Positions 1-64,000 of a DNA stretch of 64,000 nt are shown one piece after another; position 1 is the first letter of the stretch; each line of letters starts with the position of its first letter. Origin of the DNA: Burkholderiaceae bacterium. GTDB lineage: Bacteria > Pseudomonadota > Gammaproteobacteria > Burkholderiales > Burkholderiaceae_F. The position numbers and the translations under genes are program-made. The stretch lies in NCBI GenBank assembly GCA_022843955.1, contig JALHMQ010000023.1, positions 1 through 64,000 on the forward strand, read 5' to 3'. The notes beneath the pieces were generated by a model. That model saw only the letters and a program-made list of their open reading frames with translations, made no database searches and was not told the origin of the DNA.

Positions 1-398
1 CTGTCGTTCATCGAGGCACGTCGCCTCGGTAAACAACATAAGGAGCAAAGCCCGACCGCCAGATCAGCGACAGCGGCACATCGAAGCGCTACCGCGCGAG
101 CGGTTTAGTCCTTCGACCCAAAGCTCACTGTCACGATTGCCGGGAGCGGTCGTTCAGGGTTCCGCTGCAAGCAGTCCCAACTGTGCATCGCAACTCCTGG
201 CAGTGATGGGAGTGTGTCAGTGAAGAGCTCACCTGCCCGGCAAAGCTCGCGTGCGGCGAGCGCGCATTGGGCGGCGGGCTGATTTCCGCCCATTCGATCC
301 TGATCTTCGAGGTCAAGCCTGTCGGCACCGTCGCGCCGCCGAACACGCTCGCCGGTGCGGCTGGAGCATCCCAGAACCCGCCCAGCAGCCCGCGCCGC
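1..398. other. window-edge stretch with no supported gene
   Basis: No reading frame here has a convincing start, domain or codon pattern; the small open frames are GC-rich chance frames. The stretch lies downstream of the minus-strand regulator that ends at 399. Whether a gene enters from the left cannot be told from this sequence. Confidence 0.5.
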
Positions 399-3300
399 TC
401 AGGCCAGTCGAGGCGCCAGCCACGCCAGGCCGGACGGCCGCTGTGACGTCATCGCTGAAAGCTGGGGGGCGGCTTTCTCGATGGCCGTCATCGCCCGCGT
501 TGCGCGCAGGAGTCGCTGCTCGAGCGGAAAGCGCGGCGTCCCTTCGCGCTGGCGCAACCCTTCGGCCTGCGACCATGCCAGACGAGCGGCGTCGAGGCGA
601 TCGTGATCGGCCAGCCAGACTGCGGCGGCCTCCAGGATGCGCGGGTGTTCGTGCGCGCACGACCTCTCCGGCAACGCCAGGATGTCCTGCAGCACCTCGC
701 CCGCCGCGGGCAGCCGGCCCAACCCGCGCCGCGCCCAGAACAGCCACAACCGCAGGTCAAGGAGATCCCACGAGTCGGCCAGCGCACTGCAGGCGTTGAT
801 CCCATGCTCCAGCAGTGCCGCGGCCTGCTCCACGCGACCGGCTGCAAGCGCGGCCTTGCCGGCGTGCGCATCGCAGACGCGCTCCCAGATCGCCAGCCTG
901 GCGCCGGCTGCGGCGTTGCGGGCCCGAGCGAGCACCTCCAGCGCCTCGGCGCTGCGGCCTCGGCACGTCCACATCCAGCTGCGGCGTACGAGGATCAGCG
1001 TCAGCCGAGCCGGCCTAGGCGCCTCGCTGGCTTCGCAGCGCTCCGCATCGAGCGACAGGCGCATCGCCGCCGCAAGGCGCCCGCGATAGTGCTCAGCCAG
1101 CGACAGGTTGTGCAGTGCCGAGACCCGCGACTGGGAGTACTCATTCGCGTGTCCCCGGTCGCACGACTTCCAGGTGCGGTGTGCTTCGCGCACGGCGCCG
1201 GCGGCCAGATGGCAACTGCCCAAGTTGTTCAGCGCCACCCGCAGCAGCGCATCGTCGCCGAGGGCGATGGCTGCGGCACGGGCCTGATGCAGCGGCCCGA
1301 ACGCGCTCGCTCCGTCACCCAGGTGATAGGCCGCGGCCGAAAACAGCAACGCCGAGCGCACGCGCAGACGGTCATCCATCATCTTGGCCGACGCTTGCAT
1401 CGCGCGCGCAGCCAGCGCGCGCGCCGACTGGAAGCGATGACTCTCGAAGTGGAAAGCGGCCAGCGCGAGCCACAGCTGGGGCGAGGCAAGCTCGGGCATC
1501 GTCGCAGCGTGCTGAGCCGCACGATCCACCCAAGCCTGCGCGCGCGTCCACACCCGGGCGGCGACCCAGTAGCGAGTCGACCCTTGGACGATGTCACAGG
1601 TCTGCGTGAACGCACCAAGCTGCTCGGCACATTGAAGCGCGGCGAAGAAGTTGTCGTGGTCGGCTCTGAATCGAGCCTGTGCCGCCGCCGCATCGACGGC
1701 GCCGGCCGTCTCGTACAGTTGCATGGCGAGCTGGGCAAACCAGCGTGCAAACCGTTGGCGTGCGTCCGCACCGGGGCGCTCGTCGGTCTGCGAACGACGC
1801 AGAACCTGGTGCGTGCTGGCGAGCACACAAAGCCGGTCGGCGTGTGCCGCGCCGTCCCCAAGCGCCGGCGCGCGCGCCAGCAGATTCAGCTCCACCAGGG
1901 CGTGCACAGCTGCTGCCTGCCCACTCGGCGCGAGCCCCGACACCGCGAGCAGCGCGTCCGGTTCGAACGGAGCGGCAAACAGCGCGCAGCAGTCGAGCAC
2001 GTGGCGTTCGGCCGGGGTCAACAGCGCAAGACTCCACGCGATCGAGTCTTCGAGCGAACGATGTCGCGGCGGGCGGTCGGCTCCGCCACCGCCGGCCGTC
2101 GCCAGGTCGAGCGCCAGCATTTCGCGCAGGGCGATGGGTCCGAAGGCCTGCACCCGCGCGGCGACGAGTTCGATCGCCAGCGGTATACCATCGAGTCGGA
2201 CCACGATGTCGTGGACCGCACGCTCGCCGTCGACGTCGAGGCCGAAGCCCGCATCGACCGCCCGCGCCCGTTGCAAGAACAGCTGAATGCCGGCCGCACG
2301 CGTCGGTGCCAGGCCCGGCACGTTCACCAGACGTTCCGCGTGCAGATTGAGCCGACGCCGACTGGTCGCAAGCAGCTGGAGCCCGGGGCAATGCACCAAC
2401 AGCGGGGTCAGGAAGCCGAGTGCGCCCACCACATGCTCGCAGTTGTCGCAGACGACGAGCAGGTGAAGGTCCTGCAGCGCGGCGGTCAACGCGTCAAGGG
2501 CGGTCTGTGACGGCTCGATCGCGACCCTCAGCGCGCGGCAGAAGCGGTCGGCAACGCCGTCGTCTTCGACCTCCGCCAGCGAGACGAAGCAGACGCCGTG
2601 GCGGTAGCTGGACGCAAGCTCGCGCGCGAGGTGCAAGGCGAGCTGCGTCTTGCCGATGCCGCCGGGCCCGGCCAGCGTGACCAGCCGCAAGCCATCGAGC
2701 GTCAGCGCCTGCGTGGTCCGCGCCGTCAGATCGGCGCGATCGATTAGCGGACCGAGCGGCGCCGGCGGCTCGTAGCGTGCGCCGGGCCTGCGACCAGGGT
2801 CGCCCTCGCGGTCTGGCGCTGGCCCACCCTGGAGCATCGCGTCCCGGTACGCCCGATGCGTGGCCGGGCTCGGCAGCACACCCAGCTCTGCGGTCAGCGC
2901 GGCACGACACTGCGCATACTGCCGCTCTGCTTCGTCGCGACGCCCGAGCCGGGCAAACAGCTCGATCAGCGCGCAATGCGCGACCTCGTCGGCCGGCGTC
3001 AGATCGACCACCCGCTGCAGACAGCCGACCGCTTCGGTCAGCTCGCCCTCTTGCTGGCAGGCCTGGGCGACCGCCCGCAGGCCGGCCGCAAAGCGCCGCT
3101 CGAGCGCAACCCGGCGTGTATTGATCGGCTCGTCGTCCGTATCCCCCGGCAGCAGCGGCCCGGTGTACAGCGCGAGCGCGGCCCGCAGCGCCGGCAGGTC
3201 GGCCCGACGCAGTGCCGCGTCGAGCTGGCCCTCGAAAGCCTCGACGTCGACCCAGCACTCGTCGCGGTTCAGCCGAACGTTCGTGCCGTCGCTCTCGATC

Positions 3301-3566
3301 AGACGCACGCTATCGCGCCTGCCGGCGCCGGCAGTCTCCAGCGTCGATCGCAGCAGGTACACGACGTGATGCAGACGCTTGCGGGAGGCCGCTCCCTCGT
3401 CGCCCGGCCACAGCACAGCGCACAGGTCATCGACCGTCATCGAGCGACGCGGCGCCAGCGCGATCAGCTTGAGCAGCCGGCGCGGCGCAGCCCGCGGCCA
3501 GGCGCTGACCACCTCCGCGTCACACAAGACCTGAAAGCCGCCGAGAAGTTGGATGCGGTGGCGCAT
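399..3566 (-). CDS. SARP/AfsR-type transcriptional regulator (BTAD + NB-ARC-like ATPase + TPR region)
   Basis: A 1055-residue regulator. Residues ~5-100 resemble the OmpR-type winged helix of SARP proteins and ~105-245 the helical bacterial transcriptional activation domain (BTAD). An NTPase core follows, with a clear P-loop GPGGIGKT at 300-307 and the Walker B-like run VVCDNCEHV typical of AfsR/LAL-type regulators. The last ~450 residues are Ala/Leu/Arg-rich helical repeats that look like TPRs. Such proteins bind DNA and are switched by nucleotide-dependent oligomerisation. The start ATG has only a weak Shine-Dalgarno. A 26-bp palindrome lies 32 bp upstream, which suggests autoregulation or control by another factor. 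The diverging neighbours are a secreted lipoprotein and an OmpA protein, so cell-envelope genes are plausible targets, but this is inference. Confidence 0.85.
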   Translation of the reverse strand: MRHRIQLLGGFQVLCDAEVVSAWPRAAPRRLLKLIALAPRRSMTVDDLCAVLWPGDEGAASRKRLHHVVYLLRSTLETAGAGRRDSVRLIESDGTNVRLNRDECWVDVEAFEGQLDAALRRADLPALRAALALYTGPLLPGDTDDEPINTRRVALERRFAAGLRAVAQACQQEGELTEAVGCLQRVVDLTPADEVAHCALIELFARLGRRDEAERQYAQCRAALTAELGVLPSPATHRAYRDAMLQGGPAPDREGDPGRRPGARYEPPAPLGPLIDRADLTARTTQALTLDGLRLVTLAGPGGIGKTQLALHLARELASSYRHGVCFVSLAEVEDDGVADRFCRALRVAIEPSQTALDALTAALQDLHLLVVCDNCEHVVGALGFLTPLLVHCPGLQLLATSRRRLNLHAERLVNVPGLAPTRAAGIQLFLQRARAVDAGFGLDVDGERAVHDIVVRLDGIPLAIELVAARVQAFGPIALREMLALDLATAGGGGADRPPRHRSLEDSIAWSLALLTPAERHVLDCCALFAAPFEPDALLAVSGLAPSGQAAAVHALVELNLLARAPALGDGAAHADRLCVLASTHQVLRRSQTDERPGADARQRFARWFAQLAMQLYETAGAVDAAAAQARFRADHDNFFAALQCAEQLGAFTQTCDIVQGSTRYWVAARVWTRAQAWVDRAAQHAATMPELASPQLWLALAAFHFESHRFQSARALAARAMQASAKMMDDRLRVRSALLFSAAAYHLGDGASAFGPLHQARAAAIALGDDALLRVALNNLGSCHLAAGAVREAHRTWKSCDRGHANEYSQSRVSALHNLSLAEHYRGRLAAAMRLSLDAERCEASEAPRPARLTLILVRRSWMWTCRGRSAEALEVLARARNAAAGARLAIWERVCDAHAGKAALAAGRVEQAAALLEHGINACSALADSWDLLDLRLWLFWARRGLGRLPAAGEVLQDILALPERSCAHEHPRILEAAAVWLADHDRLDAARLAWSQAEGLRQREGTPRFPLEQRLLRATRAMTAIEKAAPQLSAMTSQRPSGLAWLAPRLA

Positions 3567-3597
3567 GAGCCCGAAGTTTGCCGTGCGGAGAGAAAAC

Positions 3598-3623
3598 GGA
3601 GATCACCACATGTTGTGATCTCC
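3598..3623. promoter_or_regulatory. 26-bp inverted repeat, candidate operator for the SARP-type regulator
   Basis: Arms GGAGATCACCACA / TGTTGTGATCTCC pair at 12 of 13 positions with no spacer. The centre lies about 44 bp upstream of the regulator's ATG. On the minus strand a GATATA hexamer (plus-strand 3631-3636) sits just upstream and could be a -10 box, which would put the palindrome over the transcription start. That is typical for a repressor or autoregulator site. An mRNA hairpin is an alternative. Confidence 0.6.
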
Positions 3624-4030
3624 TGGGGGGTATATCAGAGGCGCCCTCGCACGGCCGTGACCTCATTTCTCGAAGGAGTGTTCCGTGTCGGACCTGCCGA
3701 TGGCAAGCGGGGGCGGTGTTCTGTCGCGCATCGGTGTTGCGGGTTTCCGCCAGGAGCTAAGGGCACAGTTATGCACACAGACGATTCCACGGATCGCGCG
3801 CTGTTGCGCCGAGTACACGCTCGGTTGAGTCGCTGCTTACGTGGCGCAGTGGATCCGGGCGGCTGGTGGCTGTGCTCCGGCCGGAGGCGGCGGCCCCGGT
3901 GTGCCACGGCTTGTCTCGCTGCCAACGACGCATTGAATCGTGCAGTCCGTTGCCGCGAGCGCTCCGCCCGAGACCTTTGGCGGCGATCACCCAGCTTCGC
4001 GACTAGCTTCCACTGACAGGAGAACAGGTC
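3624..4030. other. divergent intergenic region
   Basis: This region lies between the minus-strand regulator and the plus-strand lipoprotein gene and should hold the lipoprotein promoter. A small plus-strand frame starting with ATG at 3770 runs to about 4016, but its product is Arg/Cys-rich and unlike any family I know, so it is not called. The end carries an AGGAGA ribosome-binding sequence ahead of 4031. Confidence 0.45.
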
Positions 4031-5563
4031 ATGCCACGCTCGACACGCCAGACAGTTGCTCTCTTTGCCCTTGGCCTGACGTTGGCTGCCTGCGGTGGAG
4101 GTGGCGACAGTCCAGCCCCCGCGCCCAGTCCGCCACCGCCTCCGCCTCCTTCTTCGGCAGCCAGCGTGACCGTCGCGCCCGCATCGTCGACCGACTGGTG
4201 GGGCTACGACGTTTCGCTGTCCGCCGTGGTCCGCGACGCCAACAACACCGTCATCAGCCCGCCGCCGGCGCTGACGTGGACCTCGAGCGCCGATCCGGTG
4301 GCCACCGTGACCTCGGCCGGACTGGTAACGCTCCTGCGGCAGGGCACCGCGACGATCCGCGCTGCAGCCTCGGGGGCGGTCGCCGGAACGGCCACGGTCA
4401 CCGTGCGTGGGCTGACCACGCTTGGGCGCGGCACGCAGGACACCCAGTGCGCCACGTCGGACGACCGCGTCCAGATTCTCTGCTGGGGCTCTTCCGGGGT
4501 GGCCACACAGCCCAGGATCCCCAATCCAAGCGCACAGTCCAGCTACGCGCAGCCGACGCCGATCGTCCGTGGTGCGATTCCGGCCGACGCTCGCATCAGG
4601 CAGATCGCGCTCTCCACGTTCCATGCCTGCGCGCTGACGGAAGCCGGTCAGGCCTACTGCTGGGGCGATGGTGCCGGCGGCAAGCTGGGCGCCGGCAATG
4701 TGGACGACGTGACCGCCCCGGTGGCTGTGTTGGCCGGTGAAATCCCGACCGGCGTCACGCTGACCAGCATTGGCCTTGCGCCCACCTACAGCTGCGCCAC
4801 AGCCAGCAACGGCCTGATGTACTGCTGGGGCAGCAGCGGCGATCTGCCCGTGCCCGGCGCGAACACGACAGCGATCTTCAGCTCGCCGCGTCTGGCGAGC
4901 CAGGGCCAGATTCCCGCGGGCGTGCGGCTCGTGTCCACCGCGCCGACGCTTAACGGTGGCGTGATGCTGGGCGACGATGGCCGCGCCTACCGCTGGGGCA
5001 CCGGTGCACCCACCCCCGTGCCGGTTGCGCAAGGGCAGATCCCAACCAACGTACGGCTGGTTCAGATCAGCGCGGATGACAACTTCGCCTGCGGCGTGGG
5101 GGATGACGGTCGTGTGTACTGCTGGGGCTCCGGCTTCGGGCGACGGTTCGGCGTCAACGACACCACGTTCCGCTCGAACAGCACGCCGCTGGTCGTTGCG
5201 CAAGGCGCCATACCGGCTGGCGTGCGCCTGACGGCCGTGACGGTCGGCGGCATCGCCATCTCGAACTGCGCGATTGCCGACGATGGAAACGTCTACTGTT
5301 GGGGCGAGGGCTATCAGGGCTCGCTAGGCAACGGCGTGCTGACCGACAACACCGCCTTGACGCCGATCCGCGTGCTCGACGGTCAGCGTCCGGCCGGTGT
5401 GCGGCCGCTGCATGTGTCCTGTGGCCAGTATCACTGCATCGTGCTGGGCGACGATGGTCGTGGCTACGCATGGGGCTTCAACCAGGGCAGCGCACTGTCG
5501 TTGCCGTCGACCACGAACGCCGTCGCGCAGCCGACCCTGATGACCCGACCGAACCGGGACTGA
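4031..5563 (+). CDS. RCC1-like beta-propeller lipoprotein with Big-2-like domain
   Basis: A 510-residue secreted lipoprotein. A hydrophobic signal ends in the lipobox LAAC (Cys21), followed by a Gly/Ser/Pro linker with a run of prolines. A bacterial Ig-like (Big_2-type) domain covers ~45-125 with the usual TWTSSAD and GTATITV-like strands. From ~135 on, seven repeats each contain a C/R/A-W-G core (CWGSSG, CWGDGA, CWGSSG, RWGTGA, CWGSGF, CWGEGY, AWGFNQ), which fits a seven-bladed RCC1/BLIP-II-type propeller. Paired cysteines recur in most blades and suggest disulfides. The protein is probably anchored in the outer membrane and used for binding or adhesion; the ligand is unknown. The start has an upstream AGGAGA. 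Confidence 0.85.
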   Translation: MPRSTRQTVALFALGLTLAACGGGGDSPAPAPSPPPPPPPSSAASVTVAPASSTDWWGYDVSLSAVVRDANNTVISPPPALTWTSSADPVATVTSAGLVTLLRQGTATIRAAASGAVAGTATVTVRGLTTLGRGTQDTQCATSDDRVQILCWGSSGVATQPRIPNPSAQSSYAQPTPIVRGAIPADARIRQIALSTFHACALTEAGQAYCWGDGAGGKLGAGNVDDVTAPVAVLAGEIPTGVTLTSIGLAPTYSCATASNGLMYCWGSSGDLPVPGANTTAIFSSPRLASQGQIPAGVRLVSTAPTLNGGVMLGDDGRAYRWGTGAPTPVPVAQGQIPTNVRLVQISADDNFACGVGDDGRVYCWGSGFGRRFGVNDTTFRSNSTPLVVAQGAIPAGVRLTAVTVGGIAISNCAIADDGNVYCWGEGYQGSLGNGVLTDNTALTPIRVLDGQRPAGVRPLHVSCGQYHCIVLGDDGRGYAWGFNQGSALSLPSTTNAVAQPTLMTRPNRD

Positions 5564-5727
5564 GCGACGGCGCGGCGAGCCGGTCTCGGCAGCGCGCGCC
5601 TGCCTGACGCACATGCGAGTACCTCGGTCTTGCGCCTGACTGCTTCGATTTCACGGCTTGAACGCGGCGGGTCCGAGCACGAGATACGCTGCGGCGATTG
5701 GTTACACAACGGCAAGGAAGTGAAGCG

Positions 5728-6702
5728 ATGAAGAAGCAACACCTGTGGCTAGCGCTGTGCACGGCGACGCTCGTCAACTGGGCCCATGCAGCGGACGTGC
5801 CGGGCGGCATGGACCACCCGGTGATCAGCCGTTTCGCCGGCTCCCAGATGGACGGATACCAGGAGCTTGGGTTCGAGCAGGGCAGCTTCTACTTGCCCGA
5901 TCCGACCAACGCGGCCAAAGAGTTGCAGCGGGACAAGCCGCTCGTCGTGGAAGGCAAGGTCACCCGGCTGTTGTACCTGGCGCCCAAGGGCAAGACGCCG
6001 CTCGAGGTGCATCGCAACTTCCAGCAGGCCTTGCAGTCGGCCGGCGCCGCGATCAAGACCGCGGTCGATGGCAGGGGTGCCTGGTGGACACCGGGCGCGC
6101 ATTGGAAGGCGAACTTCCAACGCCTGAAGTTTCAGGGCCGATGGGCCCCTGACATCTCGCCTTTCGAGCGCGAGGGGTTCTACCTGTATGGCGTCGTCAG
6201 TCGTGCCGGCTCGGTCTGGCATGTGTCTGTGCTGACGGCCCAGGTCTTTGGGGAGACGGATCCGCAGGCCGCAGTCGCCATACAGATCGTCGAACCGGTG
6301 GCAATGCAGACCGGGCAGGTCGTCGTCAGCGCCGACGCCATGAAGCAGGGCCTGGGCGTCGAAGGCAAAGTTGCGCTCTACGGCATCTACTTCGACACCG
6401 GCAAGTCCGAGGTCAAGTCCGAATCCAAGGCGCAGCTCGAACAGATGGCCAGGCTGCTGCGCGAAGATGCGAAGCTGCGCGTCTTCGTCGTCGGCCATAC
6501 CGACAACCAGGGCGCCTTCGACGCCAACGTGGCTCTGTCGCAGCGCCGCGCCGAGGCGGTGGTCGCAGCGCTGGCCGGCGAGTACAAGATCGATCGTGGC
6601 CGCATGGTGGCGCGCGGCGTGGCCAACGTGGCGCCCGTAGCAAGCAACCGCGCCGAGCCAGGACGCGCGAAGAACCGCCGCGTCGAGTTGGTCGAACAAT
6701 GA
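5728..6702 (+). CDS. OmpA-family protein with DUF4892-like N-terminal domain
   Basis: A 324-residue exported protein. The signal peptide is MKKQHLWLALCTATL... ending near AHA. The middle ~200 residues resemble the DUF4892 family. The C-terminal ~105 residues form an OmpA-like peptidoglycan-binding domain with IYFDTGKSEVK, GHTDNQG and NRRVELV, the expected strands and diaminopimelate-binding loop. The frame is open upstream from 5698, but the ATG at 5728 is chosen because AAGGAAG precedes it and it begins directly with the signal peptide. Likely role: link the outer membrane or an envelope complex to peptidoglycan. It follows the RCC1-like lipoprotein by 164 bp and may be co-expressed. Confidence 0.85.
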   Translation: MKKQHLWLALCTATLVNWAHAADVPGGMDHPVISRFAGSQMDGYQELGFEQGSFYLPDPTNAAKELQRDKPLVVEGKVTRLLYLAPKGKTPLEVHRNFQQALQSAGAAIKTAVDGRGAWWTPGAHWKANFQRLKFQGRWAPDISPFEREGFYLYGVVSRAGSVWHVSVLTAQVFGETDPQAAVAIQIVEPVAMQTGQVVVSADAMKQGLGVEGKVALYGIYFDTGKSEVKSESKAQLEQMARLLREDAKLRVFVVGHTDNQGAFDANVALSQRRAEAVVAALAGEYKIDRGRMVARGVANVAPVASNRAEPGRAKNRRVELVEQ

Positions 6703-7405
6703 AGGCGCCCGGCATGCTGGCGCGTTGAGCGGTTCGAACCCCGTTGCCCAGGCCGCCCGCTGGGCCTGCGGTTGATGGTGCGGCGGGGTCCTAACCTACT
6801 GAGCGGAGGCAGCGCGGGTCACGGCAAACAGGATGCTTTCAATGACGCGTTGCAAGCGATGCACGACTCGCCGCGAAGTCTCCGAGCGACCGCTCTGTGG
6901 CGAATCGCACAGCCGGACCGAATGACCGGAATTGGCTGAACGCCGAAGTCATCAGTGCGCCAAATTGCCGACACTCCAGCCGATCTGAAGCGCGGCATCG
7001 AGCGTTGCTGAGTGCGGCGCAGTCACGGCCTGCAACTCGTCCAGTTTTCGAATGTGTTGTCCAGTTCGCGACGAATGTAGTTGGCGAGAACATCATGCTC
7101 TTGGTGGTCAGCAGCGCGACGGGCGCGGAGGGACGGGCAGAACACATCATCGCTTGCCGCGGTGCCCGAGGCCTCTCCTCGACCGTCGCGATGATGCTCG
7201 CTTGACTGGCAGCGGTCGGCAATGTCGCTCGACACTGGCAAGCGGCCTGAGCGGGTCGACGGCCGGTTCGTCGCATGGGCGGCTCGCTGCAGCCGCGGGC
7301 GACACTCATGCTCGATCGGAGGGCGAGACATCGAACGGCAAGCCGCAGGCCCCTGCTGGTGGCCGGGCTGGGCGCCTGTCGACCCACGGCGTCGAACGAG
7401 CAGAA
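6703..7405. other. 700-bp intergenic region, no supported gene
   Basis: The genes on either side converge here. Open frames on both strands overlap each other, lack ribosome-binding sites and encode Arg/Ser/Ala-rich strings with no recognisable domain. A GCCCAG/CTGGGC hairpin at 6746-6765 has no following T tract. Around 7035-7065 the word GTCCAGTT occurs twice within 25 bp. The stretch could be a decayed element, but I see no inverted-repeat ends or transposase motif. Confidence 0.4.
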
Positions 7406-8065
7406 CTAGCGGGGCGCTACCTCCGCGGCAGCCGGCAATTCCAGCCGCGCGTCCAGCAGCCGGTCGCGCAGCGCCTGGATGCGAGTCTCCTCGCGCACCC
7501 GCCACAGGCCCGTTACCGGCTCACACAGGCGCAATCGATCCTTCTCGTACAGCGCGATCAGTTCCTGGCCGGTCGAGAGCGCGGCTGCATGGCGGGCTTC
7601 GCAGAGGTCGGCGCGCATGGCCTGCTGCTTCAGTCGGTTCCCCAGCGTGCTGCTGTCGAGTTCGAAGCGGCGCTGCTGAGCGGAAGCGGCCTGCGCGGCT
7701 GCAGCTAGAGCTTCGCTGTTCGTCTTTGACTCGGCACGCGCGCGCTCCAACTCGGATGACGCTTGCGCGAGCTGCCGCTTCAGGTCATCTGCTTCTAGGC
7801 GCAAGGCGCTTAGTTCCTTGCGTGCGGCCCCCGCGCTGGCGCGAACGGTTCCGAGCTCTTGCGCGACCTTGGAGGTGTCCTGCGCCTTGGCTGCAGCCTG
7901 ATCCCGCTCGCGCAAGAGCGTCGCGTTGTCCTGCTGCAGTTTCTGCAGCTGCTGTTGCAGTTGACGAATCTGTGCGCGCTCACGCTCGCCGGGTTGCTGC
8001 GCGAGCGATGCCGCGCTCACCGCGATTCCAAGCACCGCTGCTGCGATCAATCGAAACCAGCCCAT
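7406..8065 (-). CDS. periplasmic coiled-coil protein, last gene of the TPS/TonB operon
   Basis: About 219 residues. A signal peptide (MGWFRLIAAAVLGI... to SLAQQ) is followed by a long Gln/Glu/Leu/Arg-rich heptad region (~30-150), then a short globular C-terminus. The frame is open upstream, but the ATG at 8065 has a GGAGG Shine-Dalgarno and starts the signal peptide. It lies 16 bp after the porin gene, so it is clearly in the same transcript. Function is unknown; an elongated periplasmic spacer or scaffold between TonB/ExbB and the outer membrane is an inference from structure and position. No DNA-repair or SMC ATPase motif is present despite the coiled coil. Confidence 0.75.
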   Translation of the reverse strand: MGWFRLIAAAVLGIAVSAASLAQQPGERERAQIRQLQQQLQKLQQDNATLLRERDQAAAKAQDTSKVAQELGTVRASAGAARKELSALRLEADDLKRQLAQASSELERARAESKTNSEALAAAAQAASAQQRRFELDSSTLGNRLKQQAMRADLCEARHAAALSTGQELIALYEKDRLRLCEPVTGLWRVREETRIQALRDRLLDARLELPAAAEVAPR

Positions 8066-8081
8066 CGCCCTGCCTCCGGCA

Positions 8082-9725
8082 CTAGAACCGTGCATTGACG
8101 TCGACGAACACCGTGTCGACCTGCAAGCGCGGCGCGAGGTCGATGCTTTCGGCCGCAACGTAGCGCAGCGTCAGCGAGGTGTTGCGCGCCAGACCGTAGT
8201 TCAGTCCGACGAAGCCGCCCTTGGTGTCGGTGCCACCCAGGCGATAGTCGCCCGAGGTGAAGCCGTCTGGGACGGCGTCTCGCTCCAGGTATCGGTAGCC
8301 TGCAAACACCTGCCACTGGCCGAACGCTTCGAGCACACCGTGCCCGAACTGCACCTCGTAGCGATAGCCGGTGCTGCGCCGCCGCTCCAAGCCAGTCAGG
8401 CCGGTGCGATCGAACGGGAGACTCGCTGCAGCGGTGCCGATGCGGGCGGCAATCTCGTCCCGGTCGTAGCCGATGTTGCGCACGTAGTCTGCACTGACGC
8501 TGATTCGATACGGGTCAAACCGGCCGAGGGTGTAGTTGACGGTGGCGTTGACCAGTTGGAACTTGGAGGCAATGCCGAACAACTGCGCTCCTGTCGAGCT
8601 GCTCTGCGCCAGAATGTTGAACATCGTGTTGCCGCGCTGGCGGAACAATGGCGCCGACGCGTTGTAGAGGCCGTTGTCGGCCGGGTCAGCCGGATTGAGG
8701 CGGCCTTCGATGTTCTTGAAGTCATAGTAGGCGAGGCCGAGGTTCAGGCTCGAGTTTCCCGTCCCGCGCCAACCGGCACCCACCTGTGCGGCATACAGCC
8801 ATTTATCGGACGCAAGCGTCTGCGGTCCGCCGGCCACTTCACGCAGAGGATGGAGGCCAGCCGTGATCGAGGCACCCCAGGCCAGCGAGAACCGCGGCCG
8901 GTAGCTGAACGCCACGCCGTCCATCGTCAGGTCACTCGCCCAGACGAGGTCCGTCGTCAGGTACGGATTAACGGTCCGGCCGCCCAACAAGGAGAAGGTC
9001 GGCCGCGACCACTCGATGTACGCAAGATCGAAAGCGACGCCTTGACGCTGATTGAAGCGGCCCAGGTCGACATTGGCCGATACCGGGCTGTTCGAGTCGC
9101 CGCCACTGTTGGTCACGAGGCGCACGCCCGCGCGAACCTCTTCCGAGACGCGCGCGGTGACACCCAGGCGGGCGCGCACACGAATCCGCTCCCGATCGTC
9201 GGTCGTGTTCGGGGTGCTGCCCTCCGGCAGCTGTTGAAACGCATCGATCAATGCGGGAGACGAGTTGTCGGCGGCAAAGGCGTCGTACTGACCGCGCACC
9301 CGCACCGACCCGTCGAACGAGAACCGCGATATCCACGCCGGCAAGGTACCGGGATCACCCCAGCGCTCGGCACGTGCCTGCGCAAGCACCTCTTGACGAA
9401 TCTCATCGCGCAACTCGCGCTTGACGACCTCCGGAACATAGGGAACACGCACCACCGAACGCGGCGGCGGCAAAGGCGGAACCGCACCCGCTGCGGGCCC
9501 GGCAAGCAGTGCGGGATCAATCCCCGCCTCGCGCAGCATTTGCTCGGCGTTGGCCACCGTCAGTACCTTCTGGTCGACCAGTGCGCGGATCAGCGACAAG
9601 AGTGAGATCCGGATCTGTTCGACGCTTTCGCCGGTGGTGGCGGTCGCCTGCGCGCTCGAGGTGGCAGGTCCCAATGCCCCAAGAGGCAGCAGCACGGCTA
9701 GGGAGAGGCGACGAAGCATGATCAT
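8082..9725 (-). CDS. putative outer-membrane porin (Porin_5-like)
   Basis: A 547-residue protein with a signal peptide (cleavage near SSAQA) and a short helical segment containing ALVDQKVLTVANAEQML, typical of the putative porin family. A Pro-rich linker leads into a long beta-barrel of amphipathic strands (for example RVRGQYDA, RIRVRARLGV, GYRYEVQFGHG). The protein ends in Phe (VNARF), the usual terminal aromatic of BAM-assembled barrels. It sits between tonB and the coiled-coil gene in the TPS operon. It could be a substrate channel for the TonB module or a stabiliser of the surface adhesin; no plug domain or TonB box is evident, so it is not a classical TonB-dependent receptor. AAGAG precedes the ATG. 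Confidence 0.85.
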   Translation of the reverse strand: MIMLRRLSLAVLLPLGALGPATSSAQATATTGESVEQIRISLLSLIRALVDQKVLTVANAEQMLREAGIDPALLAGPAAGAVPPLPPPRSVVRVPYVPEVVKRELRDEIRQEVLAQARAERWGDPGTLPAWISRFSFDGSVRVRGQYDAFAADNSSPALIDAFQQLPEGSTPNTTDDRERIRVRARLGVTARVSEEVRAGVRLVTNSGGDSNSPVSANVDLGRFNQRQGVAFDLAYIEWSRPTFSLLGGRTVNPYLTTDLVWASDLTMDGVAFSYRPRFSLAWGASITAGLHPLREVAGGPQTLASDKWLYAAQVGAGWRGTGNSSLNLGLAYYDFKNIEGRLNPADPADNGLYNASAPLFRQRGNTMFNILAQSSSTGAQLFGIASKFQLVNATVNYTLGRFDPYRISVSADYVRNIGYDRDEIAARIGTAAASLPFDRTGLTGLERRRSTGYRYEVQFGHGVLEAFGQWQVFAGYRYLERDAVPDGFTSGDYRLGGTDTKGGFVGLNYGLARNTSLTLRYVAAESIDLAPRLQVDTVFVDVNARF

Positions 9726-9777
9726 GATGAACTCTTGGACAAGGCGTTGATTCGTTGAGGTGAGGGTTGAGGTGCGG

Positions 9778-10455
9778 CTAGCTGTCGCTGGAGGTCACGC
9801 GCACGCGTAGCGGCTGCGGTAACCCGTCGGGCACTGGCGTGCGAAGTGCTGCCATGCGCGACAGGCCATCGCGGATCAGGGCGGCGATCGTTTGGTCGTT
9901 GAGTCCATTGACCACCTCATAGCGCTCGATGCGCCCGTCGCGCGCAAACCAGATCTGCACTTCGATGCGGTACTCGACGTTGCGCAGCTGATCGATACGC
10001 GCCAACTCCTGCGCAATGTGACGCGCCGCGCCGTTGGCGAACATGGAATGGCTCAGGCCGCCTCCGCCGCCGCCGAGGGTGACGTCGCGGCCGCCTGGCC
10101 GGCCAGCCAGGCCGAAGCCGTCGCCCGCTCCGGTCCCCTGGGCATCGATACCGAGCGGGCCGGGAGGTGGCGCCTGCGACTCGGACTTCGGTTCGTCGGC
10201 GGGTCGGGGCGTGTCGATCTTCACCTCGTCCTGGACCTTGGGTGGCTCAGGCGGCTTCTCTTCTGGTTTGGGTGGTGGCGGCGGCGGTGGCGGGCGTAGC
10301 ACCGTCACCTGCTGCACCGTGCGTCGAGGCTGCTGGGCGCTGTCCGACCGCAGCCAGCTGATGAACCACCAGATCAGCGCGAGCGTCGCCAAGCCGAGCA
10401 GCGACAGCGCAATGCCGCGCGCGAACGAGGGGCGAGAGCGGTAGTCGGTACGCAT
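9778..10455 (-). CDS. tonB: TonB-family energy transducer
   Basis: A 225-residue protein. One membrane anchor lies at ~14-36. The Pro/Lys/Glu-rich periplasmic spacer (~54-100) contains eight consecutive prolines, and a Gly-rich segment covers ~108-133. A TonB C-terminal-like domain covers ~142-225 (YRIEVQIWFARDGRI, then NQTI-like helix and RVRVTS strand). In this family the protein carries proton-motive-force energy from ExbB/ExbD to an outer-membrane partner. It sits 16 bp after exbD and 52 bp before the porin gene. The dedicated linkage to a two-partner-secretion pair is the notable point. The outer-membrane partner cannot be named from sequence; no canonical receptor is encoded in the operon. 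Confidence 0.85.
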   Translation of the reverse strand: MRTDYRSRPSFARGIALSLLGLATLALIWWFISWLRSDSAQQPRRTVQQVTVLRPPPPPPPPKPEEKPPEPPKVQDEVKIDTPRPADEPKSESQAPPPGPLGIDAQGTGAGDGFGLAGRPGGRDVTLGGGGGGLSHSMFANGAARHIAQELARIDQLRNVEYRIEVQIWFARDGRIERYEVVNGLNDQTIAALIRDGLSRMAALRTPVPDGLPQPLRVRVTSSDS

Positions 10456-10471
10456 CGGCGTCGGATCGGGT

Positions 10472-10873
10472 TCAGTTCACGATCCGCTGAGTCACCAGCC
10501 CGAGTTGCGTGATCTCGAGCTTCCCCATCAGGTCAAGCACGGCCATCACCTTCTCGTACTGCACCTTGGCGTCGCCCTTGATCACCACCGGCAGACTCGG
10601 ATTCACCGCCTTGAGCGAGCGCAGTTGCTGCTCGAGCTCAGCCATTGACACCGGATAGGCGTCTAAGAACATGCGGCCGTCTTCGGTGATCGTCACCGCC
10701 TTGGTCTGCGGCTTGGCCAGGCTCGGCGCATTGCTCGCCTTCGGCAGGTTGATCTTGATCCCCTGCACGCTGGCGGTGGTCATGATGATGAAGATGATCA
10801 GAAGCACATACGCGAGGTCGAGCATCGGCGTCACGTTGATGTCGTCGTAGACCTTGTCGTCCTGAACCTGCAT
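10472..10873 (-). CDS. exbD: ExbD/TolR-family proton channel subunit
   Basis: A 133-residue protein of typical ExbD length. A short cytoplasmic N-terminus leads to the transmembrane helix with the family motif INVTPMLDLAYVLLIIF. Asp19 in it aligns with the proton-carrying Asp25 of E. coli ExbD. The periplasmic part (LPVVIKGDAKVQYEKVMAVLD) matches the ExbD/TolR fold. GGAGG precedes the ATG. It is 13 bp downstream of the ExbB-fusion gene and 16 bp upstream of tonB, so it forms the inner-membrane motor with these two. Confidence 0.93.
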   Translation of the reverse strand: MQVQDDKVYDDINVTPMLDLAYVLLIIFIIMTTASVQGIKINLPKASNAPSLAKPQTKAVTITEDGRMFLDAYPVSMAELEQQLRSLKAVNPSLPVVIKGDAKVQYEKVMAVLDLMGKLEITQLGLVTQRIVN

Positions 10874-10886
10874 CGCAGCCTCCGCC

Positions 10887-12614
10887 TCAGTTGGACTGGT
10901 GTTCGGCCATCTTGGCCACGAACTCGTCCGAGAAGGCCTGCATGTCCGCGGTGATGCCCTTGATGCGCGTCAGCAGGTAGTTGTATCCGAACAGTGCGGG
11001 AATCGCGACGGTGAGGCCGGCCACCGTCGCCAGCAGGGCGGCCGCGATGCCCGGGGCGATCGCGTTGATGTTCACGTCCCCTGCCGCGGCGATCGCGGCG
11101 AAAGTGATCATCACCCCGATCACCGTGCCGAGCAGCCCGAGAAAGGGGCCGCCCGAGATGGCGATGGTCAGCAGCACCATGCTGCGGTTCAGGCGCTGCA
11201 TTTCGCGGATCAGCGTCGAGTCGATACTGGCCTTGATCGCGGTCATTGCCTCGGCACTTACACCACTGCGCTTCTGCTCGACCACGCGATGCCTCAGCTC
11301 CTTCATTCCCGTTTCGTAAAGGCGGGCCAACGACGAGTGCTTCAGCCGCCCGTTGCCAAGCGAGGTCGGCGGGGCGCTTCGCGGATCGAGAAACGCTGCG
11401 GGCTGCTTCTCGAACTCGTCGAGGAAGTCTGCGTTGCCGCGGTCGGTGCGCGCCAGCAACACGGCCTTGGTCGCCATCACGTAGAGGGCGATCACGAGCA
11501 TCAAGGCGCAGATGACGATGACGACGATCGCGTCGACGGTCAGACTGTTGAACAGCACCGCGATGTAGCCGTGGCCGCCAACGGATGCCGCTTCCTCCGG
11601 CTCGCCGTACACGAGCAGCTTGCCCTCCATCCCCTGTGTCGCCTCGGCGCGTATCGCAGCCGCCGAGCGCGCCACCGCCGCCAGATGGACAACGTCCAGT
11701 TCGCCGACATAGTCGAGCCCGAGCGTCAGGTCACCCGCGAGGTCACCGACCAGCGCGGCGGATTGCGTCACGACCTCAGCGCCGTTGACGAAGATCGCCA
11801 GCCGACTACCCGCGATGACGGCAAGGTGAGTCCACTCGCCCGCCACCAGCTTGCCGCCGCTGGCCTTGGCAGTGCCTAGCGCCGCGCTGACCGTGCCACC
11901 GGTCAGATCAACCGTAAAGGGCCCCCAGGCGAGGAGCCTGCCGCGCTGTACGTCGACGGGCTTGATCCAGGCGGAGAACGTGACGCCGGCGTTCGGGCCG
12001 CTCGCCGTGACTCGCGCCGCCGGGACCATCGCGACCCGCATCGGGGTACCAGAAAACACCGCCGACGTGCCGGCGAATCCGCCAGCGTTGGCACTGGCGC
12101 CAGCGGCAGCCACCGGGTTGGCGTACGCGCTGTGATCGGCGAACGCCGCCTGCGGCTGGGAGAAGTTCAGTCGCAGAAGTTCATCAGCACCGAAGACGCC
12201 CTTCGGGTCGTCGGCAGGAACCGCCTTGTCGTTGCCCGAGTACAACCAGAACGCCTCGGTCGACACGCCCGGCACGACCCGTGGTACCTGCACCCACAGG
12301 ATCGCCAGCTGATTGCCAACATCGAACACCTCGACAAAGTGCTTTAGGGGGGTCTTGTCATCCCCCGAAACGAATCGGATGTCGGTGCCGTCGGGCTTTG
12401 CATCGGAAAACAGAAAGTTGCCGCTATGCAGTCGAACGGCGACCGCAAGGGGTCCAACCGCCTCACGGATGTCGGCGCCTTGGGGGCTGGCATCGAGCGT
12501 GACCTTCTTTCGGTACTTCCAGTCCGGGTTCCACCACGCCTGCGCCGGCGAGGGCAGCAAGGCAAGCAGGAGCGTGGACGTCAGGAGGGCAAGGAGTACG
12601 CGCAAGCGATTCAT
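10887..12614 (-). CDS. DUF2341 + LamG-like + MotA/TolQ/ExbB fusion protein
   Basis: A 575-residue protein with a signal peptide (~1-26) and a DUF2341 domain from ~27 (WWNPDWKYRKKV). A LamG/concanavalin-like domain covers ~180-335 (TFSAWIKP, GEWTHLAVI, IFVNGAEV). Transmembrane helix 1 is ~358-380, and the ExbB/TolQ core has helices ~478-508 and ~518-545. The core keeps GTVIG and the LLATVAGL...AIPA signature (Thr497 and Thr530 align with E. coli ExbB Thr148 and Thr181). The intramembrane Glu of E. coli ExbB (Glu176) is Ala525 here. The ATG at 12614 is chosen because it begins the signal peptide. The periplasmic half would place a putative carbohydrate-binding module on a proton channel. It is followed at 13 bp by exbD. 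Confidence 0.9.
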   Translation of the reverse strand: MNRLRVLLALLTSTLLLALLPSPAQAWWNPDWKYRKKVTLDASPQGADIREAVGPLAVAVRLHSGNFLFSDAKPDGTDIRFVSGDDKTPLKHFVEVFDVGNQLAILWVQVPRVVPGVSTEAFWLYSGNDKAVPADDPKGVFGADELLRLNFSQPQAAFADHSAYANPVAAAGASANAGGFAGTSAVFSGTPMRVAMVPAARVTASGPNAGVTFSAWIKPVDVQRGRLLAWGPFTVDLTGGTVSAALGTAKASGGKLVAGEWTHLAVIAGSRLAIFVNGAEVVTQSAALVGDLAGDLTLGLDYVGELDVVHLAAVARSAAAIRAEATQGMEGKLLVYGEPEEAASVGGHGYIAVLFNSLTVDAIVVIVICALMLVIALYVMATKAVLLARTDRGNADFLDEFEKQPAAFLDPRSAPPTSLGNGRLKHSSLARLYETGMKELRHRVVEQKRSGVSAEAMTAIKASIDSTLIREMQRLNRSMVLLTIAISGGPFLGLLGTVIGVMITFAAIAAAGDVNINAIAPGIAAALLATVAGLTVAIPALFGYNYLLTRIKGITADMQAFSDEFVAKMAEHQSN

Positions 12615-12764
12615 CGTGGAGTCCGCGCAGCGGAGTTCATCAAACGGAGGGGCTGGGTGACCAGAGCAGTGTTTGGTGCGAGCATGTCGTCTTGGTGACG
12701 GCGAGCGCGCGTGCGACACGCGCATCGGCGGGACCGCGATGCGCGCGTTGCCTTTCGATGTCGA

Positions 12765-15700
12765 TCAGTCATCGCCGAACCTGATGAACTCGCCGCGGAC
12801 GCGCTTGCGGCGCTCCTTCTCGGCGCGTTCCTCGGCCTCCTTCTGCTGGGCCGCGGCGGTACGTTGGGTCTCTTCGAGCGCCTTCGTCGCCTGGTTGCTG
12901 ACGCTCGAGGACGGCACCGGCGCAACGGGAGCAACCACCACGGCGCCGCCAGCCACGCCGCCCCCGGCCGAAATGTTTCCGGCGTTCAGCACGATGTTTG
13001 TGCCCAGCGTCACGGTGCCGGCGTCGGCGCGAATGCCGGCTTCGCCGGCGTCGATGAAGCCGCGCGGCGCGATCAGCCGAATGTCGCTCGGCGGCTGCTC
13101 GGTGCGCGTGCGCAATGCGCCGATGCCACTGCCGCTGACGCTGGCCGTGACGTCGAACGTGACGCTGCCATCGGGACCGATCGACAGGCGCGGCGGCGGT
13201 GCGACCGTCACGTCGCGCGGGCCGCGGCCGGCATCGATGTTGCCGAGCGACGACCACAGCTGGATGTCGCCACCGGCAATGGTGAACACGCGCGAGCGGA
13301 ACACGTCGAAGTTGTCGCGCACCGCGCCGAATACATCGCCGCTGCCGAGCGTGAGGATGCCGAGCTGATCCGGGCGCTTCTCGATCGCCCCGGCGGGCGG
13401 ATTACCCTGCCCCACCAGCACGCCGCCGCGCGGCGCAAACAGCGTCACGTCGCCGCTTTGCTCCGCCTTGATCTGGCTGAACACGAGCGAGATGTCGTTC
13501 GCGCCGACCGCACCCGCCGGCGAGTAGGCGGCGGCCAGATCGGTCAGCCCGCGCGCGAACGGTGTCCCCTGGCCCGGATCGACGCGGCCGGCCGCCCGCA
13601 GTGCATCGAGGGCCGTACCGCCGACTTGCAGCGTTGAGGCCAGCAGCTCCCGGCCGCCCGAGGACAGCGCTTCGTCGGACAGGCCGGCCAGCGCGCGCGA
13701 GAACGCGGACCGCGGGTCGTTGACGGCGGTTGGGTCAGCCAGCCCGAGGCGCAGCACCTGCGCGATGGTGTCCGGCAGCGCGGCCAGGACCTGCTCTCTC
13801 AGCGCCTGAGCGTTTGCGACGGCGTCGAACGGATTGCTGAGGACGAACTGGCGCAGGCCCTGCGCGTGGTCCTGGATGCGCGGGAACAGATCCGCCAGTG
13901 CCACGTAACCCGCAGCGAAGGTGTCGGTGTTGACGGTGGCGACGAAGCGCTCGTTGGCGACCCGCTGCACCTGCGTCACCAGCGTGATCGCCGCGCGCTG
14001 CAATTGCAGCGGCGACAGTGCGGCCAACTCGCGACTGATCGCAGAGTTCGGGTCGTCAATCGCGGCGCGGTTCGCCAAGGCACGCTGCAGGAGGTCGCGC
14101 ACCGCCGCGTCGAACTTGTCTTCCAGCACTGACGCGTTCAGCTCGATGGCATCGGTGCCAGCCGCAGCGAATGCGTCATAGCGGATGAACTGACGCAGGG
14201 CGTTCGCATAGTCCGGCGCCCTCGCAAAGCCGTCGGCGCCGCGCCCAAGGCCGGCTGCCACCACAAGCGACGCGCCTGCTTCCGGCAGGAAGGCGTTGGC
14301 AAGGTTGCCGCGCGAGACGATGCCACCGCCGGTGCCCAGGCTGATCGCACCACCTGCCAGCACCTCGGCCGCGCCGGCACCCCGAATCTCGATCGAGAAG
14401 TCGGTCGCGCTGCCGCCACTCGCAGAAAAGTCGATGTCGCCGCCAGCGCTGATGCGTGTGATGCTCTCTGCGTTCGCGTTTTGCACCAGCAGGCGCGCGC
14501 CATTGCCGATGTTCTGTCCAGCCGAAAACTCCGCGAACTTCGGCAGGTCGAACGTCACCGCCTCGATCGAACCGGTGCGCGCAACCACATGTACCGGTTC
14601 AGTGTCGGCGACATGAAGCGGCTGCGGCGTGCCGGCGTGGCGTGCCGTGGTCGCCAGGTCGAAGCTGCCGAGGGCGCCGCTGGCCGCGAACAGCGCTCGT
14701 TGCTCAGCCAGCGTGGCCGGCGCCCTTGCATTTGGCAGGGTCGACGGATCGAGGTCCGACATCACGATCGCCCCAGATCCGCCGATGCTGCCGTCGGCCA
14801 GCATGCGCAGCTGTCCGTTGGCATCGGGGAACATCAGCACCGAGCCGCCGATCTGCGTGTCGCCACTGAAGCTCACCAGGTCGACCGTGGACGGCGCGAT
14901 CAGGAAGGGGCGTCGGTCTGCAGTGTTGGCGCTCAACTGCGCGCCGTACACCGAGCTGAGCGAGCCACCGAACGACACGTCGCCCGTCAATGACCGCACC
15001 GACAGGGCGCTGTCCTCGCCATAGGTGGCGAAGGCGACGTTGCGCGGCGTGATGGCGTTGCCACCACCCGTAATCTGTGCGGTGGCTGGCGCCGCCCACG
15101 TGGGGTTGAATGCGACCACCACGCGCGCATTGCCGATCGCCTGCACGTCGGCTCGGTTGTTGCCGAGTGCGACCCGCAGCTGATCGCTCGCGGCCGATCC
15201 CTCGATCTCGCCGGCGCGCAGCGTGAGATCGCCGCGCTGCGCGTAGTAAGTACCGCCGCTCAGCCGCCGGCCGGCGCTCACGTCCAGCGAGCCGCCGTTG
15301 CGCTCCGCCAACGCATAGCCGGTCACTACGGTCGGGTCGGCAGCGGCGGTTTGTGCCTGCATGAACGCATTGGTAGGCACGGAGGCACCGACCCGGTTGA
15401 TGTCGCGACCGGCTCGCATCGACAGATCGCCGCCACCGAGGGCGCCTACGCCTTGCTGGAAACGGCCGACGTTCACCCACCATGCGGTTAGCGTGCCCGT
15501 GCTGAAGCCGCCGCTGTCGTCGAGGTCGCCGACGCGCCACAACCACTCGTTCACCAGCTGCGTGGAGCCGCTGGTCGAGCCGATGTCGCGGCCCGCCGTC
15601 AGCCGCACGCCGCCACCGTGCTGGGTGAACAGCGGTGGCGGATTCAGGGACGTCACCTGCGCGCTGGTGAAGGCAGGGCCAGCCACCGAAGCCACTCCGG

Positions 15701-18700
15701 CGCTGAAGATCACCGATGTCTGGCTGGCGAGCGTGATGTCGTTGGCGGCCGCGATGTCGATGCGGCCGGTACCGGTGCGCACCGCGCCGTTGGCGCCGAT
15801 CGTCACGTTGCCGCTGCTGCCAACGGTCGTCGCAGCACTTGCCGCACTGCGGTCGGCACCCGCGGTGAGCTGGACGCGCCAGCTGTCGCCTGCGGCGAAC
15901 GGCCGCAACGTTGGTGTGGTGCCACTCGCCGACCCCGTGACGCCGTCGGTCAGCAGCTGGGTGATGTTGATGTTGCCGCCGGCACGCAGCGTCAGCGCGC
16001 CCGGATCGCTGCCGGCCAGCGTGTTGCCGCCGTAGCGCCACTGGAACGGACTGCCGGTATCGCCCGTCACCAGCCCGGCGGTGAAATCGAGCGCTGTCGC
16101 CAGCGTGATGTCGCCCGGCGTGCGGATCTCCAGGCCTGGGCGCAGTGAGAACCCGGCGGTGCCGCCGCGGTTCAGGCGTGCCGCCATGGCGGCACGGTTG
16201 GCGGCCGACATGTAGTCGGACAGCGCGGTACGCAGCCCCGGCAGCGGATTGGCCGCCGTGGCGGCGCCGCTCGGCGACAGCGACAGGTTGCCGGTGAGGT
16301 TGGCGATCACCACCGCCTCCACCACCTCTTGCCGTGCGCCCTGCAGGTAGCTCGACGGCAGGGTCGCGATCGCCACGTCGTTGCCGACGCGCGCGCTGCG
16401 CAGGGTCATCGTGCCGTTCAGCGCCGCTACCGTGGCACCGACGTCGACCTGCGCACCTTCGCTGATGACAATCGCATCCAGCGCCGGGCGCGCGGCGGCG
16501 GCTTCGTGCACGCGCGCCGACAGCAGCACGCTGCCGCCCTCCTCGCTGGCTTGCGTCGCTGCGGCTGTGATGCGCGCAGTGGCGCCCAGCGCAACCTGAT
16601 CGCGGGCGTGCAACTCCACGCGCCCGCCGCGCGCTCCGCTCGCGTCGAGTGTGCCGTCGATGCGCACCTGGCCGTCGGCCGGCCGCGTGGCGCCATCGCT
16701 GCCGTCGGCGGCGATGATGATTTCGGCCGCGTCGATGCGCTGATCCGCGCCGAGCTGCGTATTGCCGCTGCGCGCGCGCACCGTCACCGATCGTGCCGGC
16801 GCGTCCCCGGCGCCGGCCGTCAGCGCGGTGGTGACCGCCGCCAGATCCGGCAGGCGGCCGACGTCGATCGTTACGCGCGCACCGTTCGCCTCGCTGCCGC
16901 GTGCGGTCGCCACCTCGCCGGACAGCTCGACCGTGCCACGCGTCGCGCTGATCGACAGGGCGCCGGCGTCGCCGCTGCGGCCGGCGCCGCGCAGGTCCAG
17001 GCGTGCACCGGCTTCCTGCCGGACCGAGCCACTCGCACTGGCCAACGCAACGCCGCCGGCCGACGCGTCCGCCTGCGTAGTGCCGAACGTCTGGGTGGTG
17101 CCGGCAACGTCGATCAGCGCGCCGCTGCCGAGGACCACGTCGTCACCGGCGTCGCTGCCGGTGGCGCGCAGCGTCACTGCGCCGGAAGGCGCGACGATGC
17201 GCCCGCTAACGTCGACGCGGCGTCCTTCGAAGGCCAGCGTGGCACCCAGATCGGCGGGTCGCTCGGCGCTCGCGGAACCGTTGGCCAGGAGTGCGAGCGC
17301 GCCGCTGGCAGTCACCCCGTGGTCCGCAGCCGAGGTTGCGGTCACCTGTGCAGCGGACAGCTGCACGGCGCCGCTCACATCCAGGCGGCCGCTGCCTTCG
17401 AAGCGGATCGTGCCGCCCGCGGCCGACGGTGCCGCCTGGGCACGCAGCCTCACCTCGTTGAAACCGGACACCTCGATGCGCCCTTCGCCGAGGACGATGT
17501 CCCCGGGCGCCCCGGCGCCGCCGACGGCGTTGATCACGAGCGCACCCTGCCCGCCGCCCGGCAAACTCGCCGTCGTGCCGGCGGTGTTGCGTAGCGTCAC
17601 CTGACCCGCCGTCAGGGTCGCGGTGTTGCCGTTGCTGCCCTGGCCGGTCAGGGCGCCGCCGTCGAGCGTCAGGCCTCGCAACGTCGGCGCCCCAGTGGCG
17701 TCGACCGTGCCAAGCGTCGCGGTGCCGAAGAAGTTGAACCCGCTCGCGCTGCGGATGGTGAAGCGCTCGGCGGTTGCGAACTGCGCCAGCAGGGTGTTGG
17801 TCAGCGTGAGGCCCGCGGTGCCGATGGGAACATCGCCGAAGTTGACGACCGCACCGCTCAAGCCGACGCTGCGCGCGTTCACGGCCACTGACGGTGCGAA
17901 GCGCTGTTCGCGCGTGCCGTCGAACAGCACCGCAGTGCCGGCCAGGCGCGCGCTGTCGGCGATGGTCAGGTCGCCTCGGGTGGCCGTGCCGGCCGCCGAC
18001 GCGCCGCTGCGCACCAGAGCCGGCACGTCGTCCGCATTGGCCACCAGCAGCGCCGCGCCGTCTCCGGTGAGGTTGATGCGTGGTGTCACCGGCGCCGATG
18101 CGCGCGCCTCGATGCGCGCGCCACTGCTGACCTCGACCGACTCACTGCCGGTCAGCAACACCTCTCCCGCGCGCAATTGGGCACCGGCGGCCACCGCCAC
18201 CCGCTGCGCACCGCGCGACAGGGTCAGGTTGCCGTCACCGTCGCGTTCGGCGCGTGCACCCAGGATCAACGACTCCGCCTGCAGCGCATCAAGGGCAGCC
18301 GCGGACAGCGTCACCTCGGCCTGCGGTGCGTCCGGTATGACGGCTGCGCTGGCACTGACAGTCAGAGACGGCGCGGCAAGTGCCACTTGCGCCCCGCGCC
18401 CGCCGGCCGCGGGCGCAGCGTCGATGGAGGGCGCAAAGCGCAGTTGATCAGCGGCGACCGACAGCGCGCCCGCGTCCACCGGCAGGCGCGGCGCCGGCTG
18501 CCCGGCGACCTGGGCGGCCGCGCCGAAGAATGCGCTCGCGCCGTACGTCTGGAACTCCGCCAGCCGGCCAAACTGCTCGCGCGTGTAGATGCGAAAGCCG
18601 CTCCAACGGGCTGTCTGGGTGCCGGCGTCGGCATTGCCAAGTCGTCCAGCAACGATCGTCGTGCCGGAGGCTTCCCGGATCACGCGCGCCGCATCCATGT

Positions 18701-21700
18701 CGCGCAGGCCCGCGACCGGCTCCACCGCCACGGCACCCGGCAGCAGCGCGTAGCGCGGTGGCATCACGGTGTAAGTACCGGCCGGGACCGGGCCGCCAGG
18801 GCCGATCGTGATCGTGCTGCCGTAGGCCAGCGTGCTCGCGTTGGAGCCCGCCGCCGCCGACGTCCCGGCATTGGTCAATGCCGCGGCATTGGTCGTCAGG
18901 TCCGCCATGACCAGCGGGTCGAACGGCGCCAGCGAGGTGCCGCGCGAAGGAACGAGCGCGAACAGCGCATTGCGCTGCGTCGTCGCCGCACCCGGCGCGG
19001 TTGGCACGAAGTTCTGCGTGACGTTGATCGAACCGCCGGGGCCTGCAACGAACTCCGCCCCGAGCAGTTCGCCACCGCCGCCGATGTCGATGCGTGCCCC
19101 CGGCGCGACATCCACGCTGCGGCCAGCGATGTCGATCCGTTTGTCGGGCAGCGTCGCGCCGCCGGGGGAGGCGAGCACGGCGCCGGTCGCTGCCGGGTTG
19201 TTCGAGTAGCTCCACACCGAGCGGTTGAACACCGCGCCGTAAGGCACCACGGCATTGCCGGCGACCGACAGTTCGGCCGTCGGTGCGATCTGCACCGTGT
19301 TGTCGGCCTGAACCACGATGGCGCCGTGCGGGGCCACCACGCGGCCCGTCTGGACGTAGTTGGGTGCGCTGAACGTCACGCTGCCGGCGGCGGACAGTGG
19401 ATCCACGGGGGCACTGCCGCTGGCCGCCACGCGGATCGTGCCAGCGGGCCGGTCGACCACACGCAGCGTGTAGTCGGTCTGCGTGACCGGGTACACCTGT
19501 GCCGCGGTGATGTTGATGTCGGCACTGGCGGTGAGTGAGCCGCGCGGGCGCACGTCGGTCGGACTGCCGCCGCCGCGCAACCGCAGGTCGTCGGCGGCGC
19601 GAACGTCGACCTGGCTCATGCCCTGCAGCGTCAAGTCACCGACCAGGTCGACGTTGCGGGCGTCGATCTGCAGCCGTCCACTGCCGCCTCGGGCGGCGGC
19701 ATCGACACCCGCTCCGGGTTGCACGTTGCGGGGCCCGAAGCCGATTGCCACGGTCGGTGCGTTCAGCGAGAGCGTGGCGTTGTCGCCGGTGCGCAGTACC
19801 TGCGATTCCAGCACCAGCGCACCGCGCGTGACCAGCGCCTGCGATTGGGGCGCCTCGATCACGTTGCTGGCCGACAGCCAGACCCGATCGAACCCAGAGC
19901 CGTTGACCAGCGAGGCCCTGACCCGGGCGCGGCCAGCGATCTGCCCGAGTTCGAAGCCCGCCCCCAGACCTGGGAGCGGTGTGCCCTGCGCACCGATCGT
20001 GAGCACCCGGTCCTGGCTGTAAAGTGCATCGAGCAGTTGGGCTTCGATGCTGACGCCGGGCACCTTCTGGTCCGGCGCCAATCCGCTCAGCTGCACCGAC
20101 AGGTTGCCGCCTGCAGCGCCGATGGCGCCGCCGCGCGCCTCGATCACGCCGTCGACCAGCAGGCCATTTTGCGCCGCCAGCGCCACGGTGCCGCCGGCCG
20201 ACGCCGCCTCGATGCGCGTGGCTGCGCCGTTGGGTCCGACATCGACCGCGTCCACAGTGCCGTTGGCACGGATCGTTGCCCCGGCATCGATCGCCACCGT
20301 GCCCAGTGGCGCATTCATGATCACGGTGCCGCCGTCGAGCACCTCGCCGCGGCGCAGCCCGCGCGCATCGGTCTGCACGGTGGAGACACCCGACACGTCG
20401 ACCTGGGCCTGGCTGCCCAGGTGGATCACGCGGTCGGCAAAGTTCTCCACGGTCGCAGTGGCTCCCGTCAGCGGCGTTGCGCTGAGCGACATCCGCACGG
20501 TGCCGGCGCTTGCCTGCAGTCGGCCGTCGACCAGGATGCGCTGGCCGGCGGCCAGCGTCACCTGGCCCCCCGATCCGACGTCGATCTGCGCTCCGGGTTC
20601 GATGCTGACCTGTCCGGTCGACAAGTCGGAGACGAGGTTGACGCTCGCCCCGCGTTGCTGCGTGGGCAGTGGCGCGTCGGCAGTTGCCACCGAAGTGATC
20701 GGGCTGCCGCTGGCCGCCAGTCGCGCATCGGGTGCGGCCACCAGGCGACGCAGTGATGGTTTGACCACCGCACCGAGCGCCACGCGCAGCGAATCGGTGC
20801 CGCGCAGCGTGAACGTCTCGAAGCCGCGGTCGAACAGGGTCGTGGTGACACCGGTTTCGCCCGCTGCCGACGCGCCGCCGATCTGCAGTCGCGGCGCGAC
20901 GATGCTCAGACCACCGCCGGCGCTGAAGCCGAAGCCGCTGATCCGCTGCTCGAAGTTGGCGCCCAGCACCAGGCTGCCGGTGTCGTTGGAGATACCCAGG
21001 CCGGACGACGTCTCGCTGCCACGCAGCGAAATCGTGCCCGCCCGACCTCCGCTGAGGCTGCCGTTGCGGTTGACCACGGCACCCGCGTCGACCGCCAGGC
21101 GAGTCACCGTGGACAGGTCCACGCGCCGACCACTGATGTCGATCGAGCCGCCGTTGCGGACGATCGGCGTGGTGGACTGTTCCTGCGGACCCAGCAGACT
21201 GTCGTTGCTGAAGCGGCCTGCGGTGTCCAGCGTCACGCCGACGCCGAACCGCACCGTGCCGCGGTCGGCGGCGTCGACCAGGTTGCGCGCTTCGCGCCGC
21301 ACGCCTTGCGCATCGTTGCTCGACAGCGGACGCTCGGCGATGCGCACGCTGCCGCCTGCGGCGGTGACCGAGGCGCCGATCTCGACCGCGTTGGCGTCCA
21401 CCGACAGCGAGCCGAACGCGCCCAGGTCCAACGGCGCATCCTGCGCCAGCTTGACCATGCCATCGCTCACGACCGCCACCTGGGTCACCCGGCCCGCACC
21501 CAGCAGCTTGGCGTCGACGGCGATCAGCCGGTCGCGCTGCTCCGGCGTCAGGGCGCCGGCGGCGGTCACGGTGTCGTTGGCGATCAGTACATGCGCGCGG
21601 GAGATCTCGGTCTGGCCATCTAAGGTGCTGTTGTCGCCGGTGCCGCCGATGCGCAAGGTGCCGCCCGCCGGCGGCGTTGTGCGCTGTCGCGTCCCGCTCA

Positions 21701-23711
21701 CCGTGTCGGCATCGATGCGCGCAGCGAGGGTGCCGCGCGGCGCGATGATCTCCACCGTGCCCGCCGCCTTGCCCTCGCTGAATCCGCCCACCACCGTACT
21801 GCGTGGCGCGTCGAAGCGGGTGCTGCTACTCACGCCCTCGCGCGGAGCATCCACGTCGCGCGTGAAGGTGTCGGAAAAGCCGACGTAGCGTGCGTTGGCA
21901 TTGGCTTGCATGATGTCGACGATGCGGCCGTTCTCGTCGATCAGCTGCGAGGTCCGTCCGCTCGCCGTCGAGGTGATGGTGCTGCCGCCTGAAATGTCGA
22001 ACACCGCGCCGGACGCGACGTCGACCGCACCCTCGGCGCGGATCGCGATGGTGCCTGCCGTCGCGTTGCGTTCCGCCTGCGTGCCGGCGACCGCACCGCG
22101 CCGGCTCGACAGATCGATGAACGGGTGGTCCTGCGAGACATTGACGTACACGCCCTGCCCGCGCAGGAAGCCATCGCGCTGCGATGGCGCATCGCGCAGA
22201 TCCGAACTGGTCAGGCGGTCGATGTAGACGAAGTTGCGCGCACCATCGACCGCCACGTCGCGTTCGCCGCTGACGTCGATCTTCACATCGCTGCCGATGC
22301 GGACGGTCGCCGCCCGGTCCTCCGTGCTCAGGATCTGGCCAGGCAGGCCGACCGTGCTCACGCCGCGGCGCGCACTGATGGTGACATCGCCTCCGCGCGC
22401 CTGCAGCACTGTGGCGCCAGGCGAACCGTTGCCGCCGATCTGCACCTGGCCCGCCTCGACGGTGATGCTCGAGCGCGCCTGTGCAGCGAACGCGTCGTTC
22501 AGCGGCGCGGTGGCGCGGTCGGTGGTGTCGAGCACGACCTCCGTGTGCGATCCGGAAGCAACGTTGACCTGGCCGGCGCGCCCGACTTGCAGGAAGTACG
22601 TCGGCTCCGGCTGGGTGAAGCCGAGAGGAGCACTGCCGTCGTTGCCGACCTGGCGCGCGATCAGCCGGATCGAACCGTTCTCGCGCAGGGCGGAGGTGGC
22701 ACTGATGCGGCCGGCCTGGTTCACGGCCATCCCCAACAACGTGACGTTGCCGCGCGCCGAGGTGATGTCGCCGCTGTGCGTGACGGCGCCGCCCTCCCCG
22801 ACCTCGACCAGCAGCCCACGCAGCGTGGGTGTGTTCGATCCGGTCAGGAAGATGCGCTGGCCGGCGGCAAAGATCACCTGCCCGCCCGCATCGACCTGAA
22901 TGCTGCCAGCGTTGTTGATCTCCGGCGCGAACAGGAACACGTTGCCGGCGCGCACCACGGTGCCGTTCTGGTCGCGGCCGGCGGCGAAGATCTGCGCGCC
23001 GTTGAAGACGTCGATCCGCCCGGCGGGGTTGGCTGCATCGTTGCCGAGCCCCCCGCTGAAGACGGGTATGGCCACGCGCGGATCGGACAGCAGCCCGGAG
23101 CGGATGCGGTCATCCGCGATGTTCAGCGTGGAGGCAATCAGCCCACCGACATCCACGCGCGCCGTGGATCCGAACAGCAGCCCGTTGGGGTTGACCAGGT
23201 AGATCTGTCCGTTGGCAAGGAGGTTGCCATCGATGCGGCTGACGTTGGGATCGTGGATCCGGTTCAGCGCCACCGAATTGGCGTCCGGTTGACGAAAGGT
23301 CACCGTGTTGCCACCGGCGATGTTGAAGTTTTGCCAGTTCAGCACCGCCGTGCTGGAGGTCTGGTTGATGGTGAGCGCGTTTGGGGTGGCGTTGACCGTC
23401 ACCGAACCGACTGGATTGAAGCGCACGTTCGGTCCGCACGCCCCGGGAATGCACTCGTTGGGCAGGCCGACCCGAGCGGGCGGCGGCGGCGGCAGCGTCT
23501 GCGCCTGCGGCGCCGACCAGGGCTGCAGCCCAGCGGCCACCGCCAGCACCGACCAACCCGTGGCACATGCGCGCAAGCGCAACCGCAGCAGCGGCGGTCG
23601 CAACAGCCAGGCCAGGCGCGCCAGGAGCGCGCTCAGCAGGCGCGACAAGCCGCGGCGACCGCGAAGACGCGCGCGAGCGAAGGCGGCGATTGGAGTCGTG
23701 CGAACGGTCAT
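12765..23711 (-). CDS. giant filamentous-haemagglutinin-family TpsA exoprotein
   Basis: A 3648-residue secreted protein, intact over 10.9 kb. A long, Arg-rich extended signal peptide (~1-70) precedes the TPS domain, which contains NPNGLLFG at 174-181 and the AQGITVNATPNALTINQ-like entry strand region. The body is an Ala/Gly/Val/Asp-rich right-handed beta-helix with many imperfect strand repeats. The C-terminal part holds a DUF3739-like segment (FDVFRSRVFTIAGGDIQLW). The last ~45 residues are a charged helix rich in Glu, Lys and Arg. Two cysteines (87, 92) sit just before the TPS domain. TpsB (immediately upstream) should translocate it across the outer membrane. GGAG precedes the ATG. Adhesion or biofilm function is likely by family, not proven. 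Confidence 0.95.
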   Translation of the reverse strand: MTVRTTPIAAFARARLRGRRGLSRLLSALLARLAWLLRPPLLRLRLRACATGWSVLAVAAGLQPWSAPQAQTLPPPPPARVGLPNECIPGACGPNVRFNPVGSVTVNATPNALTINQTSSTAVLNWQNFNIAGGNTVTFRQPDANSVALNRIHDPNVSRIDGNLLANGQIYLVNPNGLLFGSTARVDVGGLIASTLNIADDRIRSGLLSDPRVAIPVFSGGLGNDAANPAGRIDVFNGAQIFAAGRDQNGTVVRAGNVFLFAPEINNAGSIQVDAGGQVIFAAGQRIFLTGSNTPTLRGLLVEVGEGGAVTHSGDITSARGNVTLLGMAVNQAGRISATSALRENGSIRLIARQVGNDGSAPLGFTQPEPTYFLQVGRAGQVNVASGSHTEVVLDTTDRATAPLNDAFAAQARSSITVEAGQVQIGGNGSPGATVLQARGGDVTISARRGVSTVGLPGQILSTEDRAATVRIGSDVKIDVSGERDVAVDGARNFVYIDRLTSSDLRDAPSQRDGFLRGQGVYVNVSQDHPFIDLSSRRGAVAGTQAERNATAGTIAIRAEGAVDVASGAVFDISGGSTITSTASGRTSQLIDENGRIVDIMQANANARYVGFSDTFTRDVDAPREGVSSSTRFDAPRSTVVGGFSEGKAAGTVEIIAPRGTLAARIDADTVSGTRQRTTPPAGGTLRIGGTGDNSTLDGQTEISRAHVLIANDTVTAAGALTPEQRDRLIAVDAKLLGAGRVTQVAVVSDGMVKLAQDAPLDLGAFGSLSVDANAVEIGASVTAAGGSVRIAERPLSSNDAQGVRREARNLVDAADRGTVRFGVGVTLDTAGRFSNDSLLGPQEQSTTPIVRNGGSIDISGRRVDLSTVTRLAVDAGAVVNRNGSLSGGRAGTISLRGSETSSGLGISNDTGSLVLGANFEQRISGFGFSAGGGLSIVAPRLQIGGASAAGETGVTTTLFDRGFETFTLRGTDSLRVALGAVVKPSLRRLVAAPDARLAASGSPITSVATADAPLPTQQRGASVNLVSDLSTGQVSIEPGAQIDVGSGGQVTLAAGQRILVDGRLQASAGTVRMSLSATPLTGATATVENFADRVIHLGSQAQVDVSGVSTVQTDARGLRRGEVLDGGTVIMNAPLGTVAIDAGATIRANGTVDAVDVGPNGAATRIEAASAGGTVALAAQNGLLVDGVIEARGGAIGAAGGNLSVQLSGLAPDQKVPGVSIEAQLLDALYSQDRVLTIGAQGTPLPGLGAGFELGQIAGRARVRASLVNGSGFDRVWLSASNVIEAPQSQALVTRGALVLESQVLRTGDNATLSLNAPTVAIGFGPRNVQPGAGVDAAARGGSGRLQIDARNVDLVGDLTLQGMSQVDVRAADDLRLRGGGSPTDVRPRGSLTASADINITAAQVYPVTQTDYTLRVVDRPAGTIRVAASGSAPVDPLSAAGSVTFSAPNYVQTGRVVAPHGAIVVQADNTVQIAPTAELSVAGNAVVPYGAVFNRSVWSYSNNPAATGAVLASPGGATLPDKRIDIAGRSVDVAPGARIDIGGGGELLGAEFVAGPGGSINVTQNFVPTAPGAATTQRNALFALVPSRGTSLAPFDPLVMADLTTNAAALTNAGTSAAAGSNASTLAYGSTITIGPGGPVPAGTYTVMPPRYALLPGAVAVEPVAGLRDMDAARVIREASGTTIVAGRLGNADAGTQTARWSGFRIYTREQFGRLAEFQTYGASAFFGAAAQVAGQPAPRLPVDAGALSVAADQLRFAPSIDAAPAAGGRGAQVALAAPSLTVSASAAVIPDAPQAEVTLSAAALDALQAESLILGARAERDGDGNLTLSRGAQRVAVAAGAQLRAGEVLLTGSESVEVSSGARIEARASAPVTPRINLTGDGAALLVANADDVPALVRSGASAAGTATRGDLTIADSARLAGTAVLFDGTREQRFAPSVAVNARSVGLSGAVVNFGDVPIGTAGLTLTNTLLAQFATAERFTIRSASGFNFFGTATLGTVDATGAPTLRGLTLDGGALTGQGSNGNTATLTAGQVTLRNTAGTTASLPGGGQGALVINAVGGAGAPGDIVLGEGRIEVSGFNEVRLRAQAAPSAAGGTIRFEGSGRLDVSGAVQLSAAQVTATSAADHGVTASGALALLANGSASAERPADLGATLAFEGRRVDVSGRIVAPSGAVTLRATGSDAGDDVVLGSGALIDVAGTTQTFGTTQADASAGGVALASASGSVRQEAGARLDLRGAGRSGDAGALSISATRGTVELSGEVATARGSEANGARVTIDVGRLPDLAAVTTALTAGAGDAPARSVTVRARSGNTQLGADQRIDAAEIIIAADGSDGATRPADGQVRIDGTLDASGARGGRVELHARDQVALGATARITAAATQASEEGGSVLLSARVHEAAAARPALDAIVISEGAQVDVGATVAALNGTMTLRSARVGNDVAIATLPSSYLQGARQEVVEAVVIANLTGNLSLSPSGAATAANPLPGLRTALSDYMSAANRAAMAARLNRGGTAGFSLRPGLEIRTPGDITLATALDFTAGLVTGDTGSPFQWRYGGNTLAGSDPGALTLRAGGNINITQLLTDGVTGSASGTTPTLRPFAAGDSWRVQLTAGADRSAASAATTVGSSGNVTIGANGAVRTGTGRIDIAAANDITLASQTSVIFSAGVASVAGPAFTSAQVTSLNPPPLFTQHGGGVRLTAGRDIGSTSGSTQLVNEWLWRVGDLDDSGGFSTGTLTAWWVNVGRFQQGVGALGGGDLSMRAGRDINRVGASVPTNAFMQAQTAAADPTVVTGYALAERNGGSLDVSAGRRLSGGTYYAQRGDLTLRAGEIEGSAASDQLRVALGNNRADVQAIGNARVVVAFNPTWAAPATAQITGGGNAITPRNVAFATYGEDSALSVRSLTGDVSFGGSLSSVYGAQLSANTADRRPFLIAPSTVDLVSFSGDTQIGGSVLMFPDANGQLRMLADGSIGGSGAIVMSDLDPSTLPNARAPATLAEQRALFAASGALGSFDLATTARHAGTPQPLHVADTEPVHVVARTGSIEAVTFDLPKFAEFSAGQNIGNGARLLVQNANAESITRISAGGDIDFSASGGSATDFSIEIRGAGAAEVLAGGAISLGTGGGIVSRGNLANAFLPEAGASLVVAAGLGRGADGFARAPDYANALRQFIRYDAFAAAGTDAIELNASVLEDKFDAAVRDLLQRALANRAAIDDPNSAISRELAALSPLQLQRAAITLVTQVQRVANERFVATVNTDTFAAGYVALADLFPRIQDHAQGLRQFVLSNPFDAVANAQALREQVLAALPDTIAQVLRLGLADPTAVNDPRSAFSRALAGLSDEALSSGGRELLASTLQVGGTALDALRAAGRVDPGQGTPFARGLTDLAAAYSPAGAVGANDISLVFSQIKAEQSGDVTLFAPRGGVLVGQGNPPAGAIEKRPDQLGILTLGSGDVFGAVRDNFDVFRSRVFTIAGGDIQLWSSLGNIDAGRGPRDVTVAPPPRLSIGPDGSVTFDVTASVSGSGIGALRTRTEQPPSDIRLIAPRGFIDAGEAGIRADAGTVTLGTNIVLNAGNISAGGGVAGGAVVVAPVAPVPSSSVSNQATKALEETQRTAAAQQKEAEERAEKERRKRVRGEFIRFGDD

Positions 23712-23799
23712 GTCAGTTTCTCCATTGGAGCGGTCCGCGGACTGCCTCGAAGTTCGGTCTCACGTAGGGCCTCTCGCCCCAGGGTCAGTCCACGCATGG

Positions 23800-25440
23800 T
23801 CAGTACTCGTAGCCCAGGCGCAGGTGCCAGCGATCCTCGTGCTTGGGCGTGATCGGTCCCGCCAGGCCACTGCCGCCCTCGATCAGCGCCCGCGCCACGT
23901 CGGCCGCCAGGCGCAGACCGTGCCAGTTCCAGCGCAGCCCGACGGCGAGGCTGTACAGGTTCTTGCGCCGGAACTGCGGACCCTGCGGATCGACGATCTC
24001 GACTTCGCCGCCGTCGGCGCCGATCAGCAGGAACAGGCTGCGACGAGGTGACTCCTTGTCGCGCCCCAGCGGATAGCCGCGCAGTTCGAGCGTGGCGCGG
24101 TAGCCGCGATCACCGAACAGTTCCGCCTCCCGATAGCCGCGCACGCTCTCGGCGCCGCCCAGGCTGAACTGCTCGTTCGGGATCAGCGGCTCGCCGCTCC
24201 ATTGCCCCTCGAGCTTGCCGTAGGCACCCAGCCACCGGCCCAGTCCGTGTTCGTGCAGCAGGTCTGCCTTCCAGGCAAAGTAGCCGGCGCGCGCGAGCAC
24301 GCGACGACCGGCGAACTCGCGATCGTTGTTGCCGAACAAGCCGCGTGGCGCGGTGGTCAGCGATCCGGAGAACTGCGTCCCGGATGACGGTCGGGTCAGC
24401 GTGCCGCTGTAGGTCAGCGACAGCGGCACGTAGCTGATCGGCGGCAGCACGTCGATCGCGCTCGAGCCCGCGGCAATGTTGGTCTGGCCAAAGTCCTTGT
24501 AGTCGAGGCCGCTGTTGATCGAGTGAAAGTAGCCACCGCGGGCCGGCAGCGGATGAATCCAGCGCAGGCCGGCAATCCGGGCTTTGCCCAGCACGGTAGA
24601 GCTGCCCACCAGCGCGACCTCGCTGTTGGAGCGCACTGCAAACACCGACAGCACATCCGGCGAGCGCTCGAAACGCCACAGGTAGGTGCCCACCAGGACG
24701 TCGACCTCGTCGCGGTTCTCGGGAGACACCTGGTAGGTCAGGCCGAGGCTGTGTTGGCGCTGCCACAGGTTGTCGTAGCGCACGGTGGCCGACAGGCGCG
24801 TGTCGGTGGTGAACGGCGACGCACGGTTGTTGACTTCGACGTCCACATGCAAGGGCAACTGGTCCTTGACGTTCAGGTCGACTTCCACGGTGCCCGGGAT
24901 CTGGCCCTGCCGCAGCACGGGCGTCACCTGTCGATCCGGCAAGCGATTGACCTGGGTGAGCTGGGCCTGCAGTGCATTGAAGTTCGGCACGCTGCCTGGG
25001 GCGAACTCGCCGACCACGGCACGAATCTGCCCGAGCGCGTAGTAGCGCGCGCCCAGGACCCGCACCCGATCGACGCGACCTTCCACCACGCGCAGTCGCA
25101 CTACGCCGCCGACGACGCGCTGCTCCGGCACGTCGACGAAAACGGTCTGGTACCCCAGGCGCTGGTAGGCCTCTTCGAGCGCCTTGCGCGCAGCTTCAAC
25201 GTCACGAATGCTGCGCTTCTCGCCGAGGTGGGGATACACCACCCGCTCGATCTCCAGGGTCGGCAGCACGCTGTTGTCCTCGATCACGAACTCGAGGATG
25301 TCGAAGTTCTCGCTGGTCGGAGCGGATGCTGGCTGTGCCCATGCGGCAAGCGAAACCACGCAGCCGAGGATGCCCAGGAGGACCAACCGAGGTTGCTTCA
25401 GAGCATCTATCAGGGTACGGACACCGAAGAACCAGTGCAT
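23800..25440 (-). CDS. TpsB (ShlB/FhaC/HecB-family) outer-membrane transporter
   Basis: A 546-residue transporter. The signal peptide ends near AAWAQ. POTRA-like domains occupy ~35-190 (IEDNSVLPTLEIERVVYPHL and GGVVRLRVVEGRV regions). A 16-strand-type barrel follows with the superfamily's VRGY motif in the L6 loop (GAESVRGYREAEL), and the protein ends in LGYEY. The frame is open further upstream, but the ATG at 25440 begins the signal peptide; no strong Shine-Dalgarno is seen. It is the first gene of the operon, and tpsA starts 88 bp after it, which fits a cognate TpsB/TpsA pair. Transport in TPS systems is normally not TonB dependent, which makes the downstream tonB-exbBD module unusual. Confidence 0.93.
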   Translation of the reverse strand: MHWFFGVRTLIDALKQPRLVLLGILGCVVSLAAWAQPASAPTSENFDILEFVIEDNSVLPTLEIERVVYPHLGEKRSIRDVEAARKALEEAYQRLGYQTVFVDVPEQRVVGGVVRLRVVEGRVDRVRVLGARYYALGQIRAVVGEFAPGSVPNFNALQAQLTQVNRLPDRQVTPVLRQGQIPGTVEVDLNVKDQLPLHVDVEVNNRASPFTTDTRLSATVRYDNLWQRQHSLGLTYQVSPENRDEVDVLVGTYLWRFERSPDVLSVFAVRSNSEVALVGSSTVLGKARIAGLRWIHPLPARGGYFHSINSGLDYKDFGQTNIAAGSSAIDVLPPISYVPLSLTYSGTLTRPSSGTQFSGSLTTAPRGLFGNNDREFAGRRVLARAGYFAWKADLLHEHGLGRWLGAYGKLEGQWSGEPLIPNEQFSLGGAESVRGYREAELFGDRGYRATLELRGYPLGRDKESPRRSLFLLIGADGGEVEIVDPQGPQFRRKNLYSLAVGLRWNWHGLRLAADVARALIEGGSGLAGPITPKHEDRWHLRLGYEY

Positions 25441-25639
25441 CGAGTTCAGTCGTTTGCGTTTATGTACTGCAGCGCCCACAGCGGTCGAACGCCTGCGGTG
25501 GCCGTGCCCAGTGAAGCTGCATTGAACGGGCGAAAGATGACGGTCGCGTGATACGGCGCACATCCGACCGCGCCGCACCCAGACACGTCGCGCCTGATGC
25601 ACACCTCGATCACGGGATCTCAGTTGCGGAAAGACAAAC
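25441..25639. promoter_or_regulatory. probable promoter region of the TPS/TonB operon
   Basis: About 200 bp between the terminator hairpin and tpsB. The 18-kb minus-strand operon most likely starts here because the preceding transcript appears to end at 25640-25670. I could not assign reliable -35 and -10 boxes. Confidence 0.4.
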
Positions 25640-25670
25640 GAACGCCCGGCGGGGACACCGCCGGGCGTTC
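25640..25670 (-). terminator. intrinsic terminator downstream of the PBP-like gene
   Basis: A perfect 13-bp stem (GAACGCCCGGCGG / CCGCCGGGCGTTC) with a 5-nt loop. Read on the minus strand it is followed by a T-rich run (GTTTGTCTTT). It lies 54 bp after the minus-strand gene ending at 25724 and separates it from the TPS operon. Confidence 0.8.
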
Positions 25671-25723
25671 GGACAGTTGCCGGGTTGACCGGCGACTACC
25701 CCTTAGGCTTCTGTCGCCGCGAA

Positions 25724-27106
25724 CTACTCGACGATGAACGGTGCCACGCAGCTGTTACCGACGGTGCGATACCGCGTTGCCTGTGCCGCATACTGCGGAT
25801 CGGCTGGGTCCGCGACGCCAGGCAGCGCAACGATGCCGTTCGTCGTCGAAAGCGCAGCGATCACCGTCGGCGAACCGCTGGCGGTCGCCAGTTGCTCGTA
25901 GAACGACGTGACAGCTGCCGACGAGGTCAGACGGCGCGTCAACACCTGCTCAGCCATCCAACGGTAGTCGCCGCGCTGCTGGTTCGCCTTGACCGGGTAC
26001 ACACCGTCGAGCTTGAAGAAGCCCCAGTTCGGCGTGTTGGTGCCAGACCCCGGAGCATTCTCGGCGGAGACCAGGCCCGCGGCATAACGCACCGCGCCGT
26101 TGTTCGTCGTGGCGGTGTTTGCGATACCACCGGTGAACGCGATCACGCCACCGGTCGAACCCGACTGCGTGACAATGTAAGAAGGGCCGGAGTCAGTCGA
26201 CACCGCCGGCGTTGCACCGCTGGCGGAGCAGGGGTTGTTCATGAAGACGGCGTTGAACGTTGCCTGTGACCCGGAGCCTTCGACCCGACGGTTCCAGCGC
26301 ACGGGATCGCTGGCCGCGGCGGGGGGCGCGTTGCGGAACAACGATGTCCAGTCGGTGTTCAGCGGACCGCCGTTCACCGTCGACAGCGATACCACCTGCG
26401 AGGTCGAGATGCTCGGCGCGCACGCCGTGTTCGTAACCAAGGCACCGGCACAGGTCGCCGGCAGCAAGCCCGACGTGATCTGGTCGTCGCGCAGTGCGTT
26501 CCACAGCGCGGTCGACGCAGCGATACCGAACAGCACGCCATACTGGCCGCGTGCTTCGATGTTCGCGAGATTGGGGGCGGGCGTGTTAGCCGGAAGATTC
26601 GCGCCGACGAACAGGAACGGTTCGACGTCGGCATTGCCGACCTCGGCCTGCACTAGGGTTGCCTCATTGCTGCAACCGGTGAACAGGTTGACGCGCTTGC
26701 CCTCCAGCGTCGTGACGACCGGACCGGTGGTGCAGGAGCCGATGTTCACGCGCTGCACACCGCCCGGCACGGTGTAGGGCGCCGCGCCACCTGGCGTACC
26801 GGAGACGGGGCCAACTCCCAGGAAGGAACCGGTCGTGTTGTCGTAGCTGAAGTTGAGCGCGGTGAAACCTGCGATCGCAGTCGAGTTGCAGGTGATGCGA
26901 CGCACGTTGTTGCCGGTCTCGTACACGTTGATCGAGGGTGCGGCCGGGGCGACGGTGGACGGACCGCAGATGGAGCGGACGACGCCATCGCGGATTGTCT
27001 GGCGGGTGGCCGACGCGCCGCCACCGTTGACGGTGAGCGTCTGTGCGGTGGAAACGCCGGCGAGCAGCAAGCCGCCGAGCGCGAAGGTCAGGTGCTTCAG
27101 TTGCAT
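25724..27106 (-). CDS. secreted protein resembling a PstS-type periplasmic binding protein
   Basis: A 460-residue exported protein with a clear signal peptide (MQLKHLTFALGGLLLAG..AQ). The first strand LTVNGGGASAT is followed by a helix, like the phosphate-binding entry loop of PstS-type proteins. Later segments (VEPFLFVGANLP, ITSGLLP, FNAVFMNNP) fit the binding-protein fold loosely. Several cysteines (for example ICGPS, ITCNS, GSCTTG) suggest disulfides. The ATG at 27106 has GGGAGA upstream. The gene follows the PEP-CTERM protein by 64 bp and is closed by a strong terminator, so these two probably form one transcript. A phosphate-uptake role is not supported because no ABC transporter genes are present. 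The true ligand and role are unknown. Confidence 0.6.
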   Translation of the reverse strand: MQLKHLTFALGGLLLAGVSTAQTLTVNGGGASATRQTIRDGVVRSICGPSTVAPAAPSINVYETGNNVRRITCNSTAIAGFTALNFSYDNTTGSFLGVGPVSGTPGGAAPYTVPGGVQRVNIGSCTTGPVVTTLEGKRVNLFTGCSNEATLVQAEVGNADVEPFLFVGANLPANTPAPNLANIEARGQYGVLFGIAASTALWNALRDDQITSGLLPATCAGALVTNTACAPSISTSQVVSLSTVNGGPLNTDWTSLFRNAPPAAASDPVRWNRRVEGSGSQATFNAVFMNNPCSASGATPAVSTDSGPSYIVTQSGSTGGVIAFTGGIANTATTNNGAVRYAAGLVSAENAPGSGTNTPNWGFFKLDGVYPVKANQQRGDYRWMAEQVLTRRLTSSAAVTSFYEQLATASGSPTVIAALSTTNGIVALPGVADPADPQYAAQATRYRTVGNSCVAPFIVE

Positions 27107-27170
27107 TGGGTTCTCCCAAGAAGTGGATGTCACACCGGACCGGTAGGCCCGGTGTGGTTGGAAGGAGCGG

Positions 27171-27971
27171 CTACTTGCCGTTGAGGCGACGACGCGCGAC
27201 GAAACCCAGGGTCAGCAGACCCGCGAGCATCATTGCGTAGGTGCTGGCCTCGGGAACCGGCGCCGTATAGACGAGCGTGCCGTCCTGGTTGAGCGTCCAG
27301 GTGGCGCTGCCGAAGGCGTTGGTGTAGTTGTAGCGGGTGCAACTCAGCGACGTGCAGTTGTTCACGCCGAGGTTGGTGCCCCCGAAAGCGTAGAAGCCCA
27401 GCGACTGCCCGATGTTGCCGAGCACGCTGAACCCGGTGTTGTTGTTCCAGTTGTTGCCCGCACCGAAGATCCGGCCACCGTAACCGAAGTCGTTGTTCAC
27501 CGTCGCTGGATCCGACGAGTAAATTGCAAACCCGTTCGGGCTGGTGGGGTGAGTCCCCTGGAGGTTGTGAACGTTGAAGAAGTTCCCCATGTTGCCGAGG
27601 ACATTGCTCAGCCGTGATGCGCCGTTGATACCGCCAGCCGTAGCGCCCGTGGTGACGAACTGGTTCGGATTGAGCGCATCCCCGCCGAAAACAGTCCACA
27701 GGACGTTGGAGGCCTGCAGTCCCGCCGTCGACAGGAAACTGGTCCACGAAGGCAACGTGAAGCTGAACCTTGTGCCGGGTGCCGTGACCGCGGACGGCAG
27801 GAACTGCTCCAAGAAGCGGCCAGTGTTAAACGAGTACGTCGTCAGCGACACGGGGTCGTAGGCGACGAAGGTCAGCGAACCGTTGCCGGTCGTCGGCGCA
27901 ACCAGCTGCGCCGACGCCATGGTCGAGCCAGCGAGCAACACGGCTGCAGCTATTGCCTTGAGTCGAAACAT
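27171..27971 (-). CDS. PEP-CTERM sorting-domain protein (VPEAST type) 1
   Basis: A 266-residue exported protein with a signal peptide MFRLKAIAAAVLLAG..ASAQ. The Asn/Gly/Thr-rich body resembles other PEP-CTERM matrix proteins and contains two cysteines (206, 211). The C-terminal sorting tag has VPEAST at 239-244, a hydrophobic helix and the basic end ARRRLNGK. In the family, exosortase cleaves or processes the tag after export; XrtB encoded at 54.0-54.9 kb is the likely enzyme. GGAAGGAG lies 6 nt before the ATG. It is followed by the PBP-like gene. Confidence 0.88.
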   Translation of the reverse strand: MFRLKAIAAAVLLAGSTMASAQLVAPTTGNGSLTFVAYDPVSLTTYSFNTGRFLEQFLPSAVTAPGTRFSFTLPSWTSFLSTAGLQASNVLWTVFGGDALNPNQFVTTGATAGGINGASRLSNVLGNMGNFFNVHNLQGTHPTSPNGFAIYSSDPATVNNDFGYGGRIFGAGNNWNNNTGFSVLGNIGQSLGFYAFGGTNLGVNNCTSLSCTRYNYTNAFGSATWTLNQDGTLVYTAPVPEASTYAMMLAGLLTLGFVARRRLNGK

Positions 27972-28286
27972 CAGAACTCTCCTTCCGAGGGGTTGGTCTT
28001 CCATTCGGCCTGGCCTGTCGCTTTCGCGCTCGGTGATTTGCGTCTCACCGGGAGCAGGTCTTGCAACAGATCCTTTCGACCGCAAGAGAGAGTGTTTGCC
28101 GCGTGCGTGACGCGTCGTGTCGTTGCAGTTCGATGACGCAGGCCGAATGGACTACGGCGTGGCTTGGTAGGCATAGCCCGTTCAGCAGGGCGGTCATCCG
28201 CGGAGAAAACGTCGGCGCCACGGCTGATATGCCGTTCGGCCTATCGACAACCCGCAAGACCTCGCGCGAACGCCGCGCAGGGGCGC
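27972..28286. other. 315-bp intergenic region before the PEP-CTERM gene
   Basis: This stretch lies between the end of the secretion operon and the start of PEP-CTERM gene 1, all on the minus strand. It should hold the promoter of the latter. A short palindrome GACGCGTC lies near 28107. No convincing sigma-54 or sigma-70 promoter and no gene was seen. Confidence 0.4.
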
Positions 28287-28952
28287 TCAGCGCCGCAGGC
28301 ACTGCACGAATCTGTCGCGCGCCAGTGCGCGGCACTGCGGATCAAACGGCGGCGTGTTCATGCACACCGTGATGTCGCGCTGATATGCGACGAGGCAGGT
28401 GCGGCGATCGTCCGCCGAGGGCGTCGGAGGACGCGGCGGAGCAGGCAGTTCGGGACGGGGTTCGGGCTCGGCCGGGCCAGGTGCAGCCACCACGGCCGCT
28501 GGTGCGGTGTCCGCCATGAAGCGCCAGTCGGCGATCCGCTGGGCGTTGTCGAATCCCACCAGGTCGGCCGCAAAGCCACGCTCCTTGAGCGGCTTGCGTT
28601 CGCTGCGGCTGTGCAGCCCGATGATCCGCCCCTGCGCCTTGACCGGCACCCAGTCGGCCTGACCTGTGAATGGATCCGCATACAGCCGGCGCAAGTGACG
28701 CCTCGGTTGGGGGAAGCGGCGATCCAGCACCAGTTCCTCAAGCGAGACGGGATACTGACGCTGCCCGCCGGGAGTGGCCGCGTGATAGCGCGCGATGGCG
28801 TCGCGATACTGGCGGCCGATGAAGACGAGTTCAGCCTCGCGCTCGCGCCTTGCATCGTGGGCGGCCGATTGCAGCGGCACCAGGCTCGACAGCGACACCA
28901 GCACCACGGCCAGCAGCGCCGCCAGCAGCGCGAACCCGCGTTGGCTGTTCAT
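28287..28952 (-). CDS. type II secretion minor pseudopilin lacking Glu5, with Cys-rich C-terminus
   Basis: A 221-residue prepilin-like protein. The N-terminus QRG|FALLAALLAVVLVSL has the cleavage glycine and hydrophobic helix, but position +5 is Ala instead of the usual Glu, as in tip-type minor pseudopilins such as GspK. The middle (RREREAELVFIGRQYRDAIARY) is the alpha-1 extension of pseudopilins. A Pro-rich linker precedes a C-terminal domain with four cysteines (TCL, VCM, QCR, QCL), which could form two disulfides. It is the last gene of the secretion operon, 11 bp after the previous gene. A tip or cargo-contact role is an inference. Confidence 0.78.
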   Translation of the reverse strand: MNSQRGFALLAALLAVVLVSLSSLVPLQSAAHDARREREAELVFIGRQYRDAIARYHAATPGGQRQYPVSLEELVLDRRFPQPRRHLRRLYADPFTGQADWVPVKAQGRIIGLHSRSERKPLKERGFAADLVGFDNAQRIADWRFMADTAPAAVVAAPGPAEPEPRPELPAPPRPPTPSADDRRTCLVAYQRDITVCMNTPPFDPQCRALARDRFVQCLRR

Positions 28953-28963
28953 CCTCTGTCGAC

Positions 28964-29392
28964 CTACCAGTCGGCGAAGCGGCTGCCGTCGCGCGCGGAC
29001 CCTTCGGCGCCACTGCGCACGTCGACCACCGCCGCGCCTGCGCTATCGAGATCGGGGCGTGTCAGCACCTCTGCCGGCACAAGTGCCACCCAGGAGTCGC
29101 TGCGCTCGGTGATTGGGTCGATCGGAATCGCGCGCAGGTAGCGGCGCTCGACCAGCTCGGCCAACGCTGCTGGCGGCCGACCGACATCGGCCTCGAACCG
29201 ATCCAGCGCGCCGCGCATCTCCTTCAGGCTCGCCCGCAGCGTGGCCTCGCGCGCGCGCTCGAGATGATCGATCACACGCGGCGTGGCGATCGTCACGAGC
29301 AGCGCGATGATCGCGAGCACCACCAGCAGCTCGATCAGCGTGAAGCCGGTGACGCCCGGCGCGCGCCTACCAGGACCGGTACGGAACACCAT
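28964..29392 (-). CDS. GspG-like pseudopilin
   Basis: A 142-residue prepilin with the N-methylation motif TG|FTLIELLVVLAIIALLVT, the E5 residue and the alpha-1 helix. A short globular part follows with RAIPIDPITERSDSW, a reduced form of the GspG region that binds calcium in true major pseudopilins. The frame is open upstream, but the ATG at 29392 gives a normal 16-residue leader and overlaps the upstream pseudopilin gene by 26 bp. It probably forms or decorates the pseudopilus of the hybrid secretion machine. Confidence 0.8.
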   Translation of the reverse strand: MVFRTGPGRRAPGVTGFTLIELLVVLAIIALLVTIATPRVIDHLERAREATLRASLKEMRGALDRFEADVGRPPAALAELVERRYLRAIPIDPITERSDSWVALVPAEVLTRPDLDSAGAAVVDVRSGAEGSARDGSRFADW

Positions 29393-29879
29393 TGCTCCCC
29401 ACTCGCTCGGAACGCGAATAGACATCGAACACGTCATCGCCCGCGCGCGGCTCCTCGGGCGGGCTGGCGTAACTGCGCAGCCCCCACCCGTCGGCCACGG
29501 GGGCGCCATCTTCCGCCTGCAGCATCGGATCGCGCGGCAGCCGACGCAGGAAGTAGATCGGCCGCTTACCGGGGTCGCGCAGGTCGGGCACCCCGAGCAC
29601 GAGGGCATCGAGCGACGGCGGATACCCGGACGCTTCCGCCGCGCGGGCGACCCGGCCTTCATCGGCGGCTCGCTTGTAGGCGTCGATCGCGCTGCGGATG
29701 TCGCGCAGCGCGGCGCGCAGTTCCGACTCGCGCTGGCGCTGGGCCTGTACCTGCAGCACCGGCACGGCCATCGTCACCAGCACCGACAGGACCGCCAGCG
29801 CGATCACGATCTCGAGCAGCGTGAAGCCGTGCAGCAGACCACGGCGCGGGCGACGGCCGGCGCTGGGCACGCACGTCAT
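29367..29879 (-). CDS. GspG-like pseudopilin
   Basis: A 170-residue prepilin with G|FTLLEIVIALAVLSVL, an intact Glu5 and a long alpha-1 helix (QRQRESELRAALRDIRSAI). The C-terminal part contains YPPSLDALVLGVPDL and RRLPRDPM, as in GspG/PilE-like pseudopilins. The ATG at 29879 shares its A with the TGA of the secretin gene (TGATG), so translation is coupled; a GTG one codon earlier is an alternative. Two near-identical GspG-type genes in a row suggest a composite pseudopilus. Confidence 0.8.
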   Translation of the reverse strand: MTCVPSAGRRPRRGLLHGFTLLEIVIALAVLSVLVTMAVPVLQVQAQRQRESELRAALRDIRSAIDAYKRAADEGRVARAAEASGYPPSLDALVLGVPDLRDPGKRPIYFLRRLPRDPMLQAEDGAPVADGWGLRSYASPPEEPRAGDDVFDVYSRSERVGSNGVPYRSW

Positions 29880-32176
29880 CACAACCCCACTGCGACCGAC
29901 GCCGAGGCGCCGCCGCCCAGGCTGATGCCGCTGCCATCGATGCGGCGGCCGGTTCCACCGACGAAGTCGATGTTGGCACTGCCTGCGCCGGCGTTGAGGG
30001 CGCGCAGGGTGGCGCTGCCCGCGAGCCCGGTACCGCTGCGCGCCAGGCGCACCGTGGCGCGTCCGGGTGCGCTGCCCTGCCCCTGCAACAGGCCCGGGTT
30101 GAAGGCCACGTCGACGTCGGCCTCGGTGATGTCACCGGCGTTGTCGATCTCCACCACCACGCTGAAAGAGGCGCCCAGCGACACGCGCTCGGGCGCGCGC
30201 AGGCGGACCGGACCGAGTGCAGCCGCGGGCGGTGTTGCCACGGCGATCTCGGTGGCTGCTGCCGGCGATACGGCGGTCGCGGGGCCTTCGGCCGACCCCG
30301 GTCGCGCCGCAGGAGCGCGTGGTCCATCGACCCGCAGCGCCAGGCTGCGCGGCGCAGTCGCCGCAATGGTGAGCGCAGCGCTCCCGGGCGACAGCTCGGT
30401 GCCGGAGCGCATGAGCATCGACTCGGCACGCGGCGGCACGATGTTGCGCAGGATGCGCGGCGTGATCAGCAGCACGATCTCGCTCTTGTCACGCTGCAGG
30501 CCGTTGTTGGTGAACAGCCGGCCGATGCCGGGCAGGTCGCCGAGCCCCGGCAGGCGTCCCAGGTTCTCCCGCTCGTTCTCGTTGATCAGGCCGGCCAGGA
30601 CCTGTGTCTCACCGTCACGCAGGCGCAAGTGGGTCTGCGCCGATCGCGTGCCCAGACGAAATGCAGTGGAGCCGTCCGGGCCAGTCACACGCTCCAGGTT
30701 GGAGTTGACCTCGAGCAGGATGCGAATCCCGACCTCGTCATCGAGATAGACGTTGGGCTCGACCTCGAGCTTCAGGCCGACGTCGAGGTAGCTGACCGAT
30801 GAGGCGACGCCAGCGTTCTGCACCGCCGTGGTGGTGAACACCGGCAGCTTTTCGCCGATTAGCACACGCGCCTTCTCGCGGTTCTTGGCCCGGATGCGCG
30901 GATTGGCAAGCAGGTTGACGTTGGTGTTCTGCGCCAGCAGGTTCAAGCGCAGCGCAGGGTTGGCGATGGTGGCGGTGAGGCGCGCGTTGTTGAGCTCGCG
31001 CAGGTCGATGCGACCGGGCGGTACCGTACCCACCGACGGCAGCGTCGACTCGAGCCCCACCGAGGTCGGAAAGTCGATGCCGATCTGCTGCAGGCGCGAG
31101 CGACTGACTTCGAGCACCTCGACCTCGAGCATCACCTCGGGCTCGGCCATGTCGATCGACTCGATCAGCCGCTCGGCCAGGCGGATGGCGTCCGGCGTGT
31201 CGCGAATGGCGATCATGTTGAGCTTCTCGTCGATGTGGACATCGCGCGTCTTGACCATCTTCGCCAGCATCGCCTGCGCCTGCTTGACGTCGGCGTTGGC
31301 GAGGAAGAACGCGCGCACCGAAAGCTCCTGGTACTCGCGCGCCTTGGCCTGGGTGTTGGGATAGATCAGCAGCGAGTTGTCATTGAGCACCTTGCGCTCA
31401 AGCGCATTGGTGGCCAGCACCAGGCGAATCACATCTTCGACGGGGCTGTTGCGGATCTGGATCGTCACGCGCGTGTCGGGTCGCACGTCTCGGTCGAACA
31501 CGAAGTTGACCCCGGCCGTGCGCCCGATCACTTCGAAGACGTTGCGCAGCGGCATCTCGCGCACCTCCAGCGTGATCGGCTTGGCCAGCTCCAGCCGCAG
31601 CCGCGACGGCTGAGAGTCGTGGCTGAGCTGTTGTTCGCGTACGCGCTGCATGAGGCGGCGCGCAGCGACATGCCCCGGGCTCTCCAGCAGCACGTCGCGC
31701 AACACTGATTCGGCTGCCGGCATCTGCCCGGCGTCGAACCGCTTCTGCGCCTCCACTAGGCGGACATCGTGACGCTGGTCCTGCGACAGGCCATCCAACC
31801 CGGCGCGTGCGCGTGGCTGCCTCGGATCGATCACGAGGGCAGCGCGGTAGTCGCGCTCGGCGGCGGCGACGTCGCGGGCGGCTCGCGCCGCATCGCCGGT
31901 CGTGAGCAGGCGTGACAGCGTCAGCTCGCGTTGGCGCACCAGCGCGGCGCGCAGTTGCAGATCCTCGGGTGCGCGCTTGACGCCCGCCTCCAGCCGTTCC
32001 AGCGCGTCGCTGTCGCGCCCCTCGGCAGCCATCGCCCGGCTCTCGCGCAGTTCGGGCGCAGCAGCACATCCACCCAGCACGAATGCGGCGGTCACCAGCA
32101 GCGCGCCAGACAGCAGGCGCCGGGTGCCCGGGGTGCAGGCATTGCGCAACGAACTCGACGGCAGCATCACGGTCAT
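29879..32176 (-). CDS. secretin (GspD/PilQ/MshL-like) lipoprotein with C-terminal cohesin-like domain
   Basis: A 765-residue outer-membrane channel protein. The lipobox LGGC (Cys37) follows the signal peptide. Residues ~45-190 are TPR-like helices. An N-domain region follows (PLRNVFEVIGRTAGVNFVF, ILLVLATNALE-like), then the secretin core (VLIGEKLPVFTT, DVGLKLEVEPNV, LLAGLINENER-type, LPGLGDLPGIGRLF, IVLLITPRI). After a Pro/Ala-rich linker, the last ~110 residues look like a cohesin-type domain (VSLGASFSVVVEIDNAG, ADVDVAFNPGLL). This TPR-secretin-cohesin layout is known in MSHA/Gsp-like systems. It should form the outer-membrane pore of the secretion machine. It overlaps the preceding gene by 4 bp. 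Confidence 0.92.
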   Translation of the reverse strand: MTVMLPSSSLRNACTPGTRRLLSGALLVTAAFVLGGCAAAPELRESRAMAAEGRDSDALERLEAGVKRAPEDLQLRAALVRQRELTLSRLLTTGDAARAARDVAAAERDYRAALVIDPRQPRARAGLDGLSQDQRHDVRLVEAQKRFDAGQMPAAESVLRDVLLESPGHVAARRLMQRVREQQLSHDSQPSRLRLELAKPITLEVREMPLRNVFEVIGRTAGVNFVFDRDVRPDTRVTIQIRNSPVEDVIRLVLATNALERKVLNDNSLLIYPNTQAKAREYQELSVRAFFLANADVKQAQAMLAKMVKTRDVHIDEKLNMIAIRDTPDAIRLAERLIESIDMAEPEVMLEVEVLEVSRSRLQQIGIDFPTSVGLESTLPSVGTVPPGRIDLRELNNARLTATIANPALRLNLLAQNTNVNLLANPRIRAKNREKARVLIGEKLPVFTTTAVQNAGVASSVSYLDVGLKLEVEPNVYLDDEVGIRILLEVNSNLERVTGPDGSTAFRLGTRSAQTHLRLRDGETQVLAGLINENERENLGRLPGLGDLPGIGRLFTNNGLQRDKSEIVLLITPRILRNIVPPRAESMLMRSGTELSPGSAALTIAATAPRSLALRVDGPRAPAARPGSAEGPATAVSPAAATEIAVATPPAAALGPVRLRAPERVSLGASFSVVVEIDNAGDITEADVDVAFNPGLLQGQGSAPGRATVRLARSGTGLAGSATLRALNAGAGSANIDFVGGTGRRIDGSGISLGGGASASVAVGL

Positions 32177-32688
32177 CCTTCAGTGGCGAGAACGACCGCC
32201 AGGCCGGTCGGTGGGTGACGAAACACAAGCTGGCGCTCATCGGCCGACTCGAGCACGAACTCGCCGGCCACGCCCCCGGTCTGCACGATCAGGGTGCGGC
32301 CGGCGTCGTTCAGCAAGTACCCGACTTCGCCCTCCACGACGAGTCGACCGCCGAAGGTGAACGGCAGCGGTGGCGCTGAGGGTGGCGCAGGCGCAGCGAC
32401 GGGCGCGGGGACGGCACTTTGCGGCGGAGGGCCGAACAGGGCGCCGGGTGCGACGCCGCGCGAGCTGCCACCGCGGGTCTCCCGCTGCGGCAACAGCAGC
32501 GGCAGCTCGCCGGCGGCAGGCGGCACCGATGGTTCATCGGCGCTGCGCCGCGCCGCCAGCTGGACCGGAGCAACCGCGGCGGACACGGCGGCGGCCGGTC
32601 CATCCGCCTCGCGCGCGCTAAAACGCGTCCACAGCGTCAGCGCGAGCGTGGCCGCCAGCAAACCGCCGAGTACGAGTGCGCGGGTCAT
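32173..32688 (-). CDS. GspC/PilP-like inner-membrane protein
   Basis: A 171-residue protein with a single N-terminal membrane helix (ALVLGGLLAATLALTLW), a long Pro/Ala-rich linker and a small C-terminal beta domain (FTFGGRLVVEGEVGYLL, GRTLIVQTGGVAGEF). The layout matches the HR domain of GspC or PilP, which connects the inner-membrane platform to the secretin. Sequence match is weak, so the call rests on layout and on its place between the PilO-like gene and the secretin gene. It overlaps both by 4 bp. Confidence 0.65.
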   Translation of the reverse strand: MTRALVLGGLLAATLALTLWTRFSAREADGPAAAVSAAVAPVQLAARRSADEPSVPPAAGELPLLLPQRETRGGSSRGVAPGALFGPPPQSAVPAPVAAPAPPSAPPLPFTFGGRLVVEGEVGYLLNDAGRTLIVQTGGVAGEFVLESADERQLVFRHPPTGLAVVLATEG

Positions 32689-33239
32689 GGCGCGCTACGC
32701 GTATACAGGCTGAACTGAACGCGAGAATCGATCTGGCCCGTGTCGTCGGCGCTTCGTCGCACGGTCAGTTCGTCGATCGCCAGCGCGCGGTTTTGATGCA
32801 GCGCCTGCCGCAACCAAGCCTGCAGCCGCGCATAGTCTCCGCGCACCGGCAGCGAGATCTGATGACGCTGTGCCAGTCCACCGATCTCGCGCGATACGCG
32901 GTAATCGCCGCGCTCGATCTTCAGCCCGCGCCGTGCGGCGTCGTCGTGCAGTGCCTCGATCAATGACGGTAGCTCAGCGGGCGGCGGAAGGCGGGCGGCA
33001 AAGCGCTCGGGGTCGTCCGGCATCGGCGTCGGCGGCCGGTTGCGCAGGCTCTCCAATCTGGACTGCGCCTCGATCAGCTCGGCACGTTCCGCCGCCAGCT
33101 CGCGCTGAGCATGAAGCTCAGTCATCGAGAGCAGCAGGCCAGCCACCAGCAAAGCTGCCGCGCCGGATAGCCCCGCCAGACCGAGTTGCTCGGTCAGATG
33201 CTGCAGGCGCAGCCTCAATGGCACATGGTGGCGGCTCAC
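32685..33239 (-). CDS. PilO/GspM-like inner-membrane protein
   Basis: A 184-residue protein with one membrane helix (~17-38, GAAALLVAGLLLSM), a coiled-coil stretch (ERAELIEAQSRLESLRN) and a ferredoxin-like C-terminal domain (ISLPVRGDYARLQAWLRQA, IDELTVRRS). This matches PilO/GspM. It starts at a GTG that overlaps the end of the PilN-like gene (GTGA). It likely forms the periplasmic ring with the PilN- and PilM-like proteins. Confidence 0.72.
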   Translation of the reverse strand: MSRHHVPLRLRLQHLTEQLGLAGLSGAAALLVAGLLLSMTELHAQRELAAERAELIEAQSRLESLRNRPPTPMPDDPERFAARLPPPAELPSLIEALHDDAARRGLKIERGDYRVSREIGGLAQRHQISLPVRGDYARLQAWLRQALHQNRALAIDELTVRRSADDTGQIDSRVQFSLYTRSAP

Positions 33240-33871
33240 GGCGACCTCAGAGCTGGCGCCACAGACTGCGCTTGGCGCAACCGCGCTGTCGTGTCGGCTT
33301 CGTGGCTGCCGTGGGTCGCAACGACCGCCGTCTCAAGTACAGCGGACAGGCGCGCCACCAACCGGCGGTCGCCGTCCTCGCGCCTCTCGAACGAGACCAG
33401 GCGCGCCTGCCGGACCTGTGGCGCGCCGGCGAGCCGTTGCGTGTAGCCGAGTACGTCGCGCATCGTGGCGGCCTCCACTTCGATGCTCAGCTGCTCGAAA
33501 CGCGGGTCGATCGTCATCTGGCGCAGGCGCACCTGACGGTCGGCGGTACGGTCGAGGCCGTCGAGCAGTTCCATCCATGGCCGATGCAACTGGCGAACGA
33601 CCTGCCGCGCCTCGGTTAGGCCGGCGCGGGTCGACGCGTCCCGCCTGTCGGCCTGGTTGCCCTTGACTGCGACAGGCGCTCCCAGGCGTGCGATCGAGGT
33701 CTCAGCGGCGGTGCGCTCGCGCGCGAGCGCGGTGCGCTGTTCCTGTACGCGATAGGCGTGTAGGCCTGCGGCCGCCAACACTGCCATTCCGAGTCCAAGC
33801 AGCACCCAGGCGCGCCGCGCGGTCGCCGCCGGATGCGCCAGGTCGAGGTCGAAGCGGCGCGCTTTCAGCAC
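33236..33871 (-). CDS. PilN-like inner-membrane protein
   Basis: A 211-residue protein. Its N-terminal cytoplasmic segment (FDLDLAHP) resembles the INLLP-type PilM-binding motif. One membrane helix (~20-40) is followed by a coiled coil and a ferredoxin-like domain with WMELLDGLDRTADRQVRLRQM. Start is GTG, overlapping the previous gene by 7 bp. It is expected to link the cytoplasmic PilM/GspL-like protein to the periplasmic PilO-like partner. Confidence 0.7.
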   Translation of the reverse strand: MLKARRFDLDLAHPAATARRAWVLLGLGMAVLAAAGLHAYRVQEQRTALARERTAAETSIARLGAPVAVKGNQADRRDASTRAGLTEARQVVRQLHRPWMELLDGLDRTADRQVRLRQMTIDPRFEQLSIEVEAATMRDVLGYTQRLAGAPQVRQARLVSFERREDGDRRLVARLSAVLETAVVATHGSHEADTTARLRQAQSVAPALRSP

Positions 33872-34569
33872 GGCCAGCCTTCGGCGGCGACGCCCGCGGC
33901 GCGCAGCGCCTGCGCCACCAACGACTGCAGTTCCAGCTTGGGCGCTGCGATCAGCAGCGGTTGCTTCTGCAGATCGCCGCTGGCTTGTTCGGCGATGATG
34001 GTCGGAACAAGCACACGGGCGATGCGCGTGGCGCGATCGGCCACAGGCAGATCCGGCGGCTCGATGCTGCGCTGGCGCAGTCGGACCAGCGCCCCACCCC
34101 GCAGCCCGACCAGGGCCGCGCTGCGCTGGCCAATCTCGAGCACCGTGCCGTCGAAGTCAGGCCGCCGCGCCAGCAGCGCTGCCAGTCGCTCGAGCAGTTC
34201 AATGCGTACTTCGCTGGCGCTGGCGCGCTTGCGTCCCACGTCGGCGCCGAGGCCGGCGAGCAAGCTGGCGCGTACCGCGACAGCGAGTCGCTGTCGGGGC
34301 GGCGATTCATCGACGACGCGAACCACCCAGTCGTCGACTGACAGCCCGTGCAGCTGGGCGAATCGGCTCAGGGCGAACTGCTGCCAGTGCGTGCGCTTGG
34401 CAAGCACCGGGGACCATGGCAACAGGCACAGGCGCGCATGCTCGGTGGCCAAGCAGTAGCGAACACGGCTGCTGCGCTCTTGCGCGGGCACGGGCAGATC
34501 GGCATCGATCGCGATGTACTTCAGAGGAGGCCGCCGCAGCGGCTCCAGGAGTGCGGTCAGCAGGCTCAT
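33865..34569 (-). CDS. PilM/GspL-like cytoplasmic platform protein (divergent)
   Basis: A 234-residue soluble protein without a membrane helix. It lies where pilM or gspL is expected, directly after gspE and before the PilN-like gene. The N-terminus (PLKYIAIDADL) and the C-terminal VLEIGQRSAALVGL strand pair look like a shortened actin-like fold, but no ATP-binding residues could be assigned. It overlaps gspE by 4 bp. Function is inferred mainly from position. Confidence 0.55.
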   Translation of the reverse strand: MSLLTALLEPLRRPPLKYIAIDADLPVPAQERSSRVRYCLATEHARLCLLPWSPVLAKRTHWQQFALSRFAQLHGLSVDDWVVRVVDESPPRQRLAVAVRASLLAGLGADVGRKRASASEVRIELLERLAALLARRPDFDGTVLEIGQRSAALVGLRGGALVRLRQRSIEPPDLPVADRATRIARVLVPTIIAEQASGDLQKQPLLIAAPKLELQSLVAQALRAAGVAAEGWPC

Positions 34570-36329
34570 CGATCATCCGATGCAGGCTGACGGCTCGATG
34601 CCTGCTCAGTGGGCGATTCGGAATCCGACTCGGCAAAAGTCACGCGGTCGAGTTCTTCGAGCGTCGTCAGTCCGGCAGCCACCAGGTCGAGACCGGCCCG
34701 CCGGATCGAGCGCATGCCGCGTTCGCGCGCGGCACGCTTGGCGGAGGCGACCGAGGTGCGGTCGAACAGCGCATCGCGCATCGCATCATCGAACCGCAGA
34801 ACTTCGGCGATGGCGCGTCGACCCCGATAGCCTGTCCCCCGGCAGTGGCCGCAGCCGCTGCCCCGCATCAGCACCCGGTCCGCCAACAGGACTCGCTCGG
34901 AGGAGGGGCGCATCGACAGGTCGACCGGATCGGGGCAAGCGCAGTGCGTGCAGTTGATGCGCAGCAGGCGCTGTGCCACCACGCCGTTGAGCGCCGAGAC
35001 CAGGCTGAACGGATCGACGCCGATGTGCAGCAAGCGGCCCATCACGTCGAAAACGCTGTTCGCGTGGACGGTGGTGAACACGAGATGTCCGGTCAGGGCG
35101 GCCTGCACCGCGATCTGCGCGGTCTCGGCGTCGCGCACCTCGCCGACCATGATCTTGTCCGGATCGTGCCGCAGGATCGAGCGCAGCCCGCGCGAGAACG
35201 TCAGGCCGCGCCGATCGTTCACCGGGACTTGCGTGACGCCCGGCAGTTGGTACTCGATCGGATCTTCGATCGTGACGATCTTGTCTCGCCCGTTGTTCAC
35301 TTCCGACAGGGCGGCGTACAAGGTCGTGGTCTTGCCACTGCCGGTGGGACCGGTCACCAGCATCAGTCCGAACGGCAGACGCGCGAGGCTGCGCAGGTCG
35401 GCGATCGACTGGTCGTCGAATCCAAGCGTCTCGAAACGCAGGCCGCGCACCTCGTCGACCAGCCGCTTCTTGTCGAGGATGCGCACCACCACGTCCTCGC
35501 CGTGTGCGGCCGGCAGGATCGACACGCGCAGGTCGATCTCACGGCGATCGATGCGCACCTGGAACCGGCCATCCTGCGGCACCCGGCGCTCGGCAATGTC
35601 AAGCTCAGCCAGGACCTTGATGCGCGAGACGACCTGCTCGGCTTGGGTCGGATCCTCGATCCGGCTGACGGTGTCGAGCACGCCGTCGAGGCGGTACTTG
35701 ATCACCGCCCCGCGTGCGTCCATCTCCAGGTGAACGTCGCTCGCTTCGGCGCGCAAGGCGTCGTAGAGCATCGAGTTGACCAGCCGCACGACCGGACTGG
35801 TGTCGTCGGCAATGCGAGAGATCGACAGCTCCTCGCCGTCGTCGCCCATCGGCTCGCTTTGCGGACTCGACGCGCCGACCGATTCGATCGCCCGCAGGCC
35901 GGCTTCGTGGCGACGCAAGAAGGCGGTGATCTCCTCGGAGGCCGCCAACCCGAGCGACACCGGCTGCGCCATGCGGTGCTCGGCCCATTCGAGGCGGTCG
36001 GCATCGAACGGATCGTCGATCACCAGCAGCAAGTCGCCATCCGCCTCACGCACTGCCACCATGCGGCGCCGGCTCGCCTCAGTGAACGGCACGGCGTCGA
36101 AGTCGGCGCGCAGCAGTTGCAGGCCGTCGCCCGACAGCAGGGGCAAATGCAACGCCTGCGCGCAGGTCGCCAGCGCCTCAGCTTCGGTCTGGCCAAGCGC
36201 TTCAGCAGCGGCTCTGCCGAAACTGGCACCGCCTGCGCGCGCCGTCGTGGCGACGCGCGCCAGCAAGGTTGTCAAGGCGGGGTCGCGTTGCGGCACGACC
36301 GCGCCGGCCGTCGCGGGTGCGGCGTTCAC
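34566..36329 (-). CDS. gspE: GspE/PilB-family secretion ATPase
   Basis: A 587-residue hexameric motor ATPase. An N-terminal T2SSE-type domain (~40-150) is followed by the catalytic core: Walker A GPTGSGKT at 327-334, Asp box IEDPIEY at 354-360, Walker B IMVGEVRD at 393-400 and His box LTGHLVFTTVHA at ~412-423. A zinc-binding element contains Cys460, Cys463, Cys493 and Cys496. GTG start overlaps the gspF gene end (GTGA). It should power assembly of the pseudopilus at the inner membrane. Confidence 0.95.
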   Translation of the reverse strand: MNAAPATAGAVVPQRDPALTTLLARVATTARAGGASFGRAAAEALGQTEAEALATCAQALHLPLLSGDGLQLLRADFDAVPFTEASRRRMVAVREADGDLLLVIDDPFDADRLEWAEHRMAQPVSLGLAASEEITAFLRRHEAGLRAIESVGASSPQSEPMGDDGEELSISRIADDTSPVVRLVNSMLYDALRAEASDVHLEMDARGAVIKYRLDGVLDTVSRIEDPTQAEQVVSRIKVLAELDIAERRVPQDGRFQVRIDRREIDLRVSILPAAHGEDVVVRILDKKRLVDEVRGLRFETLGFDDQSIADLRSLARLPFGLMLVTGPTGSGKTTTLYAALSEVNNGRDKIVTIEDPIEYQLPGVTQVPVNDRRGLTFSRGLRSILRHDPDKIMVGEVRDAETAQIAVQAALTGHLVFTTVHANSVFDVMGRLLHIGVDPFSLVSALNGVVAQRLLRINCTHCACPDPVDLSMRPSSERVLLADRVLMRGSGCGHCRGTGYRGRRAIAEVLRFDDAMRDALFDRTSVASAKRAARERGMRSIRRAGLDLVAAGLTTLEELDRVTFAESDSESPTEQASSRQPASDDR

Positions 36330-37528
36330 TGAAGCGCCTCGGAGAGCTGAAAGATGGGCAGGTACATCATGATCACCACCACGCCGATCACGATCCCCAT
36401 CAGCAGCATGAGGGCCGGCCCGACCACGCGGCCGAACCAGTCGGCGGCGCGCACGAGCTCGCGTTCATGGAAGTCGGCCGCTCGTTCGATCATCTCGCCC
36501 AGCTTGCCGCTGCGTTCCCCGACGCGGAAGAAGCGGGTCGCCACCGCTGTCGACAGGCCATGCGCTGCCATGCTGTCGGTGAATCCGCGCCCCTCCGAGA
36601 TGGCCTGTCGACACGCCCGTAGCCGGTCCGCGAGCGGCGCCTGCAGCATTGGCTGGACCATGGCGAGCGCCGATGGCAGTGCCACGCCACCCTGCACCAG
36701 CAGCGCCAACGTGCGATAAAGGCGCGCGCAACTGGCAGCGAACAACAGTTGGTCGACCCTCGGCCACAGTCGCGCCAGACCCAGCGCCCGGGCGCGCAGT
36801 CCCGGCGAGCGGACCACGGCGACCAGCCCGAGCACTGCCAGTGCGATCACCGTTGCGCTCAACAGCGGCTGCGTACTGATGATCTGGCCCAGTCCGATGA
36901 TGAGGCGGGAGCCCAAGGGCACGCGGTCACCCAGGTCGGCATAGACCTGCGCGAAGCGCGGGACCACGAAGCCAACCAGAAACGCCAGGACCAGCAGGCT
37001 TGCCCCAAGCAGGATCACCGGGTAGGTCGCCGCAGCGATCAGGCGCGACCGCACGTCACCGACCAAGGTCCGATAGCGATGGAAGCGCAGCAGCGCCGGA
37101 CCGTAGTCGCTGGTGTGCTCGCTCGCCCTGATCGCGGCCACCAGCACGTGGGGGAACACTTCGGGTCGACGCGCCATGGCATCCGAGAGCGTCCGCCCTT
37201 CCTGCAAGGCTGCGTGCAGTTCGGCAATCAGCGCTCGACCCGGGCCTTCCGGCCCCCGGTCGCGCGCCTTCTCGGCCAGCGTCTGCAACGCTTCGCCGAC
37301 GGAGATGCCGCCGTCCAGCAGTGCCAGCAGCTCCTGGCAGAAGAGATCGAGGTCGAACCCGCTGCGCAGCGCCGGCGCGATCCAACGACGTGGCTTCAGC
37401 GGGCGGACATCGACCACCGTGATGCCGCGCGCGACGGCGGCCGCGCGCGCAGCGGCTGCGTCAACGGCGTCGATGGTCAACGACTGTGCCGACACGTCGG
37501 CCGCGAGTCCTGTCACGCGGTACTGCAT
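36326..37528 (-). CDS. gspF: GspF-family inner-membrane platform protein
   Basis: A 400-residue polytopic protein with the two repeated T2SSF domains. Each has the helical bundle (for example FCQELLALLDGGISVGEALQ and LYRTLALLVQGGVALPSALA) followed by membrane helices near ~170-190, ~220-240 and ~375-395. The GERSGKLGEMIE signature is present in the second domain. It pairs with GspE. It starts 7 bp after gspG ends and overlaps gspE by 4 bp. Confidence 0.95.
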   Translation of the reverse strand: MQYRVTGLAADVSAQSLTIDAVDAAAARAAAVARGITVVDVRPLKPRRWIAPALRSGFDLDLFCQELLALLDGGISVGEALQTLAEKARDRGPEGPGRALIAELHAALQEGRTLSDAMARRPEVFPHVLVAAIRASEHTSDYGPALLRFHRYRTLVGDVRSRLIAAATYPVILLGASLLVLAFLVGFVVPRFAQVYADLGDRVPLGSRLIIGLGQIISTQPLLSATVIALAVLGLVAVVRSPGLRARALGLARLWPRVDQLLFAASCARLYRTLALLVQGGVALPSALAMVQPMLQAPLADRLRACRQAISEGRGFTDSMAAHGLSTAVATRFFRVGERSGKLGEMIERAADFHERELVRAADWFGRVVGPALMLLMGIVIGVVVIMMYLPIFQLSEALQ

Positions 37529-37534
37529 GGTGGG

Positions 37535-37975
37535 TCAGCGCAGGGCCGCCGATGATCCGTCCGCCTGCGTTCCATCCCGGCCGGCACTGAACAACTCGTA
37601 GGCGCCGCTCGGACCGGGGCTTCGATACACATATGCGCGTCCCCATGGGTCGAGAGGAACGCCCTTTCGCAGATACGGCCCCGACCAGCGACTGTCGGTG
37701 CCGGGTCGGGCAACCAGCGCGCCGAGTCCTTCTTCCGTGCTCGGGTAGCGGCCGACATCGAGCCGGTACTGGTCCAGGGCTTTCTCGAACGCGTCGATCT
37801 GTGCCACGACGACCTTCTGCTCCGACTTGCCGATCTGCCCGAAGAAGTGCGGCGCCACGAAGCCTGCCAGCAGGCCGATGATGACCAGCACGACCAGCAG
37901 TTCGAGCAAGGTGAAGCCAGCAGCACGGCGTGGGCCGCACAAGGCGCTGCACCGGGTGTCGTTTCGATGCCTCAT
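37535..37975 (-). CDS. gspG: major pseudopilin GspG
   Basis: A 146-residue pseudopilin with G|FTLLELLVVLVIIGLLA and Glu5. The GspG C-terminal signature is nearly complete: YRLDVGRYPSTEEGLGALV, WSGPYLRKGVPLDPWGRAYVYRSPG and YELFSAGRDG. This is the most canonical of the four pseudopilins. The ATG at 37975 shares its A with the epsA stop (TGATG) and has GGGGAGG upstream; a GTG one codon earlier is possible. The direct coupling to epsA ties the machine to the exopolysaccharide regulator. Confidence 0.95.
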   Translation of the reverse strand: MRHRNDTRCSALCGPRRAAGFTLLELLVVLVIIGLLAGFVAPHFFGQIGKSEQKVVVAQIDAFEKALDQYRLDVGRYPSTEEGLGALVARPGTDSRWSGPYLRKGVPLDPWGRAYVYRSPGPSGAYELFSAGRDGTQADGSSAALR

Positions 37976-38823
37976 CACACCTCCCCCGCCAGATCGAACT
38001 GACTACGGCCGAACGAAGAAGCGAGCAGCTTCATCGCGATCGCCTTGGAGACTGCTTGCGCTCGGTTGGACGCCTGCAGCTTGCGCAGGATCTTCTGAAC
38101 GTGGTTCTTCACGGTTAATGGACTGATGCTCAGGATCATCCCGATCTCCTGGTTGCTTTTCCCTTCCCGCACCCACTTAAGGATCTCCACCTCGCGGTCG
38201 GTGACGATTTGTTCACCCTCGGGCAGGTCGGCACCGCGTTTGACTGATTGCCGTTCCGGCGCGAGCGCGCGGCAGTAGGCATTGAAGACATGCGGTGCAA
38301 GCAGCTCGATCAGGTGTCGATCGCGCAGCGTCGGAGCCGTGGGCAATGCGACGAAACCGACGAAGCAGTGAACACCCGCCCCGATCTGGGCGTTCGGGAT
38401 GCCATGCACGATCAGGTCCCCGAGCCCCAGGCTGACCAGTTCCAACGCCAGTCGCCCCTGGGCCGTGCTCGGCACGCCCGGCCCGATCGCCAGAGGCTCC
38501 GCGCCGGCGCCCAGCCAGAGCTCGACCATCTCGGCGGCGAGGCCCTGGCGCGGATGGCACAGGCGTGCGAGCACCTTTGGATGAATAGGCACGTGGTGAA
38601 AATAGTCGAAGAACATGCGCCCGCCGCTGCTGCGCGGCAGCCCGCACAGCAGCATCCCGTGTGGAATCAGGTCCTGCAGCGAGCTTTGGGTCCAGGCGAA
38701 GAATTCGACGCGGCGACGCACCCGCAGCCCTTCGGCGAGCGCTGCCATGAAGTTGCCCGCGTCAACCTCCTCCAGGGAGAGGCTGCAAACGGGAGCAGAG
38801 CCGTTGCCGTCCATGCGCATCAT
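37975..38823 (-). CDS. epsA: EpsA-type LuxR-family regulator of the XrtB/PEP-CTERM system
   Basis: A 282-residue regulator. The N-terminal ~200 residues form the EpsA-type sensory region (MFFDYFHHVPIHPKVL, GVHCFVGF). The C-terminal LuxR/GerE helix-turn-helix covers ~215-275 (TDREVEILKWVREGKSNQEI, LTVKNHVQKILRKL). The domain order matches the XrtB-associated EpsA family. The frame is open upstream, but the ATG at 38823 overlaps the epsB stop by 1 bp (TGATG), so translation is coupled. It likely controls exopolysaccharide and PEP-CTERM genes; the signal is unknown. Confidence 0.9.
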   Translation of the reverse strand: MMRMDGNGSAPVCSLSLEEVDAGNFMAALAEGLRVRRRVEFFAWTQSSLQDLIPHGMLLCGLPRSSGGRMFFDYFHHVPIHPKVLARLCHPRQGLAAEMVELWLGAGAEPLAIGPGVPSTAQGRLALELVSLGLGDLIVHGIPNAQIGAGVHCFVGFVALPTAPTLRDRHLIELLAPHVFNAYCRALAPERQSVKRGADLPEGEQIVTDREVEILKWVREGKSNQEIGMILSISPLTVKNHVQKILRKLQASNRAQAVSKAIAMKLLASSFGRSQFDLAGEV

Positions 38824-40208
38824 CAGTGCGCGTTGGTCTGTCTGAGCACGATGCGAATGGTCTTGAGGATGATCAGCAGATCCAGGCCGATCGACCACCG
38901 CCGCAGGTAATCCAGGTCGTACTCCACGCGCTTTTGCATCTTGTCGAGCGATTGGGTCTCACCGCGCAATCCATTGACCTGTGCCCATCCGGTGATGCCG
39001 GGCTTGACCTTGTGCCGGATCATGTAGCCGCGGATCAGTCGCCGGTACATCTCGTTGTGCGCGACCGCATGGGGTCGTGGCCCGACGAGGCTCATCTTGC
39101 CTTCGAGCACGTTGAACAGCTGGGGCAGCTCGTCGAGCGACATCCGGCGCAGGAAGCCGCCGACCGTGGTGATGCGGGGATCGTCGCGCGTCGCCTGGCG
39201 AATCTGTTCGCCATCCTCGGTCACCCGCATGGTGCGGAACTTGTAGACATGAAACTCCTCGCCATCGAGGCCATAGCGACGCTGGCGAAACAAGACAGGC
39301 CCTGGCGAGCTGAACCGCACCGCCAGCGCCACCGCGAGCATCAAGGGACTGAGCAACGCGATGAGCGCCCCGGCGAGGAGCTTGTCGCTTGCCCACTTGA
39401 TCACGCCGCTCATGCCCGTGAACGGCGTGTCACACACGGTCACCACTGGAATGCCGTTGATGTCCTCTACCCGCGCCTGGATCAGATCGAAGATGAAGAT
39501 GTCGGGAACGAAGAAGATGGACGCAGTCGTGTCCTGCAACTGATCGAGCAGACCGAGCACCTTGGGTTGCGCAGCCATCGGCAAGGCAACGAACACAGCC
39601 TCGACGCCGTTGGCTTTCACGTAGTCGGCGACGCCGTTGATCGGACCGAGCATGGGTCCGGCCGGATCATCGGCCGCTTCCATCGCCTTGTCGTCAAAGA
39701 ACCCGACGAAACGAAAGCCCAGCGTCGGCTCGGCGCAGAAACTGCGCGCCAGCCGCTGGCCGATATCGTTCGCTGCCACGATCACCGCCCGACGGTTACC
39801 GTCGATCGCGAGCAGTTGCGGCGTGATGAGTGGGATCATCCGGTGCGCTGCGTACAGGAGAAGCGGCGTTCCAAGCGCCCAGACCAGCAGCATGTCGGGC
39901 TCGAAGTACGTGATGAACCGCGTCACGTAGCCGAGCAGGAACAGCAGCCCGAACACGATGGCCCAGTTGACGACGACACTGGTGAACAGGTTGTGGCGAA
40001 GCCGCCGCACCGATACATCCCCGGGGAACGTGAGCGAAAACGAGATCAACGCGAGGATCAGGTGAGGCGGTTCGAACTCGCAGTCCGTAGCGGCGCAACT
40101 CAATACGAGAGCCGCGACGATGAGCACAGGCTCAAGCGACATCCGCACCCAGCCGAGAACAGAGACGCGTCCCTGTCCCAGCCCGACCGACTGTGATGTG
40201 ACCAGCAT
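38823..40208 (-). CDS. epsB: undecaprenyl-phosphate sugar phosphotransferase EpsB (WcaJ-like)
   Basis: A 461-residue polyprenyl-phosphate hexose-1-phosphate transferase. Four or five N-terminal membrane helices are followed by a CoA-binding-like domain (AVIVAANDIGQRLARSF). The catalytic sugar-transferase domain at the C-terminus has YKFRTMRV, DELPQLFNVLEGKMSLVGPRP and KPGITGWAQVNG. It starts the exopolysaccharide repeat unit by loading the first sugar phosphate on undecaprenyl phosphate. The ATG at 40208 is preferred over an upstream TTG because AGAGGTG is correctly spaced from it. It is first in the long operon that continues with epsA and the secretion genes. Confidence 0.94.
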   Translation of the reverse strand: MLVTSQSVGLGQGRVSVLGWVRMSLEPVLIVAALVLSCAATDCEFEPPHLILALISFSLTFPGDVSVRRLRHNLFTSVVVNWAIVFGLLFLLGYVTRFITYFEPDMLLVWALGTPLLLYAAHRMIPLITPQLLAIDGNRRAVIVAANDIGQRLARSFCAEPTLGFRFVGFFDDKAMEAADDPAGPMLGPINGVADYVKANGVEAVFVALPMAAQPKVLGLLDQLQDTTASIFFVPDIFIFDLIQARVEDINGIPVVTVCDTPFTGMSGVIKWASDKLLAGALIALLSPLMLAVALAVRFSSPGPVLFRQRRYGLDGEEFHVYKFRTMRVTEDGEQIRQATRDDPRITTVGGFLRRMSLDELPQLFNVLEGKMSLVGPRPHAVAHNEMYRRLIRGYMIRHKVKPGITGWAQVNGLRGETQSLDKMQKRVEYDLDYLRRWSIGLDLLIILKTIRIVLRQTNAH

Positions 40209-40217
40209 CGTCAAGCA

Positions 40218-40230
40218 CCTCTTATAGAGG
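40218..40230 (-). promoter_or_regulatory. small hairpin over the epsB Shine-Dalgarno
   Basis: CCTCT-ATA-AGAGG on the minus strand: a 5-bp stem whose 3' arm is the AAGAGG ribosome-binding sequence of epsB. It could limit translation initiation of the first operon gene. It is short, so the effect is uncertain. Confidence 0.4.
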
Positions 40231-40372
40231 AGCGGAATCTATGGAGCGCTTGTGACATTTCCTGCATTGTCTGTGGCGCGGGCGCGACCAAATTGCGCGA
40301 TGCCTATCGGGGAGGTGCCGGCACCGTCTTTCGCACGGTGTTCGCGAGTCGCGTGGGCATGATCCAAACGGC

Positions 40373-40960
40373 TCATGTCGCAGCCGTCGGTGTCATCGGA
40401 ACCCGATAGGCAACCACGCGCCGACGGCGCGTGAACAGCACAACCACACCGAGGCCGGCCACCATCAACGCCCAAGTCGAGGCTTCGGGCACCGGCTGGA
40501 TCGCTGCCACGCTGATCGCCGGCGGTGCATCAAAGAAGAAGAGCGCTCGCGGCGCGTCGAGGGCACCAGACAGCCAACGCGAAACCGGCGCACCGCCAGT
40601 GCCCGGTCCGCGTAGAGGTTCGATCATGGAGAACACGGGCTGGTGGCGCACCGGTGCCTCGCGGACTACTGGTCTCGGCGACTTCGCCTTCCAAACAAGC
40701 GTGAAAGTGGGCGCGTCGGTACCCGCGTCTGTGCCGTTGAGGACAGCCATGTCATCCCACGTCAGCAGTGATCCGTCGGTGAGGCGCCGAGGCAGCGGCA
40801 GGAAGGGGTTGATCGACCAAGGCGCCATGGATGGCGACGCTGAGACGATCGCTGCAATCGGGTCGGCAGGCGGTCTATCTGCCGAGGCGGCGTGCAATGC
40901 GGATGTCATCAAGGCGCCAGTGAGAAGCAAGGTCAGGCGGCCGAAGAGAGTCAAAGCCAT
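40373..40960 (-). CDS. PEP-CTERM sorting-domain protein (VPEAST type) 2, with C-terminal extension
   Basis: A 195-residue exported protein with a signal peptide MALTLFGRLTLLLTG..HAASA and a short unrecognised body. The sorting tag begins with VPEAST at 157-162, then a hydrophobic helix, then Arg178-181. Unlike most such proteins it continues 14 residues past the Arg cluster (VVAYRVPMTPTAAT). AGGAA precedes the ATG at 40960. It is the only gene between epsB and the CPBP protease, and diverges from the latter. Confidence 0.82.
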   Translation of the reverse strand: MALTLFGRLTLLLTGALMTSALHAASADRPPADPIAAIVSASPSMAPWSINPFLPLPRRLTDGSLLTWDDMAVLNGTDAGTDAPTFTLVWKAKSPRPVVREAPVRHQPVFSMIEPLRGPGTGGAPVSRWLSGALDAPRALFFFDAPPAISVAAIQPVPEASTWALMVAGLGVVVLFTRRRRVVAYRVPMTPTAAT

Positions 40961-41118
40961 TTGGGTTCCTTTCGTCTTCGAGCAGCGAATCTGGGGCAAT
41001 CGAGAGCGGGACGGCGTTCGCGCTGCCAATGGCGAACCGAAGAGAGGCTACGGAGGCCGGATGACCGATAGATAGCCGGCGCAGTGCGAATGTCGCGCAA
41101 CTGAATGAGCGGATCGGC

Positions 41119-41132
41119 CCACTGAACAGTGG
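41119..41132. promoter_or_regulatory. inverted repeat, candidate operator
   Basis: CCACTG-AA-CAGTGG, a perfect 6-bp inverted repeat in the divergent promoter region between PEP-CTERM gene 2 and the CPBP protease gene. The centre is about 165 bp from the PEP-CTERM start and 270 bp from the protease start. A short repeat can occur by chance. Confidence 0.4.
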
Positions 41133-41147
41133 TTCCAGTCACGATGC

Positions 41148-41169
41148 AGACATCAACACACAGATGTCT
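41148..41169. promoter_or_regulatory. inverted repeat, candidate operator
   Basis: AGACATC-N8-GATGTCT, perfect 7-bp arms with an 8-bp spacer. It lies 16 bp from the previous repeat in the same 433-bp divergent intergenic region (40961-41393), where I see no gene. Length and spacing fit a dimeric regulator such as a LuxR or response-regulator type. Confidence 0.45.
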
Positions 41170-41393
41170 CGCATGCGCTCCCATGGCACGTCTGGCCAAG
41201 GTCAAGGACGGGTGCCTGCGCAGGTCAGCCCAGGGCATGGTCCTCGATGACGTTCGGCTGTCACGATTCGCACGGAACATCCGGTCCATTGAGCCTTGGG
41301 TTCCGCGACGAGGTCTTGCATCGGTCCGCGGTTCTGCTTGGATCGCCCTTCCGCAACGATCGCGAGATCAATCACCGCTCGACCTCTACAAGC

Positions 41394-42083
41394 ATGTCTG
41401 CCCTCCTTCCTCGCGCCACTTGGCTGCGCATTCTTCCCTTCGCTGTCTTCATCGCGATCCTTGCGCTGCGGGGCGCCCTGCAACCGCCTGAAGACGGCGT
41501 GGCCGACGCTTGGACGATCAGTGAAGCGCTATACGCTTTGCAGGCCGGCCTCGCCGCGGTGATCGTCTTGGTTGCGTGGCGGCACTTCAGTGAGCTCGCG
41601 ACGCGGCCGCGGGAGGCGCAGGCGTGGCTGCTCACGCTGCTGGTCGGCATCGGCGTGTTCATCCTGTGGATCGTTCTGGACGAGCCTTGGATGCGCCTCG
41701 GGGAGCCCGCTACGACCTTCGTGCCGGTCGCTGCCGATGGCTCGTTGCGCTGGGACAAGATCGCCGTGCGATTGGTCGGGGCGGTCCTCGTCGTGCCGGT
41801 CATCGAAGAGTTGTTCTGGCGGTCGTTCGTGATGCGATCGATCGACTCGCGCAACTTCCTTGCCCAACCCCCGGCAGCTACCAGTGCAACTGCACTGATC
41901 GGAACTGCCGCAGTGTTCGCGCTCGGGCACGACCTGTGGCTGGCGGGACTCGTCGCCGGCCTCGCTTACGCCTGGCTGTACGTGCGGACCGGCAACCTCT
42001 GGTATCCGGTTGCGGCGCATGCGCTGACGAACGCCGCACTGGGTGTCTACGTCATTGCCAGTCGTCAGTGGGGGCTATGGTGA
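41394..42083 (+). CDS. CPBP/CAAX-type intramembrane protease of the PEP-CTERM system
   Basis: A 229-residue polytopic membrane protein. The CPBP-family motifs are intact: EELFWR at 138-143 (two glutamates plus Arg), FALGHD at 175-180 (His179) and AHALTN at 208-213 (His209, Asn213). This is the CAAX-protease-related family linked to exosortase loci. The frame is open upstream, but the ATG at 41394 gives a normal N-terminus. It overlaps the EpsL gene by 7 bp. It may process PEP-CTERM tags or a regulator; the substrate is unknown. Confidence 0.88.
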   Translation: MSALLPRATWLRILPFAVFIAILALRGALQPPEDGVADAWTISEALYALQAGLAAVIVLVAWRHFSELATRPREAQAWLLTLLVGIGVFILWIVLDEPWMRLGEPATTFVPVAADGSLRWDKIAVRLVGAVLVVPVIEELFWRSFVMRSIDSRNFLAQPPAATSATALIGTAAVFALGHDLWLAGLVAGLAYAWLYVRTGNLWYPVAAHALTNAALGVYVIASRQWGLW

Positions 42084-43312
42084 ACGCACGCACGGTGCTC
42101 GCCGCCGCGTGCATGCCGTTGCTCTTCACTCCAGCAGCCATGGCCCAGTCGAGCGAGCGGCCGGCCGGCTTCCAGTTGTCGGTCGGTACGACCACGCAGA
42201 CGGACTCGAACTTCTTTCGCCTGCCCGACGGGGTCAACCCCAGCGTCGCTGGCTTCGACACGGACAACCGGCGCGACGTCCTCATCGCTCCGTTTGCAGA
42301 GATCACGGGAACCGCCGCAGGATCGACGCACTTGCTGTCGATCCGCGCCCGGGCCGCACGCGACTACTTCGACCGCAACGATCGCTATGACGCGTCCCGC
42401 TACGATGGCGACGCACTTTGGCGCGGCAGTTTCACCCGGCAGTGGCGCGGCGAACTCAGCCACGCACTGGAGCAGCGAGTCACGAGTTTCGCAGACTTTC
42501 GCAATCCCGAGCGCAACGTGCTAGATGCGAGCACAACCCGCGCGGCGCTCAGTTTCCTGCCGCGGCCGGATACTCGCCTCTCAACCTCAGCGACCGATTA
42601 TCGTGGGCGCAACTCCATCGAGGCCCGTCGGTCGAGCGACTACCAGGTGGGTCTTTACCGCGTCGAGCTGGTCCGAACAACGGCGAGCGCGAACGAGGTT
42701 GCGCTCGGCGCCAGCCGCACGCAGGGTCGCTATCCCAACCGGGAGATCTTCGGCAACGCTCCGGTCGACAACAGTTATGAGCAGGACGTGTTCGATCTTT
42801 CGTTGCAATGGCGGCCGGGCGATGCAACATCGGCGACTTTCCGCGTGGGCTATGCGGAGAGGGAGTTCGCCAACGTGCCCGAGCGCGGATTCGACGGCCC
42901 CACCTGGCTCGTGTCGGTAGCGAGACAACTCGGCGCCAAGACCTTGCTGCGTGTCAGTTCGCAGCGCGACCTGAACGCGGTGGACGACTATGACCGCATC
43001 TACTCCGTATCGAAGGTCCATCGAGCGTCACTCGTGCATAGCCGCAGCCTCAAGCTCTCCTTCGGCCTGGATCTGTCGCGCCAGCAGGTCGACTTCAGGG
43101 GCGACCCGCAGAACTTCGCGACGCGCTTCTTCGGACAGCGCCCGCCTCGCGACGATCGGATCGACGAGGCTCGCATGTCGGTGGCGTGGACACCGCGCGA
43201 GCGAATCCAGGCGCAACTGAGCGCGACGAGGTCGGAGCGCAAGTCCAGCGAGCCAAGCCTGCAGTATCGAGCCACCACCGTCCTGCTTCGCCTTCAGTAC
43301 CGTGCGTTCTGA
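42077..43312 (+). CDS. epsL: EpsL-like outer-membrane beta-barrel of exopolysaccharide export
   Basis: A 411-residue protein with a signal peptide (cleavage near AMAQ) and a long beta-barrel of regularly spaced strands (GFQLSVGTTTQTDSNFFR, LSIRARAARDYF, YQVGLYRVELV, ATTVLLRLQYRAF). It ends in Phe. Length and strand pattern match the XrtB-associated EpsL family, which probably forms an outer-membrane channel or support for the exported polysaccharide. The ATG at 42077 lies inside the protease gene's end (7-bp overlap), so the two are coupled. Confidence 0.85.
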   Translation: MVNARTVLAAACMPLLFTPAAMAQSSERPAGFQLSVGTTTQTDSNFFRLPDGVNPSVAGFDTDNRRDVLIAPFAEITGTAAGSTHLLSIRARAARDYFDRNDRYDASRYDGDALWRGSFTRQWRGELSHALEQRVTSFADFRNPERNVLDASTTRAALSFLPRPDTRLSTSATDYRGRNSIEARRSSDYQVGLYRVELVRTTASANEVALGASRTQGRYPNREIFGNAPVDNSYEQDVFDLSLQWRPGDATSATFRVGYAEREFANVPERGFDGPTWLVSVARQLGAKTLLRVSSQRDLNAVDDYDRIYSVSKVHRASLVHSRSLKLSFGLDLSRQQVDFRGDPQNFATRFFGQRPPRDDRIDEARMSVAWTPRERIQAQLSATRSERKSSEPSLQYRATTVLLRLQYRAF

Positions 43313-44150
43313 CCCGCCAAGCGTGACACGCAGGGCAGTCCTTGGCGCGTTCGCCGTGGCCGCTGTGGCGCCCGGTCGCACGAACGGACTGATGGTCGGC
43401 GAACCACCGGACAGTCCGCGCGCTCGACTGGACGCCAATCGAGCCGATTCACGCTGGTCGGGTGTCGCGAGCCTGTTCATCGCGGGCAGCGTTTACAGCG
43501 CGGTCCTGGTGGCCTCACGGTTTGCCCTGACCGCCGCACATGTACTGCGCGACAACGTCGACATCACGCTCAACCTGAACCTCGACGGAGACCTGTCACA
43601 TCAGATCCCGATACGCAGCGCGCAACGGCATCCGCGCTTCCGCGGACTGGGTAACCCGCCGCCCATCCACGATCTCGCGCTGCTCGAGCTGGCGCACGAT
43701 GCCCCACCAGCCGCGCAGCGCTATGCGGTAAGCGCAGGTCTCCCGCAGGCGGGCGCCCGCATCGAGCTGGTGGGCTACGGAGCATCCGGTCGCGGCTCGC
43801 GCGGCGTCGAGGTCGGGCAGAACGCCGCGCTCAAGCGCCATGGCGCGGCACTTGTGCAGCACTTGCCGGCGAGCGACGCCGCCGCCTTGTGGATGTACGT
43901 GTTCGACTACTCGGCGCGAGCGGTTGGCGGCATCTTGCCGTCCGGGCTTGCGCCAGGCGACTCTGGCAGCGGCGCCTTCGTCATGGCGGGAGACCGGGCC
44001 GTGCTGGTCGGTATCAACACGTTGACCATGCGTCCAGCCCAGGCATCCGGTCCACCCTTCGGCTACGGAACGCGCGCGGCCGGGCAGTGGCTACCGCCGC
44101 AGCGCAGCTGGCTTGCCGAGTCCACGCAAGGGGCCGTTGCCTTTGCGTGA
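43302..44150 (+). CDS. trypsin-like serine protease with Tat-like signal
   Basis: A 282-residue secreted serine protease. The catalytic triad is readable: His80 (LTAAHVL), Asp124 (HDLALLEL) and Ser221 (GDSGSGAF). A twin-Arg-containing N-terminus (VTRRAVLGAFAVAAV) is followed by an apparent cleavage region, suggesting Tat or Sec export. It starts at GTG 43302, 11 bp inside the end of epsL, so it is part of the same transcript. A possible role is processing of matrix or PEP-CTERM proteins, inferred only from position. No PDZ domain is present, so it is not a DegP-type protease. Confidence 0.88.
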   Translation: MRSDPPSVTRRAVLGAFAVAAVAPGRTNGLMVGEPPDSPRARLDANRADSRWSGVASLFIAGSVYSAVLVASRFALTAAHVLRDNVDITLNLNLDGDLSHQIPIRSAQRHPRFRGLGNPPPIHDLALLELAHDAPPAAQRYAVSAGLPQAGARIELVGYGASGRGSRGVEVGQNAALKRHGAALVQHLPASDAAALWMYVFDYSARAVGGILPSGLAPGDSGSGAFVMAGDRAVLVGINTLTMRPAQASGPPFGYGTRAAGQWLPPQRSWLAESTQGAVAFA

Positions 44151-44328
44151 GGCTATCGGTTGCGATGAAACGCACTTGACACATCGCGACGTCGACATGG
44201 TCCGATCGCCCTATTTCGGCAATCGTCCGGCGCGCCTAAGGTGTCGTCCAACGCGCCGCAATCGTCCTTCCCTTCCGCAGGTCTCATGGCGGCGCCCTGA
44301 AGTCCGAATCGCCCTCATCGGAACCGAC

Positions 44329-45087
44329 ATGCGAAAACTCTTTTGCTCCCTGCTTCTGGCCTCTGCCTGTCCGGTCGTACTCGCCCAGGCCGTGCCTGTG
44401 GTCAACTCACGGCCGGTGACTGTCAACACCATTCCTTCGGAGCCGTCGCTGCAGTCCATTCTCAACGGCCTGTTCGGTCCGTCCTGGGGCACGGTGGCGG
44501 CGAACCAGAGTCCGTACGGCCTGTGGCGCTCGGCCACCAGCTCGGCCACGACGATTCCGACGATCGTCGCGGAATTCGCCGCCAATGCCCCCATCAACAA
44601 GTTCGGGATCTGGTTCGGTACGGATGCATCGAACATCTTCACCTATGACCTGCTGCTCGGACCGTCAACGGTCGGCACCAACGCGGCGATCTCCATCCTC
44701 AACGGCTCGATGAGCGTGGGTTCGTCGAACGTATTCGACTGCGCGGCGTTTGGCGGTGGCAAGGTCAACTGCGGCAGCGTCACCAGTGCGCTGATCACGC
44801 CAGATCGCTTCGGCTTCTACTTCCAGACAGGCAGCGGCGCTCGTGCTTACTCGATCGACGCGCTCAACCCCGGCGGCAGCGCCCGGGTGCTGTCGTTCCA
44901 GCAGGGGAGCACGACCAACTGGGGGCTGGCGTACGAGGACGCTTCTGACATGGATTTCAACGACATGGTGGTGAAGATCGAATCGATCGCGCCGGTTCCC
45001 GAGGCATCGACCGTCGCGATGATGCTGGCGGGCTTGGGCCTGCTCGGTGCGGGTGCTCGGCTGCGCCGCCGCCGCAGCGCTGACTGA
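44329..45087 (+). CDS. PEP-CTERM sorting-domain protein (VPEAST type) 3, DUF4114-like
   Basis: A 252-residue exported protein with a signal peptide MRKLFCSLLLASAC..LAQ. Near the end, DASDMDFNDMVVKIES (205-219) is the acidic motif of DUF4114-type domains that often bind calcium. The sorting tag is VPEAST at 223-228, a hydrophobic helix, and RLRRRRSAD. Cysteines 138 and 148 may pair. It follows the protease by 178 bp and precedes the degenerate methyltransferase. Probably secreted and processed by XrtB. Confidence 0.88.
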   Translation: MRKLFCSLLLASACPVVLAQAVPVVNSRPVTVNTIPSEPSLQSILNGLFGPSWGTVAANQSPYGLWRSATSSATTIPTIVAEFAANAPINKFGIWFGTDASNIFTYDLLLGPSTVGTNAAISILNGSMSVGSSNVFDCAAFGGGKVNCGSVTSALITPDRFGFYFQTGSGARAYSIDALNPGGSARVLSFQQGSTTNWGLAYEDASDMDFNDMVVKIESIAPVPEASTVAMMLAGLGLLGAGARLRRRRSAD

Positions 45088-45146
45088 TCATTTGGGGCGA
45101 GTGCGGCGTTTCCTCCTCTTCAACGCGAGGACTTGGCGCAGACACC

Positions 45147-46061
45147 ATGGGCGCTGCCGACGCAGTCGTTCGGCTGCACTGGACGCCGCGCGTTCTTTCG
45201 CAGCTCGATCGGCTGACGCCACCGCAGCTCGCGGAGACGATTCGCAAGCTCGCGGCAGAGGGGCGTCGGGCCAAGGCCCTGGCGCTGCTCGAGCAGTCGT
45301 TTGTCATGCATCCGCGCGACCCGTACCTGGTCGCGGTCCACAGCGAGCTCGCGCCGCAAGCGCCCGAACTGCAGCCCGCGGAGGATGGCGCTGTCTGGTT
45401 GCAATCCATGCGAGCGCTGCTGGCGGTGGCTGCGGTGCACGCACCACGGCCGGGCCGGGTTGCCCTGCTGAGTGACAGCGCGTTCGGTGCGCAGGCTCTG
45501 CGTTCTGACGGCGTGACAGACCTGCTGCAATTCGATGATGCGGGAGAGCGGCGATGCTCGCGGGTGTTCGATCTGACGCTGTGTATCGAGTACGCCCAAC
45601 GCGTCACGCCCGAGGACTCGGCGCGACTGGTGCGCTCACTGTGCGAACGAAGCCTGCGCGTGGTGTTCTCCGCCGCACTGCCTCGTCAGTCGGGTTCCTC
45701 TCACATCAACTGTCGCTCCCAGCACGACTGGATCGATATGTTTGCAACGTTCGGGTTTGCTTGCCTGGACGCCTTCCGTCCGGTTCTTTGGCAGGCGGCG
45801 CATGTGGCACCAGCGATCCGCCAGAACGCGTTCCTGATGGTTCGCCGCGATCTGCGCAGCGAACACCCGCAGTTGCATGAGCCCACCCTGCTGGATGTCT
45901 ATCACCCGTTGCTGGTCAACGAGCAAGTACGCCTGGATGCGCTGCCTCATGCTGACAAGGAGACCGTGCTGCACATCCGGTCGTCGGCCGGCGTCCAGAC
46001 GGTCTCAGTTGGTTGGCGAGCGAGACGCGGCGGATCGGTCCCGGCGATTGGCCGCCATTGA
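45147..46061 (+). CDS. TPR + degenerate class I methyltransferase-like protein
   Basis: A 304-residue cytoplasmic protein. Residues ~24-60 look like a TPR. The C-terminal part aligns by eye with a glycan-locus SAM methyltransferase family (VVFSAALPRQSGSSHIN, DWIDMFATFGFACLDAFRPVLW, RQNAFLMVRRD). The SAM-binding loop, normally VLDVGCGTG, is replaced by RVALLSDSAF (104-113), which has no GxGxG. It may be a structural or regulatory pseudoenzyme. It ends convergent to, and overlaps by 57 bp, the GT2 gene on the other strand. The frame is intact. Confidence 0.7.
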   Translation: MGAADAVVRLHWTPRVLSQLDRLTPPQLAETIRKLAAEGRRAKALALLEQSFVMHPRDPYLVAVHSELAPQAPELQPAEDGAVWLQSMRALLAVAAVHAPRPGRVALLSDSAFGAQALRSDGVTDLLQFDDAGERRCSRVFDLTLCIEYAQRVTPEDSARLVRSLCERSLRVVFSAALPRQSGSSHINCRSQHDWIDMFATFGFACLDAFRPVLWQAAHVAPAIRQNAFLMVRRDLRSEHPQLHEPTLLDVYHPLLVNEQVRLDALPHADKETVLHIRSSAGVQTVSVGWRARRGGSVPAIGRH

Positions 46062-47075
46062 ACGCCGATCGAGTCGGAGTGCAACCTTAGTCGCAAACTT
46101 GGCTTGGCGTTTCCACCCCGGCAGGGCATGGCGTGCGAGCGGCGAGCGCCAGTAATGTCGCCACGCGCTCGGCCCCAGCGATGAGGCGGCACTGCACACC
46201 TCGAACCAGGCGTCTCCGAGCACGCCAGCCCAGCTTTCCGCCGTGGCACCGGGAACCGATGCTTGAAGAAGCCGAACCAGCCACGCTTCAACCTCCACGA
46301 GCAACTTCTCGTCGTGCGGCAGATCGAGCCGCGACAGGTGTCCGTGCAGCTGGAGCTCGCGCTCAGTGGGCTCGATGCCGAACGAGGCCAGCTGCCATGC
46401 ATGGATCTGCGCAACGCAGCTCATCATCAGCGCAGGCCGCGTCGAGGTCAGGCTGGCCGGATGATGGCGGTAATGCAGCAGCAGTGCATCGATGTTCGCA
46501 AGGTCGCCGACGCGCGCCGCATCGACATAGAACGCGTAGTCCTCAGCCATTGGCAAGTCGGTCCTGTAGCGAACTTGCGCAGCCAAGGGGCGCCGGAACA
46601 TCACGGTCGACACGAAGAACGTGTTTCGCATCGCCAGCAGCGGGACGATGCGGTTAGGTCGCAACTCGGCCCGATGCACCCGACCGTAGGGCCGACCCGC
46701 CGCATCCATGAACTGCATGTGCCCGCCACACAAGACAAAGCGTGGGCTGCGGTCGAGGAAGGCGACCTGCCGGCCAAGTCGGTCCGGCAATGCGATGTCA
46801 TCGGAGTCGAGTAAGGCGACATACTCGCCACAGGCTGCCTCGATACCGGTGTTGCGCGCCGCTGCGAGCCCGCGGTTGACCGGATGACGGACGATGCGCA
46901 AGCGCGGGTCGCGCGTCGCGAGAAAGCGCTCGGCACTGTCGTCGGGGCTGGCATCGTCCACGCCGATCAGCTCGAAGTCGCCAAAGCTCTGTGTCAGCAC
47001 GCTGCGCACCGCAGCGTCGACGTACTCTGCCACCTTGTAGATCGGCATGACGACGCTTACTCGTGGCGCACTCAC
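46005..47075 (-). CDS. GT2 family glycosyltransferase
   Basis: A 356-residue inverting glycosyltransferase of the GT-A fold. Motifs include VVMPIYKVAEYV at the start, DDASPDDSAERF and the DXD-type LDSDDIALP. The GTG at 47075 is chosen: GGAGG lies upstream and it overlaps the FkbM gene's stop (GTGA). A longer frame lies upstream but is not conserved in type. It is the last gene of the eps/glycan operon and probably adds one sugar to the repeat unit in the cytoplasm. Confidence 0.88.
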   Translation of the reverse strand: MSAPRVSVVMPIYKVAEYVDAAVRSVLTQSFGDFELIGVDDASPDDSAERFLATRDPRLRIVRHPVNRGLAAARNTGIEAACGEYVALLDSDDIALPDRLGRQVAFLDRSPRFVLCGGHMQFMDAAGRPYGRVHRAELRPNRIVPLLAMRNTFFVSTVMFRRPLAAQVRYRTDLPMAEDYAFYVDAARVGDLANIDALLLHYRHHPASLTSTRPALMMSCVAQIHAWQLASFGIEPTERELQLHGHLSRLDLPHDEKLLVEVEAWLVRLLQASVPGATAESWAGVLGDAWFEVCSAASSLGPSAWRHYWRSPLARHALPGWKRQAKFATKVALRLDRRSMAANRRDRSAASRSPTN

Positions 47076-47908
47076 GGACCGCCTCCCAGCTCGCAGACGA
47101 GGTACTCGCCGCTGATCGATGCGGCTGTCATTCGCTGAGCCAGTGCGCGCACGACGCGCCGCGATGACCCCGGTCGTGTTCGTTCGTGCAGTTCGATCGC
47201 CAAGGTGGAGACACGGCTCAGCCATGACAACTCCCCGTCGAACAGTTCGAACTCGCTGCCTTCGATGTCGAGCTTCAGCAGGTCGACATGATCGATGCCC
47301 TGCTCGGCCATCAGGGTCGATATGCTGACCGCGCGCACCGTGTCGGGTGCGAACGCTGTTGCCGGGCCGCTGCGCCCTGGATCGGCGTCGGCGACCGCCG
47401 TCGAATCGCAGCCGCGGGGAAAGTGAGCCCATTTGGCCGCACGTGCGTTGGCCACCACCACCCGACCATCATGCGGCCACAGGCCCGCATGCACCGCGAC
47501 GATGGCGGGATAGTCGGCGACGTTGCGGGCGAGAAGCGCGTAGTTCGACGCTTCGAACTCCACGGCGACGATGCGGGCGCGCGGAAATCGCCGGTGCAGA
47601 TACAGCGCCGACAGGCCGATGTTGGCGCCGCCATCGAGGATCACCTTGGGCTCGCCGGTGAGCGGGAAATCAAGATCGCCGCGCAAGAAGATCTGGACGA
47701 ACGTCGCCGCGTCGCTCGTCGCCGCCCGCAGATTCACTGGACTCGGCAGTCCGGGCACGTGCAGGCGCACTTCCCGGTCCGGGCCATGTCCTGCGCGCCG
47801 CACGGCGTGCGTGGCGCGCAAGCCGCTGAACAGTCCGAAGCGGCGCACTGAATCGTCCAAGACGCGCGCAGTGTCCCGCAGTTGCTCGGTGAAGCGGCGC
47901 CGGCTCAT
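47072..47908 (-). CDS. FkbM-family methyltransferase
   Basis: A 278-residue SAM-dependent O-methyltransferase. Motif I is ILDGGANIGLSALYL, followed by IVAVEFEASNYALLARNV. VDLLKLDIEGSEFELF is the FkbM-type region. Start ATG at 47908 lies 5 nt after the flippase stop. Likely methylates a sugar of the exopolysaccharide; the exact position is unknown. Coupled to the following GT2 gene by a 4-bp overlap. Confidence 0.9.
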   Translation of the reverse strand: MSRRRFTEQLRDTARVLDDSVRRFGLFSGLRATHAVRRAGHGPDREVRLHVPGLPSPVNLRAATSDAATFVQIFLRGDLDFPLTGEPKVILDGGANIGLSALYLHRRFPRARIVAVEFEASNYALLARNVADYPAIVAVHAGLWPHDGRVVVANARAAKWAHFPRGCDSTAVADADPGRSGPATAFAPDTVRAVSISTLMAEQGIDHVDLLKLDIEGSEFELFDGELSWLSRVSTLAIELHERTRPGSSRRVVRALAQRMTAASISGEYLVCELGGGP

Positions 47909-47913
47909 CGCGA

Positions 47914-49368
47914 TCACTTCGCTGCAGGCGCGGGCCAGCGCAGCATCTGTCGGTAGAGGGGGCGCAGCTTCGCGTCTGCCAAGGTGGCGCCCACCCATAC
48001 AGCAACGAAGCTGGCGCCGCCGATCGCCAGCCGCGCCCACGGCCCGAGTTGCTCGGGCAGCACCGACAGCAGCAGCAGAGTCAGCGCCACGGCTGCCGCG
48101 CTGGCTGCTGTGAGCCGCGCCAGCATCGGCCAGTCCTGGATCTGGCGCCAACCGACCGCATGACGACGCACCAGCAAGGCCATGTTCAGCAAGGCGCCGG
48201 CGAACGCGGAGACCGCGGCGCCCAGGGCGATGCCACCCGCTCCCAGGGCGTAAGCGCCGAGCAGACCCACCGTCCCACTCAGTGCGAGCAGCATTGCTCC
48301 CTGCACCAGGACGACCCGGCCATAGCCGAGTGACTGAATCAGGGTACTGGTCTCGACCAGCGCGGCAGCGTAGCCAATCAGATAGAGCCTCAACGGTGTG
48401 GCGGCGGGTTCGAACGCCCTGGTGAACGCGATCTCCAGCAACTCGGGCGCGAGTGCGATCAGCCCACCCACCACGGGTGCGAGCAGCGCCGAGACATGCA
48501 GGTTGATGCGCCGATTGAGCAGCAGTGCGTCAGCGAGCCGCCCCTGCGCGACAGCGCGCGAGATGCTCGGCAACGCCGCGTTCGTGAATGCAGCACGGGC
48601 GATACCGACCGCCGGCGCGACCGATGCCGCCACCGCAAGCATCGCCACGGCGCGCTGGTCGTACAACAACGCAGCGATCCAACCGTCCACCTGCATGCGC
48701 AGTGCGAAAAGACTGGCACCCAGGCCGAATCCGAACGAGTGCACGAGTTGCCATCGCGCCAGCGGCAGCTCGAGGGCGGGTCGCAGTTGCGCACCGCGCC
48801 GCGCGTACCACATGAGCAGAATCGCGCGCGCAAATGCCACCGCACCCAGCGCCATCACCACGCCCTCCAGCGACCGCGTCACCACCGCGGCGGCGGAGAC
48901 CACGGTCACCCGCAGCAGGGTGCTGGCCAGGGCCAATCGAGCCTGGGTCATCGGGCGACCGACCATCAGCGCGATCGTCTCCAGAGGTTGCGATGCGATC
49001 CAGAACAGGACGAAGGCGGCGATCAGCAACGGGACCTCTGCACTGACACCGGGGCCGAGCAGGCGTGCGGCCAAGCCACCCGGCCCGATCAGCAGCGCAG
49101 CGATCAGGCCAACCACGGCGAAGTAGACACAGGCATTGCCGAACAAGGCCGAGTGCCGCTCGCTCGCCTGACGTGCCGCCTGGTAGATGAGGTTCTGCGC
49201 GAGGTTCATCGTCAGAGCGGCAATGGCCGTCTGCGCCAGCAACCAGGCGATCCGGTAGCCACCGAACTCGTCGGGTGTCAGCAATCGCACCAGAAGGACC
49301 GGCAGGAGCAACTGCGCCGCGTACTCCAGCGCTTGAGCGACGCCCAACAGGGCCACAGTCCGCCGCAT
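47914..49368 (-). CDS. Wzx-type polysaccharide flippase
   Basis: A 484-residue protein with about twelve to fourteen hydrophobic helices spread over its length, as in the oligosaccharide flippase (polysaccharide_synt) family. The N-terminus (VALLGVAQALEYAAQLLLPVLLVRLLTPDEFGGYRI) is typical. It should flip the lipid-linked repeat unit to the periplasm. Start ATG shares its A with the stop of the preceding glycosyltransferase (TGATG). Confidence 0.88.
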   Translation of the reverse strand: MRRTVALLGVAQALEYAAQLLLPVLLVRLLTPDEFGGYRIAWLLAQTAIAALTMNLAQNLIYQAARQASERHSALFGNACVYFAVVGLIAALLIGPGGLAARLLGPGVSAEVPLLIAAFVLFWIASQPLETIALMVGRPMTQARLALASTLLRVTVVSAAAVVTRSLEGVVMALGAVAFARAILLMWYARRGAQLRPALELPLARWQLVHSFGFGLGASLFALRMQVDGWIAALLYDQRAVAMLAVAASVAPAVGIARAAFTNAALPSISRAVAQGRLADALLLNRRINLHVSALLAPVVGGLIALAPELLEIAFTRAFEPAATPLRLYLIGYAAALVETSTLIQSLGYGRVVLVQGAMLLALSGTVGLLGAYALGAGGIALGAAVSAFAGALLNMALLVRRHAVGWRQIQDWPMLARLTAASAAAVALTLLLLSVLPEQLGPWARLAIGGASFVAVWVGATLADAKLRPLYRQMLRWPAPAAK

Positions 49369-50504
49369 CAGGCTGCAGTGCGCTTGCGCTGGAAAGCCAG
49401 TTCGACGAACAGGTCGCGGTACGCCCCGACCATCCGGCGACGATCAAAGCGAGCCTCGGCATGGCGCCGCGCCGCTGCACCGAACGCGGCGCGCTGGCCG
49501 CTGTCGGCAAACCTGCGCAGGCAGGCGGCCAGGCCCTCGATGTCATCGACGGCGAACAGGTAGCCATCGCGACCCTCCTTGACGATGTCCTGCGTGGCGC
49601 CAACGCGGGAAGCGACAATCGCCAGCCCCATGGCTTGCGCCTCGATCAAGGCGAGCGGCAACGTCTCGTGGGTCGAACTTAGGCACGCAATATCGCATCC
49701 CGCGAGCCAGTCCTCGACTCGATCGACGTAACCCGTAACTCGCAGTCGATCCGTCAGTCCGAGACCGGCGGCCAGTGCCTCGAGCGCCGTACGCCGCGGG
49801 CCATCACCGATGAACAGCAGTCGCAGCGGCAGACCTTCGGCGCGCAGCCGCCCTGCAGCGTGCAGCAGCGTCTCATGCCGCTTCTCGCTGCGCAGTCCGG
49901 CGCATACGCCGATCACCAGGTCGCTTGTCGCCGCACCGATTGCACTACGCGACTGAGTGCGCCGAACCGGGTCGGCCGGCCGAAATCGCTGCAGGTCGAC
50001 GCCGTTAGGAATGACCTCTTCCCGTCCCGCACTCACTCCGCGCAAACGCCAGTAGGCTCGTTGCACCGGCGACAGGTAGATCAGTGCATCAGCCGCACAC
50101 AGTGCCGCTCGCGTGATGGCTAGCTTCACCCGCGAATCGCTCGGATTCGCCATCGAATGCTGGACTGCAGCCACCGGGGGCACCTGCCCGAACAGGCAGG
50201 ACAGGTTGTGGATCACCTGCGGGAACTGGTTGACGGTGAGCACCACATCCGGCTTGGCGCGCTTGCGCAGTCTCGCCAGGTCATGAACCGCGATCACGTC
50301 CACGGCGCTCGTGCGCTTGATGCAGACCGCCCGCGACTGCAACTCCTCCGGCAGCCCACGGAGCAGGTCATGCTGAGGGGAAAGATAGACAAGGTCGACC
50401 TCGTCGCCCAGGCGGAAGAGATCGCTCGCCAGATCAACCGAATGACGCTCGGCACCCCCGACCGCCAGGGAGTTGAGGACGATCTGCACGCGCAGCTTGT
50501 CCAT
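49368..50504 (-). CDS. GT4 family glycosyltransferase
   Basis: A 378-residue retaining GT-B glycosyltransferase. The N-terminus VLNSLAVGGAERHSVDLA is the acceptor-side G-x-G-G-A-E-R motif. The C-terminal donor site has LRSEKRHETLLHAAGRL, LPLALIEAQAMGLAIVASRVGATQDIV. Start ATG at 50504 lies 3 bp after the previous gene. Adds a sugar to the repeat unit. Confidence 0.92.
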   Translation of the reverse strand: MDKLRVQIVLNSLAVGGAERHSVDLASDLFRLGDEVDLVYLSPQHDLLRGLPEELQSRAVCIKRTSAVDVIAVHDLARLRKRAKPDVVLTVNQFPQVIHNLSCLFGQVPPVAAVQHSMANPSDSRVKLAITRAALCAADALIYLSPVQRAYWRLRGVSAGREEVIPNGVDLQRFRPADPVRRTQSRSAIGAATSDLVIGVCAGLRSEKRHETLLHAAGRLRAEGLPLRLLFIGDGPRRTALEALAAGLGLTDRLRVTGYVDRVEDWLAGCDIACLSSTHETLPLALIEAQAMGLAIVASRVGATQDIVKEGRDGYLFAVDDIEGLAACLRRFADSGQRAAFGAAARRHAEARFDRRRMVGAYRDLFVELAFQRKRTAA

Positions 50505-50507
50505 GGG

Positions 50508-51737
50508 TCAGTCGAGACGTGCGCCGGCGGCACGCCGAAACAGCAGAAGATAGGGATCGACCATGTGGTCGCCGGGGTACCGGCCCTCGATCGTCTCGAG
50601 GCAGCGTCGTGAGGTTGTCGTCCACGCCACCTCGTCCTCCAGCAATTGTCGAACGGCGGTGAGAAGTGCAGTCTCGTTGTCAACCGTCTTGCCCAGGCCT
50701 TCGCGGTCGATGAGTCCGTCCGGATCGACGAACGACACCGTCGGTACACCGCGCGACCATGCCTGAAGGAAAGTGTTCGGAAAGCCTTCGATGCGCGATG
50801 TGTTGACAAACACCCGGGCTCGATCGAACAGACCCAGCGCCTCTGCGTAACCGAGGCGTCCGTGCCAGACGAGATTGCGCAGCGTGGCCGCATGGCTCGC
50901 AACAGCGCGCGCCACATGCGCCTCGCCCTCGACTTCCCCGCCAACAAGATGGATCCGTCGATCCGGCAACTGCCTGGCCAGCCAAAGCAGCTTCTCTGGT
51001 CGCTTCAGCGCCCTCAGGTTGGCCACCCACAACACATCGATGTCGCGCGCGGCCGCGGGCGCCACGATCCGAGGGCGATCGAAGACCATGGGAACGCACT
51101 GTGCATCCCGCCCGAAGTTGCGCAACAGCATCGATCGCTGCTGCTCGGTCTGGACCGCGATCGCATCTGCGCGGCGCAGACCGAGCCGATAGAGAACTCG
51201 CTCCTTCAGGCTTCCGACCAGCATGCGCGCTGGATCGCAGTCTCCGTCTGAGGCCACCCGAAAAACCAGCCCGCGCCGATTGATGGCTGCGAAGACCGCG
51301 ACCTGACCCAGCAAAGCACCCGCGCAGCTGACGTAGTACAAGTCGGCGTCTGCTCGCTTGAGCGCTGCATGCAGACCAGACCAGCGCGGCACGAGAAAGC
51401 GCACGCCAGGAACGCCCTCAGCTGGCGCATAGCAGGCGTGGATCGCGATGCCATCGACCCGAGCGCTTCGCCCCTGTCCGTAGTCGCAAGTGACCATGTG
51501 CACCGATGTGTCATCGCGACGCGCAAGCAAGCGAGCGAGCGTCGCATGCTGCACCTCCTCTCCGCCGATGGGCGCCGAGATCGAAGGCACCAGTGCGGCG
51601 TAGGCGCCGAGGTTGACGAGGCAGATTCGCAGAGGCAGTGCTCCTTGGGGCGGCGCATACCCAACGCTGGCGATGCCGGCAGGAGCCAGCAGTGCGTTGC
51701 GCACGGCGGGCAGCGCAAGTTCACGTGTTCCGGTCAC
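50508..51737 (-). CDS. GT4-like glycosyltransferase
   Basis: A 409-residue GT-B enzyme. LRICLVNLGAYAAL opens the first Rossmann fold; the donor half has DVLWVANLRALKRPEKLL, RVFVNTSRIEGFPNTFLQAWSRGVPTVSF. The GTG at 51737 has GAGGGGACC upstream; a GTG at 51770 is the longer alternative but lacks a Shine-Dalgarno and would overlap the polymerase gene. Acts on the cytoplasmic repeat unit. Confidence 0.88.
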   Translation of the reverse strand: MTGTRELALPAVRNALLAPAGIASVGYAPPQGALPLRICLVNLGAYAALVPSISAPIGGEEVQHATLARLLARRDDTSVHMVTCDYGQGRSARVDGIAIHACYAPAEGVPGVRFLVPRWSGLHAALKRADADLYYVSCAGALLGQVAVFAAINRRGLVFRVASDGDCDPARMLVGSLKERVLYRLGLRRADAIAVQTEQQRSMLLRNFGRDAQCVPMVFDRPRIVAPAAARDIDVLWVANLRALKRPEKLLWLARQLPDRRIHLVGGEVEGEAHVARAVASHAATLRNLVWHGRLGYAEALGLFDRARVFVNTSRIEGFPNTFLQAWSRGVPTVSFVDPDGLIDREGLGKTVDNETALLTAVRQLLEDEVAWTTTSRRCLETIEGRYPGDHMVDPYLLLFRRAAGARLD

Positions 51738-51750
51738 TCGCTTGGTCCCC

Positions 51751-53337
51751 TCAAGCTGACGTTGAGGCACGTCGCGGCGCCAAGTAGCCGCCGATCGGCC
51801 GCGGCTTTCGGCTTGGCTCGCTTGGGACGGCCTCGGTCAGCGCCGCAGATGCCGCATTGCCGGCTGCCGCGACCAGCCGCAGGCGCGCGCGATACCCGAT
51901 GGCTGCCCCGATCGTCAGCCACATGAACGACTGCGGGACGGTCGGCGTGAAGCGGTCGTCAGAGATTCCCTGAACAAACAGCAGCAACGTCGTGACCATG
52001 GCGCCCAGGAAGAACTGTCGAAAGAACTGATCTCCCGCGGCAGCAGCCTCGCGGCTCGCCGCGAGCGCGTTGCGCACGACCCAGTAGTAAAAGGACATGA
52101 TCCAGACGAAGCCAATCAGTCCCATGTCGAGAAGCAGCCCGAGATACGCGTTGTGTGGCTGAGCGACGTGCAGCCAGCCCGACCGCGCAGGCTCCGACCA
52201 GAGAATCGACATCAGCCCGTTGCCGATCGCCAGGTGATCAAGCACCACGGGCCAGATGAGTGGCCAGATCTGGTCGAAGCGGCCAGCGGATATGGCACTG
52301 TGGTCGTTCTCAACGATGCCATGGAGAGCCCGCTCGAAAACTGCACTCGGCGCCACCAGCAGTACGAACGAGGCCGAAATCAAGGAGAAGAAGAGCCAGC
52401 GTGCGTCGCGAACGTGGAGCAGAAAGGCGAGGTAGACCAACGCCAGACCGAGGTAACCCCCGCGCGAGAACGTCGCAAGGACAGCAGCGACCATGACGGC
52501 CGCGCTCATGAGTAGTACCAGTCGGCGCAAGCCACGCGCTGCCGGGATCACGAACAGCACCAGCGCCAGCGCGCAGTTCAGCAGCAAACTGATCTCGTTC
52601 GCATGCATGCCCAGCCCGGACAGCAGGCCACGGGCCTGAGGCGATGCAAGCAACGACAGGCTCACCCCGGAGGCCACGGCGACATAGAACACGAGTGCCG
52701 CGATCAGCAGCGCTGCGCCAAGCGAGACAGCCAGGTAACGCTTCGGGTTGGGGGCATCGCGGAAAGCCACCGCCACCAGAACCGCGAAGATCACCAGAAA
52801 CATCGGCCGGATCAGCACATCGCGCAGGTACGACAACGGCGAGTCGAACGAAATCGCGCCGACTGAGGTGCGGAAGTAGTCCGGGATGAGGTCGACGGAG
52901 AGGAGTCCATGCAGCGCCGCCAAGGTGATGGGCAGCACGTAAAGCAAGGACAGTTGCAGCGGAACCGGAGGAAGTAGCGCCGCCTGCCCTCTGAGGCGCT
53001 GCGCGACAAAGGCAGCGGTCATCGCCGCCAGCGTGGCCAGGAGCAGCACATTGATTGGACTGAACCCGGTAACTCCCAGCAACTGGCGCGGGATGAGCGA
53101 AAGCTGCGACAGCGGGAAGAGCAGGCAGAGCCACCAAACGCCGATGCGTTGGTTCAGCAGGATCGCAGTCGCGACCGCCGTAACGACACCGAGAATCAGC
53201 GCAAACTCGCCAGACAGCCCGGCCAATCCTCCAAGCGGTACTGCGAGCGCAGCGGCCAGCAGCAAGACCAGGCCGGCGTTCAGACGCCCGAGCCAAGCTG
53301 GTGCCGACGCTGGAGACGAGGGCGTCGTGGTCTGCAC
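51751..53337 (-). CDS. O-antigen ligase/Wzy-type polysaccharide polymerase
   Basis: A 528-residue polytopic protein with about twelve membrane helices. The large periplasmic loop region and the HNAYLGLLLDMGLIGFVW motif fit the Wzy_C/O-antigen ligase family. It probably polymerises repeat units flipped by the Wzx protein. Start is GTG at 53337, 7 bp after epsI. Confidence 0.85.
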   Translation of the reverse strand: MQTTTPSSPASAPAWLGRLNAGLVLLLAAALAVPLGGLAGLSGEFALILGVVTAVATAILLNQRIGVWWLCLLFPLSQLSLIPRQLLGVTGFSPINVLLLATLAAMTAAFVAQRLRGQAALLPPVPLQLSLLYVLPITLAALHGLLSVDLIPDYFRTSVGAISFDSPLSYLRDVLIRPMFLVIFAVLVAVAFRDAPNPKRYLAVSLGAALLIAALVFYVAVASGVSLSLLASPQARGLLSGLGMHANEISLLLNCALALVLFVIPAARGLRRLVLLMSAAVMVAAVLATFSRGGYLGLALVYLAFLLHVRDARWLFFSLISASFVLLVAPSAVFERALHGIVENDHSAISAGRFDQIWPLIWPVVLDHLAIGNGLMSILWSEPARSGWLHVAQPHNAYLGLLLDMGLIGFVWIMSFYYWVVRNALAASREAAAAGDQFFRQFFLGAMVTTLLLFVQGISDDRFTPTVPQSFMWLTIGAAIGYRARLRLVAAAGNAASAALTEAVPSEPSRKPRPIGGYLAPRRASTSA

Positions 53338-53344
53338 GTTGCGA

Positions 53345-54040
53345 TCAGCCGTGGGGGTCGATTCCCGAGGAACCCAGTCCCGCGAGCCGACGTCGTTGCG
53401 CCGGTGTCATGGCAGCGAGCAAAGCCTGGATGAAGGCATCCTGGGCCGCGTAACTTTGCGGCAGGTCGCTGCCCAGACTGGACACTCGAACCAAAAGGCC
53501 GTCAGGTATGTGCCCCCGCAGCCCATACTGAACCTGCGCCAACAAACGCTCGCCACGACCGATAGCGACTCGATCGCCCATCGTGAACCAGTAGCTCATC
53601 GGCTCTGAGCGCCGGCCCTTGACCGCGTGCACGCGCACCAGCGGAATGCGTCCCACCTCAGACTGCAGAACGTCGGGTGTTACCGATCGGATGCTGAAGC
53701 CCTGCGCTTGGTAGCAGACCTCCTGCCGGTGCGCCTTCAGGCTGTCCGACTGGTCACCACCATAGGCCACCACCAGCATCATCCTCTGGCCCTGCGCGTT
53801 CACATAGGTACGCGTGACAATCTGGTCGTACAGATCATCGAGGTTCGCCTGAACGTCAGGACTGGGAGCGATCGGCACTTGCGTCGGATCCACCTGCCAG
53901 CCATCAAAGGCTGCCGGAATCAGCGTCTCCAACTGAAGCGCTCGATCCGGCTGTGGCTGCGGCTTAAGCGCCCACGACGCCATTGCGCAAACGAGCATCA
54001 ATGCTGCAAGCAGCCACATTCGCACCTGGATCGGCATCAT
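53345..54040 (-). CDS. epsI: EpsI, exosortase B-associated protein
   Basis: A 231-residue protein with an N-terminal membrane anchor (~7-25) and a periplasmic EpsI domain (LIPAAFDGWQVDP, LDDLYDQIVTRTYVN, YGGDQSDSLKAHRQEVCYQAQGF, SYWFTMGDRVA). EpsI proteins always accompany an exosortase and support its function. GGGAG precedes two tandem ATGs; the first is used. It overlaps xrtB by 4 bp. Confidence 0.93.
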   Translation of the reverse strand: MMPIQVRMWLLAALMLVCAMASWALKPQPQPDRALQLETLIPAAFDGWQVDPTQVPIAPSPDVQANLDDLYDQIVTRTYVNAQGQRMMLVVAYGGDQSDSLKAHRQEVCYQAQGFSIRSVTPDVLQSEVGRIPLVRVHAVKGRRSEPMSYWFTMGDRVAIGRGERLLAQVQYGLRGHIPDGLLVRVSSLGSDLPQSYAAQDAFIQALLAAMTPAQRRRLAGLGSSGIDPHG

Positions 54041-54927
54041 GAAGCTCCCTTGGATCGCCAGCGACGGAAAACAAAGCGCTGCAGCAGAACATCGAATGCG
54101 ATGAGAAGCAGCAGCGCGACCACGAACAATAGAATTCCCGAGGCGCCGTGCATGTACCCCTGGCCGGCCTCATCGCCGAAGTGAAAGGTCAGCAGGATCA
54201 GGACCAACACACGGATCAGATTGGCCGCGATGGCGATCGGCAAGATGCTGGCAAGCAGGATCGCGTTGTGCCACCAGCCTGGGCGATGCATCAGGTACAT
54301 GTAAAGCACGCCCATGGCGGAGAGCGAATAGATCGAGTTCAGTCCGGCGCAAGCGTCCGCCACCAGCATCCGGTACTGCCCGACGGTGATGACGACCCCA
54401 TCGCGCGCGATGGGATAGCCAGCTTGGTAGAGCAAGGCTTCTGCCATCCACGAAACCTGCTGCTTCAGCTCCCCGGTGATACCCAAAGTGATGAAGCCCG
54501 GCAGCGGAATCATGAAGGCGAGAAAGAGCAGCGGGAACCAGAGCTTCCTGAGTGTCGCCATGCCATAGATGGCGAGCACAAGCCCGGCGAACAGCGGGAT
54601 GTGACCCGTCACCTCGAACAGCGGCAGATTCTGCGATCGACCGACGAAGTAGAGCAGCATGCCGACCAAGGAAACAGACAGGCCAGCAAACGGCCATCCC
54701 TGAGTGGTCGGCGCGAGCAGCAGTGCGCGTTGCCGCCAGACCAGCCACCAGAAAACGGCAACCACGATGAACCCATGCTCGTATGCTTCCTGGTCCCACA
54801 AGGTCTCGTGCAGGCGCGCATAGGTCGGCAGTACCAAGAGCAATAGACCAAGTGCGGCAGCAATCAACGCAACTCGTTCGCGCGAGCCGGCAGACGAAGC
54901 GGCTGAAGTCAAGGTTGTCGTCGACAT
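54037..54927 (-). CDS. xrtB: exosortase B (XrtB/EpsH)
   Basis: A 296-residue membrane protease/transpeptidase with about eight helices. The catalytic residues of the family are visible: Cys193 (ADACAGLNSIYSL), Arg239 (ANLIRVLVL) and His260 (QGYMHGASG). It recognises and processes the PEP-CTERM tag of exported proteins. Three tagged proteins are encoded in this window (27.2, 40.4 and 44.3 kb). It starts 5 bp after epsG and is coupled to epsI. Confidence 0.95.
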   Translation of the reverse strand: MSTTTLTSAASSAGSRERVALIAAALGLLLLVLPTYARLHETLWDQEAYEHGFIVVAVFWWLVWRQRALLLAPTTQGWPFAGLSVSLVGMLLYFVGRSQNLPLFEVTGHIPLFAGLVLAIYGMATLRKLWFPLLFLAFMIPLPGFITLGITGELKQQVSWMAEALLYQAGYPIARDGVVITVGQYRMLVADACAGLNSIYSLSAMGVLYMYLMHRPGWWHNAILLASILPIAIAANLIRVLVLILLTFHFGDEAGQGYMHGASGILLFVVALLLLIAFDVLLQRFVFRRWRSKGAS

Positions 54928-54932
54928 GGCAA

Positions 54933-55856
54933 TCAGTAATTGTTGATCACAGCGCCCAAGACCTCGACGCTGTGATCGGTCAGCGTGCTGGCGAGCTGCT
55001 GCACGTCCGACATCCTGCTGCTGTTCTTGCGCGCCACGACCAGGCAGCCGCTCGCGCGCACGGCTGTGGTGAGTGACTCAATGCCTTCGCCGGCGGCCGG
55101 CGTATCGATGACGATGAAGGCGAAGCGTTGCGCCAGGGCCTCCATCAGCAAGCCGAACTGCCGTTTCATGAGCAGTTCCCGAGGATTCTGAACTTTGGGA
55201 CCTGCCGTCAGGACATACAGGTTGTCGAGGCCGGCCACCCTTTGGATCGACGGGACACTGCTGTCTGCAGACAGGGCCGTCGTCAGTCCGACGTCGTTGC
55301 GAAGCCCGAACACCTCATGTATCCGCGGATGGCGAAGATCGGCATCGATGACCAACGTGTCTTCGTCGAGCTGCGACAGCAGCACAGCTAGCCCAGAGCA
55401 GACCCGGGTGCGTCCGTCACGCCGCTGGGCACTGACGATGGCAAGGGTCCGCTGCTCTGGCTCAGGACCAAACCAGCGCAGCACGAGCTGTGAACGCACG
55501 GCGCGGAGGACTTCCGCTTGCGGGCTCGCGTCCGACAGAAGCGCCATGACGTCCTGGCCGGGCTCCCCACGATGCAACGGTTCGACTACGAAAGCCCGCT
55601 GCCGCAAGAGGGCCAGTTCGAGGTCAGCCTGCGCGAGGACGCCAAGTGCAATCGCAAGGTCGCCGAACCGCCGTGGATTGCCTTGCTGCTGCGACAGCAC
55701 CAGATCGACCTGAGACGACTTCAGCTTGCCCAGCTCGACGAGGATGGAGCCGATCCGATAGTCATGGTTCAGGGCCGAAGGACTCGAAGCCGCCGCCGAG
55801 CCAGATGCATCATCCAGGGGCGGGTCAAGGCCAGCCACCTTGAGCAGCCGTGTCAT
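54933..55856 (-). CDS. epsG: EpsG-like chain-length determinant ATPase with degenerate P-loop
   Basis: A 307-residue protein of the BY-kinase-like EpsG family. Walker A' is TLVIDADLR at 167-175 and Walker B FIVIDTP at 247-253. The expected Walker A lysine region reads SAQRRDGRTR (142-151): no GKS/T is present, although EpsG relatives often have GEGRS here. There is no C-terminal Tyr cluster. The ~130-residue N-terminal part resembles the GspE N-terminal/MshEN-like domain that can bind nucleotides. It works with EpsF in regulating polymer length. Overlaps epsF by 4 bp. Confidence 0.88.
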   Translation of the reverse strand: MTRLLKVAGLDPPLDDASGSAAASSPSALNHDYRIGSILVELGKLKSSQVDLVLSQQQGNPRRFGDLAIALGVLAQADLELALLRQRAFVVEPLHRGEPGQDVMALLSDASPQAEVLRAVRSQLVLRWFGPEPEQRTLAIVSAQRRDGRTRVCSGLAVLLSQLDEDTLVIDADLRHPRIHEVFGLRNDVGLTTALSADSSVPSIQRVAGLDNLYVLTAGPKVQNPRELLMKRQFGLLMEALAQRFAFIVIDTPAAGEGIESLTTAVRASGCLVVARKNSSRMSDVQQLASTLTDHSVEVLGAVINNY

Positions 55857-57268
55857 GCGGCCTCCGGTCGGGCGGCAGGAAGAACAGGCAGCTGGATCCG
55901 CCTGCCCAGCATCCTGCGCGACCGCGCTGGCGGGAGAACACCGAACACCGGCAGGCTTGCACCGATCGAAAGATCGCTGGCCGCGCGTACGCGACGATCC
56001 AGCATTTCCATCAGCAAGGCCGCGCCGACCCCGAGGATGGTCCCGAGGACCGCACTCAGGATCAGATTGAGTTTCACACGCGGGCTGGACGGCAGCGACG
56101 GCGGTGCCGCTCGCGCCAGCAAGTACGAGTTGGTCTGGGTCGTCTGACTCTCAAGACTGGTCTGGGCGAAACGCTGCAGGGCCAAGTCGTACACCCGTTG
56201 AGCGCTTTCTGCTTCGCGCTGAAGAACCGCCATTTCGTCGCGCTGGCGCTTGATCTCTAGCACGCGTTCCTTCTGAGCACGTACAGCCCCGTCGATCTCG
56301 CTTGTTCGCTGGGTTACCGCACGATTGGTGGATGCAACCGACAAGGCCGAGGACAAAAGCTCCTCGTTGATGCGGCGCTCGATTGACCGCACTTCCGCGA
56401 CCCGCTGGCGCAACGTGGGATGCGCTGCGCCCAGCGTCTGCTCCGCCTCCCTGAGCTTGGATACTGAGCGCGAGTAGTCCGCCCGCAGCGCCTGCAAGAT
56501 CGGGGACGAAGCGACTTCCGGCACCGACTCGACGCTCGGGTCGCCGTTCATCTCGCGTGCGCGCGAGTCGGCCCGCTGCGATTGAGCGATGACCAGTTGC
56601 TGCGATAGCTCTGCCAGTCGCAGGTTCTCCACATCCAGGCGTTCGTCGTTGGCGACGATGCCATTGCGCTGCTGAAACGCCGAAAGCCGTGACTGCGCCC
56701 GTTCGAGGTCGGCCCGCAAGGCCTTGATCTGCTCGCCGAACCAGCCGGCGTTCTGACGCGCTGGTGCGTTGCGCAGCTCGACCGCGATATCCATGTAGGC
56801 ATCAGCGAAGGCGTTAGCGGCTTGCGCCGCGAACTGCGGATCCGCCGCTGAGAAGGTGAGCGTGACCACGGCACTCTCTCGCGAAGGCTTGACATCTAGC
56901 CGCTTGACGAGCAAGTCGGCGAAGTAGGCCGAAATGGAACCTGTGCCGCCCGTCGCCTCAACGAACTGCGCGGAGGCGGAAGCGCTCTTGTCGATGCCAA
57001 GGCGCTCGACTACGCGCGTGGCGACCCGCTGGCTGCGGATTACATCGATCTGCGTGGCGATGTAGGTCTGCGCCATCGCTGGCGCGGACAAGGGAACCTG
57101 CCCCGTCACGTCGGTCAGCCTCGGCTCAATCACCAGTGCGGCCGAAGCCGTATAGGTGGGTTGGAGCAGATAGGACACGGTCGCGGTCGCGCCGACTGTC
57201 AGAAGCAACAGCCCCAACACCACCCACCCTCGGGCGAACAGGATGCGAAGCACTTGGTAGACGTTCAT
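55853..57268 (-). CDS. epsF: EpsF-like chain-length determinant (Wzz) protein
   Basis: A 471-residue polysaccharide co-polymerase. Two membrane helices (~16-36 and ~404-424) flank a long periplasmic Wzz domain with a coiled coil (~175-370). The second helix is preceded by the Pro-rich PSLPSSPRVKLN, typical of PCP proteins. It should set chain length with EpsG and align with the EpsE outer-membrane channel. It overlaps epsG. Confidence 0.93.
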   Translation of the reverse strand: MNVYQVLRILFARGWVVLGLLLLTVGATATVSYLLQPTYTASAALVIEPRLTDVTGQVPLSAPAMAQTYIATQIDVIRSQRVATRVVERLGIDKSASASAQFVEATGGTGSISAYFADLLVKRLDVKPSRESAVVTLTFSAADPQFAAQAANAFADAYMDIAVELRNAPARQNAGWFGEQIKALRADLERAQSRLSAFQQRNGIVANDERLDVENLRLAELSQQLVIAQSQRADSRAREMNGDPSVESVPEVASSPILQALRADYSRSVSKLREAEQTLGAAHPTLRQRVAEVRSIERRINEELLSSALSVASTNRAVTQRTSEIDGAVRAQKERVLEIKRQRDEMAVLQREAESAQRVYDLALQRFAQTSLESQTTQTNSYLLARAAPPSLPSSPRVKLNLILSAVLGTILGVGAALLMEMLDRRVRAASDLSIGASLPVFGVLPPARSRRMLGRRIQLPVLPAARPEAA

Positions 57269-57334
57269 CGTTGAGATCTCGCGGCTGTTCTCGGTGGTTG
57301 GTGCCCTTGCCGGGGCTTCAAGCGTTTCGACGGT

Positions 57335-58135
57335 CTAGAACCAGCTTTCCTTCACCGTGATCACGTCATCGGGACGGAGCAGCGTCTGCATGTCCGCCCG
57401 GATCATTTCGGTCTTTCCATCGACACCACGGCGCGTGATGCGCAATCCCCGCAGCGTGCCGCGCGCCGTCACGCCACCACCGGCTGAGAGAGCCTGTTGC
57501 AGCGTCATGTCGCGCTCGAGGCGGAACACCCCGGGACGTTGCACCTCCCCATGGATGTAGAACGACGGCGCTCGATGCGCGTAAACCACATCGCCTGGCA
57601 GAACGCCGGGATCTTCCATACCCCGATGGTCTGGCAAGAAGATCCTGGCAAGGTCAATCTCGATGTTCAGGCGCTGCCCGTCCACGGTCCGACTAAGAAT
57701 CACCGTCTCCGACGCACTGGGCGACACACCTCCCGCGAGTGCCAGCACATCGGACACGGTGTACGGCAGGTCCAACGGGAACTTGCCCGGACGATTGACG
57801 TACCCCAGCACCGCCACCTGTTGGCTGCGAAACTGAACGACGCTCACCGACACCTGCGGATGCTTGAGGATGTCGCGCTTCACGAGTTCATCAGCCAGCG
57901 TTCGTTCCACTTGCGATGGCCTCATGCCGCGGACCGGCAGCAATCCAACGAACGGATAGCTGATCCTTCCCGCCGCGTCCACCCGGGTCTCGAGCGTCAG
58001 CTCGGGACTTTGAAACACCGCGATCCGCAACACATCGCCCTGGCCGAGGACGAACGCATCCCCGGTGTCGGCTGAAGCGGGCGGCGCCACTGCCAAGGCC
58101 AGGCACCAGAGCCAGACCATGCGAGTTACGAGCAT
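57335..58135 (-). CDS. epsE: EpsE polysaccharide export protein (Wza-like)
   Basis: A 266-residue periplasmic/outer-membrane export protein. After the signal peptide (MLVTRMVWLWCLALAVA..ASA) come the Poly_export domain (FVLGQGDVLRIAVFQSPEL, DAAGRISYPFVGLLPVRGM) and SLBB-type repeats (VAVLGYVNRPGKFPL, FYIHGEVQRPGVFRL). No clear lipobox. It should form the outer-membrane exit with EpsL. It is 66 bp before epsF and 12 bp after epsD. Confidence 0.94.
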   Translation of the reverse strand: MLVTRMVWLWCLALAVAPPASADTGDAFVLGQGDVLRIAVFQSPELTLETRVDAAGRISYPFVGLLPVRGMRPSQVERTLADELVKRDILKHPQVSVSVVQFRSQQVAVLGYVNRPGKFPLDLPYTVSDVLALAGGVSPSASETVILSRTVDGQRLNIEIDLARIFLPDHRGMEDPGVLPGDVVYAHRAPSFYIHGEVQRPGVFRLERDMTLQQALSAGGGVTARGTLRGLRITRRGVDGKTEMIRADMQTLLRPDDVITVKESWF

Positions 58136-58147
58136 GAGCGTTCTCCC

Positions 58148-59110
58148 TCACCGAAGTCCGGAGATGCCCTTCTCCATCGCCTTGCCGTCCTGCGCCTTGT
58201 CCGATCCACTGGCGACGGCCGCCGGGGCGGCGACCGCCTTCGCCTCTTCCTGCACCAACTTCGTGTAGTCGCCCACGTACTCGATGCTGGCCAGATCGCG
58301 CAGGCGTTTGATCTCTGCGCGCGTCAGTTCTTCGCGCTTCTGGTTCGTCAGGAACTGGTCGATCAACGGTTGCGCCGCCTTCTCGTCGAGCGGCTGAGGT
58401 TGTGACTCGACCACCTGCAGCACGGTGATGGACCGGGAGTTCGAGAAGGCAGCCATCTGTCCGTCGCTCAACTGCGCGATGCGGGATACGAACTCAAGCG
58501 GGAGTTGTTCCGGTGCGCGAACCGCACCGCTGGACGTCACGTTCGCGCCTGCGTCACGCAGCGCGTTGCCGATCTCAACCAGCGACTTCTTCCGGTCGAT
58601 GTGCGCCTGAACCTCGGGCAAGCGATCGGGCGTCAGGTCGGTCGCGAGTTCGAGGATTCGAAACACTCGCCGCTCTGCGAAGAGGGAGGGATTCTCCTTG
58701 TAGTACTTGCGAATGTCGTCTTCGCTTGGTCGAGCCGATGCGGCCACCCGCTTCTGCAGGTACGCCTGGGCCAGCAACGAGTGGCGAGCGGCCTCGAGCG
58801 CGGAGAGCACCTCCGGATCGCGATCGAGCCGCTGCTCCCTCGCCTGCTGAACCAGAAGCTGCTGTTCGATGAGCCCGTCAACGATCTGCCGCTTGGCAGT
58901 CGCCTGCTGCTCGGGCGCAGTCGCACCGATACGCACCAGCTGCGCGTTGACTTGATGTACGGAAATCTCGTCTTTGTTCACTTTCACCGCGACTTGGGTG
59001 GGGACGGCCTTCTTGTCGGCCACCTCGTCGGACTTTCCGCAAGCGGCGGCAAGCATCGAGACAGTTAGTACGCCGACGAGTCGGCTGGCGTGACGAGCAT
59101 TGGGCTTCAT
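58148..59110 (-). CDS. epsD: EpsD peptidyl-prolyl cis-trans isomerase lipoprotein
   Basis: A 320-residue lipoprotein. The lipobox LAAAC gives Cys24. SurA/parvulin-like N-terminal helices (VNKDEISVHQVNAQLVRIG, DGLIEQQLLVQQAREQ) are followed by a PPIase-like core. This is the EpsD family of XrtB loci. It is first in the operon that runs to 46005. The frame extends upstream to a TTG, but the ATG at 59110 begins the signal peptide. Confidence 0.9.
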   Translation of the reverse strand: MKPNARHASRLVGVLTVSMLAAACGKSDEVADKKAVPTQVAVKVNKDEISVHQVNAQLVRIGATAPEQQATAKRQIVDGLIEQQLLVQQAREQRLDRDPEVLSALEAARHSLLAQAYLQKRVAASARPSEDDIRKYYKENPSLFAERRVFRILELATDLTPDRLPEVQAHIDRKKSLVEIGNALRDAGANVTSSGAVRAPEQLPLEFVSRIAQLSDGQMAAFSNSRSITVLQVVESQPQPLDEKAAQPLIDQFLTNQKREELTRAEIKRLRDLASIEYVGDYTKLVQEEAKAVAAPAAVASGSDKAQDGKAMEKGISGLR

Positions 59111-59782
59111 GAAGGGCTTTCGGGACAAGTGGGATCAGCGATCAAGAAGACTTTAAGAAGCGGATGTGAACCTGAAGTGTCAGCCGACCTACCGACGGAC
59201 GAGTCGCCCGTCGTCTTCACTGTCGGACTTGCCGATGCGACCGCCACCAAACGTGGGTCGTACACGAACACAGGACGAAGACTCAAGGGTTCAGGTGACG
59301 CCAGCGAGGCAGCCAAGGTCGGTGAATGATCCGATCGGACTACACGCTGGAACGATGAGATTTCGCAATCGCTGCCTAGCGTGTTCCGAAGGAGATCCGT
59401 CGCCGCGCTCCACTCGGCAGCGACCGGTCTGCAGGTCGCGCCGCTGTCCGCACGGTGCGACATCCACGCACCTGTCATGAGCTGGTAGCCGACCTGTAAT
59501 GACCATGTACAAAAGACCCCTTGCAGGCAGGTGCGTGTCAGCGATGGCTAGCTCAGACGTGGTCGGAACGTGTGGTCAGACTCCGACTGAGTGTGGCGCC
59601 AGCCGACTTGGCCTGGCGCCTGTCGCGCTGCCCAGCAAAGTATCCGGCACCACCGCAGGACAGCCGAGTCGGCGTGCCATCGAGTCGCGCCCCTTGCCGT
59701 GGTGGGCGACATCTGGAAGCGCGACGCAGCGCGCTTTCCGCCCTGCCGGGCGGCGGCTTGATCCCGTCCAGTAGGAGCAGAC
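59111..59782. promoter_or_regulatory. 672-bp divergent intergenic region
   Basis: This stretch separates the minus-strand eps operon from the plus-strand CapK-like operon, so it should hold both promoters. I see no gene with a convincing domain. It contains an 11-bp direct repeat (59470-59480 and 59492-59502) and, just before 59783, AGTAGGAG as a ribosome-binding sequence. Confidence 0.55.
59470..59502. repeat. tandem direct repeat, candidate binding sites
   Basis: ACCTGTCATGA (59470-59480) and ACCTGTAATGA (59492-59502) agree at 10 of 11 positions and are 22 bp apart start to start, which is two helical turns. This spacing would place two protein copies on the same DNA face. They lie 280 bp upstream of the CapK-like gene and 360 bp from epsD. 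Confidence 0.4.
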
Positions 59783-61264
59783 ATGGCGTTGGAGGACCTG
59801 CTTCATCCGCTTCTGTCTCGCTACATGCAGGCCGCACCTGCCCTGCGCGAAGGCGCCGGCTACCTGTACCGGCAACTACCGAACCGGTTGAAGTATGGCC
59901 GCCGTTACCGTCAGTTTTCGGAAGAGGCGTCGCTCGGGCTCGACGGCGTGGATGCCAAGCTCGTCGAGCGCAAATTGGCAATGACCTTGCATGTCGCCTG
60001 CAGCACCGTGCCGGCCTTGCGCGCGTGGCGCCATCTTGCTGTCGACACGCGATCTGCTTTCGAGAGGCTGCACGAGTTGCCGTTGCGCTCGAAGCTCGAC
60101 ATCAAGGCCGACCTCCAGTCGCAGCTTGCGCAGGGGGTGCCACGCCACCGTGCCATGCAGACTTTCACCGGTGGTTCTACCGCCAATCCGATGCTGTTCT
60201 TCCTCGAGCGTTCGACATCGCGCCCGCGCGAGACAGCGTACTTCCACTGGATCGAGCGCCACCTGCTGGAGCGCCGCGCGGAAGATTGGGTGCTTTCACT
60301 ACGCGGCCGCACGGTGCCGGGCGCGGCGCGCCCCGGGGGTGACTGGGTGGTGCTCGAGCCGATCAAGCGACACATCATCCTCAGCTCGGACCATCTGGAA
60401 CCGCGCTTCATGCCGCGCTATGTGGAGGCCTTGCGTCGATGCAGACCACGACTGATCCACGCTTTCCCGTCGGCCCTGTACCCGCTCGCACGCTGGCTGC
60501 AGGAGCAGCCTTGCCCTGAGTTCACCGACGGCGTACGCGGCATCCTGCTCACCTCCGAGAATGTGCATGACTTCCAACTGGAACTTCTTGCGCGCGTCTT
60601 CTCGTGCCCGATCGTCAGTCACTACGGACATTCCGAGAGAGTCGTGATGGGCTGTTCGGATGCACCCGGGAGGCCGTACCGCTTCTGGCCTCTGTACGGT
60701 TGGCTCGAGTTGGTCGATGTGGATGGACGGCCAATCGAACAAGTTGGCCAGGTCGGTGAGATCGTTGGCACGTCGTTCGACAACAGCGTGATGCCCTTCG
60801 TGCGCTACCGCACGGGCGATCTGGGCTCCTGGGCTGAGGCCCCCGTACCTGGCAGGGCACTGCGACTCGAACGCATCCAAGGGCGGCTGCAGGAGTTTGT
60901 TGTCTGCGCCGACCACCGGCTGGTTTCGATAACCACCCTTGGCGCTGCACATTTCAGCGAACTGTCTGCGGCAGATGCGATCCAGTTTCACCAAAGCGAA
61001 CCCGGTCGAATCGAGTTGCACCTGGTCGCACGCCGGCCACTTTCTGCGCGAGAGAGCGAAGCGGTCGCCGCTGCCGTGCGGGCGAAGACCCAGGGCGGCT
61101 GTACGGTGCGAGTGGTCGAGACGACGTCGCTGCACCGGACACCACGCGGCAAGCAGCCGCTGCTGGTTCAGAAGCTCGACCTGACCCGCTATTTCGGCAG
61201 CGCTCAGGAAGCTGTGCTGGAGCCGGAACGTTCCGGCGACGAGCGCGCGGTGGTCGCGGCATGA
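59783..61264 (+). CDS. CapK/PaaK-like adenylate-forming enzyme
   Basis: A 493-residue protein. The phosphate-binding loop FTGGSTANPML resembles the (S/T)GGSTG loop of phenylacetyl-CoA ligase-type enzymes. HYGHSERVVMG, RYRTGDLGSW and a C-terminal GRLQEFV region follow the ANL fold. In capsule loci this family is called CapK; its substrate is usually unknown. AGGAG precedes the ATG. Coupled to the lyase gene by a 4-bp overlap. Confidence 0.85.
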   Translation: MALEDLLHPLLSRYMQAAPALREGAGYLYRQLPNRLKYGRRYRQFSEEASLGLDGVDAKLVERKLAMTLHVACSTVPALRAWRHLAVDTRSAFERLHELPLRSKLDIKADLQSQLAQGVPRHRAMQTFTGGSTANPMLFFLERSTSRPRETAYFHWIERHLLERRAEDWVLSLRGRTVPGAARPGGDWVVLEPIKRHIILSSDHLEPRFMPRYVEALRRCRPRLIHAFPSALYPLARWLQEQPCPEFTDGVRGILLTSENVHDFQLELLARVFSCPIVSHYGHSERVVMGCSDAPGRPYRFWPLYGWLELVDVDGRPIEQVGQVGEIVGTSFDNSVMPFVRYRTGDLGSWAEAPVPGRALRLERIQGRLQEFVVCADHRLVSITTLGAAHFSELSAADAIQFHQSEPGRIELHLVARRPLSARESEAVAAAVRAKTQGGCTVRVVETTSLHRTPRGKQPLLVQKLDLTRYFGSAQEAVLEPERSGDERAVVAA

Positions 61265-63348
61265 GCGCCCGCACGTCAGCCGGTTCGACGCGCGCTCTGA
61301 CGCTGGCGGACGGACAGTCGGGATGGCGCAGTCTGCCGCCAAGCTTCGCCCCAGGCGGATTGCCGCGGCGGCTGTCACTGCGCTGGATGGCCGCGAGACT
61401 GCAGGCGATGTCCGCTGCCGAACTTGGCAGCCGTGCGCTGCGCAGTTTGCGGTGCGCGCTCTCGATCGCACCGACGCACGTTCTGCAACTTGTTGATAGC
61501 CGGCACGAGGCGTTCAACTGGCTGCCGGTACCCGGTCCCCCGAGTTCGGCTGCTCGCAGCGCCGCGATGAAGGATGCGGAGCGCATTCTGGCCGGCTGCT
61601 ACCCGCTGCTGAATCGCTGGATCGAGGCCGGCGAGCAGCCTCAGTGGCACAGTCCGTTCAAGCCTTCCTCTGCGCCATCGCCGACGCTGCTGGAGCCGGC
61701 ACTGGAATTGCGCTACGCGTTGGAGCTGAATCGCCATGGTCACCTGGTGACGCTGGGGCAAGCCTGGTTGCTGACCGGCGAAGCTCGGCTACTGGAGCGG
61801 GTTGCGCATCACTTGGTGGACTGGATAGCGCAGTGCCGGCCGGGCACGGGTCCGGGATGGTCGGCGTCAATCGAGCCGTCGATGCGGCTGCTGCAGTGGT
61901 CAGTGGCATGGCAGTGGATGGCGGCGGCATCGGGCGGCGCGATCGATGTGGCCGTGCGGCGATCCTGGCTGCAGTCGGTTCACGAGCATGTGAGGTTCGT
62001 CGCAGCGCGATTGTCGTCGCATTCGTCGGCGAACAACCACCTGATTGCGGAACTCACTGCGCTGGTGGTCGCTGCGGCAACCTGGCCGCAAGCGGCCGAT
62101 CGGATCAAGACCGGTCTGCCGGCGCTCGAACAGCTCGAGCGTGAACTTCTCGCGCAGCATGCGCCCGACGGCGTCAATCGCGAGCAAGCGATCGCCTATC
62201 AGATCTTCGTGTTCGATCTGTTCGTGCTGGCGCGTCTTGCGGCGCCCCGGTTGGGCCGGTCCCTGAGCCCAGAAGTAGACCAGCGCATGGCCGACAGCGC
62301 CCGCTTCGTTGCCGCACAGCGCAACCGCGCGGGCGATCTGCCCGCCTGGGGCGACAACGATGACGCCGACGCGGTTGCTTGGACCCGTGGCGCCATCAAG
62401 GACCGCGCCGGCCGCATGCTTGCGCTGGCTGCCGCCACCGACGTCGCCCCCGAGCTGACACCGTTGGCCGACGCGAAGGACCCCGCACTGTGCTGGCTGG
62501 GGCTGTCACTTCGATCGGCGCCGTTGACCAGGGTGGCGCTGCGGCAGTCGCTGCCAAGGCGCTTCGCCGCCGGCGGCTATTTCCTGCTCGGCAGCGACTT
62601 CGGCGAACTACGCGAAGTGCTCGCCTGCATCGATTGCGGGCCGCTGGGCTATACACGGATTGCCGCGCATGGGCATGCCGACGCGCTGTCGCTCGCCTTG
62701 AGCGTGGGTGGCCACGCGGTATTGGTCGACCGTGGCACGTTCTCGTACAACGCATCGCCCGCGACTCGGCGACAGCTGCGTGGCACCCTCCAGCACAACA
62801 CCGTGACGGTCGACGGCGGCGACCAGTCGTTACCGGCTGGCCCGTTTCTTTGGCGCCGTCACGCCCGTGCCACGTGCCTGCTGTTTCGCAGCACCGACAC
62901 CGCAGGCGAGTTCGTCGGCCATCACGACGGGTACACGGCGTCGCGAAACCCCGTGGTGCATGAGCGACGAGTCGCCTGGGAGAGCGTGGCACAACGCCTG
63001 ACCGTGACCGATCGTCTGATCAGCAACCACAGCCACGACATCGCGGTGGCCTGGCACTTTTCGCCGGAGACCACACTGAAGGTCGACGATGCGCACGTCG
63101 TGATCCACACGCCCGCAGCGCGGCTGGTCATGCGAGCGGCGGCGCAGACACCAGACGAGGCCGGCACCTCGGCGCCTGAGTTCAGCTGGCTGCATTACCT
63201 CGGCGACCCGGGCAGTCAGCTTGGCTGGCACGCGGCCTCGTTCGGCAGCCTGCAGCCGGCGCCGTCGCTGCTGTTCGGCGGTCGAGCAGCCGGCTCGACG
63301 AAGATTGTCACGTCCTTCGACATCGACTGGTCAGGGGTGCGGCGATGA
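61261..63348 (+). CDS. heparinase II/III-family polysaccharide lyase
   Basis: A 695-residue protein. The first ~420 residues form the alpha-helical toroid (for example HLVDWIAQCRPG, SWNNHLIAE-like SSANNHLIAELTALV, NREQAIAYQIF). The Heparinase_II_III beta domain follows with YTRIAAHGHADALSLALSV, GTFSYN and LQHNTVTVDGGDQS. Located in an exopolysaccharide locus it probably trims or recycles the polymer, or acts in export. No signal peptide was seen, so its place in the cell is unclear. Confidence 0.88.
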   Translation: MSARTSAGSTRALTLADGQSGWRSLPPSFAPGGLPRRLSLRWMAARLQAMSAAELGSRALRSLRCALSIAPTHVLQLVDSRHEAFNWLPVPGPPSSAARSAAMKDAERILAGCYPLLNRWIEAGEQPQWHSPFKPSSAPSPTLLEPALELRYALELNRHGHLVTLGQAWLLTGEARLLERVAHHLVDWIAQCRPGTGPGWSASIEPSMRLLQWSVAWQWMAAASGGAIDVAVRRSWLQSVHEHVRFVAARLSSHSSANNHLIAELTALVVAAATWPQAADRIKTGLPALEQLERELLAQHAPDGVNREQAIAYQIFVFDLFVLARLAAPRLGRSLSPEVDQRMADSARFVAAQRNRAGDLPAWGDNDDADAVAWTRGAIKDRAGRMLALAAATDVAPELTPLADAKDPALCWLGLSLRSAPLTRVALRQSLPRRFAAGGYFLLGSDFGELREVLACIDCGPLGYTRIAAHGHADALSLALSVGGHAVLVDRGTFSYNASPATRRQLRGTLQHNTVTVDGGDQSLPAGPFLWRRHARATCLLFRSTDTAGEFVGHHDGYTASRNPVVHERRVAWESVAQRLTVTDRLISNHSHDIAVAWHFSPETTLKVDDAHVVIHTPAARLVMRAAAQTPDEAGTSAPEFSWLHYLGDPGSQLGWHAASFGSLQPAPSLLFGGRAAGSTKIVTSFDIDWSGVRR

Positions 63349-64000
63349 GACTGGATGTGCTCGGCGTTCCGGTCGACAACCTCTCGATGGACGAGTCGCT
63401 TGAGCGCATCGCAACGCTGGTCGCCACGCGCTGCCCCCACCAGCATGTGGTGGTCAACGTGGACAAGATCGTCAAGGCCGCCCGCGACCCTCGCCTGCGC
63501 GACATCATCGCCGCCTGCGCGCTGATCAACGCCGATGGCATGCCGGTGGTCTGGGCCTCTCGCCTGCTGGGTCATCCGCTCAAGGAACGGGTGACCGGAG
63601 TCGATCTGTTCTTTGCCCTGCTGGAACGCGCCGCCGAGCGGGGCTGGCGCGTGTACTTCCTTGGTGCGCGCCGCGAGGTCGTCGAGGACGTTGTGGCTCG
63701 CGCTCAGGCTCGCCATCCTGCGCTTCAGGTAGCCGGGCATCGTGACGGCTACTGGCCGGCAGACCAGGACGATGCGGTCGCCGCAGAGATCGCGGCGACA
63801 CGGCCGGACATTCTGTTCGTCGCCATCAGTTCGCCTCGCAAGGAGCAGTTCCTCTCGGCTCAGCAAGCCCGCATGCGAGTGCCCTTCGCGATGGGGGTCG
63901 GCGGTACGTTCGACGTCATGGTGGGCCGCGTCCGGCGCGCTCCGGGCTGGATGCAGCGCAGTGGTCTTGAGTGGCTCTATCGCTTCCTCCAGGAACCGCG
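63345..64000 (+). CDS. WecG/TagA/CpsF-family glycosyltransferase (partial, cut by window end)
   Basis: At least 218 residues, running off the right edge. The N-terminus MRLDVLGVPVDNLSMDESL, the INADGMPVVWASRLLG signature, VTGVDLFFALLE, FVAISSPRKEQF and GVGGTFDVMVGRVRRAPGWM all match the family that transfers N-acetylmannosaminuronic acid or similar sugars to lipid carriers. The ATG overlaps the lyase stop (ATGA). Only a short C-terminal piece should be missing. Confidence 0.9.
   Translation, partial: MRLDVLGVPVDNLSMDESLERIATLVATRCPHQHVVVNVDKIVKAARDPRLRDIIAACALINADGMPVVWASRLLGHPLKERVTGVDLFFALLERAAERGWRVYFLGARREVVEDVVARAQARHPALQVAGHRDGYWPADQDDAVAAEIAATRPDILFVAISSPRKEQFLSAQQARMRVPFAMGVGGTFDVMVGRVRRAPGWMQRSGLEWLYRFLQEP

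Follow-up and report, generated by a model that had tools for sequence, protein, structure and literature searches.

In ordinary Ton systems, proton flow via an ExbB pentamer and ExbD drives TonB. In known two-partner secretion (TPS, type Vb) systems, translocation across the outer membrane uses no energy source, and in HMW1, HxuA and CdrA the last TpsA residues remain periplasmic (PMC5422565). HxuA works with the TonB-dependent HxuC (HxuA/HxuB/HxuC, PMC5422565). The pdtA-phdA-pdtB-exbB2-exbD2-tonB4-PA0696-PA0697 region of P. aeruginosa represents the PUMA3/sigmaVreI regulon; its genes are co-expressed and its Ton genes have been called 'still uncharacterized' (PMC2729926, PMC7035377). The region is under sigmaVreI control during phosphate starvation (PMC7035377).

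Additions to the subunits of such ion transporters are common and diverse, and DUF2341 is named as an added domain on generic ion-transporter A subunits with no function assigned (PMC12505986). The main text of that paper does not mention LamG, whereas the family described here carries both DUF2341 and LamG. The other appended domain named there is DUF3450, and TtpB of Vibrio is a DUF3450 protein (PMC6957404). Vibrio TonB2 with TtpB/TtpC/TtpD is likewise a Ton module with extra essential parts (PMC6957404), but these extra domains are unrelated to DUF2341/LamG and the system serves iron uptake, not TPS. DUF2341 is also found in archaeal pilus-associated proteins (PMC4858521, PMC10133366). A literature search showed no paper on DUF3739 and no function reported for a DUF2341-LamG-ExbB fusion.

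The locus and its P. aeruginosa counterpart

The window, i.e. the whole 64-kb stretch of DNA that was analysed, carries a gene cluster on the minus strand, and all coordinates of cluster features below refer to that strand. An exbB gene (10887..12614) encodes an ExbB/TolQ-type proton-channel subunit fused to a signal peptide and a predicted periplasmic head. tpsA and then tpsB lie upstream; exbD, a TonB-type gene, a Porin_5 gene and a coiled-coil gene lie downstream. This clustering of tpsA, tpsB, exbB, exbD, tonB and a porin gene is that of a pdt/PUMA3-type locus, with a gene set common to the P. aeruginosa pdt region and in nearly identical order. In contrast to PUMA3, no VreAIR-like genes were found beside the window cluster, which adjoins PEP-CTERM/exosortase/T2SS genes. 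A Klebsiella plasmid locus (L061) displays the full PUMA3-like order with ECF sigma, anti-sigma, YbjN, PPIase and LysR genes, and has the fused ExbB as well. Because this locus of the same order carries the fusion, synteny indicates that PA0693 is probably fused too.

The TpsB transporter (23800..25602) shows POTRA_2 and a ShlB barrel by Pfam. In several TpsB sequences of the DUF3739 class, POTRA1 follows soon after the signal peptide, with scant space left for a plug helix H1 and linker like those of FhaC. The TpsA exoprotein (12765..23711) is 3648 aa long and has an N-terminal TPS domain and a C-terminal DUF3739 domain (12948..13274) by Pfam. The ExbD/TolR partner (10472..10873; PF02472, 5.7e-29) carries the TM aspartate motif TPMLD, and the membrane aspartate is conserved in relatives. 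The TonB-type transducer (9778..10455) has a TM anchor, a proline-rich span, a C-terminal domain and the conserved block LGxDxxGxxxxDxFGLxxxxGGR. The window protein gives no Pfam TonB match of its own; 20 of 22 aligned TonB-type members match TonB_2 and TIGR01352 tonB_Cterm, and it is only through these relatives that its C-terminal domain is assigned. The Porin_5 outer-membrane barrel (8082..9725) matches PF16930 with an E-value of 3e-137. The secreted coiled-coil protein (7406..8158) is in the position of PA0697 and has relatives in several clusters; its true start is probably an internal ATG. Upstream of tpsB, here as in several relatives, is a gene for a secreted protein with no Pfam match (25724..27133).

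The 150-bp gap between tpsA and exbB contains a 15-nt inverted repeat (87% complementary, window 12713-12751). Folding of this hairpin region was no better than that of shuffles, and no Rfam RNA was found in the 64-kb window. Adjoining the cluster, positions 27171-57268 hold a PEP-CTERM protein, a secretin, a T2SS F protein, a LuxR regulator and an exosortase/EPS cluster, with EpsH, Wzz, O-antigen ligase and glycosyltransferase genes at 47-57 kb. EPS-type genes are also found near locus L037. A BTAD/AAA regulator and an RCC1-repeat protein are encoded near the window cluster (399-3566 and 4031-5563).

The fused ExbB protein

The reading frame is uninterrupted from the ATG at 12614 to the stop at 10887 and encodes 575 aa, in the order signal peptide, DUF2341, LamG-like domain and TolQ/ExbB core. 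An in-frame ATG upstream, at 12725, is the start given in the ORF list; 12614 is preferred since the signal peptide begins there. The signal peptide (residues 1-26, 12537..12614) was read from the sequence without a dedicated predictor; it has a hydrophobic stretch at 6-24 and a predicted cleavage between AQA and WW, in the context PSPAQA/WWNPDW. The mature protein would begin WWNPDW, and a WW..W..RK-type start right after the cleavage site recurs in relatives. The DUF2341 core (residues 75-141, 12192..12392) matches PF10102 with E = 5.9e-12 and 46.3 bits (cut-off 23.4). The LamG-like (concanavalin A-like) domain (residues 207-321, 11652..11996) matches Laminin_G_3, PF13385, with E = 3.1e-7 and 31.1 bits (cut-off 27.6), and the MotA/TolQ/ExbB core (residues 429-559, 10938..11330) matches MotA_ExbB, PF01618, with E = 5.7e-28 and 97.7 bits (cut-off 22.9). 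All three Pfam matches exceed the curated cut-offs.

The window protein was aligned with 23 relatives that share 34-56% identity with it. DUF2341, LamG and MotA/ExbB are present in a single frame in all 24 members by Pfam, PF10102 included, which rules out an assembly or frame artefact or a chance fusion. An oddity of one genome is ruled out by the 23 relatives and by plasmid records, 11 of which contain a relative covering at least 80% of the fused ExbB; no relative was found in viral contigs. The head region is conserved from residue 27 onward. W28, W32, N66, F67, D78, R80, W107, P111, Y125 and N128 are invariant, approximately 35 head positions are near-invariant across distant bacteria, and mean column identity is 0.61 in the DUF2341 region versus 0.45 in LamG. 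Thus the fusion is a real, conserved and defined part of a TPS-Ton locus type.

A first-pass annotation, made from the sequence alone, had proposed this fusion in one frame with a signal peptide and had identified the N-terminal domains as DUF2341 and LamG-like, and both proposals are confirmed here. It had also placed about 350 residues in the periplasm ahead of the core. TM1 of the channel is at residues 362-380 (11475..11531, hydropathy 3.2), and the topology of the ExbB family is N-out; from these, residues 27 to ~355 are predicted to be periplasmic. The placement of the head therefore stands but its length is ~330 residues. As to fold, AlphaFold2 modelled the LamG core confidently as a beta-sandwich (block pLDDT 80-90) and Foldseek matched this part of the head with pentraxins and agrin LamG, so the LamG half is predicted to fold as had been supposed. 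The DUF2341 half showed a pLDDT of about 40-55 and no reliable model, because the alignments used had three rows (two true relatives). In a profile search of solved structures, LamG-type domains and TolQ were matched where they had been expected. A PF13385 match above cut-off and a predicted jelly-roll fold together point to a LamG domain. Clostridial neurotoxin binding domains, also among the Foldseek matches, have only the jelly-roll fold in common and are not taken as a sign of kinship in function.

The PF01618 match, the three-TM topology and the ExbD partner assign the protein to the MotA/TolQ/ExbB proton-channel family, with the channel helices after residue 360. The core is homologous to that of ExbB/TolQ in TonB-ExbB-ExbD and Tol-Pal, ExbD and TonB are found alongside, and the TM2 and TM3 threonines are common to both (T497 and T530, invariant in the fused family). 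The fused family differs from ExbB/TolQ in its head with signal peptide and in the replacement of the TM3 Glu by Ala or Ser. Alignment to TolQ/ExbB structures puts A525 (codon at window 11040-11042) in the position of this Glu (APGIAEAL), and the 24 aligned members show 22 Ala and 2 Ser. Of the headless proteins checked, six TolQ-like ones retain the Glu; a more distant, ExbB-like protein in L054 is also without it. The protein is not an ordinary TolQ (130.8 versus an NCBIfam equivalog cut-off of 221) or an ordinary ExbB (66.5 versus 206).

NCBI annotation already names such fused proteins 'DUF2341 domain-containing', so the fused architecture is already annotated, and the locus type is known. 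Within the searches made here, the pairing with DUF3739, the tail motif of TpsA, the missing glutamate and a V-ATPase-linked subfamily appear to be new.

Pairing with DUF3739 exoproteins and the TpsA tail

In all 24 aligned loci exbD and tonB are directly downstream of the fused exbB, and in 18 a tpsA with C-terminal DUF3739 is found inside the same ~20-kb slice. In the remaining loci the contig is short, or TpsA is encoded at a greater distance (22 kb away in G010, for instance) or on a different contig. The typical order, tpsB-tpsA-exbB(fused)-exbD-tonB-Porin_5, is present in most loci examined and also in annotated plasmids of Aquabacterium, Klebsiella and Methylosinus (beta-, gamma- and alphaproteobacteria).

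At the genome level, DUF3739 is present in 22 of 23 fusion-carrying genomes versus none of 56 size-matched genomes without the fusion. The one exception, G104, is 85% complete and in about 340 contigs. Fisher's p of about 1e-18 serves as a guide only, because genomes were assigned to the two groups according to whether they carry the fusion, and they are phylogenetically non-independent. An independent phylum-wide draw gave eight further genomes with DUF3739 and the fusion in all eight (in one it is truncated at a contig end, and in another a single 681-aa frame was matched in two pieces). Eight listed genomes of this draw without DUF3739 have headless ExbB/TolQ only, and no split or headless version of the fused ExbB was seen among DUF3739 carriers. 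The motor does not accompany every TPS: G021 and G119 contain non-DUF3739 TPS proteins, on contigs other than that of the motor. The pairing of fusion and DUF3739 is well supported, and the link to a TPS system that the first-pass annotation had suggested is upheld by this near-obligate association across genomes; its interpretation as a whole is partly supported. The fused motor is very probably a dedicated companion of DUF3739 TPS. So constant a pairing suggests that a secretion pathway thought to be energy-free has a dedicated motor, and such near-perfect tracking of one TpsA class makes it directly testable whether some TPS use the proton gradient.

All 26 collected DUF3739 TpsA tails display a strand-like motif, typically (L/I)xVE(V/I/F)(L/I)GFG(D/E/G), or VE[VI][LI]GFG[DEG] in short form. 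It lies 38-51 residues past the end of DUF3739, at the C-terminus or up to 54 residues before it. This placement, which is not strictly terminal, suggests a motif for binding and not a carboxy-terminal tag. The strict pattern is matched by 23 of the 26 tails, and visible variants are LEVVVEGFG (L042), LEVFVEGLG (L058) and LMVEILAFG (L067). A diverged form (GEFI.FG) is found in L001 and in the window, where the tail reads VRGEFIRFGDD (12768..12800). The strict pattern was matched 0.0 times per set of shuffled tails and, among about 1200 other ORFs, only by a TpsA fragment that belongs to the collected set. Per column, the motif holds on average 2.5 bits of information and the tether 1.1. The motif is absent from three TPS proteins without DUF3739, including those in G021 and G119. 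The likeness to a TonB box is one of character only, i.e. an alternating hydrophobic strand followed by Gly. Export of TpsA starts at the N-terminus, and the tails of some other TpsA proteins are periplasmic (PMC5422565); the motif is therefore well placed for a periplasmic partner. HMW1, HxuA and CdrA are retained by a disulphide loop or LapG control, whereas DUF3739 TpsA has the strand-like motif, with no conserved cysteines in it, and an adjoining motor operon. The motif is short, is now defined and can be removed in one experiment.

Possible roles of the module

In the leading explanation of the locus, the motor would power TpsA or control it. Protons passing through the ExbB pentamer and ExbD would drive TonB, and the DUF2341-LamG heads, going by ExbB stoichiometry, would sit as a five-membered collar of beta-rich units on the motor's periplasmic side. 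The most likely substrate would be TpsA, threaded N-terminus first through TpsB, its last ~50 residues (a low-complexity tether and the strand-like motif) staying periplasmic. The C-terminal domain of TonB and/or the head would bind the tail motif, perhaps by strand addition, and with the help of the proton gradient the giant exoprotein would be held, put under tension or released. That the fused module energises some step of DUF3739 TPS is likely. Action through the tail is rather doubtful when taken by itself; it would entail contact of TonB or the head with the tail, and work done on the tail. The proposal of a dedicated proton-driven ExbB-ExbD-TonB module for DUF3739 two-partner secretion, probably acting on the periplasmic TpsA tail, is made tentatively, at somewhat under an even chance. 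A still more specific form, a PMF-powered branch of TPS in which lectin-headed ExbB-ExbD-TonB docks a TonB-box-like TpsA strand and holds, tensions or releases the exoprotein, is unlikely, though if true TonB would have a secreted protein as its client in place of an outer-membrane receptor. The proposal also offers a possible role for the uncharacterised exbB2-exbD2-tonB4 genes of P. aeruginosa.

Porin_5 is retained in TPS-linked clusters, where it follows tonB in nearly all cases, and being nearly as conserved in the cluster it may be the real partner of the module. The Ton genes would then energise this PA0696-like barrel for small-molecule uptake or efflux, with the TPS exoprotein as a capture device comparable to HxuA/HxuC. 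The HxuA/HxuB/HxuC precedent (PMC5422565) and the phosphate-starvation control by sigmaVreI (PMC7035377) agree with such a role, but Porin_5 has no plug domain or evident TonB box and no porin is found beside the V-ATPase-linked or L053 paralogues; on balance it is unlikely. In the alignments inspected, no evident conserved TonB box was found in TpsB or the porin.

The head is situated on the channel subunit itself, and it could be a sensor of unsecreted TpsA or of an envelope polymer that gates proton flow, so that the motor is on only during secretion. The greater variability of LamG relative to DUF2341 is as expected for a recognition surface, but it may reflect weaker constraint, and there is no known ligand; this role is improbable. 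More improbable again is that the head binds a glycan (capsule, EPS or peptidoglycan) and so anchors the motor. LamG-like folds often bind glycans and the window cluster is near exosortase/EPS genes, but this fold also binds proteins and lipids, and in the slices read no EPS neighbourhood was seen next to most relatives. A purely structural scaffold, which stabilises or sorts the complex with no ligand and no role in energy use, would be one more of the common and diverse subunit additions (PMC12505986), but it is very improbable given the near-invariant head positions and the lack of a headless version among DUF3739 carriers.

A second subfamily

The fused ExbB sequences of L047, L053 and L054 group together in a single clade, with support of 100/98. 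ExbD and TonB are present with the fused ExbB in this clade, but neither a porin nor a DUF3739 TpsA gene is directly beside them. This paralogous clade without an adjacent DUF3739 TpsA indicates that the link of the head to TpsA is not a strict one, and it weakens the idea that TpsA is all that the head recognises. All three genomes also have a TPS-linked copy. V-type ATPase genes B, D, I, K and A come before the L047 cassette, and V-type ATPase genes B and D come after that of L054; the L053 cassette has T2SS genes on one side and a small TPS-domain protein on the other. Such placement right next to V-type ATPase genes (L047:5603-16243, L054:1768-6605 and L074) occurs in two genomes of different families. 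Two other loci display two exbD genes in tandem (L002:11686-12562 and L060:19640-20456).

Follow-up and report, generated by a model that had tools for sequence, protein, structure and literature searches.

A serine protease gene that overlaps epsL in an exosortase-B (XrtB) locus raises the question of whether its product belongs to the machinery that serves PEP-CTERM proteins or is itself one of the proteins served. The window, which is the whole stretch of 64,000 nucleotides analysed, contains the features listed below, the first three of which (41394 to 44150) are those at issue.

41394..42083, + strand, ATG to TGA: CPBP (type II CAAX-like) intramembrane protease, TIGR03008 (pepcterm_CAAX)
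42077..43312, + strand, ATG to TGA: EpsL-like outer membrane protein, TIGR03014 at 209.7 bits
43302..44150, + strand, GTG to TGA: S1 serine protease, chymotrypsin fold, putatively exported, PF00089 at 2.4e-8
44198..44217, + strand: 20-bp non-coding element between the S1 gene and the next PEP-CTERM gene, identical in locus L173
44329..45087, + strand: PEP-CTERM protein, VPEAS variant, PF07589 at 7.4e-7
40373..40960, - strand: PEP-CTERM protein, PF07589 at 6.7e-6
37975..38898, - strand: EpsA, regulator of XrtB loci, TIGR03020 at 191 bits (cut-off 170)
53345..54040, - strand: EpsI, type B, NF045609 at 256 bits (cut-off 220)
54037..54927, - strand: exosortase B (XrtB), TIGR03113 at 302.7 bits (cut-off 275)
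54933-55856, - strand: EpsG, below its NCBIfam cut-off
55853-57268, - strand: EpsF, over its NCBIfam cut-off
57335-58135, - strand: EpsE, over its NCBIfam cut-off
58148..59128, - strand: EpsD, over its NCBIfam cut-off

The preliminary description had placed a CPBP protease and an S1 protease on either side of EpsL with overlaps of 7 and 11 bp, and reading of the coordinates from the sequence agrees: the start of epsL lies inside the CPBP gene, and the GTG start of the S1 gene lies inside epsL. It had also placed XrtB and three PEP-CTERM proteins nearby, and both were recovered. XrtB scores over the TIGR03113 cut-off and is accompanied by EpsI type B and EpsA, which makes this an XrtB locus by the NCBIfam models, and three PEP-CTERM tails are found on the window's contig, at 27186, 40421 and 44992. 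The whole genome contains nine PEP-CTERM matches and three exosortases, of which this contig accounts for three and one, respectively. Apart from the S1 gene, the locus is an ordinary exosortase-B/EPS locus. The 20-bp element, considered as a promoter, occurs as a single exact copy in the genome; other 17-base matches with 3 mismatches were barely commoner than in the control.

The CPBP protein matches Pfam PF02517 (8e-19) and scores 209.7 bits against NCBIfam TIGR03008, over the cut-off of 81, which places it in that family; it also matches the protease half of TIGR04162, the exosortase E/protease, at 3e-21. Residues E138, E139, R143, H179, H209 and N213 are invariant across the 7 sequences in an alignment of its relatives, and the catalytic E, E, H and N positions of MrtX, as named in PMC11980579, are found in it. 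The link between CPBP proteases and exosortases was already known, as had been supposed, from the EpsH-CAAX fusions reported by Haft and colleagues in PMC1569441 and from the NCBIfam models TIGR03008 and TIGR04162. EpsL matches TIGR03014 over its full length at 209.7 bits, which falls short of the curated threshold (275), and is therefore treated as an EpsL relative and no curated equivalog; the full-length match and the locus context fit the assignment. In 35 of the 94 EpsL regions described below, a CPBP gene is no more than 1.5 kb away from EpsL.

The product of the third gene matches PF00089 (2.4e-8, over the cut-off) and none of the NCBIfam models, and it is a member of a narrow S1 family without an NCBIfam model of its own. 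Its catalytic triad of H80, D124 and S221 (GDSG, in the right order) is invariant in 35 of 35 aligned members, and the family profile was also aligned with protein C; with the invariant CPBP set, this upholds the earlier view that both proteases have intact catalytic residues. An AlphaFold2 model with a mean pLDDT of 88 matched chymotrypsin-fold proteins in the PDB with TM-scores up to 0.76 by target length, and the family profile gave 467 PDB sequence matches, VesB (4lk4) among them; the window protein searched as a lone query found no PDB sequence at E values up to 0.01. The model predicts a double beta-barrel chymotrypsin fold.

The earlier term trypsin-like suits this fold and the triad but not the S1 pocket. 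Six residues before the catalytic Ser, at what we take to be position 189, the window protein has Gly, and its relatives have Thr, Ser, Ala, Gly or Ile within an ungapped stretch before GDSG. Specificity for Arg or Lys is unlikely because Asp189 is missing, and true trypsin specificity was rejected on this ground. The residues that align with the elastase 'SFV' suggest a narrowed pocket, and an elastase-like taste for small side chains appears more likely than cutting after Arg or Lys.

Most family members have a signal peptide ending in A-x-A or similar, directly followed by [LI]xxG, the glycine of which is invariant in 16 members and at least 90% conserved in 35. The window copy has a less typical site at this junction, N-G/LMVG. 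From this pattern we infer that signal peptidase itself may create the N-terminus that these S1 enzymes need, in which case no separate zymogen activator would be required.

The company kept by the S1 gene was surveyed in 399 genomes drawn from one order, 113 of which contain EpsL at E values up to 1e-10. Regions with an EpsL reading frame, 94 in number with the window included, were taken around most of the EpsL-positive genomes, and only two, the window and L050, carried a member of the S1 family. The gene is therefore dispensable to the system, and the earlier doubt that it is a standard member of EpsL loci was justified. At E values up to 1e-40, a limit chosen after a gap between 1e-46 and 1e-25 had been seen, the family is represented by 28 copies in 23 of the 399 genomes, and 22 of these 23 have EpsL versus 113 of 399 overall (Fisher test, 3e-12, uncorrected for relatedness). 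Counted by genus, which handles relatedness in part, EpsL is present in 12 of 12 S1-family genera versus 59 of 158 (p = 3e-6). With the limit relaxed to 1e-20, 29 genomes match, 23 of them with EpsL by hand count; also entered by hand were the lists of genomes, the set of 12 genera and the counts of distances behind the order statistics. Because a PF00089 match of any kind is nearly universal (392 of 399 genomes), the association with EpsL is specific to this family. The EpsL-negative exception, G158, has its S1 gene adjoining a TIGR03008 CPBP gene, on the same contig as locus L170. A match to an earlier S1 profile was found in 20 of 369 genomes drawn from the class. The S1 family is thus nearly confined to genomes that bear the PEP-CTERM/EpsL system.

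Gene neighbourhoods were compared across 40 distinct S1 members, made up of the 35 used for the tree and L242, L243, L244, L245 and L247. L050, L078, L172 and L210 were left out of the 35-member set as duplicates, L248 and L249 are repeats of L165 and L167, and the 1e-30 limit excluded both L175, a weak relative, and the second gene of L172, which is also weak. Scanning named genomes with the S1 protein yielded 12 loci. For seven of the 40 members (the window, L173, L164, L166, L168, L170 and L211), CPBP or EpsL is no more than 1.2 kb away. The S1 gene is found 3.4-6.3 kb from XrtB in L171, L215 and L217, runs into EpsD in L219 and adjoins EpsA in L247. This brings to 12 of 40 the members with an eps gene adjacent or nearby; for the remaining 28 the stretch read contains none, and several of these stretches stop at contig ends. 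Of the 28 order copies, 7 have CPBP, EpsL or XrtB no more than 7 kb away (rough binomial, 6e-9, uncorrected for relatedness), and those on the same contig as EpsL and within 70 kb of it number 8 in the test and 9 with the window copy.

Four arrangements can be distinguished, which fall in separate lineages of an S1 tree with poorly resolved deep branches. The order CPBP-EpsL-S1-PEP-CTERM with overlaps (a) is shared by the window and L173, on a long branch with poorly resolved neighbours. Their S1 proteins are 62-67% identical; in L173 the EpsL/S1 overlap measures 23 bp, sequence reading found no CPBP/EpsL overlap, and a homologue of the PEP-CTERM protein at 44329..45087 follows the S1 gene. 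L173 carries the label of a Planctomycetota MAG, and we suspect a misplaced contig. The S1 gene is divergent from CPBP-EpsL (b) in L164, the same locus as L050/G155, and convergent with EpsL (c) in L166 and L168. In the last arrangement (d), seen in L211/G197 and L170/G158, the CPBP-S1 pair precedes genes for an HtrA-like PDZ protein and a member of the dihydrodipicolinate synthase family, and the stretches read around the pair contain no eps genes. The HtrA domain of the PDZ protein that joins the pair is seemingly dead. The tight coupling of two protease classes to EpsL that had been described is thus repeated in the same order in L173, and in other lineages the S1 gene adjoins CPBP or EpsL in different orientations. 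Lack of linkage in relatives, named beforehand as part of a refutation, is what most EpsL loci show, but it does not apply across the S1 family as a whole. The S1 gene is a real, tightly coupled, recurrent yet uncommon addition to XrtB loci.

The reading that best fits the gene overlaps, the restriction to EpsL-bearing genomes and the repeated proximity to CPBP or EpsL is a role in the PEP-CTERM/EPS system. The proposal, to which we give about even chances, is that 43302-44150 encodes an active, exported S1 protease that belongs to a narrow family associated with the PEP-CTERM/EpsL machinery and that trims or clears exported proteins. The S1 gene would share a transcript with CPBP and EpsL and be translationally coupled through the overlaps. 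Its product would be exported by the N-terminal signal, acquire its new N-terminus by a signal peptidase cut just before the conserved [LI]xxG, and remain soluble in the periplasm, close to EpsL and to those sides of XrtB and CPBP that face this compartment. There its likeliest task would be to trim exported proteins of the EPS/PEP-CTERM system or clear them away, jointly with the CPBP protease, its presumed partner acting inside the membrane. The window copy ends 11 residues past the domain, with no C-terminal sorting tail and no Pfam PEP-CTERM match, and this absence suggests that the enzyme is soluble in the periplasm and not cargo anchored at the surface.

It is the tails of its relatives that give the strongest rival its weight. 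Pfam identifies a PEP-CTERM tail in 10 of 35 members, and scripted calls on the same 35 give 13 VPEP-type tails, 8 other membrane-spanning tails and 14 members with none; a tailed paralogue is encoded in the same genome at 69229-69990 of the contig, 5 kb beyond the window. With so many tailed relatives, the family may be cargo rather than machinery, and much of it, about half being tailed, looks like sorting cargo. PMC3237569 describes GlyGly-CTERM tails on secreted trypsin-like proteases, and PEP-CTERM as a suffix that is optional among the members of a family. The window enzyme could accordingly be a former cargo protein, a surface or secreted protease of the PEP-CTERM class, now tail-less, that degrades external proteins or matrix and processes no PEP-CTERM protein. 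Its gene would then owe its place in the locus to the clustering and common regulation of cargo genes there. This explanation is a serious one that we nevertheless hold to be clearly less probable than a role in the system, because in two species the tail-less gene overlaps epsL, and in L170 and L211 it is partnered by CPBP with no eps genes found around the pair, both tighter associations than loose clustering would require. All five CPBP-adjacent S1 copies are tail-less versus 9 of 30 others (p = 0.006, uncorrected for relatedness), a difference that is no more than suggestive, as those copies represent only three lineages. Tail-less copies are scattered on the tree (7 changes), and the copies that adjoin EpsL in L166 and L168 are tailed, which means that the coupled form cannot be recognised by loss of the tail. 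The idea that all tail-less copies are eps-linked was discarded, as L165, L167, L169, L209 and L212-L214 are tail-less with no eps gene in the stretch read.

A bolder reading, which we regard as doubtful, is that TIGR03008 CPBP proteins and the S1 family form a two-protease module, making one periplasmic and one intramembrane cut, that processes or quality-controls exported surface proteins. Such a module would have entered XrtB/EPS loci several times and could also exist independently of them, L170 and L211 being examples.

A cascade of exosortase, intramembrane clipping and periplasmic or surface trimming had been raised in the preliminary description. In its ordered form, exosortase B would cut the PEP-CTERM tail, CPBP would clip the membrane remnant and the S1 enzyme would trim on the periplasmic side. 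All three classes of enzyme do occur in one locus, the CPBP and S1 residues are intact, and the adjacency of CPBP and S1 recurs in three lineages of the S1 tree. This sequence of events is nonetheless improbable, given that 92 of 94 EpsL regions lack the S1 gene, that the CPBP-S1 pairs of L170 and L211 have no XrtB nearby and that a cut at the Arg-rich tail is not favoured by a pocket without Asp189. By analogy with MrtJ and its JDVT-CTERM partner, CPBP might instead be a sorting enzyme with the S1 protein as its dedicated target; two-gene CPBP-S1 cassettes are present in L170 and L211, and MrtJ/JDVT cassettes are described in PMC11980579. All five CPBP-adjacent S1 proteins lack a C-terminal membrane tail to cut, however, and the idea, dropped as a leading one for this reason, is very unlikely. 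Equally improbable is a chance neighbour left by local rearrangement, which would fit the sporadic distribution but was rejected in view of the second species (L173), with the same order and overlap and an S1 protein so similar, of the other linked lineages and of the seven closely placed order copies.

No description of the S1 gene or family in exosortase loci, or beside CPBP or EpsL, was found in the titles and abstracts of open-licence literature. We know of no proven substrate for the CPBP protein of exosortase-B loci. The S1 enzyme, with its active site intact and its gene so tightly coupled, offers a concrete partner to test for CPBP. A family that switches between tailed, cargo-like and tail-less, locus-coupled forms would show how cargo becomes machinery or the reverse.

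Several known systems resemble this one in part. The Vibrio proteases VesB and VesC (GlyGly-CTERM), which are linked to rhombosortase, are likewise exported S1 proteases of a family that a C-terminal sorting system handles, but the window copy is tail-less and its tailed relatives use PEP-CTERM rather than GlyGly-CTERM. DegS and RseP carry out two-step regulated intramembrane proteolysis and also bring a periplasmic S1-fold protease together with an intramembrane protease; here the intramembrane protease is of another class, the S1 protein has no PDZ domain and no anti-sigma factor was seen. The myxosortases MrtX and MrtJ are CPBP proteins that share the E, E, H and N residues (PMC11980579) and occur in two-gene cassettes, whereas the CPBP partner here is an intact-triad protease without a tail. 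The window resembles XrtB EPS loci with TIGR03008 and EpsL in having CPBP over its cut-off with EpsL, XrtB, EpsI, EpsA and EpsD-G present; it differs in the S1 gene that overlaps epsL and in an EpsL that scores below the cut-off. The exosortase E/protease of TIGR04162, an exosortase-CPBP fusion, has a protease half that matches the window CPBP, whereas in the window the two functions are encoded by separate genes and are joined by an S1 protease.

Between the gene for the exported chymotrypsin-fold (S1) serine protease and the PEP-CTERM gene downstream of it, the window has diverged from L173, the second species with the CPBP-EpsL-S1-PEP-CTERM order, except for one short stretch.

window 44198-44217: 20-bp stretch between the S1 and PEP-CTERM genes, identical in L173

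This element has one exact copy in the window genome and is possibly a regulatory site of the PEP-CTERM gene. The L173 contig (JALORC010000190.1) is labelled Planctomycetota and carries an XrtB locus syntenic with that of the window, which is likely to reflect a binning error or recent transfer. Because EpsL was not found in any of the 12 other same-family genomes listed when the order was searched, one of them the congener G001, the XrtB locus may have been acquired in the window genome or lost elsewhere in the family.

Other S1 family members were seen in further settings. One, 5 kb outside the window on the same contig, bears a C-terminal membrane tail of the VPLPGW type and adjoins a beta-helix protein gene.

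G000:C23:69229-69990; L120:9077-10072: second S1 family member
L120:6741-9080: beta-helix protein gene

At L219:3594-6140, an S1 family protein and EpsD share a single open frame, the former leading into the latter with no stop between; this could be a fusion, or an artefact of read-through or assembly.

Two loci encode an HtrA-like PDZ protein downstream of CPBP-S1.

L211:10108-11208: HtrA-like PDZ protein
L170:5992-7068: HtrA-like PDZ protein

The catalytic-His motif usual in the HtrA protease domain is NHV; the domain here seems to have lost this His, with ILTIGYLI at the expected position, and the usual GNSGG as well. The protein is possibly an inactive binding partner.
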